Part shown: one piece after another, positions 1-64,000 of the stretch
Layout of the letters: each line of letters opens with the position of its first letter
How positions within the stretch are numbered: the stretch's first letter is position 1
DNA from: Acidobacteriota bacterium
GTDB taxonomy: Bacteria > Acidobacteriota > Terriglobia > Terriglobales > Acidobacteriaceae
Assembly: GCA_021780315.1 (NCBI GenBank)
Contig: JAJXYY010000041.1
Span: forward strand, 62,001 to 126,000
Direction: 5' to 3'
Length of the DNA: 64,000 bases
Translations under genes and position numbers: made by a program
Notes under the pieces: generated by a model
What the model was told of the DNA's origin: nothing
Seen by the model: only the letters and a program-made list of their open reading frames with translations
Database searches by the model: none

Positions 1-255
1 GAGCAGAAAGTGCGTGAGATCCCCGGCACGGACAGGATGATGATGCAGGCGAAGCGTCATGCTGGTCGTGTTCCAGTTGATAACCATGCTGATGAGTGTG
101 AACAGCGCGATGCAGCTCAACTCGGTAAGTCCAAGTTGTGTCAACGCGCCGCCGTTCTGCGTCGTGAGATTGGTCAGGTTGTTGGTGAACTGGTAGAGCC
201 AGTCCATACCCGACGATGCGGACGGCAGTGCTTGTGCGAGAACGGTGATGCTCAT
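1..255 (-). CDS. trbL: TrbL/VirB6-like conjugation membrane protein, N-terminal part (runs off left edge)
   Basis: Eighty-five codons of an open frame read leftwards from an ATG at 255 and are cut by the window edge. A hydrophobic stretch with LCIAL-like and LFTLISMVINW character follows about 45 polar residues, which fits the N-terminus of a TrbL/VirB6 inner-membrane channel subunit of a conjugative type IV secretion system. The assignment rests mainly on position: it is the last gene seen in an otherwise recognisable trb operon, just where TrbL follows TrbJ. Only the N-terminus is visible, so family membership is inferred. Confidence 0.6.
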   Translation of the reverse strand, partial: MSITVLAQALPSASSGMDWLYQFTNNLTNLTTQNGGALTQLGLTELSCIALFTLISMVINWNTTSMTLRLHHHPVRAGDLTHFLL

Positions 256-273
256 GACGGTCCTCCCGTGATA

Positions 274-522
274 TCAGGGGATATAGCTTTTCCAGGTCTT
301 GCCTTCATTGCCAGCAGCAGAGTTGTGGTGTCTGCGGTCTTCCTCGACCTTCTTGCGAAACGCCTCATCTTCTCTCCTGCGCTGCTCGGCGTCGCGTCGT
401 TGCTGTTCGAGGGTCGCCGCCACCTTCGCGGCCTCATGGCGTTGATAGATCGCGGCACTGGCAATAGCGGCCAGCACCGCAAGGACGGCAATCAACAGCT
501 TCGTGTTGAGGAGCTTCAGCAT
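274..522 (-). CDS. small membrane-anchored protein of the conjugation operon
   Basis: An 82-residue protein with one N-terminal membrane segment (about residues 5-25) followed by a strongly charged Glu/Arg/Gln-rich stretch likely to be a coiled coil. Its ATG is preceded by AAAGGAG at good spacing. It lies between the trbJ-like and trbL-like genes on the same strand and is surely part of the transfer operon. I do not recognise the family. Its size and place recall small entry-exclusion or accessory Trb proteins (TrbK region), but there is no lipobox and that is only an analogy. Confidence 0.7.
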   Translation of the reverse strand: MLKLLNTKLLIAVLAVLAAIASAAIYQRHEAAKVAATLEQQRRDAEQRRREDEAFRKKVEEDRRHHNSAAGNEGKTWKSYIP

Positions 523-531
523 GGCTCTCCT

Positions 532-1317
532 TTACGGCAAATACGTCTGCCAGGTGTTGTCTTCGCTCGCGGCAGTCATGTCGTGCGTAGCGTGCTGCGT
601 CTGAATGAAGACAGCGGTGTTGAGGTCAGCAGCAGCGGCGTTCCGCTGCTGCATGTTGGCGACAGCCATCTGCGACGCGACGCACGCTTGCAGGACACCC
701 TGCGACTGCATCTCGGACATCTTCTGGGCCTCAGCCGCATTGAGCAGGTTGAGTTGCTGCACTTCACTGTTGGTCGAGCTACCGCCGTCGAGCTGGTTGG
801 CTGTGAGGCTGCTGTTTGCGGTGGCGTTCTGCGAACGGGCAGCGTGATATTGCCCGACTGCGGTGATGCAGTCTGGCGACACCGAATCGGACATCTCGAT
901 CATGGCAAGCTGCGAGAGCTGCGGACTTCCCGGAGCTTGGCCACTGATGTAGGTCGGCAAGTCGGAGCTTACGGGAACCGTCGCTGCCGTCCATCCATTC
1001 GTCGAAGCCGACGGCGAGTTGCTGTTGAGCGCCGTCGTCAAGCCGCTTGTCTCTCCGAACGTATTGCGAACGTTGGCGTTCGTGAGAGTGCTAAGCGTCG
1101 TCTGCCACTGCTGCTTGAAGGAAAAGTGTTCGATATTGCTCTTCAACATGTTGTATTGCGTTTCCAGAGTGGTGAGCTGCGAAACCAGACTGGCGTAGCT
1201 GGTGGGGTCGAAGACGATATCTCCGAGTCCAAATAGCGCAAAGCTCGGTGTGGCGGTCAGTAACAGTAGGCCGCCTCCGAGGAGCCACTTGCGCCGGTTC
1301 TTGAGATAACTCTGCAT
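532..1317 (-). CDS. trbJ: TrbJ/VirB5-like type IV secretion protein
   Basis: A 261-residue secreted protein with a signal peptide (KNRRKW basic start, hydrophobic LLGGGLLLL core, cleavage near PSFA). The motif FGLGDIVFDPTSYA directly after the signal peptide is the characteristic start of mature TrbJ/VirB5 proteins. The rest is Gln/Ser/Asn-rich and helical, as in this family, whose members sit on or near the pilus tip and bridge to the inner-membrane complex. GGAGG lies five bases before the ATG. It is in the middle of the minus-strand trb operon. Confidence 0.85.
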   Translation of the reverse strand: MQSYLKNRRKWLLGGGLLLLTATPSFALFGLGDIVFDPTSYASLVSQLTTLETQYNMLKSNIEHFSFKQQWQTTLSTLTNANVRNTFGETSGLTTALNSNSPSASTNGWTAATVPVSSDLPTYISGQAPGSPQLSQLAMIEMSDSVSPDCITAVGQYHAARSQNATANSSLTANQLDGGSSTNSEVQQLNLLNAAEAQKMSEMQSQGVLQACVASQMAVANMQQRNAAAADLNTAVFIQTQHATHDMTAASEDNTWQTYLP

Positions 1318-1341
1318 AGAAACCTCCGATACAAAGAGTGG

Positions 1342-1548
1342 TCAGAAGCAATGGGGATACGTCGGATCGAGCCGTTCCGAAGAAGGTTCATGGAATCCGC
1401 TGATAAGGTGGCCGACGAACTCAAGCGAAGCACCGCCCGCACGTGAGAGCGTCGAACAACCTCCAGACAGACCTGCAACGATGAGCGAGGTCGTGATCAA
1501 GACGGGGGCAATCCGATGCCTGCGAAGATGGGCGATGCTGGGATACAT
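1342..1548 (-). CDS. small putative lipoprotein of the conjugation operon
   Basis: A 68-residue product with a basic N-terminus, a hydrophobic segment and a lipobox-like GLSGGC ending at about residue 31, so it is probably a lipoprotein, though the box is not canonical. A strong AAGGAGG stands just before the ATG, which argues that it is translated. It lies between trbI and trbJ in the transfer operon. Small lipoproteins there often act as entry-exclusion or outer-membrane pore (VirB7/TrbK/TrbH-like) proteins. That role is inferred from context only. Confidence 0.65.
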   Translation of the reverse strand: MYPSIAHLRRHRIAPVLITTSLIVAGLSGGCSTLSRAGGASLEFVGHLISGFHEPSSERLDPTYPHCF

Positions 1549-1562
1549 GGTTCCTCCTTTCG

Positions 1563-2834
1563 TTACAGCGTGGGATCGACGCGATGTTCCGCGTAAGACG
1601 GAATGAGGATGTCGCGACCGATGTACACGCGGGCGCGGGAGCCTTCTTTGAGCGTAATGACCGGCAGACGATCAAGAAAATGGTTGAGAACCTGTTCTCC
1701 TTCGGCGGCGGACTGCTCCGAGATCCCATTCTGAATCTCCGTGGACGGAGAGAGTATGCTGCCGTTGTTGCCGATCTGTGCGAGTCCACCCAGACCACCG
1801 ATGGCGGCGGCAGCGCCGAAGGCCATCAGATAGCCGTGGTCTACTTTGGTGGCGAGCCCGGTTGTACCGATCTGGTCCAGACCGATGTATTTGTCAAAGT
1901 CCAGCGAAAAACCATCTGGGCACACAGCGCGATGGAAGGTGACGAACATCTTCCGCTGCTGGGCATTGCCGACGCTCTGCACGGTACCGATAAGGCGGGT
2001 GCCCTGCGGCATCAATAACTGCTGGTGATCGTGGGAGTAGTAATCCGTTGTGAGCATGACGAGGATAGGGCCGGAGAGTCCACCGTCGATATGGTTGGTG
2101 ACGACACCCTCCAATACCGTGCCCTCAAATATCCGATAGAGCTGCCCCTGGTACTGATCGAAGTTGTAGGAGGACATCGGATCTGACTTGGTAGTCGAAG
2201 CCGATGCGGCGTCTTTAGCCGATTGCCTGCCGGATGTATCTTCAGCAGATGCTTTGTCGGTCGCTTCTGCTTTGGCGGCAAGAACTGCGGTCGCCGCTGC
2301 CGATCCCGCGTGAGAGAAATCAATCGCCACCGTATCGCTGTCGCGTGCATCCTGCTGCTGCTTCTCGATGGCAAGCCGCTTCTGCTTCGCCTCCGCCTGG
2401 GCTTCCGAGACGTTGGAGGTACGTTGCGGAGCATTGCTGCTTCCTCCGTAGATGGCATCGCGTTGCGCGGGAGTCATCGGTGCAGCGGTTGGGCTCTCTG
2501 GGCCGGGCACGCTCTCTTCCTGCTGAAGCTCCTGCATGGCGGCGGCGAGCGCCTGCTGTCGTTGTCGTTCCTCGGCATCATGCCTTGCCTGCATCTGCTG
2601 CTGCGTCTGGAAACTCGACACCTGCTGGGCATTGGGCGTCATCGGGCTCATGGTCAGCGAGCTCGCTGGTGCATTCCTCTTGGTTCCGCTCAACAGGCTG
2701 GAGAGATTGGCGATACCAATCAAGCCAACGATCACCACCAGCGCGAGGATGACCGGCATACTCTTCCGTAGCGGCGGCTTCGCTTCTGGCTGTTCGGGGA
2801 CAGTGGCGGTCATATTCTCGTTTGGCTCCGGCAT
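1563..2834 (-). CDS. trbI: TrbI/VirB10-like type IV secretion channel protein
   Basis: A 423-residue protein with a short cytoplasmic N-terminus, one membrane helix (about residues 26-48), a long Gln/Ala/Ser-rich periplasmic linker, and a C-terminal VirB10 beta-barrel domain (about 225-415) containing the family's EGTVLEGVV, LLMPQGTRLIG and RLPVITLKEGSRARVYI segments. TrbI/VirB10 spans both membranes and couples ATPase activity to channel opening. GGGAGG stands before the ATG, two bases after the stop of the VirB9-like gene upstream. Confidence 0.95.
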   Translation of the reverse strand: MPEPNENMTATVPEQPEAKPPLRKSMPVILALVVIVGLIGIANLSSLLSGTKRNAPASSLTMSPMTPNAQQVSSFQTQQQMQARHDAEERQRQQALAAAMQELQQEESVPGPESPTAAPMTPAQRDAIYGGSSNAPQRTSNVSEAQAEAKQKRLAIEKQQQDARDSDTVAIDFSHAGSAAATAVLAAKAEATDKASAEDTSGRQSAKDAASASTTKSDPMSSYNFDQYQGQLYRIFEGTVLEGVVTNHIDGGLSGPILVMLTTDYYSHDHQQLLMPQGTRLIGTVQSVGNAQQRKMFVTFHRAVCPDGFSLDFDKYIGLDQIGTTGLATKVDHGYLMAFGAAAAIGGLGGLAQIGNNGSILSPSTEIQNGISEQSAAEGEQVLNHFLDRLPVITLKEGSRARVYIGRDILIPSYAEHRVDPTL

Positions 2835-2836
2835 GG

Positions 2837-3670
2837 CTACCTCCCTTCTGTGGTGCGATGGAAGTCCACCCGCTGTTTGCCGATGGCGAGATAGCCCGCA
2901 TCCAACTGCTTCGGCACGATGTACAATCCGTTCGAGAAATCAAAGTTGATGAGGGAAGGCTTCTTGTCTTTCACCTCATAGAGAGCGGGAGTCTCCTGGA
3001 ACTGGCCACGCAGATAGGTGAACTTGTCATCCCGCCATATCTGCTGCAGGCCAAGCTCTTTGCCCTTCTTTTCATCCCAGGCGAAATCGAAGTGGAGTGA
3101 GCCGGGATACTGGCTACGATAGGTCTCCTCCTTCGTCTTTTGCGACTTCAGCGTTGCCGCCTGGGCTGCCTGCGCGGCGGCGGCCTCCTGCTTGGCCTTG
3201 TCGAGTTCGGCAGCCGGCACGAACACAGGCAACTGCGCCAGTCGATCTTTCGCAGCCTTGTCGCCGGGGTCGATCAGCACCTTGGAGTCGTAGTGCGCAT
3301 CGGCATCATCCGAGATTTCGCGCAACTCAAGCGTGTACTCGTTCCCGTGGTCGGAGACGATGTGGATGTCGGTCGATCCGTTTGCTGTCTTCGGCTTCAC
3401 GCTGATAAAGCGCGAAGCCACATGGCCCCCGTCGAAGACCCAATCTACGGTATCCCCAGCGAAGACATTGGCCACTTTCTCCTCAGCAGGCAGCACAATC
3501 AACGTGGACTGCAATAGGCCCGCGCGGATGACCGGAGGCGTCTGCGATTCCGAAACAGTAACCGTGCGTGGGGCGCTGGGCTGAAGCGGATGAAGCGGTG
3601 TCGATGCGCGAAGCGGCAACGACGCCAGTGTAATTCCGGTCGTGACGATGATGGGGATGAGTGGCTTCAT
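2837..3670 (-). CDS. trbG: TrbG/VirB9-like type IV secretion protein
   Basis: A 277-residue exported protein with a signal peptide. The first half carries the VirB9/TrbG segments LPAEEKVANVFAGD, DWVFDGG and ISVKPKTANGSTDI. The second half holds an Ala/Lys-rich linker and the C-terminal beta domain ending in FSNGLYIVPKQLDAGYLAIGKQRVDF. VirB9 proteins form the outer-membrane part of the core channel with VirB7 and VirB10. AGGACAGG precedes the start. Neighbours are trbE upstream and trbI downstream. Confidence 0.93.
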   Translation of the reverse strand: MKPLIPIIVTTGITLASLPLRASTPLHPLQPSAPRTVTVSESQTPPVIRAGLLQSTLIVLPAEEKVANVFAGDTVDWVFDGGHVASRFISVKPKTANGSTDIHIVSDHGNEYTLELREISDDADAHYDSKVLIDPGDKAAKDRLAQLPVFVPAAELDKAKQEAAAAQAAQAATLKSQKTKEETYRSQYPGSLHFDFAWDEKKGKELGLQQIWRDDKFTYLRGQFQETPALYEVKDKKPSLINFDFSNGLYIVPKQLDAGYLAIGKQRVDFHRTTEGR

Positions 3671-3690
3671 GGTTCCTGTCCTTTCTGCGG

Positions 3691-6060
3691 TTACTCGGTA
3701 TCACCCTGGGCAAAGCGTGCAATGCCTTCGGAGAGTCCGTACTTGGCGATCAGCTTGGAGCGGCGAACACGGTCTTTCGGCTTGGTGGAGAAGGCAGCAT
3801 AGCTGCGGTTGTCGAGATTCAGCCGCACAACCTTGGTGAGTCCGTCGCGGCGCATGTACAGCGCCTCCCGGTCCTGCAAGCTCTCAAAGAGAGCGAGCTG
3901 CTGCTCGTTCATCTTGAACAGTTCGGCATACCGCTTACGGTTGAACGTGGCATCGCGCAAGAACAGGAACGAGGTGCAGGAGTTCACGATGCTGTCGGCG
4001 TTTGCGCCGAGATCTTCGGCAGACTGACCGATCATGGTCACGCCGCCAAGGTTCTTGCGGACGGTCTTGATCGAAGCCAAAGCAGCGTCCAGCAGCTGCT
4101 TGTTCTTCATCGAGGAGAAAAGCTCTTCGATCAGGATGTGCTTGGGGACACCCAGATTCGCGGGGTTGTACAGCACATCGTTGATGCGCCGCAACAGCCA
4201 CACCATCAGCGGCTCGACTAGGTCCGCATACTGTGAAGTGTTCACACCCTGGAAGTCGAAGCACTGGATGCGGGACAACGAAAGACTGTCTTCGACGTTG
4301 TCGAAGATCGCACTATAGACGCCTCGGCCAACCCACTTCGAGAGATACCTGTCGAGTTTTTTGGGTAGGTAGAGGTTGGACAGGCGGCGGTTCGCGGCGT
4401 CAAGCAGGTACATATCCTGAACCGCTTTATGGATCACGTCATCGTCTTCCGGCTCCAGGTCTGCGCCGCCATGGGTCAGTAGCAACTTAATGAAGCTGTA
4501 CAGGAACTGGATGTTGCTCTCGGTCGGCTCTAGCGTGAATGGGTTCACACGCGGCCCGTCTTTCCCGATGCGGTCTACACGCCCGCCATACAGCTCGACG
4601 ACGCTTTCATAGCTGCCGCCGATGTCGAAGATGTAGGTGAATCCGCCGTATTTTTGCTCATGGGCGATGGTCACGTTCCCGGTCACGGACTTGCCGCTGC
4701 CTGTAGGACCGAGGATGAGCTGCACCCGCACACCATCCACATAGGCATCCTGAAAGAAAGGCGTTCCCGTCCGTGTCTCGAAGACATTCAGGTACTCGGC
4801 GTCAAGATCATCGGAATAGGGGTGGCCGAGGTTCGGGGCGAAGATGGAGGACAGCCGTGCATGGTGATCTTCCGCCAGCCACATCGGAAAGACGTTGAAC
4901 CTCCCATTGCCGGGAAACATTGCGTAGAACGCGGAGAGGTTGCCGAGAGTCTCTTCCATGATCTGTGCGCGTGCTTCCACGAAGACGCGATGCACCGCAG
5001 GAGACAACGAGTGCAACTCCGCAACGCTGCGAGTGGCAACGAGCAACCGGAGGGAGTATTCGCCTTGCGATTTCTTATCGAGCGAGCGAATGACTTCACC
5101 GAGGTCATCGACAGCATTGTTCGCGGCCTTGGCCCCTGCTCCGGTATCGAGCGATGCCGTATCCTTCCCCGCCATGACACGCGAGAGTACCCCAACTTTG
5201 AAGAACGAGATGAACTTCTCCTGCTGGTCGATCTCATGCCGGGCCGTGGCCGTGGATTTCGGCCGCCACGTCGAACACAGGATGCTGTCGCAGTCGAGCT
5301 TGAGCAGGTTCGCGAAGAGGCAGGGGCGGGATGCTTCCGGCGTGGTTTTCAGCGAATACATCTGTACGTACCGCCTGCCTACACGGAGGTGGTCGCTCTC
5401 CCACGACACGGGATTCTGCACGATCTGGCGGTCCACGCCGGTATCGCTGCGGAGTTGACCCCATTCCGCCCAATCCTCCAGGTTGAAGAGATAGCTGAAG
5501 AAGTGGAACGTTCTCTGCTTGTCGAGCAGGCCGAGCCCGATAGTGCTGCCGAGATTTCCGGCGAGCAAGGTGGCTGTCTTCTCAAGCTCTGCCAGCATCC
5601 GCGACGTTGCAGCGGCGTTCTCCTGCGGCCTCCGGTCGAACGCTTTGACCTTGGATGGCTCAAGAGTCAGGCACCAACGCAAGTCAATGCGGCGGAAGGC
5701 CGCCGTCTGCTCCAGAAACTCAAGCCGGTCGCATATAAAGGTGTGCGTAACCGGATTGCTGTAACTCTGCTGACGGGGCAGATCGTACCCGGAGCGGACG
5801 CGCGCGTACTGGTACAGGGATGCTCCTTCCGGTAGACCTCGCAAAGCACCTTCGATCATGCGGAGCTGCGACTCAAGCTCCTGGTCGGTCAGGCCCTCTT
5901 CGTCTACCCCGGAGAGCGCAAAGAGGCATCCATAGCCGCCGCCCTTGAGCGCGAAGATGTGGTCGTTGACGAAGCGCGCAATCGGAACGATGCTGCACGC
6001 GGCTCCGGCCTTGGCGAACCACGGAACGTATTTGCTCTGCTCAGTGTTTACGTGGGTCAT
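3691..6060 (-). CDS. trbE: TrbE/VirB4-like conjugation ATPase
   Basis: A 789-residue VirB4/TrbE ATPase. Walker A is GPTGSGKS at about residues 450-457, a Walker B-like stretch (HILIEELFSS) follows about 200 residues later, and the N-terminal half matches the CagE/TrbE/VirB domain. Such ATPases power pilus assembly and DNA transfer at the inner membrane. The start at 6060 overlaps the end of the TrbD-like gene by 20 bases, so the two are probably translationally coupled. Length is normal and no disruption is visible. Confidence 0.96.
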   Translation of the reverse strand: MTHVNTEQSKYVPWFAKAGAACSIVPIARFVNDHIFALKGGGYGCLFALSGVDEEGLTDQELESQLRMIEGALRGLPEGASLYQYARVRSGYDLPRQQSYSNPVTHTFICDRLEFLEQTAAFRRIDLRWCLTLEPSKVKAFDRRPQENAAATSRMLAELEKTATLLAGNLGSTIGLGLLDKQRTFHFFSYLFNLEDWAEWGQLRSDTGVDRQIVQNPVSWESDHLRVGRRYVQMYSLKTTPEASRPCLFANLLKLDCDSILCSTWRPKSTATARHEIDQQEKFISFFKVGVLSRVMAGKDTASLDTGAGAKAANNAVDDLGEVIRSLDKKSQGEYSLRLLVATRSVAELHSLSPAVHRVFVEARAQIMEETLGNLSAFYAMFPGNGRFNVFPMWLAEDHHARLSSIFAPNLGHPYSDDLDAEYLNVFETRTGTPFFQDAYVDGVRVQLILGPTGSGKSVTGNVTIAHEQKYGGFTYIFDIGGSYESVVELYGGRVDRIGKDGPRVNPFTLEPTESNIQFLYSFIKLLLTHGGADLEPEDDDVIHKAVQDMYLLDAANRRLSNLYLPKKLDRYLSKWVGRGVYSAIFDNVEDSLSLSRIQCFDFQGVNTSQYADLVEPLMVWLLRRINDVLYNPANLGVPKHILIEELFSSMKNKQLLDAALASIKTVRKNLGGVTMIGQSAEDLGANADSIVNSCTSFLFLRDATFNRKRYAELFKMNEQQLALFESLQDREALYMRRDGLTKVVRLNLDNRSYAAFSTKPKDRVRRSKLIAKYGLSEGIARFAQGDTE

Positions 6061-6304
6061 AGTAGCTCCGCTGGTTGAGGCTCAGGCCCCAAAGCTGGAA
6101 CATCTTCGGGTGTTTGCGGATGATGAGCCACGCGCCCACCGCCAGCGTGGGGAATGCCATCATCGCCAGAAGTCGAAACCCAACGAGGAAAACCGCAACG
6201 CAGACGAATACGATCGCCATCCATGCTGTGAGGTCCAATCCGAGCTTGGCTCGGGGACGATTCAGCGCTTGATTGATTGCCTGCGGTTCTCCTCGCCGAG
6301 TCAT
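6041..6304 (-). CDS. trbD: TrbD/VirB3-like inner-membrane protein
   Basis: An 87-residue protein with two adjacent membrane segments and the Arg-Tyr-rich tail (LNQRSYYDPRKH) seen in TrbD/VirB3 proteins, which dock on the VirB4 ATPase. The ATG at 6304 is preferred over an upstream start at 6352 because GGAGGT lies nine bases before it and because it avoids overlapping the pilin gene, whose stop is at 6319. It overlaps trbE by 20 bases. Confidence 0.85.
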   Translation of the reverse strand: MTRRGEPQAINQALNRPRAKLGLDLTAWMAIVFVCVAVFLVGFRLLAMMAFPTLAVGAWLIIRKHPKMFQLWGLSLNQRSYYDPRKH

Positions 6305-6318
6305 CGCCGATGTACCTC

Positions 6319-6711
6319 CTACATCGACTGCCCGGTCAGGCTGCCGATCCAACCGGCTCCCCAGCCGAGAACTCCAGCGCCAAACAGAGCGCCGAAGAGT
6401 CCGGGAATAGCGTCCTGAAACCTCCCCGACATCATGCGAATGCCGGCGAAGATCAGGCCGCCGAGACAGATGACCGCGCCTGCGTACATGGCAAACGTCT
6501 TGAAGGTCGCCATCAAGGTCGTCGCCCCGGAGAAGTCCATCGTCCCCTGGGCGTGAGCAACGCGTGATATGCCCGCAAACGAAAGTGCGACGAATGTGGG
6601 GGCTGCTGTGCGGAGGAGTTGCGTGAGGAATTGCTTTGAGAAGGTTTGGGCCAATCGCTTGGCGAGATGGGTGGTCTTATGGGACAGAGAGACAAGCCTG
6701 CGCTGGGACAT
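6319..6711 (-). CDS. trbC: TrbC/VirB2-like conjugative pilin
   Basis: A roughly 130-residue pilin precursor: long positively charged leader, hydrophobic segment ending in AHAQ (likely signal peptidase site), then two hydrophobic helices separated by a short RMMSGRFQD loop, the usual TrbC/VirB2 layout. AGGAGG lies five bases before the ATG at 6711. An in-frame GTG six bases further upstream is less likely. It is the first gene of the visible trb operon. A palindrome at 6801-6817 lies about 90 bases upstream and may be its operator. Confidence 0.88.
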   Translation of the reverse strand: MSQRRLVSLSHKTTHLAKRLAQTFSKQFLTQLLRTAAPTFVALSFAGISRVAHAQGTMDFSGATTLMATFKTFAMYAGAVICLGGLIFAGIRMMSGRFQDAIPGLFGALFGAGVLGWGAGWIGSLTGQSM

Positions 6712-6800
6712 CTGCACCTCCTGCGACCTGGAAGGCCGCGATGTGGTGCCACGCTAAGGCAGGTCTTGACCCTGCGTCCAACGACTTTTCGGAAGCCGAC

Positions 6801-6817
6801 GTTTCCAGATTGGAAAC
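6801..6817. promoter_or_regulatory. perfect 7-3-7 palindrome upstream of the trb operon
   Basis: GTTTCCA-GAT-TGGAAAC is a perfect inverted repeat. The same core, TTTCCA-N3-TGGAAA, occurs just upstream of the HTH gene at 9173 and upstream of its relic at 27392. That makes it a likely binding site of that HTH protein. Its place between the abiEii remnant and trbC would put conjugation genes under that regulator. No binding data are visible in sequence. Confidence 0.6.
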
Positions 6818-6853
6818 GCTGAAGAAAGGAAGTCCGGTCGCAGACTCATCTTC

Positions 6854-7258
6854 TCAGCGATAGCGTCGCCAATTTGTGGCAGGAATCCAAGGTCCTCCCG
6901 GCTTCCAATGGGCGTTTGAAAGCGATGTGCCCATCACCGGCATTAGAAACTCGCGCAGGTCGGAGACCAGCGGGTGCATGTCCCTGAATGTCCGTGCCAG
7001 CGCCTCTGGACTGCTATCACCGTAGCCGAGCAGGTCCAAGTCCCGAGTCGGACGGAAGGGATCGGCGATCCATGTCACAAAAAGCAGAGCGCCTTTGAGG
7101 ACGAAGCGGTCACGATGCGCGGACAGGCTGAGGCGATAGAGCAGACGCTCCAGGGCATAGCGTGTGAGGAGAATCTGGTAATCCGTATTGTCCGCGCGGG
7201 ACCGTTGAAGCAGTCTGGCACGCACCGAAGCACCGATATTGCGAGTATCACGCGGCAT
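6854..7258 (-). pseudogene. AbiEii-type nucleotidyltransferase toxin with internal deletion
   Basis: The first 90 or so residues match the N-terminus of AbiEii/AbiGii toxins: the DRFVLKGALLF segment and the RPTRDLDLLGYGD nucleotidyltransferase motif. Directly after TFRD the sequence jumps to the family's C-terminal end (LREFLMPVMG and HWKPGGPW). The family is usually near 300 residues; here it is 134, so about 150 internal residues are missing in frame. The start overlaps the antitoxin gene upstream by 11 bases, the normal arrangement. It is probably inactive as a toxin. Confidence 0.8.
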
Positions 7259-7862
7259 CTGCTACGACAGCCTCCACATAGGGACGCATGACCGTCCAAA
7301 CTCGTGCTTCCTTGGCATAGTGCCACAGTTGGTCCGCCGTACACTTTCGATGCCGAACGCCTTCGCGCAGGCCTTCCATCGCAACATCAATGCCGATTTT
7401 ATTGCGGTAACGGAAGCAATCGACGACCGTTCGCGCGGGATTCGTGACAAGGATTTCGCGCGATAGAACGGGATAGCGTTCCACCCCGTTAGTCAGAGAC
7501 GCCCCGCTGAATCGCACAAATCGAATCGGAGGATAGCTGATGGTCGGCTTCCAGGCCGTGCGTTCGATTGCCATCCACACGACAGAGGGCATTTGAAGCG
7601 TGAGGGCATGAAACTGGAGCGCTGATATCAGACAGACGATCCCTTTGGGAACCAGAACGCAAGCCTCGATCAGCATGTGAGCTGCGTCGATGGGAGCGTC
7701 TGGGAGCTGGTACAGACCTCGTGCAGGCCGAATAACGCGTTGCTCTCGGACGAGGCGCGCGAGTGTCTCGGGCTCGATGCCTTCTGCGATGAAATCCTTG
7801 AGACGGAGCATTCCGCTGGCTTCAAGTAGGCCAAGAGCGCGTTCTTTTTGCGAGGACAGCAT
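7248..7862 (-). CDS. AbiEi-type antitoxin / transcriptional regulator
   Basis: About 204 residues from the ATG at 7862, which has an AGGGGA sequence upstream; a longer frame starting at 7943 lacks support. An N-terminal winged-helix (about residues 5-60, with ARGLYQLPDAP wing) and a C-terminal AbiEi domain (NPARTVVDCFRYR, GLREGVRHRKCT) match type IV toxin-antitoxin antitoxins, which repress their own operon and counter AbiEii. It appears intact while its partner toxin is internally deleted. Confidence 0.85.
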   Translation of the reverse strand: MLSSQKERALGLLEASGMLRLKDFIAEGIEPETLARLVREQRVIRPARGLYQLPDAPIDAAHMLIEACVLVPKGIVCLISALQFHALTLQMPSVVWMAIERTAWKPTISYPPIRFVRFSGASLTNGVERYPVLSREILVTNPARTVVDCFRYRNKIGIDVAMEGLREGVRHRKCTADQLWHYAKEARVWTVMRPYVEAVVADAA

Positions 7863-7987
7863 CGTGACGATTCCCCTGCTAATAATAGCAACAGTAGATG
7901 TTTCGTCACACTCATTCCGAATGCAACTCCCATGCAGGGGCATTACATGGGGTATCCACTACTGACAAGCAGAGGGTTTTCGCGAGA

Positions 7988-8671
7988 TCACGAAGTCTCA
8001 GCGATGGAGGCGAGCCGTTTTTCAATCAGCGGAACCCGGTCACTATCCAGTACAAATCCTGGCAGAACGTCCATGAAGCGCCGCTCGGCCAGCAGCGTCT
8101 TGGCGGCTTCGGCAAGATAAGCGCGGAGTTCTGGCGGAGCAAGCCGAAGTTCCTCCAGAAGGCTGTCTCTTCCTTCGATCACGGCCACGAAATCTTCAAG
8201 ATCGTGGCTGGCTTGAAAATCCATCTTGCCTCGGGTGCGAAACGCTTCCATCTTGGTACCAAGGAAGAAGGGCGCAGTAATGACGCGAATCGTGAGGCCG
8301 CTCGGCAGAGTCAACGAAGAGGCATACTTGATTGCGGATGCGTACCAGCGATTCGTAAACCCAAGTGCTGCTTTCTCGATCGCCATGACGTCGAGGACCA
8401 AAGAACCGTTATGCCAGCGGCAGATAAGGGCTTGCTCTCCCGTATCCTCTGCGAAGTTCGCTTCTCTGAGTCGCTCAGAGAATGCCATGTAATCGGCGTA
8501 GGTGATGATCTCCGCGATCACATCCACGTCATTGGTACCGCGAATCGGAGCAGCGGCCTCATCCGTAATCAGCAGTCCCAGTGTGACCCCACCGACAAAG
8601 ACAATCTCTTCCAAGAAGGGTGCCAGCTTGTGCGCGGCGTCCTCCAGCAGCGGCAGATTAGGATCAGGCAT
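7988..8671 (-). CDS. nucleotidyltransferase-fold protein (toxin-like partner of an HTH protein)
   Basis: A 227-residue protein with the nucleotidyltransferase signature FVGGVTLGLLITD followed by IRGTNDVDVI. The ATG at 8671 is chosen because AAGGAG lies six bases before it and because it overlaps the end of the HTH gene by eight bases. The pair resembles two-gene HTH plus nucleotidyltransferase toxin-antitoxin modules common on mobile elements. Toxicity is inferred from architecture. It lies directly upstream of the AbiE pair on the same strand. Confidence 0.75.
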   Translation of the reverse strand: MPDPNLPLLEDAAHKLAPFLEEIVFVGGVTLGLLITDEAAAPIRGTNDVDVIAEIITYADYMAFSERLREANFAEDTGEQALICRWHNGSLVLDVMAIEKAALGFTNRWYASAIKYASSLTLPSGLTIRVITAPFFLGTKMEAFRTRGKMDFQASHDLEDFVAVIEGRDSLLEELRLAPPELRAYLAEAAKTLLAERRFMDVLPGFVLDSDRVPLIEKRLASIAETS

Positions 8672-9173
8672 GGATCTCCTTCCCGAGGAGTTCCACGGCA
8701 AGGTTTCGCTCGCGCGTCCTTCCACTACGGATGGCGTCACAGAGTGCAAGAACGCCATAGAGCTTCGCATCGAGCAGCGCTGCTTTCGGAGCCCCTTTGT
8801 AAAGTGGCTCAAGCGAAAGACCACGGACTTTTCCTTCGGCATAGGGCCAAACCGTCGGGGGTTCTCCATCCTGAAGGAAGCGCGACTTCAAGGGTTCAGC
8901 GGCGACAGCAGTTGGCACGCCGCGCACCATGGAGCCCCTATGTGGTGGATAAACGTACCGGAGACCATGCGCCAGAAATTCCATCAGTGCTGGCCGATTG
9001 ACCCTTTTCTCTCCATCAGTGATGTACAGAAGTCCCGCGTCAACACAGCGGCGCAGTGCCTTGGAAACTTCCGAGGGCGAGATGGCGAGATTCTCTGCCA
9101 GGCTCTTGGAGGGGAGCCTTGGGTCATTCTGAATAGCGAGTTGTAGAAGAAGCGCGATGTCTTGCCCCTGCAT
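8664..9173 (-). CDS. winged-helix regulator, likely antitoxin of the nucleotidyltransferase
   Basis: A 169-residue protein with a MarR-like N-terminal helix-turn-helix (about residues 5-50; SKSLAENLAISPSEVSKALR is the recognition region) and a C-terminal part ending in an Arg/Glu-rich helix. It overlaps the nucleotidyltransferase gene and has a perfect palindrome (9194-9210) 20 bases before its ATG, a classic autoregulation layout. A truncated relative with the same upstream palindrome is at 27180-27392. Confidence 0.75.
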   Translation of the reverse strand: MQGQDIALLLQLAIQNDPRLPSKSLAENLAISPSEVSKALRRCVDAGLLYITDGEKRVNRPALMEFLAHGLRYVYPPHRGSMVRGVPTAVAAEPLKSRFLQDGEPPTVWPYAEGKVRGLSLEPLYKGAPKAALLDAKLYGVLALCDAIRSGRTRERNLAVELLGKEIHA

Positions 9174-9193
9174 AGAGCGATCATACGCCCAAT

Positions 9194-9210
9194 ATTTCCA
9201 CTTTGGAAAT
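9194..9210. promoter_or_regulatory. palindromic operator upstream of the HTH/nucleotidyltransferase pair
   Basis: ATTTCCA-CTT-TGGAAAT is a perfect 7-3-7 inverted repeat ending 20 bases before the HTH start. The core recurs upstream of trbC (6801-6817) and of the HTH relic (27413-27427, again about 20 bases from the start). Likely bound by the HTH protein. Confidence 0.65.
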
Positions 9211-9221
9211 CAGAAATCCTG

Positions 9222-9556
9222 CCCTGTACGCCAGCAGCGGAGACACTTCGTGCGTCGAGGCTTTCGCACACTTCGATATAGGCGCAGGCCGAATCGACGG
9301 TCGATTCACTCAGAACCAACAGAGCCGGCGATGTTCGTCCCCCGAAACCGGGACCGATGAACTCGCAGTTGCCACTGATGGGCAGTCCACCACCCAACAG
9401 GGCATTTACGGCTTCATTCCAAATCGGAAGACGTCGGGGCGCTTGGACGGCCTGGGGCGATAAGACGGATGGAATCCGCGACGCAAGGCTGCTCTCGATC
9501 TCCTGTCTCAATGCTGCTTTCGTTATCTCAGTCGGATCTCGGCGGCGGTCGGTCAC
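9222..9556 (-). pseudogene. imuA: truncated ImuA/RecA-like protein fragment
   Basis: About 110 residues match the N-terminus of ImuA-type RecA paralogues: a WNEAVNALLGGGLP entry, the degenerate Walker A GPGFGGRTSP, and the VCESLDARSVSAAG stretch (family pattern: D-A-D/FDPxSAxAAG). Similarity stops near 9222, where the frame reads into the HTH operator region. Full ImuA proteins are about twice as long, and no imuB or dnaE2 follows, so this is a remnant of a mutasome cassette. Confidence 0.65.
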
Positions 9557-9668
9557 GAGCTAAACGTGGACGAGCGCAATGGCTGTGACTGCCACTCAAG
9601 ATTGGCTGATGCAGTGATCGGGAGCGATAATCCGATGTCAGCTGCTCCTTTTGCAGGTACCGTCTCAA

Positions 9669-10475
9669 CTAGGAGTTCTTTGTTGCCACAACAATTCCAT
9701 ACCCTAGGTAACCAGCCGCGATAGCCTCCTGGGCGGCGCTGGAAAATGCCTTTGCCTTCCCCAGGTCAAGTCCCGGAATATCAAGCTTCTTCAGGCCGAT
9801 CATGATCTCAGCGACCAACAGCTTACTGCGTATGCCTTGCACCATCTCTCGCAGGTAGTGGCTTCTCTGCTCCGCGACCTGAATGACGAGTCCAGTTGAA
9901 GACAGCCAGTCGGCATATCTTTGGAGACTCTGTGCATCACCGATGCACGCGATCCATGCAAGAAGGCCATCAAGTCCCGGTATGGACAGCTTGTCCTTTG
10001 TGATGTCGCTGATTCCGACGCGTCCTCCATCTTTCAGGACGCGTTCAAACTCGGATGCAGCCAACTGCTTGCTGGGGAACGTACAAAAAGCACACTCGCA
10101 GAGGATGGCATCGAAGATGCCTGCAGTGAACGGTAATGCTTCCGCATCGCCTAATCGAAATGTGACCAAAGAACTGACGCCATGTGAGGCAGCTGCGGCG
10201 TTTGCATCCGTCACATTTCTCTCACTGAGGTCGATGCCGATGACCTTGCAGCCGAACTTTTCTGCGAGAAAGATCGCGGATGTTCCTTTCCCAGATGCAA
10301 CATCGAGCACAAGGCTTTCAGGGCCAAGCGAAAGTAGCAAACCGATCTCTTCTGTTAGCCGAAGGCCGCCCGGATGAAAACTGTCACCAAGTAAATACCT
10401 GGCGGCCTCGCTGCCGTAAATGTTGGCGCAGCACTGCTTTACGACGGCGGATTCGGTTTGAGAAACCTCAGTCAT
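9669..10475 (-). CDS. SAM-dependent methyltransferase, ArsM-like
   Basis: A 268-residue class I methyltransferase: SAM motif I VLDVASGKGTSAIFLA, acidic GIDLSERN, motif ILCECAFCTFPSKQ and VLKDGGRVGISDIT. The sequence resembles arsenite methyltransferases and their relatives and carries several cysteines (CC near residue 11, CECAFC in the middle) that might bind a thiophilic substrate. The start at 10475 overlaps the stop of the radical SAM gene, so the two are coupled. The substrate is unknown; arsenic, another metalloid or an organic acceptor are all possible. Confidence 0.75.
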   Translation of the reverse strand: MTEVSQTESAVVKQCCANIYGSEAARYLLGDSFHPGGLRLTEEIGLLLSLGPESLVLDVASGKGTSAIFLAEKFGCKVIGIDLSERNVTDANAAAASHGVSSLVTFRLGDAEALPFTAGIFDAILCECAFCTFPSKQLAASEFERVLKDGGRVGISDITKDKLSIPGLDGLLAWIACIGDAQSLQRYADWLSSTGLVIQVAEQRSHYLREMVQGIRSKLLVAEIMIGLKKLDIPGLDLGKAKAFSSAAQEAIAAGYLGYGIVVATKNS

Positions 10476-12036
10476 GGGAAAGTACCGGCTCAATCGACGT
10501 GAGTCCTTTCGTATTCTTCAACGTCATGTCGAACTCCACGGGCTTGACAGTGTAGGGTGTACCAGCGCGCTTTGCATGACGCCGTTCCGGCTCCATCGCG
10601 TCCAGTTGGGCGCGCGCCTGCTCGCGGTAGCCGATAGTGTTGTAGGAGCAGAACGGAACCTGCTTGCCGCCGGGGAGGAGGAACTCTTTGCAGCACTTCA
10701 TGAGATTCTTTTGGTTGAAGGTCCACGGGTCCATGAAGTCGGTCAACATAATCATCAGCATGCTTTGAGCAATGTCTCCGACAGTGAGACTCTCTGGAAG
10801 ACCACACGCCTGGCAGGAAACGGAGAACTGCTCGGCAGACTTCTGCGATCCCGATACCGAAGACGAGGACCAGAGTCCCTCCAGCGCTTTCTTGATCTCA
10901 AGACTGAAGTCGGGCATGACCCGATTGGTGATGTAGTCAAGATACTCGTAGACATTGACGATGCGTGACAGGGGCGTTACCTGCTCGCCGTCGATGAACG
11001 CATAGGTGACTGAGTTGCATGTTGGGAAGCAGCACGGCACGGGGATGAAATCCGAGACCATAAACTTCTTGTCGGTCTGTTGTTCAATCATCTTGACAAT
11101 GTCGGGGATGGTGATGCGCTGCATTGGATCGTGCTGCATGTGACGGCCGGCGTGGAACGCTGGCTGAAAGTTGATGCCGCGGACAGCGGGATGTTTGATG
11201 GCAAAGTCGATGATCTTGCCGATCTCGTGCTCGTTGACTCCGCGCTCTATCGCGGGAACCAGCGTCACGTTCAGGCCAATCGCCGCAAGCCGGTCGAGCG
11301 CGAGGAGCTTCTCAGCGAGAATGTCCGGCTCTCCACGAATGATGCGATAGGTCTCCGAGTCAAAACCGTCAAACTGAAAGTAGAGCGACGGACGAACTTC
11401 GTTCAACTCTGCCAGGAAGCGATCATCCTGTGCGATGCGCTTCCCGTTGGTGTTGATCATCGTGAACGGAATGCCGCGGTCTTTCGCCGCGCGGACAAAG
11501 TCCATGATCTGGGGATGGATGGTTGGTTCACCACCGGAGAATTGGATGACCTCGGGCGATCCTTCCGTGCGGACGAAGTCGTCAAGGATCGCCTCCACCT
11601 CTTCAATGGTGAGGCTGAAGCCTGGCCGGGCCGAGGCAAAGCAAAGCGGGCAGTTCATATTGCAGTTGCTGTTGACCTCGATAATGCCTAGGCAGGCGTG
11701 CTGCTGGTGATCCGGACAAAGGCCGCAGTCAAGTGGACATCCGTCCTTGATCTCCGTGCCGAAGGCGAGGGGAATCGTGCCCGGCTTGTTGTACTTGCTG
11801 AAGCTCATGTACATTTCAGCGTCGCCGTAGACGAGTGCCTCAAATGGCCCGTGCTCAGGGCAGCGCTTCGCCATGTAGACCTTGTTGTCGCGCAACAGAA
11901 TCTTCGCGTCGATTACCTTGCGACACTCGGGGCAAATGCTCCGAGTCAGCTCATAAAAAACATAATCTGCGTCCTTCTTTTGTGGCTTTACTTCAGCCAC
12001 CAACGTCTGGCCGACTACTTCAGAAGTATCACTCAT
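10468..12036 (-). CDS. radical SAM protein of the Tes / MJ0619 family
   Basis: A 522-residue protein from the ATG at 12036 (AGGTGAGG upstream). In order: a zinc-ribbon-like N-terminus (SICPECRKV, CPEHGPF), a cysteine cluster (CPLDCGLCPDH), the radical SAM motif CNMNCPLC (CX3CX2C), GGEPTIHP, and a C-terminal cysteine-rich region (PVPCCFPTCNSVTY, CQACG, MKCCKEF). This layout is that of archaeal tetraether synthase and the MJ0619 methyltransferase family, which carry extra iron-sulfur clusters. Bacterial members exist; some are proposed to act in membrane-spanning lipid synthesis. Here it is the fourth of five tightly packed genes on an ICE, so its substrate cannot be assigned. Confidence 0.8.
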   Translation of the reverse strand: MSDTSEVVGQTLVAEVKPQKKDADYVFYELTRSICPECRKVIDAKILLRDNKVYMAKRCPEHGPFEALVYGDAEMYMSFSKYNKPGTIPLAFGTEIKDGCPLDCGLCPDHQQHACLGIIEVNSNCNMNCPLCFASARPGFSLTIEEVEAILDDFVRTEGSPEVIQFSGGEPTIHPQIMDFVRAAKDRGIPFTMINTNGKRIAQDDRFLAELNEVRPSLYFQFDGFDSETYRIIRGEPDILAEKLLALDRLAAIGLNVTLVPAIERGVNEHEIGKIIDFAIKHPAVRGINFQPAFHAGRHMQHDPMQRITIPDIVKMIEQQTDKKFMVSDFIPVPCCFPTCNSVTYAFIDGEQVTPLSRIVNVYEYLDYITNRVMPDFSLEIKKALEGLWSSSSVSGSQKSAEQFSVSCQACGLPESLTVGDIAQSMLMIMLTDFMDPWTFNQKNLMKCCKEFLLPGGKQVPFCSYNTIGYREQARAQLDAMEPERRHAKRAGTPYTVKPVEFDMTLKNTKGLTSIEPVLSHD

Positions 12037-12060
12037 GAAACTCAACCTCACCTTTTGGTT

Positions 12061-12396
12061 CTACGTTACAAATTCTTCAATCAACAAATCAGGGTGACTC
12101 CCGGGAAGAGCAACTCTGAACCAGATGAACGGCAATAGCGGGTTCGGCAGCCAATAGAGCCACGCCAGACTCTTGCCTCCAGCTTTGTCAGGTACCTCGA
12201 GGTCCAACGAGACGTACAGGCCTTTGTAGGGGCAGATGCCAGGAATGTAATTGCATTTGAAGAATGCTCCTCGAATGCAGCGCGTACGGATGTAATAGTT
12301 GTCCTCAAACGGGGTGATATCCCACACCTTCCGGCCCTCTGCAAGAAGGATTCCAGTGGTTCGATCACGAATTTGAATGGTTTGATCGCTTCGCAT
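12061..12396 (-). CDS. DUF427-like protein
   Basis: A 111-residue protein with the DUF427 hallmarks: GILLAEGRKVWDI, YYIRTRCI, the CPYKG motif, and a following LAWLYW-x-P segment. Biochemical function of the family is not established. It is 24 bases upstream of the radical SAM gene and 15 bases downstream of the redoxin gene, all on the minus strand, so it belongs to the same operon. Confidence 0.6.
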   Translation of the reverse strand: MRSDQTIQIRDRTTGILLAEGRKVWDITPFEDNYYIRTRCIRGAFFKCNYIPGICPYKGLYVSLDLEVPDKAGGKSLAWLYWLPNPLLPFIWFRVALPGSHPDLLIEEFVT

Positions 12397-12411
12397 TCCC
12401 CGCCACCTTGT

Positions 12412-13530
12412 TTACTCTTTATGTCGCAGCGGCTCGGGTGAACGAATCAAATCAAATGGTTGCACGTGAACCACCCAACGGACAGGCTGCAGCACGGGTA
12501 AGAAGCACTTGTGGTCGTCACATGCCTGATAGAACAGCGTTCCGGTAATTTGAAGATCCTTACCATCGCCGATACTTTGGTTGAACTCCTTTGTTGCTGC
12601 GATGATGATGTCGTCACTCAACAGGGTCGCGTTGCTGAAGACCGGTACTGTCTCCTTGAGCTCGGCAAAGTTGAGCAGTGTGCTGGGTGGGTAGTGCAGG
12701 GGCTCTGAGAGGTAGTCTGTGCTGGGGTCGAGTTGCAGCTTTACGACCTTGTATCCGTACTTTTCAGCACCTGGCGCGTAGAGATGGACGTGAGCCGCAG
12801 GCTCGATCGTCACCAATAGTTTGAGTCGGTTTCCGGCTCCGACAGTCTTGTCGGATTGGGATAGCCTCAACCTGAGGTGTGCCGCTGAAATGGGCTCACC
12901 TTCGGTTCCCCGAAGTGGAGATACTCCGAAGATGTCGGCGTAAATATCATTCGGCGTGAAGCGGTCGGAATACTGCGACTCGAAGTAGCGTCTCTGAATC
13001 ACTCCGTCCGGGGAGATGTAATAGATTCCAGGATAAGGAATGCCTGCCGCAAAACCTTTGCCCTCGGGATTCAAGATGCCGAAGGCTCGGATGATCTTCG
13101 AGTTGGTGTCGGAGAGCATCGGATACGTGATGCCCTTCCTGTCTGAAAAGTCCTTCAATATCCCCACGGAGTCGTAGGTGATCGAAGCTATGTGGATGCC
13201 CTTTGCTTCAAACTCAGGCCTCGCCTGTTGAAGCTCCATCAGATGTCGCTTGCAGTAGGGGCACCAGTCGGCGGATCGAGAAAAGAGCAGCAGCAGGCCA
13301 CGCTTGCCACGCAAGCTCTCGAAAGTCTGCGGCTGACCGAATTGGTCGACGGTCGCGATGGAAGGTATCGTGTCGCCGACTTTGACGCCGGGAATCGGTG
13401 CTGAACTCTGAGCGTACACGGTGCTTCCGATAAAACTCGTCGTCGCCACGGCGAAGGCCCACATCAGCACAGCCAGCTTTGCGCCCGCAATAATATACTT
13501 CCTGCTTTGGTTTCCAATCATCTTCAGCAT
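12412..13530 (-). CDS. secreted redoxin with C-terminal DsbD-alpha-like domain
   Basis: About 372 residues from the ATG at 13530; a longer frame from 13647 lacks support. A signal peptide or anchor (about residues 10-38) precedes an AhpC/TSA-type redoxin domain with the dithiol ADWCPYCKR and KGITYPMLSD segments. The C-terminal 130 residues resemble the periplasmic N-domain of DsbD (LYAPG..KYGYK, LFYQACDDHKCFLP, with a CX4C pair). A periplasmic thiol-redox role is likely. It lies between the AhpD-like and DUF427-like genes. Confidence 0.78.
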   Translation of the reverse strand: MLKMIGNQSRKYIIAGAKLAVLMWAFAVATTSFIGSTVYAQSSAPIPGVKVGDTIPSIATVDQFGQPQTFESLRGKRGLLLLFSRSADWCPYCKRHLMELQQARPEFEAKGIHIASITYDSVGILKDFSDRKGITYPMLSDTNSKIIRAFGILNPEGKGFAAGIPYPGIYYISPDGVIQRRYFESQYSDRFTPNDIYADIFGVSPLRGTEGEPISAAHLRLRLSQSDKTVGAGNRLKLLVTIEPAAHVHLYAPGAEKYGYKVVKLQLDPSTDYLSEPLHYPPSTLLNFAELKETVPVFSNATLLSDDIIIAATKEFNQSIGDGKDLQITGTLFYQACDDHKCFLPVLQPVRWVVHVQPFDLIRSPEPLRHKE

Positions 13531-13606
13531 CACACTCTTTCGACTGCTTGACTGCTTTGTGGCCACGACCGCAGGGTGCGACCCGAGGACAGTTTGCGGG
13601 ATGGCG

Positions 13607-14182
13607 CTATAGGGGTGCCTGCCATGCATAGTTCTGAAATGCCGCATCCACCTCGGTGTGGAATACGTGATTGCTATAGTTGCTGAGTGTCTTGACGGCG
13701 ATCGCTAGAACGATCTCGAGTACCTGGCGGTCGCCGTACCCTGCGAGTTTGAAGGCATTCAGTTGCGCCGAAGTCGGGTTGCCACGCTGCTCAAGCAGCG
13801 TGTGTGTGAGCGACGACAACGCAGCGAGCTTGGCATCGGGAATCTGACCGCCAGTTCGCAACGCCTCCAGCACATCGGCAGGCACCTTCGACATCTTGTC
13901 AGCGATCATGCTGTGGGCCGCCATGCAATACGTGCAAGCATTGAAACGGCTGATTGTGAGCAGTACGACTTCCTGCTCCACAGGAGTAAATCCACTGTCG
14001 GTGCGGAAACGGTTATATCCGAGCAGATAGGTTTCCAGCAGTCCTGGCGAATTGACCATGTTGGCATACATGTTGGGAACGAATCCCATCTGCGCTTTGG
14101 CTGTTTCCAGCATCGTTCTGCCAGTTCCTTCGCTGCTGTCGATTGTCTGTGGTGGAAGCGCTAGTTTTGCTGTGTTGCTCAC
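13607..14182 (-). CDS. carboxymuconolactone decarboxylase / AhpD-like protein
   Basis: A 191-residue AhpD-fold protein with the redox motif CTYCMAAHS (CXXC followed by His three residues later) at about residue 80 and the flanking LLTISRFNA helix. Such proteins are peroxidase-like or reduce peroxiredoxins. It is the first gene of the five-gene minus-strand cluster with the redoxin, DUF427, radical SAM and methyltransferase genes. Confidence 0.85.
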   Translation of the reverse strand: MSNTAKLALPPQTIDSSEGTGRTMLETAKAQMGFVPNMYANMVNSPGLLETYLLGYNRFRTDSGFTPVEQEVVLLTISRFNACTYCMAAHSMIADKMSKVPADVLEALRTGGQIPDAKLAALSSLTHTLLEQRGNPTSAQLNAFKLAGYGDRQVLEIVLAIAVKTLSNYSNHVFHTEVDAAFQNYAWQAPL

Positions 14183-14340
14183 GATCGGACTCCTTCGATG
14201 TTGAAAAGCTAGGCGATTGCGCAGAAACTATCTAGTTGGCGTTCGTTGCCGAGCAGATGCTGCGAGGGGCAAGATTTGCGGGATACCGTCGACTTAATTG
14301 AAAGCCTGAGGAGCCACACATAGAAGGCTCGTTGAAGAGA

Positions 14341-14787
14341 TTACGCATTTGCCGTCAATGCTGAACTTGACGACTTCCAACTGCTGATACCACCCAGCAA
14401 GGCACCATAGACCAGATGAGCGAGGAGTGCGGCAACAGCACCCTTCATTCCCGGTCCGTTCGAACCGAAGACACCCATACCCATCATAGGCATTACCAAG
14501 ATTTCAAGCATCGCCCACAGAATCCCACCCCAGATCAAGCCCTTAACGACGGCGTTGCCAGGAAGAACTCCGAAGAGCAGGAAGACAAAAATCGCGGGAA
14601 AGAGGATCGTCCCGTTCAAAAAATGCACCGCCAGACCTACAGCGTGCGAGGAGCCCATCATCGCCGCCAGGCTCTTCGCGATATCCATGTGAACGCCCAT
14701 CATCGGCGCTACAAACATCATCATCAGGGTCATGGCGATGGTTCCGACCAGCCCTCCGACTACCGCACGACCAAACTGTGGCTTCAT
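14341..14787 (-). CDS. DUF6789-type membrane protein, probable ECF regulon member
   Basis: A 148-residue protein with about four hydrophobic segments rich in Met and Gly (TIAMTLMMMFVAPMMG; MPMMGMGVFG), matching small DUF6789/YagU-like membrane proteins. The Met-rich helices could suit a soft metal such as copper, but that is speculation. An ECF-type promoter at 14811-14835 shares its pattern with those of the sigma gene and both bufferin operons and ends 24 bases before the ATG. Confidence 0.7.
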   Translation of the reverse strand: MKPQFGRAVVGGLVGTIAMTLMMMFVAPMMGVHMDIAKSLAAMMGSSHAVGLAVHFLNGTILFPAIFVFLLFGVLPGNAVVKGLIWGGILWAMLEILVMPMMGMGVFGSNGPGMKGAVAALLAHLVYGALLGGISSWKSSSSALTANA

Positions 14788-14810
14788 GTCTTGCTACCTC
14801 TGCACAACAG

Positions 14811-14835
14811 GATGCACGGGAGCGACAAAGGTTAC
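14811..14835 (-). promoter_or_regulatory. ECF-type promoter for the DUF6789 gene
   Basis: On the minus strand the site reads GTAACCT, then 14 bases, then CATC (GTGCATC). The same heptamer, spacing and tetramer occur upstream of the ECF sigma gene (15801-15825) and of both bufferin operons (15861-15885, 38814-38838). It ends 24 bases before the ATG, giving a short leader. Confidence 0.7.
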
Positions 14836-14868
14836 AGCCGGGAACGACATTCGGATCGATGCACAGCG

Positions 14869-15096
14869 TCAGATGTGACGATCAAGGAAAGAGTGCAGTC
14901 TTTCCTCGTATCCCATCGGAAGCTCGAAGGTCTGTTCATCCCCTGAAATAACGAGGACCTTTCGCACACTATCGAGCAGCACCGAGCAGCGACGGCAATG
15001 GGAGAGGTGGCGCTCGATCTCACCACAGAGCTCTCGATGTACATCCCCTTCAATGTAGCCAGAGAGGTTCTGAGCTAACTTTTTGCACGAGACCAT
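14869..15096 (-). CDS. zinc-finger anti-sigma factor
   Basis: A 75-residue protein with the ZAS/zf-HC2 pattern: a Cys/His pair near the N-terminus and HLSHCRRC (HX3CX2C). No membrane segment is present, so it is a soluble anti-sigma factor that could sense metal or thiol stress directly through its zinc site. The start overlaps the end of the sigma gene by 22 bases, ensuring coupled synthesis. Confidence 0.85.
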   Translation of the reverse strand: MVSCKKLAQNLSGYIEGDVHRELCGEIERHLSHCRRCSVLLDSVRKVLVISGDEQTFELPMGYEERLHSFLDRHI

Positions 15097-15740
15097 GGAT
15101 TCATTCCTTTCAAAAGCTGGATGTGATCGCTAAAGCGGGGCCTAAATACTGGGCCAAGTTGTTCCTGAATCTTCATTCGTGCTCGATGCACACGGGTCTT
15201 GACGACTCCAACCGAAACTCCCAGACCATCGGCTACATCCGCGTAACTCAGATGCTGGCTGTCGACGAGCAGCAGAACCTCGCGATACATTTCAGGCAGG
15301 CTCATCACTGCGTTGCGGACGGCATCCCTCAGCTCTTCGCGTTCCAGCGCCTCGTGCGGCAAATCGTGCCAATCTGCAAACTGTCTGGGCGCCGAATCGG
15401 ACTCAATGTCTTCCTGCACCTCGTCAATCGATTCGTACAGTTGTCTCCTAAGTTGGCGGCGGTGCATACGAGCTTCATTGACAACAATCTGCAATACCCA
15501 CGGTCGGAAGCGACGTCGATCTTGAAGTTTTGACAGATGTAGGAAGGCCTTTAGCGCACCTTCTTGAACCGCCTCCTCCGCATCTGCGGGGTTGCGTAAA
15601 ACGGACAAAGCCGCAGAGAACATCAATTTCGCGTAAGGGCGAATGAGGTCATGGAAGCACGCTTTCTCACCCGCGCAGATGCGCGCTATAAGTTGCTCTT
15701 CCTGAGCGATGCCAAAACACACGTTGATCACAGGCTCCAA
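15075..15740 (-). CDS. ECF RNA polymerase sigma factor
   Basis: A 221-residue ECF sigma factor: region 2 (about residues 30-95, with PYAKLMFSAALSVLRNPADAEE and FRPWVLQIVVNEAR) and region 4 (about 150-205, with LPEMYREVLLLV and DGLGVSVGVVKTRVHRAR). It overlaps its anti-sigma gene. Its own promoter region contains GTAACCT-N14-CATC on the minus strand, back to back with an identical-pattern site facing the bufferin operon, which implies autoregulation and control of copper-peptide genes. Confidence 0.93.
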   Translation of the reverse strand: MEPVINVCFGIAQEEQLIARICAGEKACFHDLIRPYAKLMFSAALSVLRNPADAEEAVQEGALKAFLHLSKLQDRRRFRPWVLQIVVNEARMHRRQLRRQLYESIDEVQEDIESDSAPRQFADWHDLPHEALEREELRDAVRNAVMSLPEMYREVLLLVDSQHLSYADVADGLGVSVGVVKTRVHRARMKIQEQLGPVFRPRFSDHIQLLKGMNPWSRAKS

Positions 15741-15800
15741 GTATCGGACTCCGGGTTCGGCAACGATATTTGTTGTATCGCTTTGACCACTACCTATCAG

Positions 15801-15825
15801 GATGCTCGTTGGGATGGGAGGTTAC
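15801..15825 (-). promoter_or_regulatory. ECF-type promoter for the sigma/anti-sigma operon
   Basis: The minus strand reads GTAACCT, 14 bases, then CATC (CGAGCATC), 60 bases upstream of the sigma ATG. It matches the three other sites in heptamer, tetramer and spacing, and lies back to back with the bufferin promoter at 15861-15885. Confidence 0.7.
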
Positions 15826-15860
15826 GCAAAACGAACGAAATAAATATCTCATGGCCTTCT

Positions 15861-15885
15861 GTAACCTTCGCCTCCTGCGACCATC
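15861..15885 (+). promoter_or_regulatory. ECF-type promoter for bufferin operon 1
   Basis: GTAACCT, 14 bases, CATC (CGACCATC), on the plus strand about 70-95 bases upstream of the precursor-peptide ATG. Same pattern and spacing as at 14811, 15801 and 38814. Confidence 0.72.
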
Positions 15886-15952
15886 TTTGTCTCTATGAGC
15901 CCACTGTCGCCAACTCGGGACGGAAGCCACATCTTGACCAGGAGAACTCAGC

Positions 15953-16222
15953 ATGACTATTTCAATGAAATCCCTTTGTATGGCAGCCGCTGTCGCCGGA
16001 ATGCTCGGCGGCACATCCATTCGCATGCAGGCGCAACCCTTGGCGGGTTCGAGCGCAGCGCTCACCGGAGCGGCCTCGCAAGCGCCCCAGACCGCCAAAC
16101 CCAAGCACTCCTGCAAAGGCAAGAACTCCTGCAAGGGTCAGGGAGCTGATGGCAAGAACTCCTGCAAGGGAAAGGGTAGCTGCGCGACGGACGGCTCGAA
16201 ACCGGCGATGCCCAAGATGTAA
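15953..16222 (+). CDS. bufA: bufferin-type metallophore precursor peptide (copy 1)
   Basis: An 89-residue precursor with an N-terminal signal peptide (Sec cleavage likely near RMQAQ) and a Lys/Gly/Ser-rich core with four cysteines in repeated CKGK-NS or CKGQG units. In known bufferin systems a DUF692 enzyme with its DUF2063 partner oxidises cysteines of such periplasmic peptides, which then bind copper. AGGAG precedes the start. DUF692, DUF2063 and DoxX genes follow. A second copy with the same layout is at 38907. Confidence 0.85.
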   Translation: MTISMKSLCMAAAVAGMLGGTSIRMQAQPLAGSSAALTGAASQAPQTAKPKHSCKGKNSCKGQGADGKNSCKGKGSCATDGSKPAMPKM

Positions 16223-16327
16223 GGTTTGCTGGCGACGGATTGCGGGGCGGGGCGTAATGCTACCCCCGCAATCGCCACCGAGACAAAAGCAGAGATTGCA
16301 CCACTGACGAAGCCATTTGGAGACGCA

Positions 16328-17206
16328 ATGCCCGCCAATCGTTTCAACGGCTTTACCGACTATGGCGTGGGGATCGGACTGAGGATACCTCACTATCAGC
16401 ACATCTTCGAGCAGAAGCCGGTCGTCGATTGGTTTGAGATCATCTCCGAAAACTACATGGTCGATGGCGGCAGACCGCTTTATATCCTCGACCAGATTCT
16501 CGATCAATATCGCGTGGTCCAGCATGGTGTTTCGATGTACTTTGGATCGGCGGAGCCACTCAACCGCGAACATTTGCGACGATTGAAAGAACTCGTTCGG
16601 CGGACCAATACCCCCTGGCTTACCGACCACCTGTGCTGGGGCAGTGTCGATGGTCGCTACACCCACGATCTGCTGCCAATGCCTTATACCTTTGAAGCCG
16701 CGCGAATCACCGCCGAAAAGGTTCGCCAGGTCCAGGACTTTGTCGAAGTCCCTGTCGCGGTCGAGAACGTGAGCAGCTATGCGGAATTTCATCTCTCTGA
16801 GATGACCGAGTGGGAGTTCCTGAACGAAGTCGTTGAGCAGGCCGACTGCGGCATCCTCCTCGACGTGAACAATATCTATGTCTCCTCGCGCAATCACGGT
16901 TTCAATCCGCTGGAGTATGTGAACAGTGTTCCAGCTGAGCGGGTCGCTCAGATCCACATCGCCGGGCACTCACAGTTTCAGAAGTACACCCTCGACACGC
17001 ACGATCATCCTGTCATCGAGCCCGTCTGGCAGTTGTACAAGCGGGCTATCGAACGGTGCGGTCCAACTGCGACCCTGCTGGAGTGGGATGACAAGATTCC
17101 ATCTTTTGAAGAGGTGCATCGAGAGGCGCTGAAGGCAAACCGGTTCCTCCAGAAAGAGGATGAAGAGTCTCTCGCCTGGCGTTGCTTCGCAGAGGCCATG
17201 CAATGA
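16328..17206 (+). CDS. bufB: DUF692 multinuclear iron oxidase (MNIO) acting on the bufferin precursor
   Basis: A 292-residue DUF692 protein. The ATG at 16328 is chosen because GGAG stands upstream and the paralogue at 39303 begins with the same MPANRFNGFT. TIM-barrel metal-ligand regions are visible: WFEIISENYM, VQHGVS, LTDHLCWG, VAVENVSSY, LLDVNNIYVSSRNH, IHIAGH, DTHDHP and LEWDD. MNIOs use iron to rework Cys residues of peptide substrates. The stop overlaps the next gene's ATG. Confidence 0.93.
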   Translation: MPANRFNGFTDYGVGIGLRIPHYQHIFEQKPVVDWFEIISENYMVDGGRPLYILDQILDQYRVVQHGVSMYFGSAEPLNREHLRRLKELVRRTNTPWLTDHLCWGSVDGRYTHDLLPMPYTFEAARITAEKVRQVQDFVEVPVAVENVSSYAEFHLSEMTEWEFLNEVVEQADCGILLDVNNIYVSSRNHGFNPLEYVNSVPAERVAQIHIAGHSQFQKYTLDTHDHPVIEPVWQLYKRAIERCGPTATLLEWDDKIPSFEEVHREALKANRFLQKEDEESLAWRCFAEAMQ

Positions 17207-18120
17207 GTGACGCACTACTCAATTTCCAGAGGCGCGTGGCCGCAGCGGTCATGGAACCGCTCACACGTAACGAGACAACGCGAAAAACTCGGCGAGATGG
17301 TGTCGACATGGAACGCGAGGCTTCCGACCTCATCAAGCCGAATGCTTCGCTCTCGTCGCTTCAACGGTTGGAGATCTACAACCGGCAATACTGGTTCCGG
17401 CTGTATTCGAGCTTTGAAGATGATTTCCCCGGACTGTTGACGGTTCTGGGGCACAAAAACTTTGAGCAAGTCATGAGGGCTTATCTTGATGCTCGCCCTT
17501 CTACGTCTTACACGCTTCGCGATCTCGGCAGCCGACTCTACTCGTTCCTAGTGGAACATCAGGAACTCACTGCTCCCAAGAACCTTCTTGCTCAGGATGT
17601 TGTGCGGCTGGAGTGGGCACATATTGAGGCCTACGACGCAGCTGCAATTCCGCCGCCCACATCAGAGTTTTTTGCGTCGATCACGGACACAACGGTATTG
17701 CGCCTTCAACCGTGCATCCGCCTTTTGAATCTCTCTTATCCAGTGGACGAACTCCTGATCGCCGTCAGGCAGGATGCGGGGAGCAATGACACCTCCAGCA
17801 ACAACGCTACGGCAACACGTAAAAAATCTGCCGTTCGGCGTGTATCTCGGCTTGCCCCGACTCCAATCTGGCTTGCTGTCCACCGCCAGGAGTTCACGGT
17901 GTACTACAAGCGTCTGCTGCCGGAAGAGTATCGGATGCTGACTGCGATCCAATCTGGGGCGGCGTTCGAACAAGTCTTGGCGACAGCCTTTAGTGACGGC
18001 ATGATGGACGAAACAGCCCAGGCGGCGTTGCTTCGGCAAGCCTTTCAACAATGGGCAGCTCTCGGTTGGCTCTGCGCGTCCGACATACCTTACACCTCAG
18101 ACAACAGCCAAAGGAGATAG
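17203..18120 (+). CDS. bufC: DUF2063 / BufC-HvfC-type partner of the MNIO
   Basis: A 305-residue protein starting at 17203, where ATGA overlaps the MNIO stop. The N-terminal DUF2063 domain (about residues 5-110) contains LERLEIYNRQYWFRL-like and DDFPGLLTVLG segments, the usual family signature. A C-terminal extension covers the rest. In characterised MNIO systems this protein binds the precursor and presents it to the enzyme. Confidence 0.9.
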   Translation: MSDALLNFQRRVAAAVMEPLTRNETTRKTRRDGVDMEREASDLIKPNASLSSLQRLEIYNRQYWFRLYSSFEDDFPGLLTVLGHKNFEQVMRAYLDARPSTSYTLRDLGSRLYSFLVEHQELTAPKNLLAQDVVRLEWAHIEAYDAAAIPPPTSEFFASITDTTVLRLQPCIRLLNLSYPVDELLIAVRQDAGSNDTSSNNATATRKKSAVRRVSRLAPTPIWLAVHRQEFTVYYKRLLPEEYRMLTAIQSGAAFEQVLATAFSDGMMDETAQAALLRQAFQQWAALGWLCASDIPYTSDNSQRR

Positions 18121-18123
18121 AAA

Positions 18124-18633
18124 GTGAATCTGAAGACGATGCCCCTTGCCGTAACGCGTTGCTACAAGTCTTTCGGGAAAGTAGCATCCTATGCGCAGTC
18201 CCCGTTCCTGCTGCTGGTTCGCCTTTACTGGGGGTGGCAGTTCGCACAGACAGGCTGGGGAAAGCTACACAATCTTCCGCAGATCACAACGTTCTTTACC
18301 TCTCTCAATCTGCCTTTTCCTGCCTTTACTGCCCACTTCGTCGCTGGTGTTGAATTCATCGGCGGGATTATGCTCATCTTGGGGGTCTTGTCACGATTCA
18401 CAGGGCTGGTGTTGTCCATCAATATGTTTGTCGCTTATTGGACGGCTGACCGGGATGCACTGAAGTCCATCATCAGCGACCCTGGAAAGTTCTATGTCGC
18501 TGATCCTTACACATTCCTGTTTGCGTCGCTCATGATTCTCATCTTCGGCGCGGGATTATTCTCGTTGGACCGGCTGCTTGAAGAGTGGCTGATTAGCAAG
18601 ATGGCACCACGGAGACTGCGTCAGCCATTATGA
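18124..18633 (+). CDS. DoxX-family membrane protein of the bufferin operon
   Basis: A 169-residue protein starting with GTG at 18124, four bases after the BufC stop. Four membrane segments and the DoxX signatures LVRLYWGWQFAQTGWGKL and PFPAFTAHFVAGVEFIGG are present. DoxX proteins often accompany bufferin and other MNIO operons, probably as redox or electron-supply membrane partners. The last bases overlap the MFS start (ATGA). Confidence 0.9.
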   Translation: MNLKTMPLAVTRCYKSFGKVASYAQSPFLLLVRLYWGWQFAQTGWGKLHNLPQITTFFTSLNLPFPAFTAHFVAGVEFIGGIMLILGVLSRFTGLVLSINMFVAYWTADRDALKSIISDPGKFYVADPYTFLFASLMILIFGAGLFSLDRLLEEWLISKMAPRRLRQPL

Positions 18634-19964
18634 CAGTTGTCAACACTCCTCCAATATCCGAATCCCACCCGCCGATATCTGGACCATCTTCAGGCGGTAG
18701 CGGGGCGGATGATCGGACCGCCGCTCACGCCAACCTCGCGTGGGTCATCTCGGCGCACGCCATCCTAAGGATTGCGAGCGGTACAAGCGGTATTCTGATC
18801 GGCCTCTACCTTGCCAGCCTCAACAACCAAGGTGCTCACCTGAGCGCGGGCCTGGTGGGAACACTCAGCGCAGTCTCCTTCGCCGCCGAGTTATTCGCCT
18901 CCATTCCGATGGGACTTGCATCCGACGCAATGCAGCCCAGGTTGCTGATGACTACAGGTGCCATCCTTGGTGCAATCGCAGTGTTCCTCTTCGCTGTGTC
19001 GGGATCAAAGTCCATCTTCTTCCTGAGCAGGCTACTTGAAGGCGTAGGTGCTGCTGCCATCGTCCCCGCGCTCCTCGCATACCTTACAGATGCGACAGAC
19101 GGCAGCCCGGCCCTGCGCGTGAAGGTGATGAGCTATTTCGAGTTGACACTGCTTGCTGGCCTTGCCTTGGGAGGCATCGTTGCGGCCCAACTCTTCCGTG
19201 CTCTGAATGCAGCTGCTTTTAGCGTCGTCTCTGTCCTCTACCTAGCCTGTGCTTTGATCTTGTTCAGCAGCATATCCAGTAGGACTGTCCGGCACTTCCC
19301 AAATCCGCTTGAGGATCTCAGGCAGGTTCTGCGGCTACCTTCGATACGCCACCTCGCCCCGGTCTGGCTTTGCGTCAACTCTGTCGTCGGGCTTTGGCTT
19401 GGCCCGACGCTTCCGTTCTTGTTGACGGGACGTACCACCGACCATCAATTTCTATCTGGAATCTATGCGTCCAGTCCCGGGAGCGTGGGCTGGTTGCTCC
19501 TGGGATATTCCATTGTCTTCAGCCTTGGCGTCACGGTGTGGAGTTTTGTTCTGCCCCACATTCGGCTTCAGAATGCGATGCGGATCACGCTCGGTGCAAT
19601 ACTCCCGGTCTGTGCTGGTTTCTACTTGCTGAACCATTCCGGCGATCAATCCGTGACCGTGCGGTGGAGCATCGGCACTGGGATCGCTTTGCTCATCATG
19701 GTGGAGAGCGGGTTTACACCAGCAGCTTTGGCTTGGCTGGCCGGAACGCTGCCGGAGCAATCGGGACGTGGCGCGGCGATGGGCATCTACTCTGTGCTTC
19801 TCAGCGTGGGAGCCATCATCGGCTCACTCTTGGCCGGAGTCCTCGGGGAGCGCTACTCCATCGACGGGCTGCTCTATGGAACTATTTTGGTCGCGGTCGT
19901 GGCCCTGATCTTCTTACATTGGGTTCCAAACCTAGATTCTAGAAAGCTGGAGTGTAGCGCATGA
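18630..19964 (+). CDS. MFS transporter in bufferin operon 1
   Basis: A 444-residue major facilitator with about 12 membrane segments after a 35-residue polar N-terminus. Typical MFS segments include LVGTLSAVSFAAELFASIPMGLASD (loop 2-3) and SRLLEGVGAAAIVPALLAYL. It overlaps both neighbours by four bases, so it is translated with DoxX and the oxidoreductase. The substrate is unknown; context suggests export of the metallophore, metal or a related compound. Copy 2 of the operon lacks this gene. Confidence 0.85.
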   Translation: MTVVNTPPISESHPPISGPSSGGSGADDRTAAHANLAWVISAHAILRIASGTSGILIGLYLASLNNQGAHLSAGLVGTLSAVSFAAELFASIPMGLASDAMQPRLLMTTGAILGAIAVFLFAVSGSKSIFFLSRLLEGVGAAAIVPALLAYLTDATDGSPALRVKVMSYFELTLLAGLALGGIVAAQLFRALNAAAFSVVSVLYLACALILFSSISSRTVRHFPNPLEDLRQVLRLPSIRHLAPVWLCVNSVVGLWLGPTLPFLLTGRTTDHQFLSGIYASSPGSVGWLLLGYSIVFSLGVTVWSFVLPHIRLQNAMRITLGAILPVCAGFYLLNHSGDQSVTVRWSIGTGIALLIMVESGFTPAALAWLAGTLPEQSGRGAAMGIYSVLLSVGAIIGSLLAGVLGERYSIDGLLYGTILVAVVALIFLHWVPNLDSRKLECSA

Positions 19965-21370
19965 CTACAGAAAAGTATGATCTCACCATAATCGGTGCGG
20001 GTTCGGTTGGTCTTATCGGGGCCGAATTTGCGGTGAAGCTGGGCGCACGTGTCGCTATGCTGGAAAGAGATCGCATCGGTGGTGACTGTACTTGGTCGGG
20101 ATGCGTTCCCAGCAAATCTCTGTTGAAGGTCGCCAAGGTGGCGCACGATCTCCGCACTGCATCGACGTTCGGCATAGCCTCCCAACCTCCTGTGGTCGAT
20201 ATGCAGCAGGTCCGTGAATATCTGCGTTCTACGATCGGACAGATTTACAAGGGGACGACGCCAGAAGCCCTGCGGGAGAAGGGCATGGACATTCTTCTAG
20301 GTCCAGTAAGCTTCGTCGATTCTCATACCCTGACCGTCGGCAGCCAACGCATATCGTCCAAGAAGATTCTGATTGCGACCGGCGCAGAGCCCGTAGTCCC
20401 TCCACTGCCAGGTCTCGATGAAGTGCCGTTCTCGACTTACCGGCAGATATTCGAGAATGATCGGCTTCCTCGATCGATGGTAGTCATCGGAGGCGGTCCT
20501 GTCGGGGTGGAAGTGGCTCAGGCATATCAACGCCTCGGCACCCAAGTCACAATCTTTGCAGAGCGGCTTCTCCCCAAAGAGGAGCCAGATGCCTCAGAGA
20601 TACTTCACTGCGTGCTTGAGCGTGAAGGCCTTCGTCTCATCCCGGAGCGCGTTCTCTCCGTGGCGAAATGCAATACAGGAATCATGGTGCATTCAGAACG
20701 ACAGCAAGTGGAATGTGACCTGCTGCTCGTGGCTGCCGGACGTAGACCGACTCTCGATGGGCTCAATTTGGAAGCCGCCGGCGTTAAGTACAGCGAGAAA
20801 GGCATTGTGGTCAATGATCATCTGCAAACGTCTGTAAGCACCATCTACGCCGCCGGAGACGTCCTTGGCGGTGAACAGTTCTCGCATCTCGCTGGATTCC
20901 AAGGTTTTCAGGCGGCGCGGAACGCACTGCTTCCTGGCAGCAACTCCGGATTTCCTGCGGTCATGCCGCGCATCACGTTTACCGATCCTGAGGTTGCGCA
21001 GGTCGGGCTGACAACGGATCAGGCGCTCAAAACCCACCCTGACGAGATAGCTGTTTCCACCTGGCCGATTGACAGAGTAGATCGTGCTGTCTGCGATAAC
21101 AATCGCGACGGAATGATCAAGCTCGTGGCGACGCGAGGGGGCACCATCCTCGGCGCGACGATTGTCGGCCACCGTGCAGGTGAGGCAATCATGGAGATTG
21201 TCATCGCCATGCAGCACAAACTCAAGATAAGCGACGTGGCAAGCATCATTCATCCCTACCCCACTTATAACTCCGGAATTCAACTGCTCGCAACGGAGAT
21301 GGCAGTCGAACATAGCATGACCGGCGTCTCCGGCACGCTCATCCGCACAGCCTCCAAACTGGTTCGCTAA
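19961..21370 (+). CDS. FAD-dependent pyridine nucleotide-disulfide oxidoreductase (MerA/Lpd-like)
   Basis: A 469-residue flavoprotein: FAD-binding TIIGAGSVGLIGAE, active-site disulfide GGDCTWSGCVPSK (Cys43, Cys48), NAD(P) motif VVIGGGPVGVEVAQ, FAD motif TIYAAGDVLG and a C-terminal dimerisation domain with HPYPTYN. It is related to mercuric reductases but lacks the C-terminal vicinal cysteines of MerA, so Hg(II) reduction is unlikely. It closes bufferin operon 1, overlapping the MFS gene. Confidence 0.88.
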   Translation: MTTEKYDLTIIGAGSVGLIGAEFAVKLGARVAMLERDRIGGDCTWSGCVPSKSLLKVAKVAHDLRTASTFGIASQPPVVDMQQVREYLRSTIGQIYKGTTPEALREKGMDILLGPVSFVDSHTLTVGSQRISSKKILIATGAEPVVPPLPGLDEVPFSTYRQIFENDRLPRSMVVIGGGPVGVEVAQAYQRLGTQVTIFAERLLPKEEPDASEILHCVLEREGLRLIPERVLSVAKCNTGIMVHSERQQVECDLLLVAAGRRPTLDGLNLEAAGVKYSEKGIVVNDHLQTSVSTIYAAGDVLGGEQFSHLAGFQGFQAARNALLPGSNSGFPAVMPRITFTDPEVAQVGLTTDQALKTHPDEIAVSTWPIDRVDRAVCDNNRDGMIKLVATRGGTILGATIVGHRAGEAIMEIVIAMQHKLKISDVASIIHPYPTYNSGIQLLATEMAVEHSMTGVSGTLIRTASKLVR

Positions 21371-21413
21371 GGGAATGATGTCTACATCTTTGATTGTTCC
21401 GCTAGCGGCCATG

Positions 21414-21530
21414 TTACTGGTGGGCTTCGGCTTCGGTTCGGGCCATGGGTTTAGGCAAACCCTGACGTTCGTTGTAGCGAATCGCCTGAGGGCTTACTCC
21501 CGTTTCTCTTGCTAATTGTCCTATGCTGCA
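21414..21530 (-). pseudogene. MerR-family N-terminal fragment
   Basis: About 37 residues (SIGQLARETGVSPQAIRYNERQGL...RTEA) match the MerR-type helix-turn-helix start, after which the frame stops. The usual Tyr-Tyr in IRYYE is changed and the dimerisation and ligand domains are gone. It lies just downstream of the intact merR gene on the same strand, so it is probably the residue of a second regulator. Confidence 0.55.
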
Positions 21531-21646
21531 TTGCTTCACAAACAAACGGCAAACCCGGCACTCAGGTATAGAGTCAAGGGCTCCGCCACTTCGGTGCCAA
21601 TCTAGAGGTTCCTTGACGTGCGTGTCGCGAAGTAACAGTTTACGGA

Positions 21647-22084
21647 TCACAGAGCCGCTGATGACGCTGCCTTCTTGCGGCTCCCCTTAGCTTCATCCGT
21701 AGCCAACGACTGGATGATCGGACACACGCCGCGCTCGTGCTTTGACTCACACTGCAGGACCATCCCCTGTAGAGCATCACGGATCGATTGCAGAGCAGCA
21801 ATCTTCTCCTCCACGAGATGCAGCTTTTTGAGCGCTAGTTCATGGGTCACATCGCATATCTGCGGACCATCCAGTTCGAGCAGGTCGGCGATATTGTCCA
21901 GATTGAATCCAAGGGTCTGGGCACGCTTGATGAAGCGAATGCGCTGGACGTCGGCATGGCTGTACTCCCGGTAGCCGGTCGCCGGCTTCTCCGGTTCGGC
22001 CAGCAAGCCCGAGCGTTGGTAGAACCTTACCGTCTCCACGCCCACCTCGGCGGCTTGTGCCAACCTCGCAATCGTTAGTTTCAT
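21647..22084 (-). CDS. merR: mercury-responsive regulator MerR
   Basis: A 145-residue MerR with N-terminal winged HTH (ARLAQAAEVGVETVRFYQRSGLL) and long dimer helix. Cysteines at 77, 112 and 121 have exactly the spacing (35 and 9) of the Hg(II)-binding triad Cys82/117/126 of Tn501 MerR. It is divergent from merTPA, and the MerR operator lies between the two. This is a true Hg(II) sensor rather than a general MerR protein. Confidence 0.95.
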   Translation of the reverse strand: MKLTIARLAQAAEVGVETVRFYQRSGLLAEPEKPATGYREYSHADVQRIRFIKRAQTLGFNLDNIADLLELDGPQICDVTHELALKKLHLVEEKIAALQSIRDALQGMVLQCESKHERGVCPIIQSLATDEAKGSRKKAASSAAL

Positions 22085-22091
22085 TTCACTC

Positions 22092-22123
22092 TTGACTCCG
22101 TACCTATGTACGGAGCATACAGT
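22092..22123 (+). promoter_or_regulatory. mer operator-promoter
   Basis: A -35 TTGACT (22092-22097) is followed by the dyad CTCCGTAC-CTAT-GTACGGAG (22096-22115), a perfect 8-4-8 repeat, and an extended spacer of 19-20 bases to a TACAGT-like -10. This is the classic MerR-untwisted promoter. The dyad is shared by the divergent merR gene. Confidence 0.92.
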
Positions 22124-22150
22124 GGGTAGAGACGAGGAGAAAAGGGAAAT

Positions 22151-22513
22151 ATGCCGATAGAAAATTCCAATTCAAAATCCAGTTCCACGGCTCTCGCAGT
22201 GGGCGGTCTGGCAGCAATCCTTGCCTCTACCTGCTGTCTGGGACCGCTGGCGCTGATTGCCATTGGGTTTAGTGGAGCCTGGATAGGTAACCTGTCGAGG
22301 CTGGAGCCATATCGCCCCATCTTTATCGGCGTCGCTCTGGTTGCGATGTTCTTCGGCTGGCGCGCAATCTATCGACCGGCCAAGGACTGCAATCCCGGCG
22401 ACGTCTGTGCTCTGCCGCAGACGAAGCGCATCTACAAGGTATTGTTCTGGATTGTCGTGATCCTTGTACTGATTGCCCTGTCCTTTCCTTACCTAGCACC
22501 TCTTTTCTACTAG
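22151..22513 (+). CDS. merT: mercuric ion transporter MerT
   Basis: A 120-residue inner-membrane protein with three membrane segments. The vicinal Cys28-Cys29 in STCCLGPLAL lies in the first helix and a second pair, Cys80 and Cys86 (KDCNPGDVCA), in the cytoplasmic loop, which are the MerT hallmarks for passing Hg(II) from MerP to MerA. It is the first gene of the mer operon. Confidence 0.93.
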   Translation: MPIENSNSKSSSTALAVGGLAAILASTCCLGPLALIAIGFSGAWIGNLSRLEPYRPIFIGVALVAMFFGWRAIYRPAKDCNPGDVCALPQTKRIYKVLFWIVVILVLIALSFPYLAPLFY

Positions 22514-22530
22514 GGAGGCCGTGATCAAGT

Positions 22531-22692
22531 ATGCGATGTGGTTGTTCGTCCCCACGTGCTCAAGCCCCTTCTTCTAGCTCGTCCGATGCGCGGATTTCTT
22601 GTGCCCTCGATGCTGTAGTTCACCAAGCGATTTCCAATATGGCATCCACACTGATGCCCCGAACACTACCAACATCCGTAACGAAGGAGTGA
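22531..22692 (+). CDS. possible small Cys-containing ORF between merT and merP
   Basis: A 53-codon frame (MRCGCSS start, one more Cys in the middle) fills the 181-base gap between merT and merP and stops two bases before the merP ATG. AGGGAGG lies 12 bases upstream, a rather long spacing. It matches no mer protein I know and has no membrane segment. It may be chance; the gap itself is larger than is usual in mer operons. Confidence 0.25.
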   Translation: MRCGCSSPRAQAPSSSSSDARISCALDAVVHQAISNMASTLMPRTLPTSVTKE

Positions 22693-22694
22693 CC

Positions 22695-24454
<1,760 letters not shown>

Positions 24455-24479
24455 AGACTGGACGAAGGCTGCTCACTGT

Positions 24480-24706
24480 TCATGCCGGAACCAGCTTTGA
24501 TTCCACCCTTGCTCGGACCTGATCACGGAGTGTGTCGTTCGTGTCTGAAACCCGCAGCGGCGTCAGATGCCTGCAATGATGCAGAATCGCAAGTCTCTCT
24601 GAGTCGTGCCTATCGGTCTTGATCCGTGCGCTGGACTTACGAGGAATCATCGACGGCGCAACAACAGTGCATTTTCGCCCAAGCTCAGTCAGGTGGCGAT
24701 CGATAA
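24480..24706 (-). pseudogene. IS110-family transposase fragment
   Basis: The minus-strand frame reads HLTELGRKCTVVAPSMIPRK, then IKTDRHDSERLA and TLRDQVRAR, the middle of the DEDD domain of IS110 transposases (family: [22 protein letters not shown]). The frame ends at 24480 and no further transposase or IS end is visible. A decayed insertion between merA and the XRE-cupin gene. Confidence 0.78.
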
Positions 24707-24941
24707 AATAAGGTCAACCGCCAACTTGTAACAGAATTCCTGGTCACTGTGCTTGGAGACACAAGACTTATATAAGCCTCAATTGCGCCGGATCGCTTGA
24801 TTTCATTGCACTTCCCCGTCGTTCAGAGGGGTAAGCCTCGATGCGGGCGTACATTGATATCTTAGTCACGCGAAGAGGCTGCCGCGGTGATGATGATCCT
24901 GACCAGTGCAAGCTTACTCATCGGTTCACAGGTATGAGGGT

Positions 24942-25523
24942 TCAGATTCCATACCTCACATTCGCCGCAGCGAGATCCGAAACAATCAGGATCTGTACCG
25001 TCTTGCTTGACCGGTTCGACCAAAGCATCGGCGTATCAGGTCGGATCGTGACGGCATCTCCCTTCGCCAGTACCTGATCCGTGCCATCCAGGGACAGGTT
25101 CACCTGTCCGTTGATTATGAAGACGAATTGTTCTCGCTTCATGGAGTGAGGCCGCTTCCCGCTCGCGCCTCCCGGCTGCAGCGTAATGAGCATGGGCTCC
25201 AATCTTGACGCTCGATCCGAGGCGAGGCTCTCGATTTCTGCCTTCGACCATCCACTCGCGAGGCGGGGACGATCTTTTACGCGGACAACAACGGAAAGCG
25301 CCTCGTCTGGATGTCGGAAGAGTTCGGAAAGCGTTACGTCAAGACAGGCGGCAATCCTTTCGAGCGAGCCGATGGATGGTGACGCCAGCCCGTTCTCAAC
25401 CTGGGAGATAAAGCTCGGTGAAAAGCCCGCCATTGTCGCCAGCGTGCGTACAGAAAGACCGATGCTCTCGCGGTGCCCGCGCAGCATGTCACCGAGGTGA
25501 TGATCGGGATTCGTTTCAGCCAT
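24942..25523 (-). CDS. XRE-family regulator with C-terminal cupin domain
   Basis: A 193-residue protein: N-terminal HTH_3 (about residues 10-65; LATMAGFSPSFISQVENGLASPSIGSLERIA) and a C-terminal cupin_2 domain (about 110-185; REQFVFIINGQVNLSL..LAKGDAVTIRPDTPM). Such proteins sense small ligands and often control a divergent transporter. The SulP gene is divergent, and a 13-5-13 inverted repeat (25573-25603) lies between the two. Confidence 0.9.
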   Translation of the reverse strand: MAETNPDHHLGDMLRGHRESIGLSVRTLATMAGFSPSFISQVENGLASPSIGSLERIAACLDVTLSELFRHPDEALSVVVRVKDRPRLASGWSKAEIESLASDRASRLEPMLITLQPGGASGKRPHSMKREQFVFIINGQVNLSLDGTDQVLAKGDAVTIRPDTPMLWSNRSSKTVQILIVSDLAAANVRYGI

Positions 25524-25572
25524 AGCCTGTTACCTACCTAAAGGCTACATCGAGGGGGCGATTATCCACAAT

Positions 25573-25603
25573 CGCGAGTGTTTAGTTATACTGAACACTC
25601 GCG
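25573..25603. promoter_or_regulatory. inverted repeat in the XRE-cupin/SulP divergent region
   Basis: CGCGAGTGTTTAG-TTATA-CTGAACACTCGCG: two 13-base arms with one mismatch and a TTATA centre. It lies in the divergent promoter region and overlaps a TATACT -10-like element, as expected for a repressor site of the cupin regulator. Confidence 0.65.
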
Positions 25604-25623
25604 CAGTTTGAATAAACGATTGT

Positions 25624-27210
25624 ATGCAAGCCTGCAACGGACAGGCATTGCGGAACCCAACCTTGCCCTATGGAGGCCCTTTGTCGGAATCACCAAGCTT
25701 GAACATCACAGAAGTAAAAACGAATGTACTCTCCGGTCTGACTGTCGCCCTTGCGCTCGTGCCCGAAGCCATCGCCTTTGCGCTCGTGGCTCACGTTAAT
25801 CCTCTTGTCGGTCTCTATGCTGCGTTCATCATGTGCCTTGTTACAGCCGTTTTTGGTGGCCGACCCGGCATGATCTCAGGGGCAACCGGCTCGATGGCAG
25901 TGGTCATGGTCGCTCTCGTTGTGCAACACGGGGTCGAATACCTTTTCGCGGCAGTCGTTCTTACGGGAGTATTGCAAGTTATCTTCGGGTTGCTTCGTCT
26001 CGGCAAGTTCATCCGTATGGTGCCGCATCCGGTGATGCTAGGCTTCGTGAACGGTCTGGCAGTGGTGATCTTTCTCGCGCAACTTGGTCATTTCAAAGTA
26101 AAGGACGCAACGGGAGCGGAGCACTGGATGACTGGAACACCGCTCTACGTGATGCTGGGTCTGATTGTGGCGACCATGCTCGTCATCTACCTGCTGCCCA
26201 AGCTCACGAACGCGATTCCTTCATCCTTAGTGGCGATCCTGGTTGTTGCACTGGTTGTCGTCTTCACAGGTATCCACACGAAGACAGTCGGTGACATGGC
26301 ATCCATCCGGGGCGGTTTCCCGAAATTCCACTTGGCCGCTGTCCCCTATAACTTTGCAACCCTCAAGATCGTTCTTCCCTATGCGTTCATCCTCGCCGGA
26401 GTGGGACTCATCGAAACGCTCCTGACACTGAATCTGGTCGATGAAATGACCGATAGCCGGGGTCGTCCAAACCGCGAGTGCCTGGCACAGGGGGCGGGCA
26501 ATATACTTTCCGGATTCCTCGGCGCGATGGGAGGCTGCGCGATGATTGGCCAGACGATGATCAACGTCAATTCTGGCGCGAGACGCCGCCTTGCCGGCAT
26601 TACTGCTGGACTTTGCCTGCTCAGTTTTATTCTGTTCACTTCGTCACTGATCGAACGGATTCCGATTGCAGCCCTGATAGGAGTGATGTTCGTTGTCTCA
26701 GAGAAGACCTTCGAGTGGGGAACCTTCAAAGTCTTTGGGAAGGTGCCAAAACACGATATTTTCGTCATCGTCGCCGTAACGCTTATTACGGTTTTCACCA
26801 ATCTAGCAACCGCCGTCATTCTTGGGGTTCTGATCGCGGCATTAGTCTTTGCGTGGGAGCACGCAAAGCAGATCGCGGTTCAGATTCGTATCGACGGGCA
26901 AGGCCGTAAGATTTATGAGCTTTCTGGTACTGTATTCTTCGCTTCGGTCTCTCAATTTCAGGGGCTTTTCACGCCAAAGGACGATCCTGAAGACGTGATT
27001 ATTGAGTTCCGCAACGCAAAGGTGATGGACCACTCAGCGCTCGAAGCAATCGACGGTCTGGCTGACAAATATCAGGAAGCTGGAAAGAACTTGCACCTTC
27101 GCCATTTGAGTCCCGATTGCTACGATCTGCTCCACAAAGCGAAAGGGATGCTCGAGGTGAATCTGATGGAGGACCCGCGCTACCACGTAGCTGACGATAA
27201 GATTAGCTGA
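25624..27210 (+). CDS. SulP-family anion transporter with STAS domain
   Basis: Up to 528 residues. About 12-14 membrane segments (LSGLTVALALVPEAIAFALVA at the start, GGRPGMISGATGSMAVVM next) are followed by a cytoplasmic STAS domain (about 440-520; IIEFRNAKVMDHSALEAIDGL). SulP proteins carry sulfate, bicarbonate or other anions. The ATG at 25624 has no clear ribosome site; TTG at 25681 has GGAGG four bases before it and may be the true start. Regulated, by context, by the divergent XRE-cupin protein. Confidence 0.88.
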   Translation: MQACNGQALRNPTLPYGGPLSESPSLNITEVKTNVLSGLTVALALVPEAIAFALVAHVNPLVGLYAAFIMCLVTAVFGGRPGMISGATGSMAVVMVALVVQHGVEYLFAAVVLTGVLQVIFGLLRLGKFIRMVPHPVMLGFVNGLAVVIFLAQLGHFKVKDATGAEHWMTGTPLYVMLGLIVATMLVIYLLPKLTNAIPSSLVAILVVALVVVFTGIHTKTVGDMASIRGGFPKFHLAAVPYNFATLKIVLPYAFILAGVGLIETLLTLNLVDEMTDSRGRPNRECLAQGAGNILSGFLGAMGGCAMIGQTMINVNSGARRRLAGITAGLCLLSFILFTSSLIERIPIAALIGVMFVVSEKTFEWGTFKVFGKVPKHDIFVIVAVTLITVFTNLATAVILGVLIAALVFAWEHAKQIAVQIRIDGQGRKIYELSGTVFFASVSQFQGLFTPKDDPEDVIIEFRNAKVMDHSALEAIDGLADKYQEAGKNLHLRHLSPDCYDLLHKAKGMLEVNLMEDPRYHVADDKIS

Positions 27211-27392
27211 GTTTGGGCTCTCATAAGTGAAGGTGAGCCGGGAACAGCTTTCATATGAGTATCAGCGCAGCGGAGCACCTTGGAAACCTCAGAGTGCGAG
27301 ATGGCGAGATTCTCTGCAAGGCTCTTGGACAGTAGCCTTGAATCATCTTGGATCGCTACTTGGAGAAGGAACGCGATGCGTTGCCCCTGCAC
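27180..27392 (-). pseudogene. truncated duplicate of the HTH regulator at 8664-9173
   Basis: From a GTG at 27392 the frame reads VQGQRIAFLLQVAIQDDSRL and SKSLAENLAISHSEVSKVLR, nearly the same as the first 40 residues of the HTH protein at 9173, then departs into unrelated sequence and overlaps the SulP end. DNA similarity covers about 27290-27440 including the upstream palindrome. It is a relic of a duplicated HTH/nucleotidyltransferase module. Confidence 0.75.
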
Positions 27393-27412
27393 AGGGAGAT
27401 TGCATGCCTCCT

Positions 27413-27427
27413 TTTCCAGTTTGGAAA
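27413..27427. promoter_or_regulatory. third TTTCCA-N3-TGGAAA palindrome, upstream of the HTH relic
   Basis: TTTCCA-GTT-TGGAAA, the same core as at 6801 and 9194, placed about 20 bases before the relic's start exactly as in the intact copy. Confidence 0.6.
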
Positions 27428-27578
27428 TCGGAAAATGAAGCGCGACCCACCATCGATTGGAGAGGCCGATATACATCAAAGGGCGAAATTACTGAACATC
27501 GGATTTCATCTGGATCCTGGCAATTTGGATCCGCCTACACGTAGCACTTCCTGATGTATTCAGCAGATTCGGATGACA

Positions 27579-27640
27579 ACTGAACAATAACTGAACAGAT
27601 GTGCAGCCCGAATTTCGACTGAACAATAACGAACAATAAA
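27579..27640 (+). repeat. short direct repeats near the element's right end
   Basis: ACTGAACAATAAC occurs at 27579-27591 and 27618-27630, followed by a shortened CGAACAATAA at 27630-27639. Repeats of this kind close to an attachment site may be arm-type sites for integrase or excisionase. No gene is seen between the HTH relic and the attachment site. Confidence 0.45.
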
Positions 27641-27659
27641 AAATGGGTAGCTGTAACCT

Positions 27660-27717
27660 ATTGATTCTAAGGGGCTCAACTGATCATCTGAGCCGCTAAT
27701 TATTCTTTAGAATCAAT
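27660..27717. repeat. nested inverted repeats next to the attachment site
   Basis: Outer arms ATTGATTCTAA (27660-27670) and TTAGAATCAAT (27707-27717) are perfectly complementary. Inside lies GGCTCA (27673-27678) with TGAGCC (27689-27694). The structure ends 11 bases before the tRNA-like segment, so it could be part of the recombination site or a terminator. Confidence 0.5.
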
Positions 27718-27728
27718 GTTTTACGCTT

Positions 27729-27773
27729 CTCATAACCCAAAGGTCGTAGGTTCAAATCCTACCCCCGCAACCA
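27729..27773 (+). other. attachment site: duplicated 3' part of initiator tRNA(fMet)
   Basis: The segment begins in the anticodon arm (CTCATAACCC, anticodon CAT at 27731-27733), continues through a T arm with a perfect GTAGG/CCTAC stem around TTCAAAT, and ends with CCCCCGCAACCA, the acceptor 3' strand plus encoded CCA typical of bacterial initiator tRNA. The 5' half is absent. Such 3'-end copies mark the far end of elements integrated into tRNA genes. With this orientation the intact tRNA should lie beyond the left edge, which makes 1-27773 the ICE. Confidence 0.82.
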
Positions 27774-27855
27774 ACCAAATCAATGGTTTAGAGAGAATCA
27801 GAAAAACCGATTCACTCCCATTTACTCCCAACAAGAAAATTGACACTTCAGGCGC

Positions 27856-28010
27856 TCACCCCAAGGGCTTGAGCACCATCACGACGGCCTTCCCATTGGC
27901 TTCCCTCTTCGACTCTGGCATCGCCTTTCCATACACGTTCATCGTGGTCGGATAGAGGCGTGACGAATGAGTTCTTGTTGCACCTTCGTCGGCGCACTGG
28001 TCTCGTCGGG
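27856..28010 (-). pseudogene. tyrosine recombinase (integrase) C-terminal remnant
   Basis: The minus strand encodes DETSAPTKVQQELIRHASIR and, one base out of frame, TTMNVYGKAM followed by SKREANGKAVVMVLKPLG. Together they are the C-terminal end of a phage-type integrase, with the His of the HASI box and the catalytic Tyr in TTMNVYG. A single-base loss near 27950 separates them. It lies just outside the tRNA 3' copy and points toward it. Confidence 0.72.
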
Positions 28011-28468
28011 CTATAGCCGGCACTGGCTTTCTTTATCGTCAGATTCCAGGACTTGATTACGAGAGAACTCCAATCCCGACTGATAGAGATTCTCTGGTGG
28101 AGGGAAGAGACTTGTCCATCGCTCCATTGTCGGGAGTCGTTACAAACTGATTCTCGGTAGCAGCACAGATTGTGCTCTGCTCCACCGGGCTATCGGTGCG
28201 TCTTGCACGGTCTGCTTCACGATGTCTCTGGCAAGCTCGACGGGATGCGGAGCATTCTTTGGTTTGGTAGTTGCTTTTGTTGTTTGCGGGTCGGATTACA
28301 GGGTCATGGCACCTACGAATGCACCCAGACCAAGACAGAACTCTTTTGGGTCGATAACCAGAATCGGTCTCTATGCGAGAGCCTTTTGAGTTACTGCACG
28401 ATGCAGTGTTGTTCCATCGTGCAGTAGCTCAAAAGGGCTCCAGAAGTTTGCACTTCGGAATAGACCGC
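28011..28468. other. no supported gene; non-coding or decayed
   Basis: No convincing coding sequence is seen. An 85-codon plus-strand frame (28170-28427) has no recognisable features and runs into a hairpin. The stretch may include further decayed integrase sequence next to 28010. Confidence 0.5.
28379..28440. repeat. long hairpin between integrase relic and beta-helix gene
   Basis: Arms of about 24 bases (28379-28402 and 28416-28440; core TTACTGCACGAT against ATCGTGCAGTAG) pair with one bulge and one G-T pair around a 13-base loop. It lies 28 bases downstream of the beta-helix gene stop and may terminate that transcript, though there is no clear T-run. Confidence 0.6.
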
Positions 28469-30175
28469 CTAGTTGTACTTTTCTTGAATTGCACCTATCG
28501 ATATAACTGAACCGCTAAGCGGTTGACCGAAGAAGTCATTGATTCCCATGGAACATACAGTGGAGTTATAGCCTGCGCAAACATCGGTGCCCGCTCCAAT
28601 CGCCGGCGAACCGTGCTGGGGTCTCAGCTGATCCTTCGGCCATATATTATCCACGTCATAGGACGGGTCTCCGAGCCGAGGATCTGCAACTACTGAATGG
28701 GCATCCTGGCCGCTTCCGTTCTGATAAGCTGCAACGCTGTTCCAGACGGTTCCCTTGTACGAGAAGGTATATTCCTGGGCGCTGGGTGAATAGTACAAGT
28801 TGTAATCGATCTTCAATGGCCCGGGAGCCGCAATAAGAAACGGATGCTGGAGAGGGGTGTATACCAAATTATTCGTGAAGAAATTCCTCAGTGTCCCGGA
28901 GAAGGTAGCGGAGGTTGCCGTCAACTCGTAATCGTTGGCTTGTGGTGCTGTCCAATAGGTGGTGTTGTTATAGATCTGAACTCCGTTCAGTGAGCCGCCA
29001 TCCCATGTTGAAATAAGGAAGTCGCCCTTCTGCGTGGTGGTAGGCTGAGCGGCGTTATTCGCGCATACATTGAAGCGTACGATTGACTTGTAGGTGACCT
29101 GCTTGCCCGCTCCGAATACCGAGACGCAGTAGCCTTTGTTGTCGTGGATGTAGTTGTATTCGACCGTGACATTACGGTTCAAGTAGTCGATGTCCATGCC
29201 GCCGCCGTCCCCGCCCCAACTGGTGTTCTTGTAGGACTCATTCCAGGACATCTCCACGTTGACACTGTTCCATACCCAAAGTGCACCGGGGGTACTCCCC
29301 GTGCAGTCGGGGCATTCGCCTGACTCTGTAACGATGTTGTGGCTGATGATGACGTTCTCGGCGTCGGTCACGAGAATTCCATCACCGTAGACATTTGACA
29401 CCTTCGATTTGGTGATTGAGATGTTCTGACCTTTTGCCCCATAGTAGGACCCGTGCAGTCCGGCTTTCACGAAGATGCCCTCTCCTGCTTTTGTGTCTCC
29501 GACGGTAACGTTGGAGATGTTGACATTGCTGAATGTGGCGTTATCCGTGCCGTCTGCCAGGAGTCCAATCTCGCCGGTAAGGGCACGCTGCTTAGCAACT
29601 GATGTAGCTCCTGTGGCGCTGACATTCTGAATTGTGAGGCCGGAGACTGCGACGTTGTTGAAGGCCTTCGCCACGAGTCCCCAGTTCATCCCTTCGTGGA
29701 GTTCGAGATTCTCGATGGTCCAATACGACTGGTTGGTGAGGTAGATTGCGGAAGGATTTGTAGACCCCCCGTCGATGGTCGGAAGTTGCCCCGCCCCATA
29801 TGCAGTGACCGTGATGGGAGCGTTTGCCGTTCCAGAACCTGTTGGGGCAAACATGCCATTGCAGGTTGTACCGCGTTTGAAAAAGATAGTATTGCCGGGT
29901 TGATAGGCGATTGCGTTAGCGGCTGCCATGCTGTTCCAAGGGGAGGCCTGTGTGCCTGCTCCATTCGATGGCTGACTACAGTCGATGTAGTACGATCCTG
30001 GTCCGCCCGCGGATGTTGGCGGCAATCCCATGGTCATCTCCGGCTGAACGCCGATTGTGGACGAAGCCGCTGTCGAGTCCATGTTGACGCTGGCTGGCAG
30101 GCTCACCGTACGATTTGCGCAACTTGCAACGGCTATTGCCGTGGCTAACATTGTGAAAACGGGAAGTATTTTCAT
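28469..30175 (-). CDS. right-handed parallel beta-helix lipoprotein
   Basis: A 568-residue protein from the ATG at 30175 (GAGAGGA upstream). A lipobox (IAVASC) gives a lipid-anchored N-terminus. The body has the Asn/Val/Ile repeats of a pectate-lyase-like beta-helix (NNVAVSGLTIQNV, NVNISNVTVGD, NVIISHNIVTE, NVTVEYNYIHDN). A carbohydrate-active or binding role at the cell surface is likely. It lies downstream of the TonB receptor on the same strand. Confidence 0.82.
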   Translation of the reverse strand: MKILPVFTMLATAIAVASCANRTVSLPASVNMDSTAASSTIGVQPEMTMGLPPTSAGGPGSYYIDCSQPSNGAGTQASPWNSMAAANAIAYQPGNTIFFKRGTTCNGMFAPTGSGTANAPITVTAYGAGQLPTIDGGSTNPSAIYLTNQSYWTIENLELHEGMNWGLVAKAFNNVAVSGLTIQNVSATGATSVAKQRALTGEIGLLADGTDNATFSNVNISNVTVGDTKAGEGIFVKAGLHGSYYGAKGQNISITKSKVSNVYGDGILVTDAENVIISHNIVTESGECPDCTGSTPGALWVWNSVNVEMSWNESYKNTSWGGDGGGMDIDYLNRNVTVEYNYIHDNKGYCVSVFGAGKQVTYKSIVRFNVCANNAAQPTTTQKGDFLISTWDGGSLNGVQIYNNTTYWTAPQANDYELTATSATFSGTLRNFFTNNLVYTPLQHPFLIAAPGPLKIDYNLYYSPSAQEYTFSYKGTVWNSVAAYQNGSGQDAHSVVADPRLGDPSYDVDNIWPKDQLRPQHGSPAIGAGTDVCAGYNSTVCSMGINDFFGQPLSGSVISIGAIQEKYN

Positions 30176-30332
30176 GGATATTTTCGATCCTCTCACTACT
30201 TAATGCTTCTAGAAATTGACTGCAATGCGTTCTCCAATTTGGAAGTAATCTCCTGCTTGGTTCGAGAATGCACTGCCTGGCGGACTGTCGTCCGCCAGGC
30301 GTTCCAGAGCATTTCGAACTGACTTGTTGGTG

Positions 30333-33300
30333 TCACCAGGAGACCCGAGCACTTACCTGACCCTGTCTCGGATTGCCTACTACATTGGTTACCTGGCCGA
30401 AATAAGGGCCACCAATGTTGAGGTTTGGATTGCCGTAGTGATGCCGGTTGAACGCGTTGAAGAACTCTCCACGAAGCAGTACTTTGTAGCGTCCGTCGTG
30501 GCCAATACCGAACTGCTTGGTCAGACTCACGTCTTCGTTGCCAGTAGCCCATCCGTGCCAATTTCCATAGGTCACAGGGCTGTTTCCCAGTTGGCCATCG
30601 GCAGGATTGCTGAAGATCGTGGGGTCGATGAACTGATTGGAAGTATTGTGGAGGTTGATCAGATCCAGCTTCTTGAAGGTGTTCTTGAAGCTCGCATTCT
30701 GAGCGACGTCCACCCAGAGCCCGCTCCATCCGGGATAGTTGGTCTGCGCATGGATTGCTCCGATGGGCGCACCCGACTGGTAATTGAGGATTGCGCCGGC
30801 AAGCCAGCCACCGAGAATGGCGTTCGAGAGACGACCGGCTGCGAAGTACCGCTGACCCCGTCCAAACGGCAGTTGATAGGTCAAGAATCCTTTGGCAACC
30901 TGCGGTGCATACCCAGCCTCAGGATACTTTGCATAGTTCTGATAGTTGTAGGGATCCTGATAACCATTGCTTGCGGAAAAGGTATCAACATAGGCGTCCG
31001 CGGTATTGCCGGTTGCTTTGGCTAAGGTGTAGCTCAAATTCATGCTGAGTCCGTTTGGGGAGCGCTTGGTAACCTCCAAAATAAACGCGTTATAAGCGGT
31101 ATGTCCCAGTGGATCGTTGACGAAGTAGATAGGTCCGTAGGTGCGGGCCACTTGCGGATAGGGTGCGATTGCCTGAAAGGCAGTACCTGTCCAGCCGGGA
31201 TAGGGATAATTGACCTTGAGCGCTGCGGCCTGCGACGCATTTGTGATGTATGCCTGAGCTTTGCCAGTCTGGTATAGCTGTGAATAGGCTGACCATGTTG
31301 CCCAGTTATGGGGATTCAGAGCCCCAGCGTGCAGTTTATCCCCGACATTCCCGATGTAGCTTCCGTGCAGAACCCATGTTCCGGCGAACTGATACTGGAT
31401 GTTGGCATTCCAGTTTTGCGTACGTCCCATGGTCAGGGTGTCGGGAGAAACTGAAGCTGGTCCGTAGGGGATGTAAGCGCTGCTGTTGTCCGCGGTAGTT
31501 GCTATCTCCTGACCCGGATATCCTGTATCCCAGTTGAAGGCATACTGATATGCCTGTGGCTTTACGAGTACCTGGTTGATCGTGTGATATCCGTAGGACG
31601 ATCCATACGGGACAGCACCATAGGTGTTGTTTCCGAGAGGGACGAAGTACAAGCCCCACCCACCCCTGATGACGATCCTGGAGGTGAGTGCATAGCTTGC
31701 ACCCACATGTGGGGAGAACTGGGTGTAGTTGCTATGCTCTTCGAACGTTTGTCCACCGTTGGTCAGGTACTGCATGCTGCCCAGACTTGAGCCGAAGTTA
31801 GCATTCGCTGCGTTCGCGGTGAAGTTTGACCACTGGCCACGAAGCACATGCTCGGCCAGAGGAACGTCCCAACGCAGCGCATAATCGAGCGTGAATTTGG
31901 GCGCGATCTTGTAGGAATCTTCGATAAAGAGTGCAAACTCCTTGCGCCTGCCGTACTGATTGAACGGCGTATCTTTGCTGGCGCTGGCGACATCTCCCAG
32001 CATGAAGTCCGCAAAACTGAAGCCGGTCAGACTCTGAATCTTCGCTACCAACGGTGCGCCGGCAGTCTGACTAAAGTTGAAATGGAGCGCTCCACCGCTC
32101 GTGTCGGTGTTGACCCCAAGCGCGCGCATCTCAAAGCCCGCGTTCACGGTGTGTTTTCCATGAGTCCAAGTCAACGTATCATCAAAAATTCCGTTGTACT
32201 CGACGCCGCCGGAGTGGAGTGTGCGCGAACTACCGATGGCAATTTCGGATACACCATTCAGCGATCCGCCAAACGTGACGACCGGGAAGTTTGATACGGA
32301 CTGAAAATCACCCAAGCCGATTTGTTGTGCCCAATTATTGTTGCCGGCGATCGAGGTGAGAGGAAGCGCCTTGTTCTGAAACGCGTTGAAAGTGAAGGCC
32401 GCGACATTGAGAAGATTTGGGCTGAGGGTCCAGGAATCATTAATGCGATAGGCATTGGAGACTGTGGTTTGCAGTCCTCCGGAAGCCAATGGCCCGCCAT
32501 CGTTCGATCCGGTTTGCCATAGATTGTTGCCATTAGTGAGAGAGGCGTTGTATCTCGGACGCAGAACATAAATATACGAGGAGTTGATGCGATTATTTGA
32601 CCTCACATCCCATGAGTAGTTGAAGGTTAGCTGGGTCTGCGTAAATTGCGGGTCAATCTGGTTGAGCCTCGGGTAATTCAGCGTGTCACGAGTGGCGATC
32701 GTTGGCTTGTAGTACTTTTCGTAGATTGCCGCAACGGATTGCGATACCGCGCTGAACATGCTCTGAGGAATGATGTTGCCTACAAACACATTTCCGGTTG
32801 CGGGATTCCAAATGGAACCTACATAGATTGTGTTGCCGGCATGGTCTTTACCCAGCGACGGTAAGTTTGTCTGCAGTAGCTGGCTGAAATCTCCATGGAG
32901 AAACTGATCGGTCGGTACCGTTGAGCCACCCTCTGTTGTTGAAAAATCTGCCTGGTGGTATCTCTCCAAGGCTGCAAAGAGAAACATGTGATTACGCCAA
33001 ATGGGAAATCCGCCGCTCAAGCCGTAGTCGTCGTATGTATCCGTTGGCTTTGCATATGTTGTGTTGTAGGTTGCGCTATTGGTCGGGTCGGTAGCGTCGT
33101 AGTAGGAGCGGAAGTAGTTATTTGTCCATAAATTGGCGTTGAGTGCCTTATTCTCATAGATTCCGAACGCGGAGCCATGAAACTGGTTCGTGCCCTGTTT
33201 CAATTCGAATAGGAAGGCGCCACCGCCCGTGCGTCCAGCTGCTGCGCTGATTCCGGCGGTGTCTACCTGAAACTGCCCCACAGCATCCATTGGGGGTTCC

Positions 33301-34007
33301 ATCTCGCCGATGTGGCCTACACGCGAGGAGTCGGCGGAGGTACCGTTAATTAGCACTTCCTTGGTATTGGCTTGTGATCCACCAACCTGGCCCTGATAGT
33401 CGCTGCCGGAGACGGTGGGCGTGATGGCAAATGCAAACGCCGTAATATCGCGCCCTTGATAGGCTGAGAGGGGAAGCGTGCTTACCTCCTCGCTCGTCAA
33501 GTTGGTGCCTAGCTCGGTGTTGATCTTGAGCAGTGGCACTGCCTCAACGGTTATGGTCTGGGTCTCCGCGCCTACTTTCAACTGAACGTCCATCTGGGCC
33601 TTTTGCTGCACCTGGATCGCGACACCAGTGTGGACGACGGACGAAAAGCCAGGTTTGCTGTACGTAATGTTGTACGACGCAATCGGCAGGTTCAGAAGAT
33701 TGTAGATACCGGCGGAGTTGGTGACCGCTTTGGTTGCCTGATCGGTGGCCGGATCGACTGCAACGACCTGAACACCCGGAATCACTGCACCGGTAGAGTC
33801 CGTGATGGTACCGGTAATCGTGCCGCGGTCTACTTGAGCCTGGACGGGTGTTCCGAGAGCAGTAAGGTACAGGAGAGCCAGACAGATCCCATTCGAGACG
33901 ATCTGCATGCATTTCGTAGTTCCATACGTCTTATTGATTGCCGTTGCCCGCGAGACCCGAGGCTGAGTGCCAAGAAATTGAAGTAGACGCGTTATTAGAG
34001 TTTTCAT
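30333..34007 (-). CDS. Oar-like TonB-dependent receptor with carboxypeptidase-regulatory domain
   Basis: A 1,224-residue outer-membrane receptor. A signal peptide (about residues 36-58, ending PVQAQ) is followed by a carboxypeptidase-regulatory-like domain (about 62-140; GTITGTITDSTGAVIPGVQV), a plug, and a long beta-barrel ending in VSARVSW with a terminal aromatic residue. This architecture is greatly expanded in Acidobacteriota. GAGGAAA precedes the ATG. With its glycan-related neighbours it probably imports oligosaccharides. Confidence 0.93.
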   Translation of the reverse strand: MKTLITRLLQFLGTQPRVSRATAINKTYGTTKCMQIVSNGICLALLYLTALGTPVQAQVDRGTITGTITDSTGAVIPGVQVVAVDPATDQATKAVTNSAGIYNLLNLPIASYNITYSKPGFSSVVHTGVAIQVQQKAQMDVQLKVGAETQTITVEAVPLLKINTELGTNLTSEEVSTLPLSAYQGRDITAFAFAITPTVSGSDYQGQVGGSQANTKEVLINGTSADSSRVGHIGEMEPPMDAVGQFQVDTAGISAAAGRTGGGAFLFELKQGTNQFHGSAFGIYENKALNANLWTNNYFRSYYDATDPTNSATYNTTYAKPTDTYDDYGLSGGFPIWRNHMFLFAALERYHQADFSTTEGGSTVPTDQFLHGDFSQLLQTNLPSLGKDHAGNTIYVGSIWNPATGNVFVGNIIPQSMFSAVSQSVAAIYEKYYKPTIATRDTLNYPRLNQIDPQFTQTQLTFNYSWDVRSNNRINSSYIYVLRPRYNASLTNGNNLWQTGSNDGGPLASGGLQTTVSNAYRINDSWTLSPNLLNVAAFTFNAFQNKALPLTSIAGNNNWAQQIGLGDFQSVSNFPVVTFGGSLNGVSEIAIGSSRTLHSGGVEYNGIFDDTLTWTHGKHTVNAGFEMRALGVNTDTSGGALHFNFSQTAGAPLVAKIQSLTGFSFADFMLGDVASASKDTPFNQYGRRKEFALFIEDSYKIAPKFTLDYALRWDVPLAEHVLRGQWSNFTANAANANFGSSLGSMQYLTNGGQTFEEHSNYTQFSPHVGASYALTSRIVIRGGWGLYFVPLGNNTYGAVPYGSSYGYHTINQVLVKPQAYQYAFNWDTGYPGQEIATTADNSSAYIPYGPASVSPDTLTMGRTQNWNANIQYQFAGTWVLHGSYIGNVGDKLHAGALNPHNWATWSAYSQLYQTGKAQAYITNASQAAALKVNYPYPGWTGTAFQAIAPYPQVARTYGPIYFVNDPLGHTAYNAFILEVTKRSPNGLSMNLSYTLAKATGNTADAYVDTFSASNGYQDPYNYQNYAKYPEAGYAPQVAKGFLTYQLPFGRGQRYFAAGRLSNAILGGWLAGAILNYQSGAPIGAIHAQTNYPGWSGLWVDVAQNASFKNTFKKLDLINLHNTSNQFIDPTIFSNPADGQLGNSPVTYGNWHGWATGNEDVSLTKQFGIGHDGRYKVLLRGEFFNAFNRHHYGNPNLNIGGPYFGQVTNVVGNPRQGQVSARVSW
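33859..33890. repeat. 32-bp sequence repeated at 38658-38689
   Basis: This part of the receptor's signal-peptide coding region (encoding the ICLALLYLT stretch) is identical over 32 bases to 38658-38689 outside any gene, which suggests that a second receptor gene once lay there. Confidence 0.7.
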
Positions 34008-34192
34008 TGTTTCCTCGACAAAATTTCTTTGGCATTGTGTGTGAACGGAACCGAGCTTCGGCGTGCTGTCACACGAGTTGCAAGTTAATAACTGTCAATG
34101 ACGGCTTCGGATGAGCGAACTAAATTATCCAGCTTGAAATCAATTGGTTACATCGCGGAGACGGATGCTTGCGCACCTTGTTACGCGGTGTT

Positions 34193-35362
34193 ATGCTTCC
34201 GCAGATGACAGTGCAGGAGCTCCAGACCGAACCACGATCATTGAATGACCGGATCGCGGACCACGTTGGATCGGTTCTTGCTTCGCCCGCATTTGTCTCG
34301 AGCAAGCGCTGCCAGCAACTTCTTTCGTACCTCGTCACCGAGAGTATTGAGGGACGCAGCGAGGAGATCACAGAACGAACCATTGCCTACGCAGTCTTTG
34401 GGAAGGGGCAGCGATTTGAGCCGAGCGAAGATTCTCTGGTACGCGTTAAGGCGCACGAGGTAAGGCGGCGCCTGGCGGAGTATTATCGAGACAATCCCGA
34501 CGCTGAGTTAAGAATTGAGCTGCCTCTGGGCGGCTATGTGCCTATGTTCCGCACGAAGGCGCCTTCGGAGCCAATTCCAGTAGTCAACAATTTGCCTGTT
34601 GTACCGTTGGCGCCTCAGCCAAAGATTACGCGGCGCAGAGCCTTCTGGTGGATGGGTGGAGCCGCAATTGCCGCGGCAGCGATACCCGCGGCTAGATATA
34701 CGTTCAGTAGACATGCTTCCACTCCGCTCGACCGGTTGTGGGAGCCGGTGGCTGACGCCAAAACACCGCTGATCATCTCGATTCCGATACTGACCACGCA
34801 AACACCGAACGGATCTATCAATGACCGAGTTGGTATCGGAGTGGCAGCTGCGATCAGTACAGCCGCAGACTTCTTGAATGCGCATGGCCTCCCCTATCGG
34901 CTGCGCTTTGGTCCGGCGCTCACGTTTGCGCAGCTCAAGGAACAACCTAGTCTGCTGCTCGGCGGCTTCACTTCCAACTGGGGTATGTGGGCTACCAATG
35001 GACTTCGCTATACGCTGGTGCCCGGAGCGAACTGGGCCGATTCTTACATAGCAGATTCTCAATCGGGGAAGCAGTGGCGGGCTGAAAATCTAAAGTCTGA
35101 TGGCTATGCCACAGCCGACTACGCCATTGTTGCGCGCCTCTTTCATCCGGGCAGCGGCCAAATCATGTTTGTCGCCGCAGGCATCACTACGTTTGGGACC
35201 GAAGGCGCGGCCTCGGTGCTGTTTCATCCGCGCACGTTCGCTAACGTGGTGAAGGATGCACCTCCCAATTGGGAGTCAAAGAACTTTCAGGCAGTCGTGA
35301 AGGTTTCCATTCTGGGGACGACACCTTCCGTGCCCGAGGTCGTAGCCGAACACTTTTGGTAG
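34193..35362 (+). CDS. membrane-anchored winged-helix regulator, divergent from the TonB receptor
   Basis: About 389 residues from the ATG at 34193 (a TTG eight codons earlier is less likely). The N-terminal part (about residues 25-115) has the AVFGKGQRFEPSEDSLVRVKAHEVRRRLAEYY and LPLGGYVPMF pattern of a DNA-binding domain found in many Acidobacteriota signalling proteins. One membrane helix (about 155-178) precedes a periplasmic domain of unknown type. A role as receptor-linked regulator of the adjacent glycan genes is inferred from the divergent layout. Confidence 0.75.
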   Translation: MLPQMTVQELQTEPRSLNDRIADHVGSVLASPAFVSSKRCQQLLSYLVTESIEGRSEEITERTIAYAVFGKGQRFEPSEDSLVRVKAHEVRRRLAEYYRDNPDAELRIELPLGGYVPMFRTKAPSEPIPVVNNLPVVPLAPQPKITRRRAFWWMGGAAIAAAAIPAARYTFSRHASTPLDRLWEPVADAKTPLIISIPILTTQTPNGSINDRVGIGVAAAISTAADFLNAHGLPYRLRFGPALTFAQLKEQPSLLLGGFTSNWGMWATNGLRYTLVPGANWADSYIADSQSGKQWRAENLKSDGYATADYAIVARLFHPGSGQIMFVAAGITTFGTEGAASVLFHPRTFANVVKDAPPNWESKNFQAVVKVSILGTTPSVPEVVAEHFW

Positions 35363-35367
35363 ACGCC

Positions 35368-35402
35368 GATACCTGCCCTCGATGACAACGAGGGCAGGTA
35401 TC
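35368..35402. terminator. bidirectional hairpin terminator
   Basis: GATACCTGCCCTCG and CGAGGGCAGGTATC form a perfect 14-bp GC-rich stem with a 7-base loop, followed by ACCTTTTG. It lies between the stops of two convergent genes. Confidence 0.8.
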
Positions 35403-35448
35403 ACCTTTTGTCAGAGCGAATTGCGAGCTTCATTCGCCGGCGAGTGTA

Positions 35449-36267
35449 TTACAGACGGGCGTAAATCTTGCCGAGATTATTCAAGTTTCCGTCGGCATCG
35501 AATAACGTGGATGTTTGCAGTGCATTGGATGATTTCTCTGCAAATGGGAACCACGCATAGCCTTTAATCCATGGAATCTTATCCATCTCGGTACATACTT
35601 CTTCCATGAATTCAGCGGTCTGGGAGACGCTGTATCGGTTTGCGACGCCCTGTTTTGCCTGCCAATCCGCGACAGCGAACTCTGTCACCCAGATTGGCCG
35701 CCGATAGAGGTCGTGAACCCGGTGCAACGTATCAAGAAAATGCATGGAAGAAGGGCCTGGGTAGCCGTGAACCCCGATGGAATCGACGTGCAGCTTACGC
35801 TTTTCCACTCCCTCCATAAACTGTTGCATCCATGGGCCCAAAGGATTGGCCGCCGCCGGACTCACGAGCTCGGTGGCGATGCCCTCGAGCTGCGGCCAAG
35901 CATCCAAGGCAACATTTACAGGGATATTCGACTGATCGCGGTGGTCCGGCTCGTTGAAGCCGAGAAGGATGGACGGGTGCTGCGCACGAAGGCCTTCCAG
36001 AATTGCAGGAGTTTTCTCCGGGTACCAACCCCAGATCATGGGCATGAAATGCATCGAGGGATCGCTGGTCGGCATGCCCTTGGTCGATGGGGTAACGCCC
36101 CAGTTGTAGTACCAGTTCGTCACCAGTCCGGAGGCTAGTGGAGCAGCCCCGCCCAGACCTTTCTTGGTGCTCGGCTGCCTGACAGTTTTTGCGAATACCT
36201 GGGGGCAGGCCGCAGTTGCGAGAACAGCGGAGGTGCTTGTGAGAAAAGAGCGACGCGAGGTTTGCAT
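35449..36267 (-). CDS. Asl1-like (GH128-type) glycoside hydrolase, Tat-exported
   Basis: A 272-residue protein from the ATG at 36267 (AGGAGA upstream). The twin-arginine leader QTSRRSFLTS is followed by a hydrophobic region. The catalytic domain has GFNEPDH (acid/base Glu in NEP), VHGYPG and PIWVTEFAVADW (nucleophile Glu), typical of Asl1-like GH128 beta-glucanases. It is downstream of the sulfatase gene on the same strand. Confidence 0.85.
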   Translation of the reverse strand: MQTSRRSFLTSTSAVLATAACPQVFAKTVRQPSTKKGLGGAAPLASGLVTNWYYNWGVTPSTKGMPTSDPSMHFMPMIWGWYPEKTPAILEGLRAQHPSILLGFNEPDHRDQSNIPVNVALDAWPQLEGIATELVSPAAANPLGPWMQQFMEGVEKRKLHVDSIGVHGYPGPSSMHFLDTLHRVHDLYRRPIWVTEFAVADWQAKQGVANRYSVSQTAEFMEEVCTEMDKIPWIKGYAWFPFAEKSSNALQTSTLFDADGNLNNLGKIYARL

Positions 36268-36400
36268 TGAGTCTCCTGTGTAGAGTGTTTGTTGTTTCAA
36301 TTCGGCCTCAGCTGCGAGACTGATTTCCGCAAGTTGAATGTGAGTCAGCCGCATTTGGCGGACTCCGCAGGCTGTTTCGGGTGTGAGCGCTTGCCCTTGG

Positions 36401-37999
36401 TCAGTCCTCTATGCAGGTTGCTCGGGCGTCGGGCGCGGCGCTGCACCCGATAGGACCTTCATGCTCTTCACCAAGTGCGGGGTTGTAACTGGGGTTCGGC
36501 GTAGGCATCAGTGCCCCAACCGATTTGCGCCATTTCGCAAGTTTTGCATGCATTGCGGCTGCACGCTGATCGAAGGTTGAGGCCAGGTTATATAGCTCGC
36601 CCTCATCCACCTTCAAGTTGTAGAGTTCGAGATGACCGTCCTCAAAGAACTCGATGAGCTTCCAATCGCCTTCAATGATTGCGCCTGTCGGCGTTCCTCC
36701 TTGATCGCTGTAATGGGGATAGTGCCAGTAGAGCGCCTCGCGAGCGAGGGAACTACCAGTGCTCAGTACAGGCGATATGTCCAAACCGTCACAGATTTGG
36801 TTCGGCGTAGAACCATTAGCCATCGACAATACAGTAGGCAGAAAATCCATAAACGTCACTGGGACGTTGGTGGTTGATCCTGCCTTTGTGACGCCTGGCC
36901 AGCAAGCAATCAGGGGTTCACGAATGCCCCCCTCGTAGAGAAATCCTTTGCCGGCGCGCAGGCCGCCGTTGTTGGCGACGAAGCGCAACCTTTTGCCCTG
37001 AAAGCCGACTCCGCCGTTATCTGAAGTAAGTAGAATAATCGTGTCCTCAGAGAGTCCCAGTTCGTCCAGCTTGCTTCGCAGGTTTCCCAGTGCGATATCT
37101 ACACTCTCGACCATGGCTGCATAGATCGGATCAGGCTCGTCCTTTCCGCCATTTTTTTTACGGTATTTCTCAATGAGTGCTTGGCGTTCCTGCAAGGGCA
37201 TATGCACTGCATACTCTGCCATGTAGAGAAAGAACGGCTGCTTTGCCGATTTGGTGAGGAACTCATCCATTTTTGTGGTGAGCACTTCCGTGAGTAGATC
37301 CTGACTGTTGTAGCCCTCAAGGTTGTGGTAATGAAATGGGCCGAAGTAATGGTTCGGAGCCCCTGGATTTCCATGTCCGTCGCCGGCAATGTTGAAATCA
37401 AAGCCGAAGTTCTCTGGGAGAAAACTCTTGCTATCAGCAGCGCTTTTCGGAGCAGTTGCTGTATTTCCTGACTCCTTGCTCTTGCCAACAGCTTTTCCAG
37501 ACTCTCTCTGGTAGTTTTTACCGGCCTCAGCGCCAAGGTGCCATTTGCCTATAGCTCCAGTACGGTAGCCGAGTGCTTTCAATTCGCTGGCGATCGTTGG
37601 AATGCCGGCGGGCAAGTGTGTCAGGGCGGGAGCTTCGATTAGTTTTTTGTTTGGATACTGCGTGCCGGGGATCCATTGAGTAAGACGAATGCGCGCTGGG
37701 CACTGTCCCGTCATGATGGAAGCGCGACTTGGGGAACAGACAGGGGCTCCTGCATAGGCGCGGTTGAACCTCATGCCATCACGAGCCAGCTTATCGATGT
37801 TGGGGGTCTCGTGAAAGGTGTTGCCGTAGCACCCGAAGTCACCCCAGCCCAAGTCATCAATGAGAAATATCACAATATTGGGCAACGTTCGCTTCGTTGA
37901 GGCGAGGCCTTGTGCTGCATTCAGCAATTTAGGAATGCCTAGTACCGTCGAAGCGCCAGCAACGCCGGCCAGTTGACCTAAAAAGTTTCTGCGGTTCAT
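36401..37999 (-). CDS. arylsulfatase-family sulfatase, Tat-exported
   Basis: A 532-residue sulfatase from the ATG at 37999. The leader MNRRNFLGQLAG has a twin arginine. The formylglycine motif CSPSRAS (Cys88) and metal-binding LIDDLGWGDFG and LLTSDNGG are intact, as is GKWHLG. It probably removes sulfate from a polysaccharide. Together with the TonB receptor, beta-helix protein and GH128 gene it suggests use of a sulfated glycan. Confidence 0.93.
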   Translation of the reverse strand: MNRRNFLGQLAGVAGASTVLGIPKLLNAAQGLASTKRTLPNIVIFLIDDLGWGDFGCYGNTFHETPNIDKLARDGMRFNRAYAGAPVCSPSRASIMTGQCPARIRLTQWIPGTQYPNKKLIEAPALTHLPAGIPTIASELKALGYRTGAIGKWHLGAEAGKNYQRESGKAVGKSKESGNTATAPKSAADSKSFLPENFGFDFNIAGDGHGNPGAPNHYFGPFHYHNLEGYNSQDLLTEVLTTKMDEFLTKSAKQPFFLYMAEYAVHMPLQERQALIEKYRKKNGGKDEPDPIYAAMVESVDIALGNLRSKLDELGLSEDTIILLTSDNGGVGFQGKRLRFVANNGGLRAGKGFLYEGGIREPLIACWPGVTKAGSTTNVPVTFMDFLPTVLSMANGSTPNQICDGLDISPVLSTGSSLAREALYWHYPHYSDQGGTPTGAIIEGDWKLIEFFEDGHLELYNLKVDEGELYNLASTFDQRAAAMHAKLAKWRKSVGALMPTPNPSYNPALGEEHEGPIGCSAAPDARATCIED

Positions 38000-38657
38000 C
38001 TCTACCCTTTCAAATTCAGGTCTGCTCAAAGGTGCATCGTCGGTCTCTGAACAGCGTTAGACTTGAGCCATCCTTCTGGAGCTATTTCTCTTGATCTAGA
38101 AGATGACTCTCTCGATGAACGGCACTCTTTATGAATACTGGACGACGCATGGCACTTTGAGAAGGCTACGCGTTGTCAATGACTGTTACACGTTGGTCGC
38201 ACTACCTAACTCGTTGATTCTGAATGGTACACAATTGGATCGATGATGAATGTTATTCGGTGTTAGTCGTCCCAGAAGTGACCGGGGAAGCTCTAGACGA
38301 CGCATCCGTGCATCATTCCAACCAGACTCTGCAGTACCTCTATTTGATCCGCGATCAACCTGGCCTCAACTCGACGTAGCTATGCCGGGAGTATTTTCGT
38401 TACGTCGTCCGGGCAACGATTGAGACCCGGGCTGGCTCCCCGGCGAGGGGACTGCCAGGAGGCAACATGGTCCAAGCGGAGCACGAGCTTTGTTAGATTG
38501 CACTTCCGGCTCCTACCCGATGTCCAACAGACCATCTGGACGGGTACTTGCGTTGTGAGTTTGAGAGCGCTCGCGTTGGTGGCATCCGACGGAACACATC
38601 GGTCCCTGTTGGCACCCACATCGGCGCACAAGGCTCGTCGAGACGTGACGGGTGGGG
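38000..38657. other. long intergenic stretch without a supported gene
   Basis: No frame with recognisable protein features is seen on either strand; frames of 128 and 158 codons lie on opposite strands over the same DNA and look like chance. This is decayed DNA leading into the receptor-gene remnant at 38658. Confidence 0.5.
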
Positions 38658-38710
38658 GCAGTAAGGTACAGGAGAGCCAGACAGATCCCCTTCGTGTCGA
38701 TCTACAGTGG
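38658..38710 (-). pseudogene. remnant of a TonB-receptor signal-peptide region
   Basis: On the minus strand this encodes GICLALLYLTA, as at the receptor's signal peptide (33855-33905); 32 bases are identical (38658-38689), with weaker similarity on the flank. No receptor body follows. It is a fragment left by duplication and deletion, just upstream of bufferin operon 2. Confidence 0.6.
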
Positions 38711-38813
38711 GATCTTCCCATTCTTAGAGCAGCGCTTGATGATCTTGCTTGGCTGCCGTCGCGGCAAGGTCTGCTTGCAAGAGATTGTAAGAAGAAAAAA
38801 TACTGATTACGCC

Positions 38814-38838
38814 GTAACCTTAGCCTCTCCGCACCATC
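38814..38838 (+). promoter_or_regulatory. ECF-type promoter for bufferin operon 2
   Basis: GTAACCT, 14 bases, CATC (GCACCATC) on the plus strand, about 70 bases upstream of the precursor ATG. The pattern and spacing match the sites at 14811, 15801 and 15861, although no sigma gene is near this copy. Confidence 0.7.
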
Positions 38839-38906
38839 CCACGGTGCACAAGCCAACCGTCGCTTACAGGGGGACGGAAAGCGAATCTAAACCAGGAGAA
38901 TCTAAC

Positions 38907-39200
38907 ATGACCAATTCTATGAAATCAGTATGTATGGCAGCTGCGGTAGCCGGGCTGCTCGGTGGCTCAATGATTCGGATGCAGGCGCAGACGGTAGCTG
39001 GACATGTTTCTGGAAGCAATGCTGCTATCGCCAGTGCTATCGCGGGCAACTCTTCCTTCGCGACTGATCCGCAGAAGCCAAAGCATGCGTGCAAGGGGCA
39101 GAATGCGTGCAAGGGGCAGGGTGCAGATGGTAAGAACTCCTGCAAAGGTAAGGGTAGCTGCGCAACGGACGGCTCCAAGCCGCCGATGTCCCAGATGTAA
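38907..39200 (+). CDS. bufA: bufferin-type metallophore precursor peptide (copy 2)
   Basis: A 97-residue precursor starting at 38907 (AGGAG upstream). The signal peptide is close to that of copy 1 and the core again has four cysteines in CKGQ-NA or CKGKGS units. The linker between signal peptide and core is longer and diverged. DUF692, DUF2063 and DoxX genes follow as in copy 1. Confidence 0.85.
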   Translation: MTNSMKSVCMAAAVAGLLGGSMIRMQAQTVAGHVSGSNAAIASAIAGNSSFATDPQKPKHACKGQNACKGQGADGKNSCKGKGSCATDGSKPPMSQM

Positions 39201-39302
39201 GCTTCGTACTGATGTGGCTGCGGGGTGTGCCTTGCTACCGTCCCGCAGTCTTCTCTAAATTCGTTCCTTTACCGATGAATAAGTCCCAAGTGGAGTTACA
39301 CC

Positions 39303-40193
39303 ATGCCTGCCAATCGCTTCAATGGCTTCACTGAATATGGTGTTGGGATCGGCCTGAGAATACCGCATTACCAGCATATTTTCGAGCAAAAGCCTGTGGT
39401 TGACTGGTTCGAGATCATATCGGAAAACTACATGGTGGATGGTGGCAGACCGCTCTATATCCTTGATCAAATTCTCGACCAGTATCGTGTTGTGCAGCAT
39501 GGTGTGTCGTTGTACTTGGGCTCTGCCGAGCGGCTCAATCGGGAGCATCTACGCAGATTGAAAGAACTGGTTCGGCGAACAAAGACTCCTTGGCTGACAG
39601 ACCATCTGTGCTGGGGTAGCGTGGATGGGCGCTATACCCATGACCTGTTGCCGATGCCCTACACTTTTGAAGCTGCACGAGTTACTGCAGAAAAAATCCG
39701 CCACGTACAGGATTTTCTTGAGATTCCGATTGCAGTAGAGAATGTAAGTAGCTACGCCGAGTTTCATGTTTCTGAGATGACCGAATGGGAGTTTCTTGTC
39801 GAAGTTGTCGAGCAAGCTGACTGTGGAATTCTTTTAGATGTGAATAATATCTACGTTTCATCACGCAATCATGGCTTTGATGCGCTGGAGTATGTCAACA
39901 GTATTCCAGCCGAGCGCGTGGCGCAGATTCACATTGCAGGACACTCCAAGTTTCAAAAATATACGTTAGATACGCACGATCACCCTGTGATCGAACCAGT
40001 ATGGCAACTCTACAAGCGCTCAATTGAACGGTGTGGCTCAACGGCGACGCTGTTGGAATGGGACGACAATATTCCTTCCTTCGAAGAGGTGCATCGTGAG
40101 GCACTGAAGGCGAATTGCTTTCTCGATCAGCAGCATGAAAGTGCGGGAATTAGGCCGATTTCTACGGTTGTCTCGCAGCCAGGGGCTATGTAA
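39303..40193 (+). CDS. bufB: DUF692 MNIO enzyme (copy 2)
   Basis: A 296-residue DUF692 protein about 85-90% identical to copy 1 over most of its length by eye, differing mainly in the C-terminal tail. All metal-ligand regions seen in copy 1 are kept. Third codon positions are clearly richer in A/T than in copy 1, so the two have evolved apart for some time or come from different donors. Confidence 0.93.
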   Translation: MPANRFNGFTEYGVGIGLRIPHYQHIFEQKPVVDWFEIISENYMVDGGRPLYILDQILDQYRVVQHGVSLYLGSAERLNREHLRRLKELVRRTKTPWLTDHLCWGSVDGRYTHDLLPMPYTFEAARVTAEKIRHVQDFLEIPIAVENVSSYAEFHVSEMTEWEFLVEVVEQADCGILLDVNNIYVSSRNHGFDALEYVNSIPAERVAQIHIAGHSKFQKYTLDTHDHPVIEPVWQLYKRSIERCGSTATLLEWDDNIPSFEEVHREALKANCFLDQQHESAGIRPISTVVSQPGAM

Positions 40194-41077
40194 TGACCAG
40201 TCAGCTGCTTCAATTACAGCGACGCATGGCGACTGCAGTGATGGAGCCATTGACGCGTCAGGAGACTACGCGCAAGATCCGGCGTGATGGTGCTGTCATG
40301 GCGAGGGAGGCGTCAGTGTTTATCAAGCCTAATGCTTCGCTGACATCGCTGGAACGCCTGGAGATTTATAACAAGCAATATTGGTTTCGGTTGTATTCGA
40401 GCTTAGAGGACGATTTTCCCGGCCTTCTGGCGGTATTGGGACGGAGAACGTTTGAGCGAGTGATGCGTTGCTATTTGGACACATATCCTTCAACTTCGTT
40501 TACATTGCGCGATCTAGGGAGCAAGCTTCTAATGTATTTGAGCAGTCATGAAGCGCTTACTGGCGGCAAAAGTAAGCTGGTACTGGATGTAGTGGGTTTG
40601 GAATGGGCCCACATTGAGGCCTACGATGCTGCGACTTTTCCTGCACCTGAACCAAAGTATTTCGCAGGGATTACGGATGATAGTCTCTTACGATTACAAC
40701 CCTCTGTCAGGCTTCTTGAGTTATCTTATCCAGTCGATGACCTTCTGATTTCGATCCGACAGAGTATAGGCAGTAGCGATACTTCCAGCAATAATGCCTC
40801 CGTAACACGTAAGAGCTCGACAATCCGATACGTGGGGAAGATAAGCCCTACGAATTTATGGCTTGCTGTCCACCGACAGGAGTTCGCGGTTTATTACAAA
40901 CGACTTCGGCCGGAGGAATATCGAATGCTTTGTGGAATCCAAGCGGGCCTTCCGCTCGGCGAAGTGTTTGGAACTGCTTTCCAGGGCAGCACGATGGACG
41001 AGGCCTCGCAGGCAGATTTGCTTCAAGAAGCCTTTCATCAATGGGCTGTTCTCGGCTGGCTGTGCGCACCAGAGTAG
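40193..41077 (+). CDS. bufC: DUF2063 / BufC-type partner protein (copy 2)
   Basis: A 294-residue protein whose ATG shares a base with the MNIO stop. The N-terminal DUF2063 domain (LERLEIYNKQYWFRL, DDFPGLLAVLG) is well conserved with copy 1. The C-terminal half is more diverged but keeps LWLAVHRQEFAVYYKRL. Confidence 0.9.
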   Translation: MTSQLLQLQRRMATAVMEPLTRQETTRKIRRDGAVMAREASVFIKPNASLTSLERLEIYNKQYWFRLYSSLEDDFPGLLAVLGRRTFERVMRCYLDTYPSTSFTLRDLGSKLLMYLSSHEALTGGKSKLVLDVVGLEWAHIEAYDAATFPAPEPKYFAGITDDSLLRLQPSVRLLELSYPVDDLLISIRQSIGSSDTSSNNASVTRKSSTIRYVGKISPTNLWLAVHRQEFAVYYKRLRPEEYRMLCGIQAGLPLGEVFGTAFQGSTMDEASQADLLQEAFHQWAVLGWLCAPE

Positions 41078-41110
41078 CCACGTTAGCAAAGACACCATCT
41101 GGAGATAAAA

Positions 41111-41602
41111 ATGAATACGACGAGTATTTTCGCTGCTTTGGCCCGTTATTACCAAAAATTTGGAGATCTTGCGTCGTCTGCACAGTCTCCGTTCCTGCTA
41201 TTGGTTCGACTGTACTGGGGCTGGCAATTTGTACAAACTGGTTGGGGAAAGCTGCACAATCTTCCCCAGATCACTGTGTTTTTTGTTTCTCTGAATCTGC
41301 CGTTTCCAGCCTTCACCGCAGGTTTTGTTGCATGGGTGGAGCTAGTTGGGGGCATACTACTGATCCTTGGGCTACTCTCGCGATTTACAGGGTTAGTGCT
41401 CGCAGCCAATATGTTCGTTGCTTACTGGACTGCGGACAGAGTAGCCCTACAGTCTATCTTTAGTGATCCAGGAAAGTTTTACGTGGCTGATCCCTACACA
41501 TTTCTCTTTGCCTCACTGATGGTTCTGATTTTCGGCGCAGGTTTGTTTTCCTTGGATGAAGTGTACGGTCGATGGGCCTTTGCCAAGAAGAGTCCGCACT
41601 GA
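41111..41602 (+). CDS. DoxX-family membrane protein (copy 2)
   Basis: A 163-residue DoxX protein with four membrane segments, very similar to copy 1 (LVRLYWGWQFVQTGWGKL). It ends operon 2; unlike copy 1 there is no MFS transporter or flavoprotein after it. Confidence 0.9.
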   Translation: MNTTSIFAALARYYQKFGDLASSAQSPFLLLVRLYWGWQFVQTGWGKLHNLPQITVFFVSLNLPFPAFTAGFVAWVELVGGILLILGLLSRFTGLVLAANMFVAYWTADRVALQSIFSDPGKFYVADPYTFLFASLMVLIFGAGLFSLDEVYGRWAFAKKSPH

Positions 41603-41686
41603 TGGCTTTTGTTTGTAACGATTGTTTATATCCGTTAGCTTCGGTGAATTTTGTCAGAGGTGGGGGTATATACAGCAAGTTCCTAT

Positions 41687-42604
41687 CTAGTGATGAATGT
41701 GTCCGCGGACGGTTAGCACGGGGCATGGCGCAGTCTGAATAACCTTGGTCAAGGTTCTCCATGGTTCGTGATCTGCGAAGATACCGTGCTCGTGGACGCC
41801 ATGGACGATGAGATCGGCCTTCTCGTGTCGAGCGATGTGGACTATCTGTTGGCTGGTGTCGCCTTGTTCTACTCTAATTTTTGGTTGGCACCAGTTTGCG
41901 GTGTCAGCCGGTAACAGTTGGGAGAGCTGCTTTGCAGCCTGGTCGATGAGTTCTGTCTGAGCCTGCTTGGATTTTGTGGTTGGTACGACATGCATAACGG
42001 TAAGCTGTGCCTGTAATTCTTCTGCCAACGAGGCTGCGTATTGTGCAGAGCGGAGGGAGTCTACGGTCAGGTCGCTGGCTAGTATCAGGGATTTTAGTTC
42101 GGGGAGTGGTTTGGCGTGTGGGCCCATGATGAGGACTGGACAGGCCGCTTGACGCAGCAGCGATTCCGCTGTGGATCCCAGAAGCAGTTTTTCCAGACCG
42201 TGGGCTCCGTGTGAACCGGCGACGATGAGATCTATCTTGTGCTTCTTTACGGCGAGATTGAGACTTTCGAGGAGCGATCCCTCGGTGAAGATAGAGCTGT
42301 GAGATATGGATTGCAGCTCGGGAAGAGCGGCTATTTCCTTCTCCATTCGGACTTTCGCCGCAGAAATGTTGGCACTGAGAACCTCCGGCATCATGGGTTC
42401 GAAGCCGGATCCGTATACGACGGGAGAGATGGCGTTGAAGAGCAGGAGTGAACTGTCGAAGTGCTTCGCTAATACGATGGCTGCTTTGAGAGCGGCGTGC
42501 GAGTGGCGGGAGAAGTCGATTGCGACCAGAATATGGTGGAAGCGAACGCGCGTGGTCTGTAGGTGCACTTGATCGTACTCGGGCTGATTGAGATTGATTT
42601 CCAT
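41687..42604 (-). CDS. tandem universal stress protein
   Basis: A 305-residue protein with two UspA domains. The first (about residues 22-165) keeps the ATP-binding pattern GSHGAHGLEKLLLGSTAESLL; the second (about 165-300) is less typical. Cytoplasmic stress or energy-state role. Stands alone between bufferin operon 2 and the radical SAM gene. Confidence 0.9.
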   Translation of the reverse strand: MEINLNQPEYDQVHLQTTRVRFHHILVAIDFSRHSHAALKAAIVLAKHFDSSLLLFNAISPVVYGSGFEPMMPEVLSANISAAKVRMEKEIAALPELQSISHSSIFTEGSLLESLNLAVKKHKIDLIVAGSHGAHGLEKLLLGSTAESLLRQAACPVLIMGPHAKPLPELKSLILASDLTVDSLRSAQYAASLAEELQAQLTVMHVVPTTKSKQAQTELIDQAAKQLSQLLPADTANWCQPKIRVEQGDTSQQIVHIARHEKADLIVHGVHEHGIFADHEPWRTLTKVIQTAPCPVLTVRGHIHH

Positions 42605-42716
42605 GTCAAAACCTCGATCTAACTAAGCTGCCATCTGCCATGATGTTCGCTCTAGGCAGTACGGCAGGCTGTGATTTGCGTCACGGGAGCTCGCTACGTT
42701 GGCAGGGAGGTAGAGA

Positions 42717-43964
42717 TTAGTGCGCTGCGGCATGAATCTGTCCGATGCCGAATGCTGCGTCGAAGTCCACTTCCATGAGCATGTAAGAGCAGTTGGGGCA
42801 GATGAGCCAATTGGGTACGGGGAAGTTTCGCTGGTGGCGGAGTTGGCAGATTTCGTACTCCAATTGGAGATAAGTTTGGGGCGAGATACCGTCGGCAGGG
42901 GAGTAGGCGGTGCCGTCGACGGGCCAGAGTGGCGAGTAAAGCGGTGTGATACCACGGTCAAGGAGGTACTCTGCTCCTTCGCGGATGCTGGACAGCATCT
43001 GTTCGGTAGTCATGCCCGGAGCAGGGGGTGGGACTTCAACCCCGGCGACGAAGGCAGAGGCGACGTTACCCCAGCCAAAGACATCGACGGCATCGGTAAG
43101 TGCCTTGATCCAGCGATCGCGTCCGACGGACTTAGCCTTGCCGGGACAGACGGCCTCGAATGTTGCCGCATCCCATGTCTCCATGTTGTAGCAGCAGGTG
43201 TCGGCACCAGCATCGAGGTACTGCATGGAGCCATCGCGGTCGACTGCACCGGAGCCAGCGGTGACGTGCATGGCATTACCTACAGCGGCGCGAGCTACTT
43301 TGATGACGGGACTGAAGCGCTGGACCTCCTGCTCGGGGTGCAAGGTCGATCCGCCAACGATGTAGACGTGGCGGGCTTCCCCTGTCTTTGCGGCGTTGGT
43401 GAGGACTTCGCTCAGGCGATCGAGGGTACGGCTGTTGGGTGGGATGATTCCCGGGAGTTGGCCTAGTGACTGGGTTTTGGCGTTGAATCTGCCATAACCG
43501 CAGAACTTGCAACTGGACTTCGTCATAAAGTACTCGCAGCCGGGAGTGAGGTTGACGACCAGCATGTCGCCAAGTTGCTCGACCCCTGCTTCCGAGTAGG
43601 TGCTGCCATCACTGGTTCGGAAGGAGGCCCAGGAGTGCTCTGGAACAAATGCTACGTCACAGAGTGGTTCTCCGTGGCTGGTGAGCAGGTAGCCGTTGGA
43701 GCTATGCTGCACTTCGAATTCGCTGGCATCGTTGACGCGTACGCGAGCGACAGCGTTCTCCAGCTTGAAGAGATAGGGAACCGGCAATAACTGGCCATGT
43801 CCGTCGGGGGTTATTTTGCGATGGGGCCAATAGTTGGGTGCTGCACCGTTCGTTACTGCGTCAGTGAGAGCGTTGGAGTAACGGACTCCCTTGAACATGA
43901 GTTCAGCTTTCCAGACGATTGGTTTTGGCAGGACATCGTAGAGTTCATCGAAGGACACATTCAT
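42717..43964 (-). CDS. radical SAM-like protein with unusual CX8CX2C motif
   Basis: About 415 residues from the ATG at 43964 (AGAGG upstream; a GTG three codons earlier is possible). The likely cluster motif is GCEYFMTKSSCKFCGYGRF, i.e. CX8CX2C rather than the usual CX3CX2C, followed by VYIVGGSTLHPEQE and HVTAGSGAVDRDG, which fit a radical SAM barrel. A C-terminal CPNC may bind another metal. It is divergent from an O-methyltransferase and next to the ebo cluster. Substrate unknown. Confidence 0.6.
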   Translation of the reverse strand: MNVSFDELYDVLPKPIVWKAELMFKGVRYSNALTDAVTNGAAPNYWPHRKITPDGHGQLLPVPYLFKLENAVARVRVNDASEFEVQHSSNGYLLTSHGEPLCDVAFVPEHSWASFRTSDGSTYSEAGVEQLGDMLVVNLTPGCEYFMTKSSCKFCGYGRFNAKTQSLGQLPGIIPPNSRTLDRLSEVLTNAAKTGEARHVYIVGGSTLHPEQEVQRFSPVIKVARAAVGNAMHVTAGSGAVDRDGSMQYLDAGADTCCYNMETWDAATFEAVCPGKAKSVGRDRWIKALTDAVDVFGWGNVASAFVAGVEVPPPAPGMTTEQMLSSIREGAEYLLDRGITPLYSPLWPVDGTAYSPADGISPQTYLQLEYEICQLRHQRNFPVPNWLICPNCSYMLMEVDFDAAFGIGQIHAAAH

Positions 43965-44283
43965 AGGGATCACAACCTCTTAGTAGTTAGGGGCCCGATC
44001 AGTGCCATCTGGCGCAAGGAAAAGCGCCTGAAGCGGGATCATACCGCTAACAACGAAATTAGTGAAGAAGAGATTTAGGAATTGAAGCAGAACGGCGAGA
44101 AGAGGTTTGCTGCTGGACAGAGGCAGTGAGGGCGCAGGGAAGTTTCCAGAAAGGAGTGTTATCTATACGATTTGAGTGAAAATAGTTGCTTGCTTACACG
44201 GATCGGATTATTCTCAGCACACTTGCTTCGGGCCCCCGGTAGAGCTGCTTTGCTACTTTGCGGAATCAGGAGAAGTTCTCGCC
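43965..44283. other. divergent intergenic region, no gene recognised
   Basis: About 320 bases between the divergent radical SAM and methyltransferase genes, presumably holding both promoters. I see no clear riboswitch or known operator. An in-frame upstream extension of the methyltransferase into this region (from 44176) lacks a ribosome site. Confidence 0.5.
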
Positions 44284-45303
44284 ATGGATCATGAGATAAC
44301 CGGAACCGTTCCTAACCCGGGGCTGATTATGGAGTTGGCGAGCGCATTCTATGGTTCGTGCGTCTTGTTTACAGCATCGGATCTGGGCATCTTTGCGAAG
44401 TTAGCGGAGATGGAGAGCGCGGATGCTGCGATGGTGGCTGGAAGACTGGGCAGCGATGTTCGCGCAACAACCCTGTTACTGGACGGGTGCGTAGCCTTGG
44501 GGCTACTGTCGAAGACCCGAAGTATGTACCGCAACACCGCATCGACGGCTGCATTTTTAGTGCCGGGTCGGCCGGGAGATCTGTCGCGTGCAATCCGTTT
44601 CAATCGGGACGTATACGAGGCTTGGGGCAAACTACCGGCGTTTGTGAAGGCTGGTGTGCCGGTGGAGCCACCGGAAGCGCATCTAGGCGATGATGTGGAG
44701 CGCACCCGCACGTTTGTGCTTTCGATGCATGGACGTGCTATGGGAATTGGCCGAGCAGTTGTTGCGCAGTTAGACCTTACGGGGCGCAAGCAGATGTTGG
44801 ATATAGGTGGCGGGCCGGGGACTTACTCTACCTTGATCGTGCAGGCATATCCGGAGTTGAAATCAACGGTACTGGATTTGCCGGGTGTGGTGGCTGTGGG
44901 ATCAGAGTTGGTGGCGCAGGCTGGTGCCTCTGACAGGGTGACGATGCTGCCTGGTAACTACCACTCGACACCGTATCCGGTAGGCAATGACGTGGTGATT
45001 ATCTTTGGTGTACTGCATCAAGAGTCGGCCGAGTCGATTGCTGCAATCCTGCGACGGGCCTATGGTGCGTTGGTACCTGGGGGTGTGATTTACATCCTCG
45101 ACATGATGACGGATGAAACGCATACCAAACCGGTATTTTCGGCTCTGTTTGCTTTGAACATGGCGTTAATTGCAAAGGATGGCTGGGTATTCTCGGATAA
45201 AGAGTTATGTGGCTGGCTGGAGCAGGCGGGATTTGTGGACTTTGAGGTTAGGCCAGTGGCGCCTCCCATGCCCCACTGGCTGGCGTTTGCCAGAAAGCCA
45301 TGA
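44284..45303 (+). CDS. O-methyltransferase (AdoMet-dependent, plant-type family 2-like)
   Basis: A 339-residue protein starting at 44284, where AGGAGAAG stands ten bases upstream. An N-terminal dimerisation winged helix (about residues 10-95; VLFTASDLGIFAKLAE) and a SAM domain with LDIGGGPGTYS, TVLDLPGVV and GGVIYILDMM are present, as in acetylserotonin or hydroxyneurosporene O-methyltransferases. It reads toward the ebo genes and may modify the same pathway product. Confidence 0.85.
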   Translation: MDHEITGTVPNPGLIMELASAFYGSCVLFTASDLGIFAKLAEMESADAAMVAGRLGSDVRATTLLLDGCVALGLLSKTRSMYRNTASTAAFLVPGRPGDLSRAIRFNRDVYEAWGKLPAFVKAGVPVEPPEAHLGDDVERTRTFVLSMHGRAMGIGRAVVAQLDLTGRKQMLDIGGGPGTYSTLIVQAYPELKSTVLDLPGVVAVGSELVAQAGASDRVTMLPGNYHSTPYPVGNDVVIIFGVLHQESAESIAAILRRAYGALVPGGVIYILDMMTDETHTKPVFSALFALNMALIAKDGWVFSDKELCGWLEQAGFVDFEVRPVAPPMPHWLAFARKP

Positions 45304-45545
45304 CCGAATGAAGAAGCAAACTATTTCATCTGTGAGCGAAAAAGATTGCAGAGTGCTAAAGGTCGCAAACGTCGGACCGGATGCAAGAGTAAGTGGAAGT
45401 CCAGGTAACGCATTGCACTAGAGGGTGATTTGCTGGAGCGAGCGATGGATTTGCAAATGGTACCTCAATTGCATTAGTTACCGCGTTCAGCGCATACATG
45501 GGCCCTGGTTAAGCAAAGGTCAAGTAGGGGCTCAGGAGTTGTGCC

Positions 45546-46463
45546 ATGGACCTAATTACTTCCTCACCGCCGGCTAAAGCACACTCGGACACTGTTCCGC
45601 TCGCTCATATTGGTGCGTATGTGCGGCTGGTGCGTCCTGCGAATCTGGTGACTGCGGCTGCTGACGTGATTGCTGGTTATCTGGTTGCGGGGGGTGGATC
45701 GGATGCACTGGGCTGGCTGATTGGTGCGAGTGTTTGTTTGTATGCCGGCGGTGTAGTGCTGAATGATTATTTTGATCGTGATCTGGACTCAGTGGAACGT
45801 CCGGAGCGACCACTTCCGCAAGGGCTCGTGTCTGCGAGGGCAGCGGCTGTTCTTGGAGTATTGTTGCTGTCTTCGGGGGTTGCTGCAGCCTTCTACGCCT
45901 CAACGATTACCGGTGTGATTGCAGTTTGTATTGCAATGGCGGTACTGCTGTATGACGCAGTCGCCAAGGAGCAGTCGATTGGTCCAGTGGTGATGGGAAC
46001 GTGTCGCGCGTTGAACCTGCTCATGGGACTGACAGTAGCTCCAGCACTCCTTGGACATACATGGCTTTGGATGCTGCTGCCATTGGCGTACATCGGTGGA
46101 CTGACCCTGCTGAGCAGGGATGAGGTGTTTGGGGGGAGTCGCACTGGGAGTGCTGCGATGTTGGGGGTGCTTTCGTTCGTGGTCGTAGGGATTACTGTGA
46201 TGCAGGGCGTTTCGGTTGAACGATGGTTGCGGGTGTTTCCGTTTATCGCGTTGCTGTTGCTCAAGGTGGTGCCACCGTTGTGGCGTGCGTATCGACGTCC
46301 AGAGGCAATACAGATTCGCGCGGCTGTACATGCCGGAGTGGTGTCACTGATCGTACTGGATGCTGCAATTGCCGCTGGCTCTGCGGGCGTGGTGTTCGGT
46401 GCGGCTATTGTTTCTTTGAGTGTAGTTGCTATGGAGTTGGGGCGTATATTTCCGGTGACTTAA
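45546..46463 (+). CDS. eboC: EboC, UbiA-type prenyltransferase
   Basis: A 305-residue membrane protein with about eight to nine segments and the UbiA motif NDYFDRDLDSVERPERPLP (NDX2DX3D) at about residue 76. It transfers a prenyl group to an unknown acceptor. First of the ebo genes here. The downstream eboD ATG follows three bases after the stop. Confidence 0.9.
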   Translation: MDLITSSPPAKAHSDTVPLAHIGAYVRLVRPANLVTAAADVIAGYLVAGGGSDALGWLIGASVCLYAGGVVLNDYFDRDLDSVERPERPLPQGLVSARAAAVLGVLLLSSGVAAAFYASTITGVIAVCIAMAVLLYDAVAKEQSIGPVVMGTCRALNLLMGLTVAPALLGHTWLWMLLPLAYIGGLTLLSRDEVFGGSRTGSAAMLGVLSFVVVGITVMQGVSVERWLRVFPFIALLLLKVVPPLWRAYRRPEAIQIRAAVHAGVVSLIVLDAAIAAGSAGVVFGAAIVSLSVVAMELGRIFPVT

Positions 46464-46465
46464 TC

Positions 46466-47650
46466 ATGAGATCGCTACAGCAGAAATTTACCGTTGCATA
46501 CGAGTATCCGGTTCATTTTACGACGAGTGCTTTTGCCGCAGACAATCGCGTCCTCGTAGACACGCTATTGTCTGCAGGGCCCGGTCCGCATCGGCTGCTC
46601 TGTGTTCTGGATGAGGGAGTTCTGCTGTCTTGTGCCCGCATACTAGAGCAGATTGAAGCGTATGCGCGACAGCATCGGGAGACGATCAAGATGGTCTGTT
46701 CGCCACTCGTTCTTTCTGGTGGCGAGGAGGTAAAGAACGACAAGGATGGTTATCTGACGATCGAAGCGGCGATCCAAGAACTGGGAATATGTCGGCAGTC
46801 ATTTGTGCTAGCCATTGGTGGAGGTGCTTTACTCGATCTGGCTGGATTCGCAGCGGGTACAGCGCACAGGGGTGTTCGCTTGATTCGTATGCCAACGACG
46901 GTTCTTTCGCAAGATGATTCGGGTGTTGGTGTAAAGAACAGCATCAATGCGTTCGGTAAGAAGAATTTTTTGGGAACATTTGTTCCGCCGTTTGCTGTGA
47001 TCAACGACTCTGCCTTTCTACATGGACTATCGCAGCGGGACTGGATTGGGGGGACGGCTGAAGCAGTGAAGGTTGCGTTGCTTAAGGATCCATGTTTTTT
47101 CAGGGCTATCGAACAGAGTGCAGATGAGTTGGCGCTACGTGGTGAGGCTGCCATGCAGCAACTTATTCACCACTCTGCGGAGCTACATTTACAGCACATC
47201 GGTCTTGGCGGCGATCCGTTTGAGACAAGCTCTTCGCGTCCTCTGGACTTCGGACACTGGTCGGCACACAAGCTGGAGCAGCTAACGAATTTTGAGTTGC
47301 GTCATGGAGAGGCCGTAGCGATCGGCATTGCTCTTGATTCGACCTACTCGTATCTGGATGGCTTGTTAGCGCATGGCGATTGGCAACGGATCTTAATGCT
47401 GCTAGCGCGATTGGGATTTGCATTGAGCATACCGAATACGGTTCGCAAACTGGGACCCATGGAGGAAGCTGACTCTCTGTTACACGGCCTGGTGGAGTTT
47501 CGAGAGCATCTTGGGGGTGAGTTGACGATCACTCTGTTGCGAGGGATTGGCGAGCCGATGGAGGTTCATTCGATGGACGAAGAACTCGTGATCTCAGCGG
47601 TACGAGCGGTAGAAGAGTGGAGTTATGCAATGCAGTTGTCCACGGTCTAA
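46466..47650 (+). CDS. eboD: EboD, 3-dehydroquinate synthase homologue
   Basis: A 394-residue sugar-phosphate cyclase-type protein (dehydroquinate synthase fold) with NAD-binding AIGGGALLDLAGFAAGT, the VPTT-like RMPTTVLSQDDSGVG and metal-ligand regions GGTAEAVKV, HWSAHKLE and RHGEAVAIG. The ATG at 46466 is chosen; an 81-codon upstream extension lies inside eboC in another frame. In ebo clusters it probably makes a cyclic polyol or related precursor. Confidence 0.9.
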   Translation: MRSLQQKFTVAYEYPVHFTTSAFAADNRVLVDTLLSAGPGPHRLLCVLDEGVLLSCARILEQIEAYARQHRETIKMVCSPLVLSGGEEVKNDKDGYLTIEAAIQELGICRQSFVLAIGGGALLDLAGFAAGTAHRGVRLIRMPTTVLSQDDSGVGVKNSINAFGKKNFLGTFVPPFAVINDSAFLHGLSQRDWIGGTAEAVKVALLKDPCFFRAIEQSADELALRGEAAMQQLIHHSAELHLQHIGLGGDPFETSSSRPLDFGHWSAHKLEQLTNFELRHGEAVAIGIALDSTYSYLDGLLAHGDWQRILMLLARLGFALSIPNTVRKLGPMEEADSLLHGLVEFREHLGGELTITLLRGIGEPMEVHSMDEELVISAVRAVEEWSYAMQLSTV

Positions 47651-47662
47651 AAGGAGTGAACG

Positions 47663-47977
47663 ATGAAGAACATAGACTCACGTTGTCCGTTGCCATTACG
47701 TCGAATTGTGGATGAGTACTTTGCGGAGAGTCGCAATAAGATGCTGGAACTGGGGGCGTTCTTCGACCGATTGGACCGAGCGGGTGATGCCGCCGATCCG
47801 GATGAAGAGTTTCGTGTAGTGGCACTGAAACGCGCTGCTGGAGTGTTACTGGAGCCGGGACCGCAACGTGTGAAGCGTATGGCGCTGCTGCTCAGTGATC
47901 CAACCGAAGAGCCACGCGAGTATTTGGATCGTAAGGCCGCGTGGGGTGCGTATGCAGACACTGGGGAGGGAATCTGA
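47663..47977 (+). CDS. small conserved protein of the ebo cluster
   Basis: A 104-residue soluble protein with helical, charged composition ([37 protein letters not shown]). It stands where eboA might be expected but is about half the usual EboA length and I see no EboA signature, so I do not assign it. AGGAG precedes the start and its stop overlaps the eboB ATG (TGATG). Confidence 0.65.
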
Positions 47978-48831
47978 TGGACTACATTGAGCCACATGCA
48001 CATATGATTTCGCGGACTACGGATGACTATCAACAGATGGCGTTGACCGGCTGTGTTGCGCTGTCAGAGCCAGCTTTCTGGGCTGGGTGGGATCGGCAAT
48101 CGGCAGATAGCTTTGAGGATTACTTTCGCCAATTGACAGAGTTTGAGCCAACGCGAGCAGCACAGTTTGGAATTCAGCACTACACATGGCTGTGTCTCAA
48201 TCCGAAGGAGGGAGAGAATCGTGACATGGCGCGGCAGGTGTTGGCACGGATACCTAAGTTTTTGCAAAGACCCAATGTACTGGGAATTGGAGAGATTGGG
48301 CTGAACCGGAACACGCTGCGCGAGATGGAGACGTTGCGCGATCATATTGCCTTGGCGCTTGAGCATGGCAGCATGATTCTGATTCATACTCCTCACCTAG
48401 AGGATAAGTACAAGGGCACGAAGCTCATTATCCGCACGCTGCAAAGCTTTCAGAATCTTGATCCCAGACGGGTGATGATCGACCATGCAGAAGAACACAC
48501 GATCGAAATGATTCGCGATAACGGCTTTCGCTGCGGTTTGACGCTGTATCCGAATACGAAGGTTTCGCTGGCACGTGCGGCGGACATTATAGAGATGCAT
48601 AGCGCGGAGGGCATTTACGTTAACTCGGCCTGTGACTGGGGTTTCAGCGTGCCGGTTGCGATACCGCAGTTCATTCTGGAGATGCGACGGCGGAAGCACT
48701 CCGAAGCTACGATTCGGAAAGTCGTATACGAGAATCCAATCGCTTTTTTTTCTCAGGCATCAAATTTCTATTTATCTCGAGCGTGTGAATCTGTACCAGG
48801 GAATGTGAAAGAACTTGCCTATGTGGATTAG
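47977..48831 (+). CDS. eboB: EboB, TatD-type metal-dependent hydrolase
   Basis: A 284-residue TIM-barrel hydrolase: HAHM metal site at the N-terminus ([15 protein letters not shown]), [16 protein letters not shown] and IDHAEEHT, which match TatD-family EboB proteins. The start overlaps the previous stop. It is followed by eboE with an 11-base overlap. Confidence 0.9.
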
Positions 48832-50038
48832 GCCAGGTCTGCTTGACCTCACCTACTGTACGAATATCCATGCTGGCGAGAGCTGGGCTGAGGTCGCTGC
48901 GAGTATTGGCCAGTACGCCGTTCCATTGCAGAAGCGTCTGGCAGGAGATGATCCATTTGGACTTGGGCTGCGACTATCAGCGGTTGCTGCAACGGCCTTG
49001 CTGTGTGGGACCCAGTTGTATGACTTCAACAAATTTCTGACGGAGCATCAACTTTATGTCGCTGTGATTAATGGATTTCCATATGGTTCCTTCCATGGTG
49101 AGGTGGTGAAGTCGGAGGTATTTGCACCGGATTGGCGGGATGTGGCGCGAGCAAAGTACACGCTTGACTTAGCTGAAATACTGAGCTCTTTGCTTCCGGC
49201 TGGGATGGACGGTGGAATATCTACACTCCCTCTTTCATATAAACCGTGGATTAAGCGGGATTTGGGTGTTTTTTGGCAAGAGATTGTAACCAATCTAGTC
49301 GATGTTGTTTATCGGCTTGTAGAGATACGTAATGAAAAGGGTTGCATGATCCATCTTGATATCGAGCCTGAACCAAATGGGCTAGTTGAAAATACGTCGG
49401 AGGTGATTGCCTTCTTTGAAGGGCCGTTGGATCAGATGGGATCGAAGATACTTGCAGCCAAGCTTGGTGTGACGTTAGATGTGGCGAGGCAATACCTACG
49501 CGAGCATGTGCAGGTGTGTTTCGATACCTGTCATCTGTCCGTCGAGTATGAGGACCCGGTGGAGTCGTTACATTCACTGAAAGATCATGGCATTGGTATC
49601 GGAAGAATCCAGATTAGCTCTGCGCTGCGTGTATGTCTTGATGGGTCGCAGGAGGTACGTGCACGGTGTGTCGATCAACTGGCGAGGTTTGCGGACAAGA
49701 CTTATCTTCATCAGGTAATTGAGAGGAGGCATGATGGATCGCTGCGACGCTTCGCTGATTTAGATGAGGCGTTGGCGGCTGCTCATAATGGCGAGCCGAG
49801 AGAGTGGCGAATTCATTTTCATATGCCTCTATTTACTTCGCGGTATGACTCGCTGCTATCGACTCAGGAGGATAATCTGAGGGTATTGGCTGAGGTCGCA
49901 GATGGGCATGTGAGCCGTCATCTTGAGATAGAGACGTATACGTGGGATGTGCTGCCGGATGCTCTGAAGAGCGACCTCTTAGCGTCTATCGAGCGCGAGT
50001 TTCGGTGGGTTCTGGATGCGGTATGCATAAGACAGTAG
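48821..50038 (+). CDS. eboE: EboE, xylose-isomerase-like TIM-barrel protein
   Basis: A 405-residue protein from the ATG at 48821. The N-terminal [14 protein letters not shown] is the EboE signature, with later [31 protein letters not shown] and HFHMPLF metal-ligand regions of an AP-endonuclease-2/xylose isomerase-type barrel. The family is linked to metabolite transport in ebo clusters. It overlaps eboF by 16 bases. Confidence 0.92.
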
Positions 50039-51399
50039 TGCTGAATGTAGTAGGGCTGACGCCTGCTTTGCTGGGTAAGTCGACTCCTGCGCTAACGAGA
50101 TTTGCGGCACAGGGCAAGCTCACCAGCATTGAGGAGGTGTTGCCTGCTGTGACGTGTTCGGCACAGGCGACATACTTTACGGGGTGCTATCCGGAAGAGC
50201 ATGGAATTGTTGGGAATGGATGGTACTTTGCCGATGAATGTGAGGTGCGATTCTGGCACCAATCGAACAAGCTAGTACAGTCGCGCAAAGTGTGGGACGT
50301 GGCACGCGATAGGGATCCGAATTTTACATGTGCCAACTGCTTCAACTGGTACAACATGTACTCGTCGGTGGATTATGCTGTTACTCCGCGACCAATGTAT
50401 CCAGCAGACGGACGTAAATTGCCGGACCTACATACGCATCCCGCTACGCTCCGCGACGAATTGCAGGAAAGTCTAGGGATTTTTCCTCTGTTTGATTTCT
50501 GGGGGCCACGAACCTCGATACGGTCAACGCAGTGGATCGCCGATGCGGCACGGAGAATTGACGAGCGATACGACCCTACCTTGTCGCTTATTTATCTGCC
50601 CCACCTGGACTATAACCTGCAGCGCCTGGGCCCAAATCATGCAGAAATTGCCAAGGATCTTGGTGAAGTTGATGCTGTATGCCGAGGGTTGATCGAACAC
50701 TACGAAAGCCGCAATGCTCGAGTGATTGTGCTCTCAGAGTATGGGGTGACTGAGGTTCGGCGGCCAGTATCGCTGAATCGGGTGTTGCGTGAGCATGGTT
50801 TGTTGGCAGTGCGAGAAGAACTGGGCCGTGAACTACTAGACGCTGGCGCGAGTGCAGCGTTTGCGGTTGCGGATCATCAGATTGCTCATGTGTATGTGAA
50901 CGATGTGGCGCGTATTGAGGAGGTCCGAAGGCTGCTGGAAGATACTGCTGGTGTGGAGCAGGTATTGGACAAACAGGGCAAGAGAAAATTTCGTTTGGAC
51001 CATGCTCGAGCAGGTGAGCTGATTGCGGTTGCAGCAAGTGACTCCTGGTTTACCTACTATTACTGGCTGGATGATCGTAAGGCACCAGACTTTGCACGGA
51101 CCGTGGATATTCATCGGAAGCCTGGATATGATCCGGCGGAGTTGTTTCTGGATCCGACGTTGCGAATGCCTATGCTGAAGGTGGGTTGGAGGCTGTTGCA
51201 GAAGAAGCTGGGCTTTCGCTATTTGATGGATGTGATTCCGCTGGATGCGTCGATGGTGTGTGGCTCGCACGGACGCATTAGCGGAGTTGCAGCGGAGGGT
51301 CCTCTGCTGATTACCAACGCAAGAGGCTTGCTTGAGCGGAATACTATTGCTGCGGGTGATGTTTGTGGGTTGATTCTGGACCACATCTTTCTGTCTTAG
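50023..51399 (+). CDS. eboF: EboF, alkaline phosphatase/nucleotide pyrophosphatase-family protein
   Basis: A 458-residue protein from the ATG at 50023. The AlkP-superfamily signature is present: LPAVTCSAQATYFTG with the nucleophile Thr, GWYFAD, YLPHLDYNLQRLGP and VLSEYGVTEV, and a late CGSHGRISG with a metal-binding His. In ebo clusters it acts on an unknown phosphodiester intermediate. Last gene of the cluster. Confidence 0.9.
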   Translation: MHKTVVLNVVGLTPALLGKSTPALTRFAAQGKLTSIEEVLPAVTCSAQATYFTGCYPEEHGIVGNGWYFADECEVRFWHQSNKLVQSRKVWDVARDRDPNFTCANCFNWYNMYSSVDYAVTPRPMYPADGRKLPDLHTHPATLRDELQESLGIFPLFDFWGPRTSIRSTQWIADAARRIDERYDPTLSLIYLPHLDYNLQRLGPNHAEIAKDLGEVDAVCRGLIEHYESRNARVIVLSEYGVTEVRRPVSLNRVLREHGLLAVREELGRELLDAGASAAFAVADHQIAHVYVNDVARIEEVRRLLEDTAGVEQVLDKQGKRKFRLDHARAGELIAVAASDSWFTYYYWLDDRKAPDFARTVDIHRKPGYDPAELFLDPTLRMPMLKVGWRLLQKKLGFRYLMDVIPLDASMVCGSHGRISGVAAEGPLLITNARGLLERNTIAAGDVCGLILDHIFLS

Positions 51400-51702
51400 C
51401 TGTCTGGTTGTACGTATGCACTGGATTTGATGGACTTGGTTCGAGTGCGAGTCAGGTGGAACTAACGACAGAAAAAGTTCTCTATTGGGGTATCAATTTC
51501 AAAAGACAATTTATGGCGTGATGGTCGAACCAATTGCTGCTGTGACGTGTGATTTGATCCAGTAGAGGATGCTGGTTACTGTAACGATTTAGAGGTTTTC
51601 TGTGTACCATGGGGTGACTCTCCCGAACGTTAGGGAGCACACCTGTACACGACCGACCTATAGTCGATAGAGTTCGACTTCCGGGTCAGAGTAGAGAGAA
51701 CG
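51400..51702. other. intergenic region, no gene recognised
   Basis: About 300 bases between eboF and the sugar transporter, presumably with the transporter promoter. I see no coding frame or known RNA structure. Confidence 0.5.
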
Positions 51703-53031
51703 ATGGCACTTACCACAGTAGCTGCACCGAGCCAGTCTTTGATGGGCGAGCGTCCTTCCACCGATGTACGCGCTATGAGCACCGCGACGATACTATTTTT
51801 CATGTGGGGCTTTCTTACTTGTCTGAACGATATTTTGATCCCGCACCTTAAGGCGATCTTCGATCTGAATTATGGTCAGGCGATGCTGGTGCAGTTCAGC
51901 TTTTTCTCTTCTTATTTTGTATTTGCGCTTCCTGCTGGCAAGTTAGTGGAGTGGCGCGGGTACAAGCAGACTATGGTGATTGGGTTGTTGGTGATGGCTG
52001 TGGGAGCGTTGCTGTTCTTGCCTGCTTCGAGTCTGGCTTCGTTTGGAGTATTTCTCTCGGCTCTGGTGATTTTGGCGGGCGGCATTACCTGTTTGCAGGT
52101 ATCTGCGAATCCTTATGTGACCCATCTGGGACCTAGTTCTACGGCATCCAGCAGGTTGAATCTTGCTCAAGCATTCAACTCGCTGGGAACTTTCATCGCA
52201 CCGTTCTTTGGCAGTATTTTGATTCTGAGCAGCGTTCAGGCGACGCCAGAGCATATGCGTTCCTTCTCTGCTGCGGTTTTGCAGCAGTATCGTGTGCAAC
52301 AAGCCTCGTCGGTACGGCTGCCATATCTTGGAATTGCATTGACTCTGGTGCTGCTGTCGGTGGCGATCGCTCTGGTGAAGATGCCTCCGATGGACTTTAC
52401 AAGGGACTTCCGGCCGGGCGAGTTGCAGAGTACGGCTGCGGGGAGTATCTGGTCGCATCCCTATTTGCTGATGGGTGCGCTGGGGATTTTCGTGTATGTC
52501 GGAGCGGAGGTCTCGATCGGCAGCTTTCTCGTGAACTACTTTGGACTACCTGAGATTGGACATCTTGCAGAGCGGACCGCGGCACGCTATGTTTCCTTCT
52601 ATTGGGGTGGCGCAATGGTGGGACGTTTTATTGGTTCTGCCCTGCTGCGGCGGCTCAAGACGGGAGTAGTGCTGGGAGGCGCTGCGGTGGTGGCGTTCTC
52701 GCTGGTAAGCATATCCATGATGACGCATGGGCATATGGCGATGTGGACGATCATTGCGGTTGGCCTGTTCAACTCGGTGATGTTCCCCAGCATCTTCACG
52801 CTGGGGCTGAGTAACCTGGGTGAATTGACCAGCAAGGGATCAAGTCTGATGGTGGCGGCGATTGTCGGTGGTGCATTGATTCCGCTAGGGGAAGGACATC
52901 TCGCGGATCATGTTGGAATTCAGCACGCGTTTATTATTCCTGCGGCTTGCTATGTGTACATCGCACTATACGGATTCATCGCGGGCAAGCGCGTCGATAG
53001 CCATGTCGAGGTTCCGGTGGTTCCTGCGTAG
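51703..53031 (+). CDS. FucP-type sugar:proton symporter (MFS)
   Basis: A 442-residue major facilitator with 12 segments and the FucP/GluP signatures FFMWGFLTCLNDILIPHLK, LVQFSFFSSYFVFALPAG and CLQVSANPYVT. It imports L-fucose, galactose or glucose with protons. It is convergent with the sialate O-acetylesterase gene, which fits use of complex glycans. Confidence 0.9.
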   Translation: MALTTVAAPSQSLMGERPSTDVRAMSTATILFFMWGFLTCLNDILIPHLKAIFDLNYGQAMLVQFSFFSSYFVFALPAGKLVEWRGYKQTMVIGLLVMAVGALLFLPASSLASFGVFLSALVILAGGITCLQVSANPYVTHLGPSSTASSRLNLAQAFNSLGTFIAPFFGSILILSSVQATPEHMRSFSAAVLQQYRVQQASSVRLPYLGIALTLVLLSVAIALVKMPPMDFTRDFRPGELQSTAAGSIWSHPYLLMGALGIFVYVGAEVSIGSFLVNYFGLPEIGHLAERTAARYVSFYWGGAMVGRFIGSALLRRLKTGVVLGGAAVVAFSLVSISMMTHGHMAMWTIIAVGLFNSVMFPSIFTLGLSNLGELTSKGSSLMVAAIVGGALIPLGEGHLADHVGIQHAFIIPAACYVYIALYGFIAGKRVDSHVEVPVVPA

Positions 53032-53071
53032 GATTGGTGATTTTATGCGAATCAGGGTAGCAATTATCTGA

Positions 53072-54583
53072 TTACTCTGAGGTGAAGGTAGACGCCGGAA
53101 GTCCAGTGCTGTTGTAGAGATTGGCTTGGGTGGCGTTTGGCCAAGCGTAGCGGACGTAACGAGGTTCGGTGACGCTCGGACTGGAGACGCTGACTGAGTC
53201 GTTATCGATGACGGCGTTAGCGGATATGAAGTGGCGGTCTTCCCCTGCGACTTCGAAGCCACTTAGGGCGCTTCCTTTACTGTTGAGTCCCTTGGCATGA
53301 TCGAACCAGACGCGAAGGCAATTTCCGTCGCGTGTGGTCTGCCGGTAAAGGGGGCCGGAGTATTCGCCGGGCTCTCCGTAGACGGTCGATTCGGCGGCAA
53401 GTGCTAGACGGTCAGCAACGGTCTGCTTGTCAGCTGGGTGGATGTTGTTGGGATTTCCGACATCAATGGAGACGGCCATGGCAGTGTTAGCTACAGAGAG
53501 GGTGCGGCGCTGTGCATCGCGGATGACACCCCAGTCATCGGTGGGTGCATTGAAGCTGGAGATCTGTACAAAAAGGAATGGGAAGTCGCCCTGTTGCCAC
53601 TGATGTCGCCAGTCTGCAATCAGTTGAGGAAATAGTTTGGCGTAGAGCGCTGCGCGATCGGGGGCACTGTTGGATTCACCCTGATACCAGAGAACACCTT
53701 TGATGGAGTATGGGGTGGTGGGTGCGATCATGCCGTTGAAGAGGCCTGCGGGTTGCCAAGATGCTGGATCAGGATGCCAGGGGTGCGCAGGTTTGGGTCG
53801 ATGGGCTGCGAGGGCTTCGGCGTCCTGCTTCTTTTCCGCGGTCTGGATGGCAGCGATGCGGTTCTGATCCTTGGCGAAGCGGGCACGACTGGCAAAGAGG
53901 GGCATCAACGAACTGTCGTTAGCGATGCCTTCCAGACTGATCCACGACTCGATTGGTGTTCCACCCCATGTGGCGTCGATCAAGCCTATGGGAACGTGCT
54001 CGTGGGCACTTATCTGGCGTCCGAAGAAGTAGGCGACAGCAGAGAAGTTGGCGGCGGTTTGTGGAGTGCATGTGGTCCAGGTCGAGGTGATTTCGTTTAG
54101 CGGCGTCTCCGAGCTTTTATGGTCAACCTGCAGGAGTCTTACCTGAGGCAAGTTGGCAGCGACTATCTCCTGATCGGAGTTTTTGATGAACATCTGAGGG
54201 GAGAACCCCTTGAGCGGCATCGCCATGTTGGACTGTCCGGAGGCGAACCAGACATCGCCGACGAGGAGATCGCTGCGTGTGACAGTTGAACTGCCCTCGA
54301 TGGTGAGGGTGTAGGGCCCGCCTGCAGGCTCTGGCATGAGCCAGAGCGTCCACTCACCAGCGGCGTTGGCGTGGGCTGTGACGGACTGCTGGTGAAAGTG
54401 GGCGGTGATAGTTTCGTTGGGGTCTGCCCAGCCCCAGATGTGTATAGGAGTCTGACGCTGCAGGACGGCATGGTCGCTGAGTATTGCTGGGAGAGCGATC
54501 TTGGCTGTGGCTGTTCGGGGCAGTGCCACAGCAGCGAGTAGCAGGGCAACGATGGTTGAGCAGCGAGCGGTGTTTAGCAGCAT
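53072..54583 (-). CDS. sialate O-acetylesterase-family protein
   Basis: A 503-residue secreted SGNH esterase: signal peptide ending TATA, FASGQSNMAMPLKG (block I Ser), ATWGGTPIESW, GVLWYQGESN and the late DVGNPNNIHPADKQ with the catalytic His. Removes acetyl groups from sialic acids or other acetylated glycans. Confidence 0.92.
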   Translation of the reverse strand: MLLNTARCSTIVALLLAAVALPRTATAKIALPAILSDHAVLQRQTPIHIWGWADPNETITAHFHQQSVTAHANAAGEWTLWLMPEPAGGPYTLTIEGSSTVTRSDLLVGDVWFASGQSNMAMPLKGFSPQMFIKNSDQEIVAANLPQVRLLQVDHKSSETPLNEITSTWTTCTPQTAANFSAVAYFFGRQISAHEHVPIGLIDATWGGTPIESWISLEGIANDSSLMPLFASRARFAKDQNRIAAIQTAEKKQDAEALAAHRPKPAHPWHPDPASWQPAGLFNGMIAPTTPYSIKGVLWYQGESNSAPDRAALYAKLFPQLIADWRHQWQQGDFPFLFVQISSFNAPTDDWGVIRDAQRRTLSVANTAMAVSIDVGNPNNIHPADKQTVADRLALAAESTVYGEPGEYSGPLYRQTTRDGNCLRVWFDHAKGLNSKGSALSGFEVAGEDRHFISANAVIDNDSVSVSSPSVTEPRYVRYAWPNATQANLYNSTGLPASTFTSE

Positions 54584-54652
54584 GAGAAACTCCTGAGTGA
54601 CGAGTACTGGCGCGAGGATGGAAAGTGCAAACGTGCGGCAGACGGCGTTAGC

Positions 54653-56638
54653 TTAGTTGTCGGTGCGCTCACGGGTGTAGGGCTTCATCATCAGGGCGCG
54701 TGCTTCGTTTACTGCCCCCTGGGTGTTGTCGTTGGTCTGGACGGCCAGTCGGTACTCATTGATGGCGCGGTCTCTCTGGCCGGTGACATCGAAGATGCGG
54801 CCTAGCTGGATGTGACTCCAGACTTCGGTCCACTTGGGATCGCCGTCGCCGCGAAGTGCATCGCGGAAGGAGTTGGCTGCGGACTGGTAGTTGCGTTGCT
54901 GGAAGAAGACTTCGCCGATTCGATAGGCTGCGAGCGAGCTGTTCTTGTTGGAGTCGAGGGCCTTTTGGTATTCGACGAGCGCGGCAGTTAGGTCGCCCTG
55001 GGCGACTTGCTGCTGGCCGCGCAGGACGGCGACGCGGACAGCGAGATCTGGGGTACTTTTGAGGACCCAGTTCTGGGGGTCGATGCTGATGCGCCGGGGG
55101 CGTCCGAAGGTTTCGACAGAGAATGCAGATTCGGTGCCGGAGACATCGACGCGGCGGATCTCGGTTTTGCCGTCGGTCTCGATGCGGAGCTCAACTGGCA
55201 TGCGAAAGAGATCGAGGTCCTGATCGATGGTGCCGATCGTGCGGAAGCCCTTGTTATCTCCCAGGCGATAGACGGTGTATTTGTTGGTGAAGGTAGGGGC
55301 ACCGGTTCCGTCGAGCCACTGGGCAAAGAATGGGCTGAGCTGGAGCTGGGATTGGGCTTCGGCGACTGTCTCTACGTTGGCGCTGCGGACGGATTTATCC
55401 GTGTATTGGGAGAGCAGGCCACGGAGGAATTTGATGAATAAGTCGTCGCCCATCTCCCAGCGGAGCATGTGGAAGACCATGGCACCTTTTTCTAGAGTCA
55501 TGGATTGAAACTGTGGCGAGAACGGGTCGAGTCGACCGAGGGTGGTCAGTGGTTCTGTGTCGTAGGCAAGAGCTCCGGCAGCGATGTCGGTAATGGCGGA
55601 TTGGAAGGCAGTTTTTCCGGCGGAATCTTCGAGAAACATGAGTTCGGCGTAGCGGGACATGCCGTTGGTGATCCAGGCGTCGTTGAGGGTGGCAGGGGAG
55701 ATCTCGCTGCCCCACCACTGGTGGGCGAGGGTGTTGGAGAGCAGGCGTTGGCTGTTGTGGTCGACTATGCGGTTGCCGGCGATGGCGGCTATCTCCGGCG
55801 CCCAGGCGGCGGAGACGGCGTCTTCAGGGAGCTCGACGATATTGATGCGTCCAGATTCGGGCTGACCAAACGTGTTGGACATGAACTCGAACTCACGGGC
55901 GGCCTGGCGGACGAAGTCGAGGGCGCCGGCTTTGCGCTTATCCGTGACGTAGATCCGTATGTTGTTGACGCCGGGGGCAGTGATGGGGTCGAGGAACTTT
56001 CCGGCGATGATGGTGCCGGGGAAGCCGGGCTTAGTCCAGTTGAAGGAGTACTCAGTGCGATTGCTGGGAAGGCTCTTGGGAGAACTGGAGCTGCCGCTCC
56101 CGATAACTCGCTCATCGGAGGGGACGCGAATGTGCATTTCGGCGGTAAAGCGGTTGGTGAAGAGGCCGGTCATTGGGAACCAGCGTCCCGCGTAGAGCAG
56201 GATGGAGATCGGGTCGGCTATTGCGGCGAGTTTAATACCTTCGACGGGGCTGGTGTCGGAGCCGGTGAGGGCGCCGGAGTATTCGAAGGTGTAGGTGGTG
56301 GTGGTGCCCTTCGGGAGGGGAGTGGGTAGGGTGATGCGGACGGTTGAGTTGTTGGTGAGCCGTTCAGACTCGAGGGGTTTTCCAGCGGCGTCGGTGAGTT
56401 TGGTGAGTTGGAGCCCGTTGTTGAGCTCGAAGGTGGCGGAGGTGAGGTCTTCGAGGGCGGTAAAGGTGACGGCTGCGGAGGCGGAGAGACGATTGACTGC
56501 GGGGTCCAGGTCCGCACTGATGACGTAGCCTTTTACCTGCAACTGGGGTCTGACGGGTGCGGCGAAGGCGGCACTGGTCAGGATGAGAACGATGAGGGTC
56601 GCGGCAGAGGCGCGGAGTTTCCGGTAACGAGAGTGCAT
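54653..56638 (-). CDS. catalytically degenerate M1-peptidase-like protein with TPR tail
   Basis: A 661-residue exported protein with a signal peptide, an M1-type N-terminal beta domain, a gluzincin-like domain, and a C-terminal TPR region (about residues 540-645). The zinc motif HEXXH-X18-E is replaced: LSNTLAHQWWG has Asn and Thr in place of the first His and Glu, and WITNGMSRY has Asn in place of the third ligand. The fold context (LAHQWWG, Trp, Gly) is kept, so this is a pseudo-peptidase, perhaps a scaffold or binding protein. Confidence 0.85.
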   Translation of the reverse strand: MHSRYRKLRASAATLIVLILTSAAFAAPVRPQLQVKGYVISADLDPAVNRLSASAAVTFTALEDLTSATFELNNGLQLTKLTDAAGKPLESERLTNNSTVRITLPTPLPKGTTTTYTFEYSGALTGSDTSPVEGIKLAAIADPISILLYAGRWFPMTGLFTNRFTAEMHIRVPSDERVIGSGSSSSPKSLPSNRTEYSFNWTKPGFPGTIIAGKFLDPITAPGVNNIRIYVTDKRKAGALDFVRQAAREFEFMSNTFGQPESGRINIVELPEDAVSAAWAPEIAAIAGNRIVDHNSQRLLSNTLAHQWWGSEISPATLNDAWITNGMSRYAELMFLEDSAGKTAFQSAITDIAAGALAYDTEPLTTLGRLDPFSPQFQSMTLEKGAMVFHMLRWEMGDDLFIKFLRGLLSQYTDKSVRSANVETVAEAQSQLQLSPFFAQWLDGTGAPTFTNKYTVYRLGDNKGFRTIGTIDQDLDLFRMPVELRIETDGKTEIRRVDVSGTESAFSVETFGRPRRISIDPQNWVLKSTPDLAVRVAVLRGQQQVAQGDLTAALVEYQKALDSNKNSSLAAYRIGEVFFQQRNYQSAANSFRDALRGDGDPKWTEVWSHIQLGRIFDVTGQRDRAINEYRLAVQTNDNTQGAVNEARALMMKPYTRERTDN

Positions 56639-56689
56639 TCTGGCAAGGAACCTCAGGGTAAATGGTACAGCCGTCAGCTGATTGACCTA

Positions 56690-57958
56690 TTAGACGCTAG
56701 GTGACGGGTTTCGGCCACTTTGTTCTAGTGGGGCGGGTAGGAGTTGTTCGACGGTATCGCAAACACGGTGTATTGACGTTGAGCCTGCTGGGGAGTTGAG
56801 ACGGCGGCGTATGTCGGCGAGTTCGGTGAGGGCGCGATCGCGGGTGGGGCCGGGGGTAAGCAGGGGGGTGATGGTGGAGAGGATGTTGACGGCGGTGAAC
56901 TGCTGCTGGAGGAGTTCGGGGACGATGCGGTGTCCAGCGATGAGGTTGACCATGGCGATTGGCAGGTTGCCGTGCTGGTCTATTGCTGGGCTGAGGGGGG
57001 CTGGTTGGGTGAGGTCGATGACCTCTGCGGGGTAGTGGACGAGGTGTTTGGCGACGCGGTAGGTGAGGTTGGAGACGCGGTAGACGACCAGGAAGGGGTT
57101 GCCGATGAGCGCAGCCTGAACGGTAGCGGTGCCGCTGGCTACGACACTGGCGCGGGCGTGGAGGAGGGCCTGGCGGGCGTCGGAGACGAGGGTGATACGG
57201 GGGCTGGAGTTTGGTTGGGGGAGGAAGCTCTCGACGAAGGCGGAGTCGAGGGTGGAGGCGATGGGGAGGAGGAACTCGCAGGGTTGCTGGCGGTGGATGA
57301 GGCTGGCGGCGGCGACCATCTCGGGGAGGTTGAGGCGGACCTCCTTGGAGCGGCTGCCGGGGAGCAGGGCGATCCAGGGGAGTGTGGGGTCGAGGTGGTA
57401 GCGGGCGGCGTAGTCGTCGCGGGAGATGGTGGGGAGGGGAAGTTCGGCGAGGGGGTGGCCGACGAAGTCGGCGGGGACGTTGCGGGCGCGGTAGAAGTCC
57501 TGCTCGAATGGGAAGATGACTAGCATGCGGTCGACGCGCTGCTGGACCCAGCGAAGGCGTCCTCGCTTCCACGCCCAGAGCTGGGGGCTGACGAAGTAGA
57601 CGACGGGGATGGCGTGCTGCTTGAGTTCGCGGGCAAGGCGTAGGTTGACGTCGGGGAAGTCGATGAGGACGGCGACGTCGGGCTTTTGCTCGCGGATGGC
57701 ACGGATGAGTTTGCGGTACTGGCCGTAGATGTAGGGAGCGTGGCGGAGGACTTCCGTGATGCCCATGTGGGCGACGTCTTCAGCCCGGACGATTCTTTGC
57801 TGTCCGGCGGACTCCATCTCGGAGCCTCCAAGGCCGAAGAAGGTGGCGTTGGGGTGGCGCCGGGTGAACTCGTAGATGATCTGGGCGCCGTAGTGGTCTC
57901 CGGATGCTTCGCCGGCGGAGATGAAGATGCGTTGCGAGGTGTGGCTTGTGGTGCTCAT
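56690..57958 (-). CDS. lpxB: lipid-A-disaccharide synthase
   Basis: A 422-residue GT19 enzyme from the ATG at 57958. FISAGEASGDHYGAQII at the N-terminus, FGLGGSEMESAG, VLIDFPDVNLRLA, LLPGSRSKEV and ASGTATVQAALIGNPFLVVY are all LpxB hallmarks. It condenses UDP-2,3-diacylglucosamine with lipid X, which shows a lipid A-bearing outer membrane. Confidence 0.96.
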   Translation of the reverse strand: MSTTSHTSQRIFISAGEASGDHYGAQIIYEFTRRHPNATFFGLGGSEMESAGQQRIVRAEDVAHMGITEVLRHAPYIYGQYRKLIRAIREQKPDVAVLIDFPDVNLRLARELKQHAIPVVYFVSPQLWAWKRGRLRWVQQRVDRMLVIFPFEQDFYRARNVPADFVGHPLAELPLPTISRDDYAARYHLDPTLPWIALLPGSRSKEVRLNLPEMVAAASLIHRQQPCEFLLPIASTLDSAFVESFLPQPNSSPRITLVSDARQALLHARASVVASGTATVQAALIGNPFLVVYRVSNLTYRVAKHLVHYPAEVIDLTQPAPLSPAIDQHGNLPIAMVNLIAGHRIVPELLQQQFTAVNILSTITPLLTPGPTRDRALTELADIRRRLNSPAGSTSIHRVCDTVEQLLPAPLEQSGRNPSPSV

Positions 57959-58415
57959 AGTGTGGTACCCCCCCCTCCCCGTCAAAAGTGCGCAAAGTCT
58001 TCAAACCAAAGGATATCAGTCCGGACCTGGAATGTCAGAGCGGTGTTGAGGAGATATTTCTGAGCTGCTTACACTGGCAGTGAGGCGCTGCGGCGGAACC
58101 TGATGTGTCAAGCGGGGTGGTGCCGGGTGGTCGAATTCGAGAGCTGGGATCGGGGGGAATGGGGGTATTGTGAATCATGCGGAGGGATTAATAAGAGGGA
58201 ATTGGCCAGTGGGTGTGGATCCTGATTGATGCCGCCTGTGATTTGCGTGGTGATGGTCCAGGTCGTTTTGAGGTTGATCAGGGGTTCGGGTGGAGTAACG
58301 AGTTGAGGGCGAGCAAGTGTTTCGTTGGTCGGGCTCCAGAGATTACTGGTGGTTGGGGTGGTTTCAGATGTTTGTGGGTTGAGACCGAAGTAGTGAAAAG
58401 GGTGTGGAGTTGCTT
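57959..58415. other. divergent intergenic region, no gene recognised
   Basis: About 460 bases between lpxB and the diguanylate cyclase gene. It should carry both promoters. A 68-codon plus-strand frame ending inside the next gene has no protein-like features. Confidence 0.5.
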
Positions 58416-59843
58416 ATGAAAGAGATGTGGCCAGCGTCGCAGCGTCAACGGGTAGTTTTGTCGTTTGTGCTGTTCGGGCTGGCGGGATTACTGGTGCTGT
58501 TTTATCCTGCGGGTCAAGGGGTGGGGAACGGGGTGCAGGGCTGGCTGACGCGGTGGTGGGGTGCGGATTCGTGGGTGGGTCTGTGGGTGAACGTGCTTGC
58601 CTTGCTGGTGGTGGCGGGGTGTTTGTTGCTGCTTGCGAAGTTAGTTCGTTCGGCGCGGGATAATCAACCGTATGTATTTATGAGTTATGTGCTGTTTCTG
58701 TTCCTGGTGTTTTTTGCGCTGGAGCGATTGGTGGGGTATGCCTTTGCGCGTATGGGAGTGGATGGGCTGGGACAGAGCTTGCTGCTGCAATGGTTGAGCG
58801 CCGTAATCGTAACTGCGGTGGTTGCGATGATTCTGCCTCATCTGCGCAGTTTGATTGAGGGCCAAGCGATTGCGCTCAAAGAGCACGACAAATTTCTGGC
58901 TGCGGCGGAGTCGAGTCTGGATGATTTCTATATTTTCGATGGGATTCCCGATGCTTCGGGAGCGATTGTTGACTTTCGGTTTTCCTATTTGAATCCGAAT
59001 GCGGAGCGTCGGCTGAATCTGAAACGGGCGGAGTTGGAGGGTAAGGTGCTGACGGAGGTGCGGCCGTTCATGGTTCAGTCGGGATTGATTGAGAACTACC
59101 GGGAGGTGGTTCGGACGGGGCAGCCGTTTATTGCCGAGGTGTTTCTGGATGACGACCGGATCAAGGCGACCTGGATCAACGTGCAGGTGGTGAAGCTGGG
59201 AGATGGAATCGCGATTACGAGTCGCGATGTGACCGAGCGGAAGCGCTTGACGGACCATGTGAGCTACCTGGCGCATCACGATCAGCTGACAGGACTGCCA
59301 AACCGGACGCTGCTGTACGACCGGTTGCGGCAGGCGATACTGCGGGCGCAGCGACATCAGCAGAAGATTGCGGTGTTCATGTTGGATATCGACAACTTCA
59401 AGCAGATTAATGACACGCTGGGCCATGCGGAGGGGGATGCACTGTTGATGGCGGTAGGCGCGAGGTTGAAGTCGTCGATACGCGACACGGATACGATTGC
59501 TCGGATGGGTGGGGATGAGTTTGTGATTGTGATGACGGACTTCAAGAGCATGGACGACGTGATGCGTTGTGGGAGGCAGATTGTAGGAAGAGCGGCCCAG
59601 CCGATTCAGTTGGGTGAGCGAGAGATCACAGTAACGGTAAGCGTTGGCCTGTGTCTTTATCCCGAGTGCGGTGATGATGTTGAGGAGTTGCTGCGGAAGG
59701 CGGATGCTGCAATGTATGTGGTGAAGGGCACCAGTCGTAATGGGCTGTACCTGTACAACGAGGGCATGGTGGGGCGGAGTTTGAGCGAGATTCAGGAAGA
59801 TGAACGTAACGACGGACTGGGTAGAGCAACAGAGATGCACTGA
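58416..59843 (+). CDS. membrane diguanylate cyclase (PAS-GGDEF)
   Basis: A 475-residue protein from the ATG at 58416 (GGAG six bases before). Four membrane segments (about residues 10-145), a PAS-like domain (about 165-285), then a GGDEF domain with intact GGDEF at 365-369 and the inhibitory I-site RDTD five residues before it. It makes cyclic di-GMP in response to an unknown signal. Confidence 0.94.
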   Translation: MKEMWPASQRQRVVLSFVLFGLAGLLVLFYPAGQGVGNGVQGWLTRWWGADSWVGLWVNVLALLVVAGCLLLLAKLVRSARDNQPYVFMSYVLFLFLVFFALERLVGYAFARMGVDGLGQSLLLQWLSAVIVTAVVAMILPHLRSLIEGQAIALKEHDKFLAAAESSLDDFYIFDGIPDASGAIVDFRFSYLNPNAERRLNLKRAELEGKVLTEVRPFMVQSGLIENYREVVRTGQPFIAEVFLDDDRIKATWINVQVVKLGDGIAITSRDVTERKRLTDHVSYLAHHDQLTGLPNRTLLYDRLRQAILRAQRHQQKIAVFMLDIDNFKQINDTLGHAEGDALLMAVGARLKSSIRDTDTIARMGGDEFVIVMTDFKSMDDVMRCGRQIVGRAAQPIQLGEREITVTVSVGLCLYPECGDDVEELLRKADAAMYVVKGTSRNGLYLYNEGMVGRSLSEIQEDERNDGLGRATEMH

Positions 59844-59888
59844 GGTGCGAGTGTGGATTTGGGCAGAGCGCGATGACTGGCGGCGTTG

Positions 59889-61922
<2,034 letters not shown>

Positions 61923-61987
61923 GCGGTTATCCCTATCTTAGATGGCTGGCGGGCGTGCAGGATGCGGGGGAGATGCAATTTAGTGGG

Positions 61988-62764
61988 TTAGTTGGAGGCG
62001 GAGACGGCTGCGAGGATCGGGCCTTGTCCGGCGGCTTGGGCGAAGACGACGATGCGTTGGGGGGCGGAGGTGGTGTCGGCTGGCAGCGGGAGGTGAACGG
62101 GGATGGACGCGGCGATGAGGTCGCGAAGGTTGCCGATGCGTTGGAGGGAGCGGACGACTCCGGCGTGGCGGAGGGTGCGGCCACCGTTTTCTCCGTTGCG
62201 GACGATGGTGGTGTCGAGTGGGTCGACGAGGGCGGCGTAGAGGTCTGCGTTTGCGTTGGCGAGGGCTTGGTCGGCAGCGGCTGCCGGGAGTGAGACGGTG
62301 GCGGACACGGTGTGGTTGATGGTGACGGGTGGAGTGAGAACGAGGGGGATTTTGGGCTGGCGGGCGGCGAGGGTGACGGCGTGGGTGGCGCGGGAGGAGT
62401 CGTTGCCGACGAACTCGGTGGCGCCGTCGACGATCATCTGGGGAGTGTAGTCGCTGTCGAGGTGGAAGCGGACGCGGTACTGGTTTTGGCGCTGGGTGAA
62501 CTGGTGGGAAGAGAAGCGGTCGTGCCAGCCGAGTTGATCCCAGTAGTCGACGTGTTCGCCGAGGATGATGATGTCGGCGGAGGGGATGGGCTGGTGGCCG
62601 AGGCGGAGAAGGAGTGCGTCGGCGGGAGGGCAACTGGAGCATCCCTCGGAGGTGAATAGCTCAACGAGGACAGGAGTGCGGGAGGTGGTTTGGGCGGGCA
62701 GGGCAAGCGGGGTGAAGCTGAGAGTGGCGATCAGGGTTAAGGGGAGTTTGATACGACGCGGCAT
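61988..62764 (-). CDS. DUF1223-family secreted thioredoxin-fold protein
   Basis: A 258-residue protein with a signal peptide and the DUF1223 signature VELFTSEGCSSCPPADALL (CX2C), HVDYWDQLGWHDRFSS and RQNQYRV, and TPQMIVDG. The family has a thioredoxin-like fold; its function is not known. It lies 65 bases downstream of nothing obvious and is transcribed with the ABC gene's strand. Confidence 0.88.
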   Translation of the reverse strand: MPRRIKLPLTLIATLSFTPLALPAQTTSRTPVLVELFTSEGCSSCPPADALLLRLGHQPIPSADIIILGEHVDYWDQLGWHDRFSSHQFTQRQNQYRVRFHLDSDYTPQMIVDGATEFVGNDSSRATHAVTLAARQPKIPLVLTPPVTINHTVSATVSLPAAAADQALANANADLYAALVDPLDTTIVRNGENGGRTLRHAGVVRSLQRIGNLRDLIAASIPVHLPLPADTTSAPQRIVVFAQAAGQGPILAAVSASN

Positions 62765-62873
62765 GATGGGCGACCTCGCTGCGTTAGATGGAGGGTGCAG
62801 GCGAGAGTTACAGGGTTGCGGTAGAAGCAGGCGGCAGGCATGAAAGAATTGAGTTGTGAGGAGTTTGCTGGGG

Positions 62874-64000
62874 ATGAGTACGCCGTTGGGGATCTACATC
62901 TCGGTGCCGTTCTGCAAGGCGAAGTGTACGTTTTGTAACTTTGCTTCGGGGGTGTTCGCTGCGGACCGGATGCAGAGCTATGTGGAGCGGGTGGTGGCGG
63001 AGATTGGCGCGGTTCGAGGGGTGGCGGAGCGGCTGGGCGCGGAGATTCCGGGGGAGGTGGACAGCATTTATTTTGGCGGGGGGACGCCTAGCTTGCTGGG
63101 GCCGGAGCAGTTTCGGGAGATATTTGCGCGGCTGCGGGGAGAGTTTGCGGTGGCGGTAGGAGCGGAGGTTACGCTGGAGTGCGCTCCGGGACAGTTGGGG
63201 GAAGCGACCCTGGAGGAGCTGTTGCGGCAGGGGATGAACCGGATGAGCTTTGGGGTGCAGTCGTTTGTGGATCGCGAGTCGGCTGCGGTGGGGCGGCTGC
63301 ATACGGAGCAGATGTGCCAGGAGGAGTTGGCTCGGGTGCGGGCGGCGGGAGTGGAGGCGGTGAATCTGGATTTGATTGTGGGACTGCCACACCAGACGGA
63401 GGCGAGTTGGAGGTACTCGCTGGATGCGGCGGTGGCGAGTGGGGTTCCGCATGTGAGTGTTTACATGCTGGAGGTGGATGAGGATTCGCGGCTGGGCAAA
63501 GAGATGCTGGCACAGGGTTCGCGGTACAGTGCGGGGGAGGTGCCGAGTGAGGACGATGCTGCGGCGTGGTATCAGGTGGGTTGCGAGGTGTTGGGAGCGG
63601 GTGGGCTGAAACAGTATGAGATCTCGAATTTTGCGCGCGAGGGTAGTGCTTCGCGGCACAACATGAAGTACTGGCGGCGGCAGCCGTATATAGGCTTCGG
63701 GTTGGATGCGCATTCGATGCTGCGGACGTCGGAGGGGGCGTTACGGTTTGCGAATACGAGCGAACTGGATGCGTATCTGGCTGAGTCTGAGGCGAGCGGA
63801 TTGGAGATGTTTCGTGCCAAGACCGGTGAGCCTGAGGTGGAGGTGATCGGTCGGGAGGCTGCGTTTGAAGAGGCGCTGTTTCTGGGGTTGCGGATGAACG
63901 ACGGAGTGGACCTGGGGGAGTTGCGGCGGGAGTTTGGTGACGTGCTGGTGCGCGGGGCGATGGCGGCCGTGCAGGAGACGCGTTCCGCAGGTCTGCTGGC
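62874..64000 (+). CDS. hemW: heme chaperone HemW (HemN-like radical SAM), 3' end cut by window
   Basis: The first 375 residues of HemW: IYISVPFCKAKCTFCNFASG with the CX3CX2C cluster motif, YFGGGTPSLLGP, GVQSFVD, VNLDLIVGLPHQT and the HemN_C region beginning near FEEALFLGLRMNDG. The ATG at 62874 has GAGGAG ten bases before it. The fourth Cys of true HemN is absent (CNF), which favours HemW. The gene runs off the right edge. Confidence 0.93.
   Translation, partial: MSTPLGIYISVPFCKAKCTFCNFASGVFAADRMQSYVERVVAEIGAVRGVAERLGAEIPGEVDSIYFGGGTPSLLGPEQFREIFARLRGEFAVAVGAEVTLECAPGQLGEATLEELLRQGMNRMSFGVQSFVDRESAAVGRLHTEQMCQEELARVRAAGVEAVNLDLIVGLPHQTEASWRYSLDAAVASGVPHVSVYMLEVDEDSRLGKEMLAQGSRYSAGEVPSEDDAAAWYQVGCEVLGAGGLKQYEISNFAREGSASRHNMKYWRRQPYIGFGLDAHSMLRTSEGALRFANTSELDAYLAESEASGLEMFRAKTGEPEVEVIGREAAFEEALFLGLRMNDGVDLGELRREFGDVLVRGAMAAVQETRSAGLL

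Follow-up and report, generated by a model that had tools for sequence, protein, structure and literature searches.

A 64,000-nt stretch of the genome of an Acidobacteriota bacterium (GCA_021780315.1, contig JAJXYY010000041.1, positions 62,001-126,000; hereafter the window, on contig C39) carries two operons of predicted bufferin type, one inside a mercury-resistance cassette on a predicted ICE and one in an accessory region of the chromosome. Our best explanation, to which we give a probability of about 0.65, is that both are operons for metal-buffering peptides driven by an ECF sigma factor, with copy 1 carried on the mercury ICE and copy 2 a diverged accessory relative. This explanation starts from gene content, the ICE ends, phylogeny, and a shared promoter motif, all of which our analysis shows. 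The system is of a known kind with new traits: a mobile copy, four-cysteine cores, an adjacent ECF gene, and a promoter shared by a second, chromosomal copy.

The host is described as a soil acidobacterium, and its 4.06-Mb genome is assembled in 47 contigs (99.8% complete). At E 0.001 or better, DUF692 matches just twice in the whole genome, once in each copy. Both operons are complete and lie on the plus strand (copy 1, 15953-18633; copy 2, 38907-41602), and in each the order is precursor, MNIO (DUF692), DUF2063, DoxX, just as an initial annotation of this DNA had described. The features discussed below are, in window coordinates:

14341-14787, minus strand: DUF6789 small membrane protein, on the ICE (PF20587, E 9e-16; five hydrophobic stretches)
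14811-14835, minus strand: apparent ECF-type promoter motif before DUF6789 (GTAACCTY-N13-CATC)
15075-15740, minus strand: ECF sigma gene, on the ICE, divergent from copy 1 (Pfam Sigma70_r2, r4_2)
15801-15825, minus strand: apparent ECF-type promoter motif before the ICE ECF sigma gene (GTAACCTY-N13-CATC)
15861-15885, plus strand: apparent ECF-type promoter motif before copy 1 (bufA1; GTAACCTY-N13-CATC)
15953-16222, plus strand: copy 1 precursor, 89 aa, four-Cys core (NCBIfam BufA2 19.1 bits, cut-off 60)
16328-17206, plus strand: copy 1 MNIO (DUF692; NCBIfam MNIO_BufB 351.4 bits, cut-off 310; PF05114)
17203-18120, plus strand: copy 1 DUF2063 partner (PF09836, E 5e-15; model matches 3dee, Z 14.7)
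18124-18633, plus strand: copy 1 DoxX (PF07681, E 8e-20)
21647-24454, both strands: merR (minus), merT, merP, and merA (plus) (MerA 577.8 bits, cut-off 454)
27729-27773, plus strand: ICE right end, 45-bp tRNA-Met 3' repeat (left copy at C39:32-76, outside the window)
38814-38838, plus strand: apparent ECF-type promoter motif before copy 2 (bufA2; GTAACCTY-N13-CATC)
38907-39200, plus strand: copy 2 precursor, 97 aa, four-Cys core (NCBIfam BufA2 21.1 bits, cut-off 60)
39303-40193, plus strand: copy 2 MNIO (DUF692; NCBIfam MNIO_BufB 353.3 bits, cut-off 310; D254-D255)
40193-41077, plus strand: copy 2 DUF2063 partner (PF09836, E 7e-13)
41111-41602, plus strand: copy 2 DoxX (PF07681, E 2e-19)

The initial annotation had called the enzymes of the two copies similar in protein and copy 2 richer in A/T at third positions, and our comparison bears out both statements. 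The MNIOs are 88% identical (256/291), with identities of 64/89 for the precursors, 195/294 for the DUF2063 proteins, and 123/163 for DoxX, and GC3 is lower in copy 2 than in copy 1 for the MNIO (0.517 vs. 0.682), DUF2063 (0.517 vs. 0.610), and DoxX genes (0.491 vs. 0.639). The “same overlaps” of that annotation proved a loose description: the MNIO and DUF2063 genes overlap by 4 nt (ATGA) in copy 1 and by 1 nt (TAATG) in copy 2, and the gap before DoxX is 3 nt and 33 nt, respectively. The share of differing synonymous sites between the copies (pS) is 0.69-0.83, at or near saturation. Since pS is high (0.66-1.00) in every 40-codon window along the MNIO gene, we reject gene conversion between the copies and read the identity of the MNIO proteins as purifying selection. 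In a search of positions 14000-42000, no known RNA family reached its gathering score.

Family models and active-site residues fit the earlier “bufferin-type” label in both copies. Each operon combines an MNIO, a DUF2063/RRE partner, and a cysteine-rich precursor with Cys-Lys motifs. Both MNIOs score above the BufB cut-off and under the HvfB cut-off, and all MNIO motifs, which hold the metal ligands in this family, are present in both. The catalytic Asp is followed by a second Asp (LLEWDD) in the window MNIOs, versus Phe (LLERDF) in the PDB relative 3bww; in a comparison of 97 MNIOs that takes in both window enzymes, 90 have this second Asp. The DUF2063 protein of copy 1, as modeled (mean pLDDT 89.8), matches TglI and NGO1945 (3dee) both by Foldseek (E 2e-5 to 2e-4) and by VIA-align (Z 13.4 and 14.7, respectively), and VIA-align also matches residues 164-293 to RRE-type leader-binding proteins of lasso peptide pathways (Z 7.8-8.8). 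In the accessible text of PMC13097082, an Asp beside the catalytic Asp is the signature of Cys-Lys MNIOs, and Cys-Lys captophorins resemble the window system in this Asp, in their PME1-dependent MNIO, and in their N-A/S-C-K-G motifs; the window system differs in that it is from Acidobacteriota and has one copy that is predicted to be mobile. Overall, genomic criteria support the assignment of both operons to bufferin-type (Cys-Lys captophorin) pathways.

Each precursor carries three CK motifs and four core cysteines. These cysteines are spaced 5-10-5 in both copies, at variance with the initial annotation, which had the cores differ in both spacing and linker length; the difference in linker length holds, the signal-to-core linker of copy 2 being longer by eight residues. 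The precursor N-terminus resembles a Sec signal by eye, and a simple hydropathy scan returned no 19-residue stretch. Because both precursors score far under the BufA2 cut-off, we group them on genomic criteria with Cys-Lys captophorins and refer to them as Buf2-like rather than as members of BufA2; the six (or twelve) core cysteines of the BufA2 criterion are likewise lacking in both. As far as the main text of PMC12452194 goes, 90% of Buf2 precursors have six cysteines and the rest twelve, and other precursors with 1 to 18 cysteines are mentioned, with details in its supplement. The window operons share with Buf2/BufA2 operons, such as those of Caulobacter vibrioides, the A-B-C gene order with DoxX, a BufB-grade MNIO, DUF2063, and a Cys-Lys precursor. 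They differ from Buf2 in their four core cysteines, in that one copy is on an ICE, and in the ECF sigma gene that adjoins copy 1, the same text placing sigma genes at Buf1, not Buf2, BGCs.

We collected 90 precursors encoded upstream of MNIO genes, 88 from relatives' loci and two from the window, and parsed 85 of them; five (L035, L040, L071, L074, and L075) do not fit the cysteine pattern. Two middle cysteines are present in 57 of the 85 (six cysteines in all, as a rule) and one in three, and the middle pair is absent in 25, the window's two included, which leaves four core cysteines. On the DUF2063 tree, presence and absence of the middle cysteines require at least three changes (82 rows with a state). 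The shortest middle, ADGK, is common to the window pair and to two other loci: L008, on contig G334:C44 of the same genus, and L108, from genome G391 of another genus.

Copy 1 lies on a predicted ICE of about 89.7 kb at a tRNA-Met gene. A 45-bp direct repeat corresponding to the 3' part of tRNA-Met occurs at C39:32-76 and C39:89729-89773 (window 27729-27773), and a tyrosine integrase adjoins the tRNA-Met and the left repeat. When run on the first 300 bases of the left-end locus, ARAGORN called the tRNA-Met at the extreme contig end; run over the entire left-end locus, it called no tRNA. Between the repeats are genes for a TrwC relaxase, a TrwB-type coupling protein, and VirB4-, VirB8-, CagX- (VirB9-type), and TrbI-type (VirB10-type) proteins, together with a ParB-type protein, a type I restriction system, and the mer operon. 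Integrase, att repeats at a tRNA gene, relaxase, coupling protein, and T4SS genes, the features that define an ICE, thus all accompany copy 1. The repeats, integrase, and transfer genes place copy 1 inside the element and copy 2 outside it, 11 kb beyond the right end, in agreement with the initial annotation.

A counterpart of the cassette is found in G391, where a bufferin operon (L108) occurs with mer genes and genes for a radical SAM protein, a methyltransferase, an ECF sigma factor 75% identical to that of the ICE, DUF6789, a redoxin, an MFS protein, and an FAD oxidoreductase, flanked by an IstB-like gene (read by eye) on one side and an integrase on the other. The linkage of mer and bufferin genes is retained in two genera, though gene order has changed. 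The copy 1 DUF2063 protein matched at E 1e-100 only in the window's own genome and G391 among 398 family genomes, a search whose matches do not include G334 (E 2e-128 in another search). No other genome among 396 phylum genomes, a draw that may lack G391, held the cassette's type of ECF factor at E 1e-70.

The same promoter pattern had been claimed for both copies, and it is there. The copy 2 region of the initial annotation starts at 38814, the first base of GTAACCTT-N13-CATC, and the same motif stands at 15861-15885. The window contains three matches to GTAACCTT-N15-TC (0.06 expected); with one mismatch allowed there are five (1.96 expected), a weak excess that 3 of 100 shuffles reach. GTAACCTY-N13-CATC, a pattern refined on already-seen sites, occurs four times in the window (0.02 expected) and five times exactly in the 4.06-Mb genome, with four of the five in the ICE/bufferin system, no match for the reversed control, and about one chance match expected by arithmetic. 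The fifth match (C22:240350) was seen against the ORF list only, and a looser promoter pattern likewise gave five genome matches, two of them elsewhere (C16 and C23, their context being ORF lists only). In the G391 cassette, GTAACC-N17-TC precedes the bufferin, ECF, and DUF6789 genes, with one further match in the locus.

The -35 half of this motif recurs across relatives. Counting both window copies, 30 of 89 precursors have GTAACC within 200 bp, compared to a mean of 2.6 and a maximum of 9 in 500 simulations, and 7 of 89 have it on the opposite strand; TC follows 17 bases after GTAACC at 25 of the 30 sites. An ECF gene is nearby in 34 of 88 relatives' loci, at odds with the main text of PMC12452194, which has sigma genes with Buf1 and not Buf2. 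Where an ECF gene lies within 4 kb, 20 of 34 loci have GTAACC, versus 8 of 54 where none does (Fisher p 4e-5, uncorrected for kinship); the other 14 of the 34, Edaphobacter loci among them, lack it within 200 bp. A precedent is the Caulobacter sigmaF regulon, which, in the portions of PMC3511200 available to us, comprises two paralogous bufferin operons responding to metal stress, both controlled by sigmaF through GTAACC-N16-CGAA. Those operons are of the DUF2282, i.e. Buf1, type, their sigma factor acts with NrsF, and their promoter differs from that of the window in spacer and -10, whereas the candidate factor here is encoded on the ICE. No NrsF appeared among the Pfam matches of the ICE sigma gene's examined neighbors. 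Taken together, GTAACCTY-N13-CATC looks like an ECF-type promoter shared by ICE genes and chromosomal copy 2, which is new here.

We predict that the ICE sigma factor acts on the copy 2 promoter, which would create one metal-stress regulon spanning ICE and chromosome. At somewhat less than even odds, copy 2 instead answers to a chromosomal ECF factor of the type encoded on contig C11, and what the two operons have in common is just a promoter class. The C11 factor is 43% identical to the ICE factor and 54-58% identical to bufferin-linked ECFs of relatives, among which it falls in a tree, on a long branch. Moreover, GTAACC-N17-TC occurs 113 bases upstream of its start (0.80 expected in those 20 kb), so C11 may read the same promoter class; this site lowered our confidence in the best explanation from 0.70 to 0.65. 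The genome G334 (63% complete) also has a copy 2-type operon with the same motif, yet shows only an ECF of 43% identity. What argues for the ICE factor is that the exact GTAACCTY-N13-CATC hardly occurs outside the ICE system and is absent, even with one mismatch, from the 20 kb around the C11 gene, and that ATC stands at -10 in both copies and in the G391 cassette where the C11 site has CTC. A tblastn search for an ECF remnant upstream of copy 2 gave no credible match (best E 0.65). CorE ECF factors reportedly sense copper through a Cys-rich tail; we reject such a tail for the ICE factor, whose C-terminus has no Cys cluster.

The origin of the two copies was addressed with quick trees of 97 MNIO (B), 93 DUF2063 (C), and 55 DoxX (D) proteins with SH-aLRT support, seven duplicate loci having been left out beforehand, and with a carefully built tree of the concatenated B, C, and D proteins from those 30 loci, out of 33 chosen, that have all three. 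Copies 1 and 2 (W1 and W2), L008, and L108 form one clade (SH-aLRT 99 for B, 100 for C, 95 for D; 100/100 in the concatenated tree), and the other same-genus copies in the trees lie outside it. W1 and W2 as sisters are rejected (p-AU 1e-62). Together with the near-saturated synonymous sites, this rules out a recent tandem duplication, the outcome that the initial annotation had named as speaking against its account. In the best concatenated tree L108 is outermost in the clade (90/83); a topology joining W1 and L108 is not rejected (p-AU 0.36), and W1 as outermost is borderline (p 0.05). The L108 precursor is nearer to copy 2 (79%) than to copy 1 (67%), opposite to the trend of B, C, and D.

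The initial annotation had taken one copy as resident or older and the other as a mobile arrival, an account that is only partly supported: copy 1 lies on a predicted mobile element, but copy 2 is not the genus's usual resident. The genus's other copies in the trees fall outside the clade, and copy 2 is a compositional outlier in an accessory, low-GC3 chromosomal region, given that among 62 genus genomes just two, the window's and G334, hold its radical SAM neighbor and that 0 to 2 of 31 flank genes have a GC3 below those of its genes. For copy 1, by comparison, 20 to 31 of 46 ICE genes have lower GC3. These same observations, and the outermost position of the mobile L108, make it unlikely that copy 2 is the ancestral chromosomal operon from which an ICE cassette captured copy 1, with the chromosome as source and the element as borrower, although the W1-L108 topology would allow this and the flank downstream of copy 2 is conserved in a related species (in L008/G334, the genes for Usp and radical SAM and the main ORFs farther on are 87-97% identical). 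BufB matches lie above the cut-off in 107 of 300 family genomes, and by reading rows we found two in four of those 107 (G000, G141, G183, and G224), the window's included.

According to the explanation that we favor, the product of each operon would be a peptide that is secreted and buffers metal. Its core cysteines (motifs N-S/A-C-K-G) would be oxidized by the MNIO, most likely to 5-thiooxazoles, with the RRE domain of the DUF2063 partner as guide; after export via Sec, the peptide would bind Cu(I), and possibly further soft metals, in the periplasm, aided by DoxX. Copy 1 would move on the tRNA-Met ICE inside the mercury-resistance cassette, and copy 2, by now diverged, would belong to the same operon lineage and sit in its accessory chromosomal region; an ECF sigma factor would turn on both operons, the one encoded beside copy 1 being the simplest candidate. 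The chemistry, export, metal, and targets of the sigma factor are what we infer here. Copper buffering is suggested by analogy with published bufferin and captophorin work, as given in the available passages of PMC12452194 and PMC13097082, and a possible extension to mercury by gene linkage. Cross-modification between the copies, which the MNIO identity and near-identical cores would permit, is plausible.

Gene linkage is also the source of a different idea about the metal, that mercury and not copper is what copy 1 acts on, as a thiol-type Hg buffer beside MerTPA. We consider this improbable: the mer linkage persists in two genera despite the changed gene order, and MerC-bufferin fusions are reported in the main text of PMC12452194, but L108 alone among relatives' loci has MerA/MerT matches nearby, so the link may reflect passengers on one cassette. 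Less likely still is a joint reading in which the ICE sigma factor drives the chromosomal operon as well, forming one ICE-host metal-buffering regulon with interchangeable maturation enzymes and a thiooxazole peptide acting on both mercury and copper, with copy 2 as a remnant, now settled, that this mobile lineage left behind when it visited before; the GTAACC-N17-TC site upstream of C11 reduced its odds slightly further.

Our analysis places a bufferin-type operon and its adjacent ECF gene next to mercury-resistance genes on an element that is predicted to be transferable. In the literature, at the level of titles, abstract openings, and passages of main text, we recognized no report of a bufferin on an ICE, nor of one in a mercury cassette except the MerC fusions. 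The spread of bufferins as mobile metal-resistance determinants, their action on mercury, and, given a precursor without the two middle cysteines, the question of which cysteines are needed can now be tested. Searches found no relatives of copy 1 in viral contigs and no close ones on plasmids. Mobile bufferin relatives as such may not be new, as distant relatives of the DUF2063 protein, compared at the level of this protein only, occur on 60 plasmid records, each at less than 60% identity (26-30% in the ten matches listed), eight of which are predicted to be conjugative.

Homology between the chromosomal bufferin-type operon (38907-41602) and L008, a locus of a same-genus genome with an operon of the same type, starts at position 38686. 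This is where the second unit of a 32-bp perfect direct repeat (33859-33890 and 38658-38689) ends, and we consider the unit at 38658-38689 a possible rearrangement point. The operon itself adjoins the first of three further features:

42717-53031, gene cluster with radical SAM, O-methyltransferase, UbiA, dehydroquinate synthase-like, TatD-like, phosphodiesterase and MFS genes
9669-12051, methyltransferase and radical SAM enzyme on the ICE cassette
L112:9518-10484, ECF sigma gene and small ORF elsewhere in the same genome, with the promoter pattern GTAACC-N17-TC upstream of the ECF gene

The adjoining cluster, which we take to be similar to the ebo cluster, contains a radical SAM gene that is present in 2 of 62 genus genomes.

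The methyltransferase and radical SAM pair is common to both mercury/bufferin cassettes, that of the ICE and that of G391, a genome of another genus. Its radical SAM enzyme carries an HMPTM-type zinc ribbon and resembles tetraether lipid synthase/TrsS, with a score below the cut-off. The ICE also encodes an AbiEi/AbiEii-type toxin-antitoxin pair (6854-7943).

At L112, the ECF sigma gene is kin to the bufferin-linked ECFs of relatives, and the small ORF that comes after it contains Cys and looks anti-sigma-like. This locus has no bufferin operon, since a genome-wide search found only two DUF692 genes, both in the window.

About 5.5 kb from the G391 cassette integrase lies a gene for a 1254-aa protein (L122, G391:C17:33558-37322), a putative Cas9 as read by eye.
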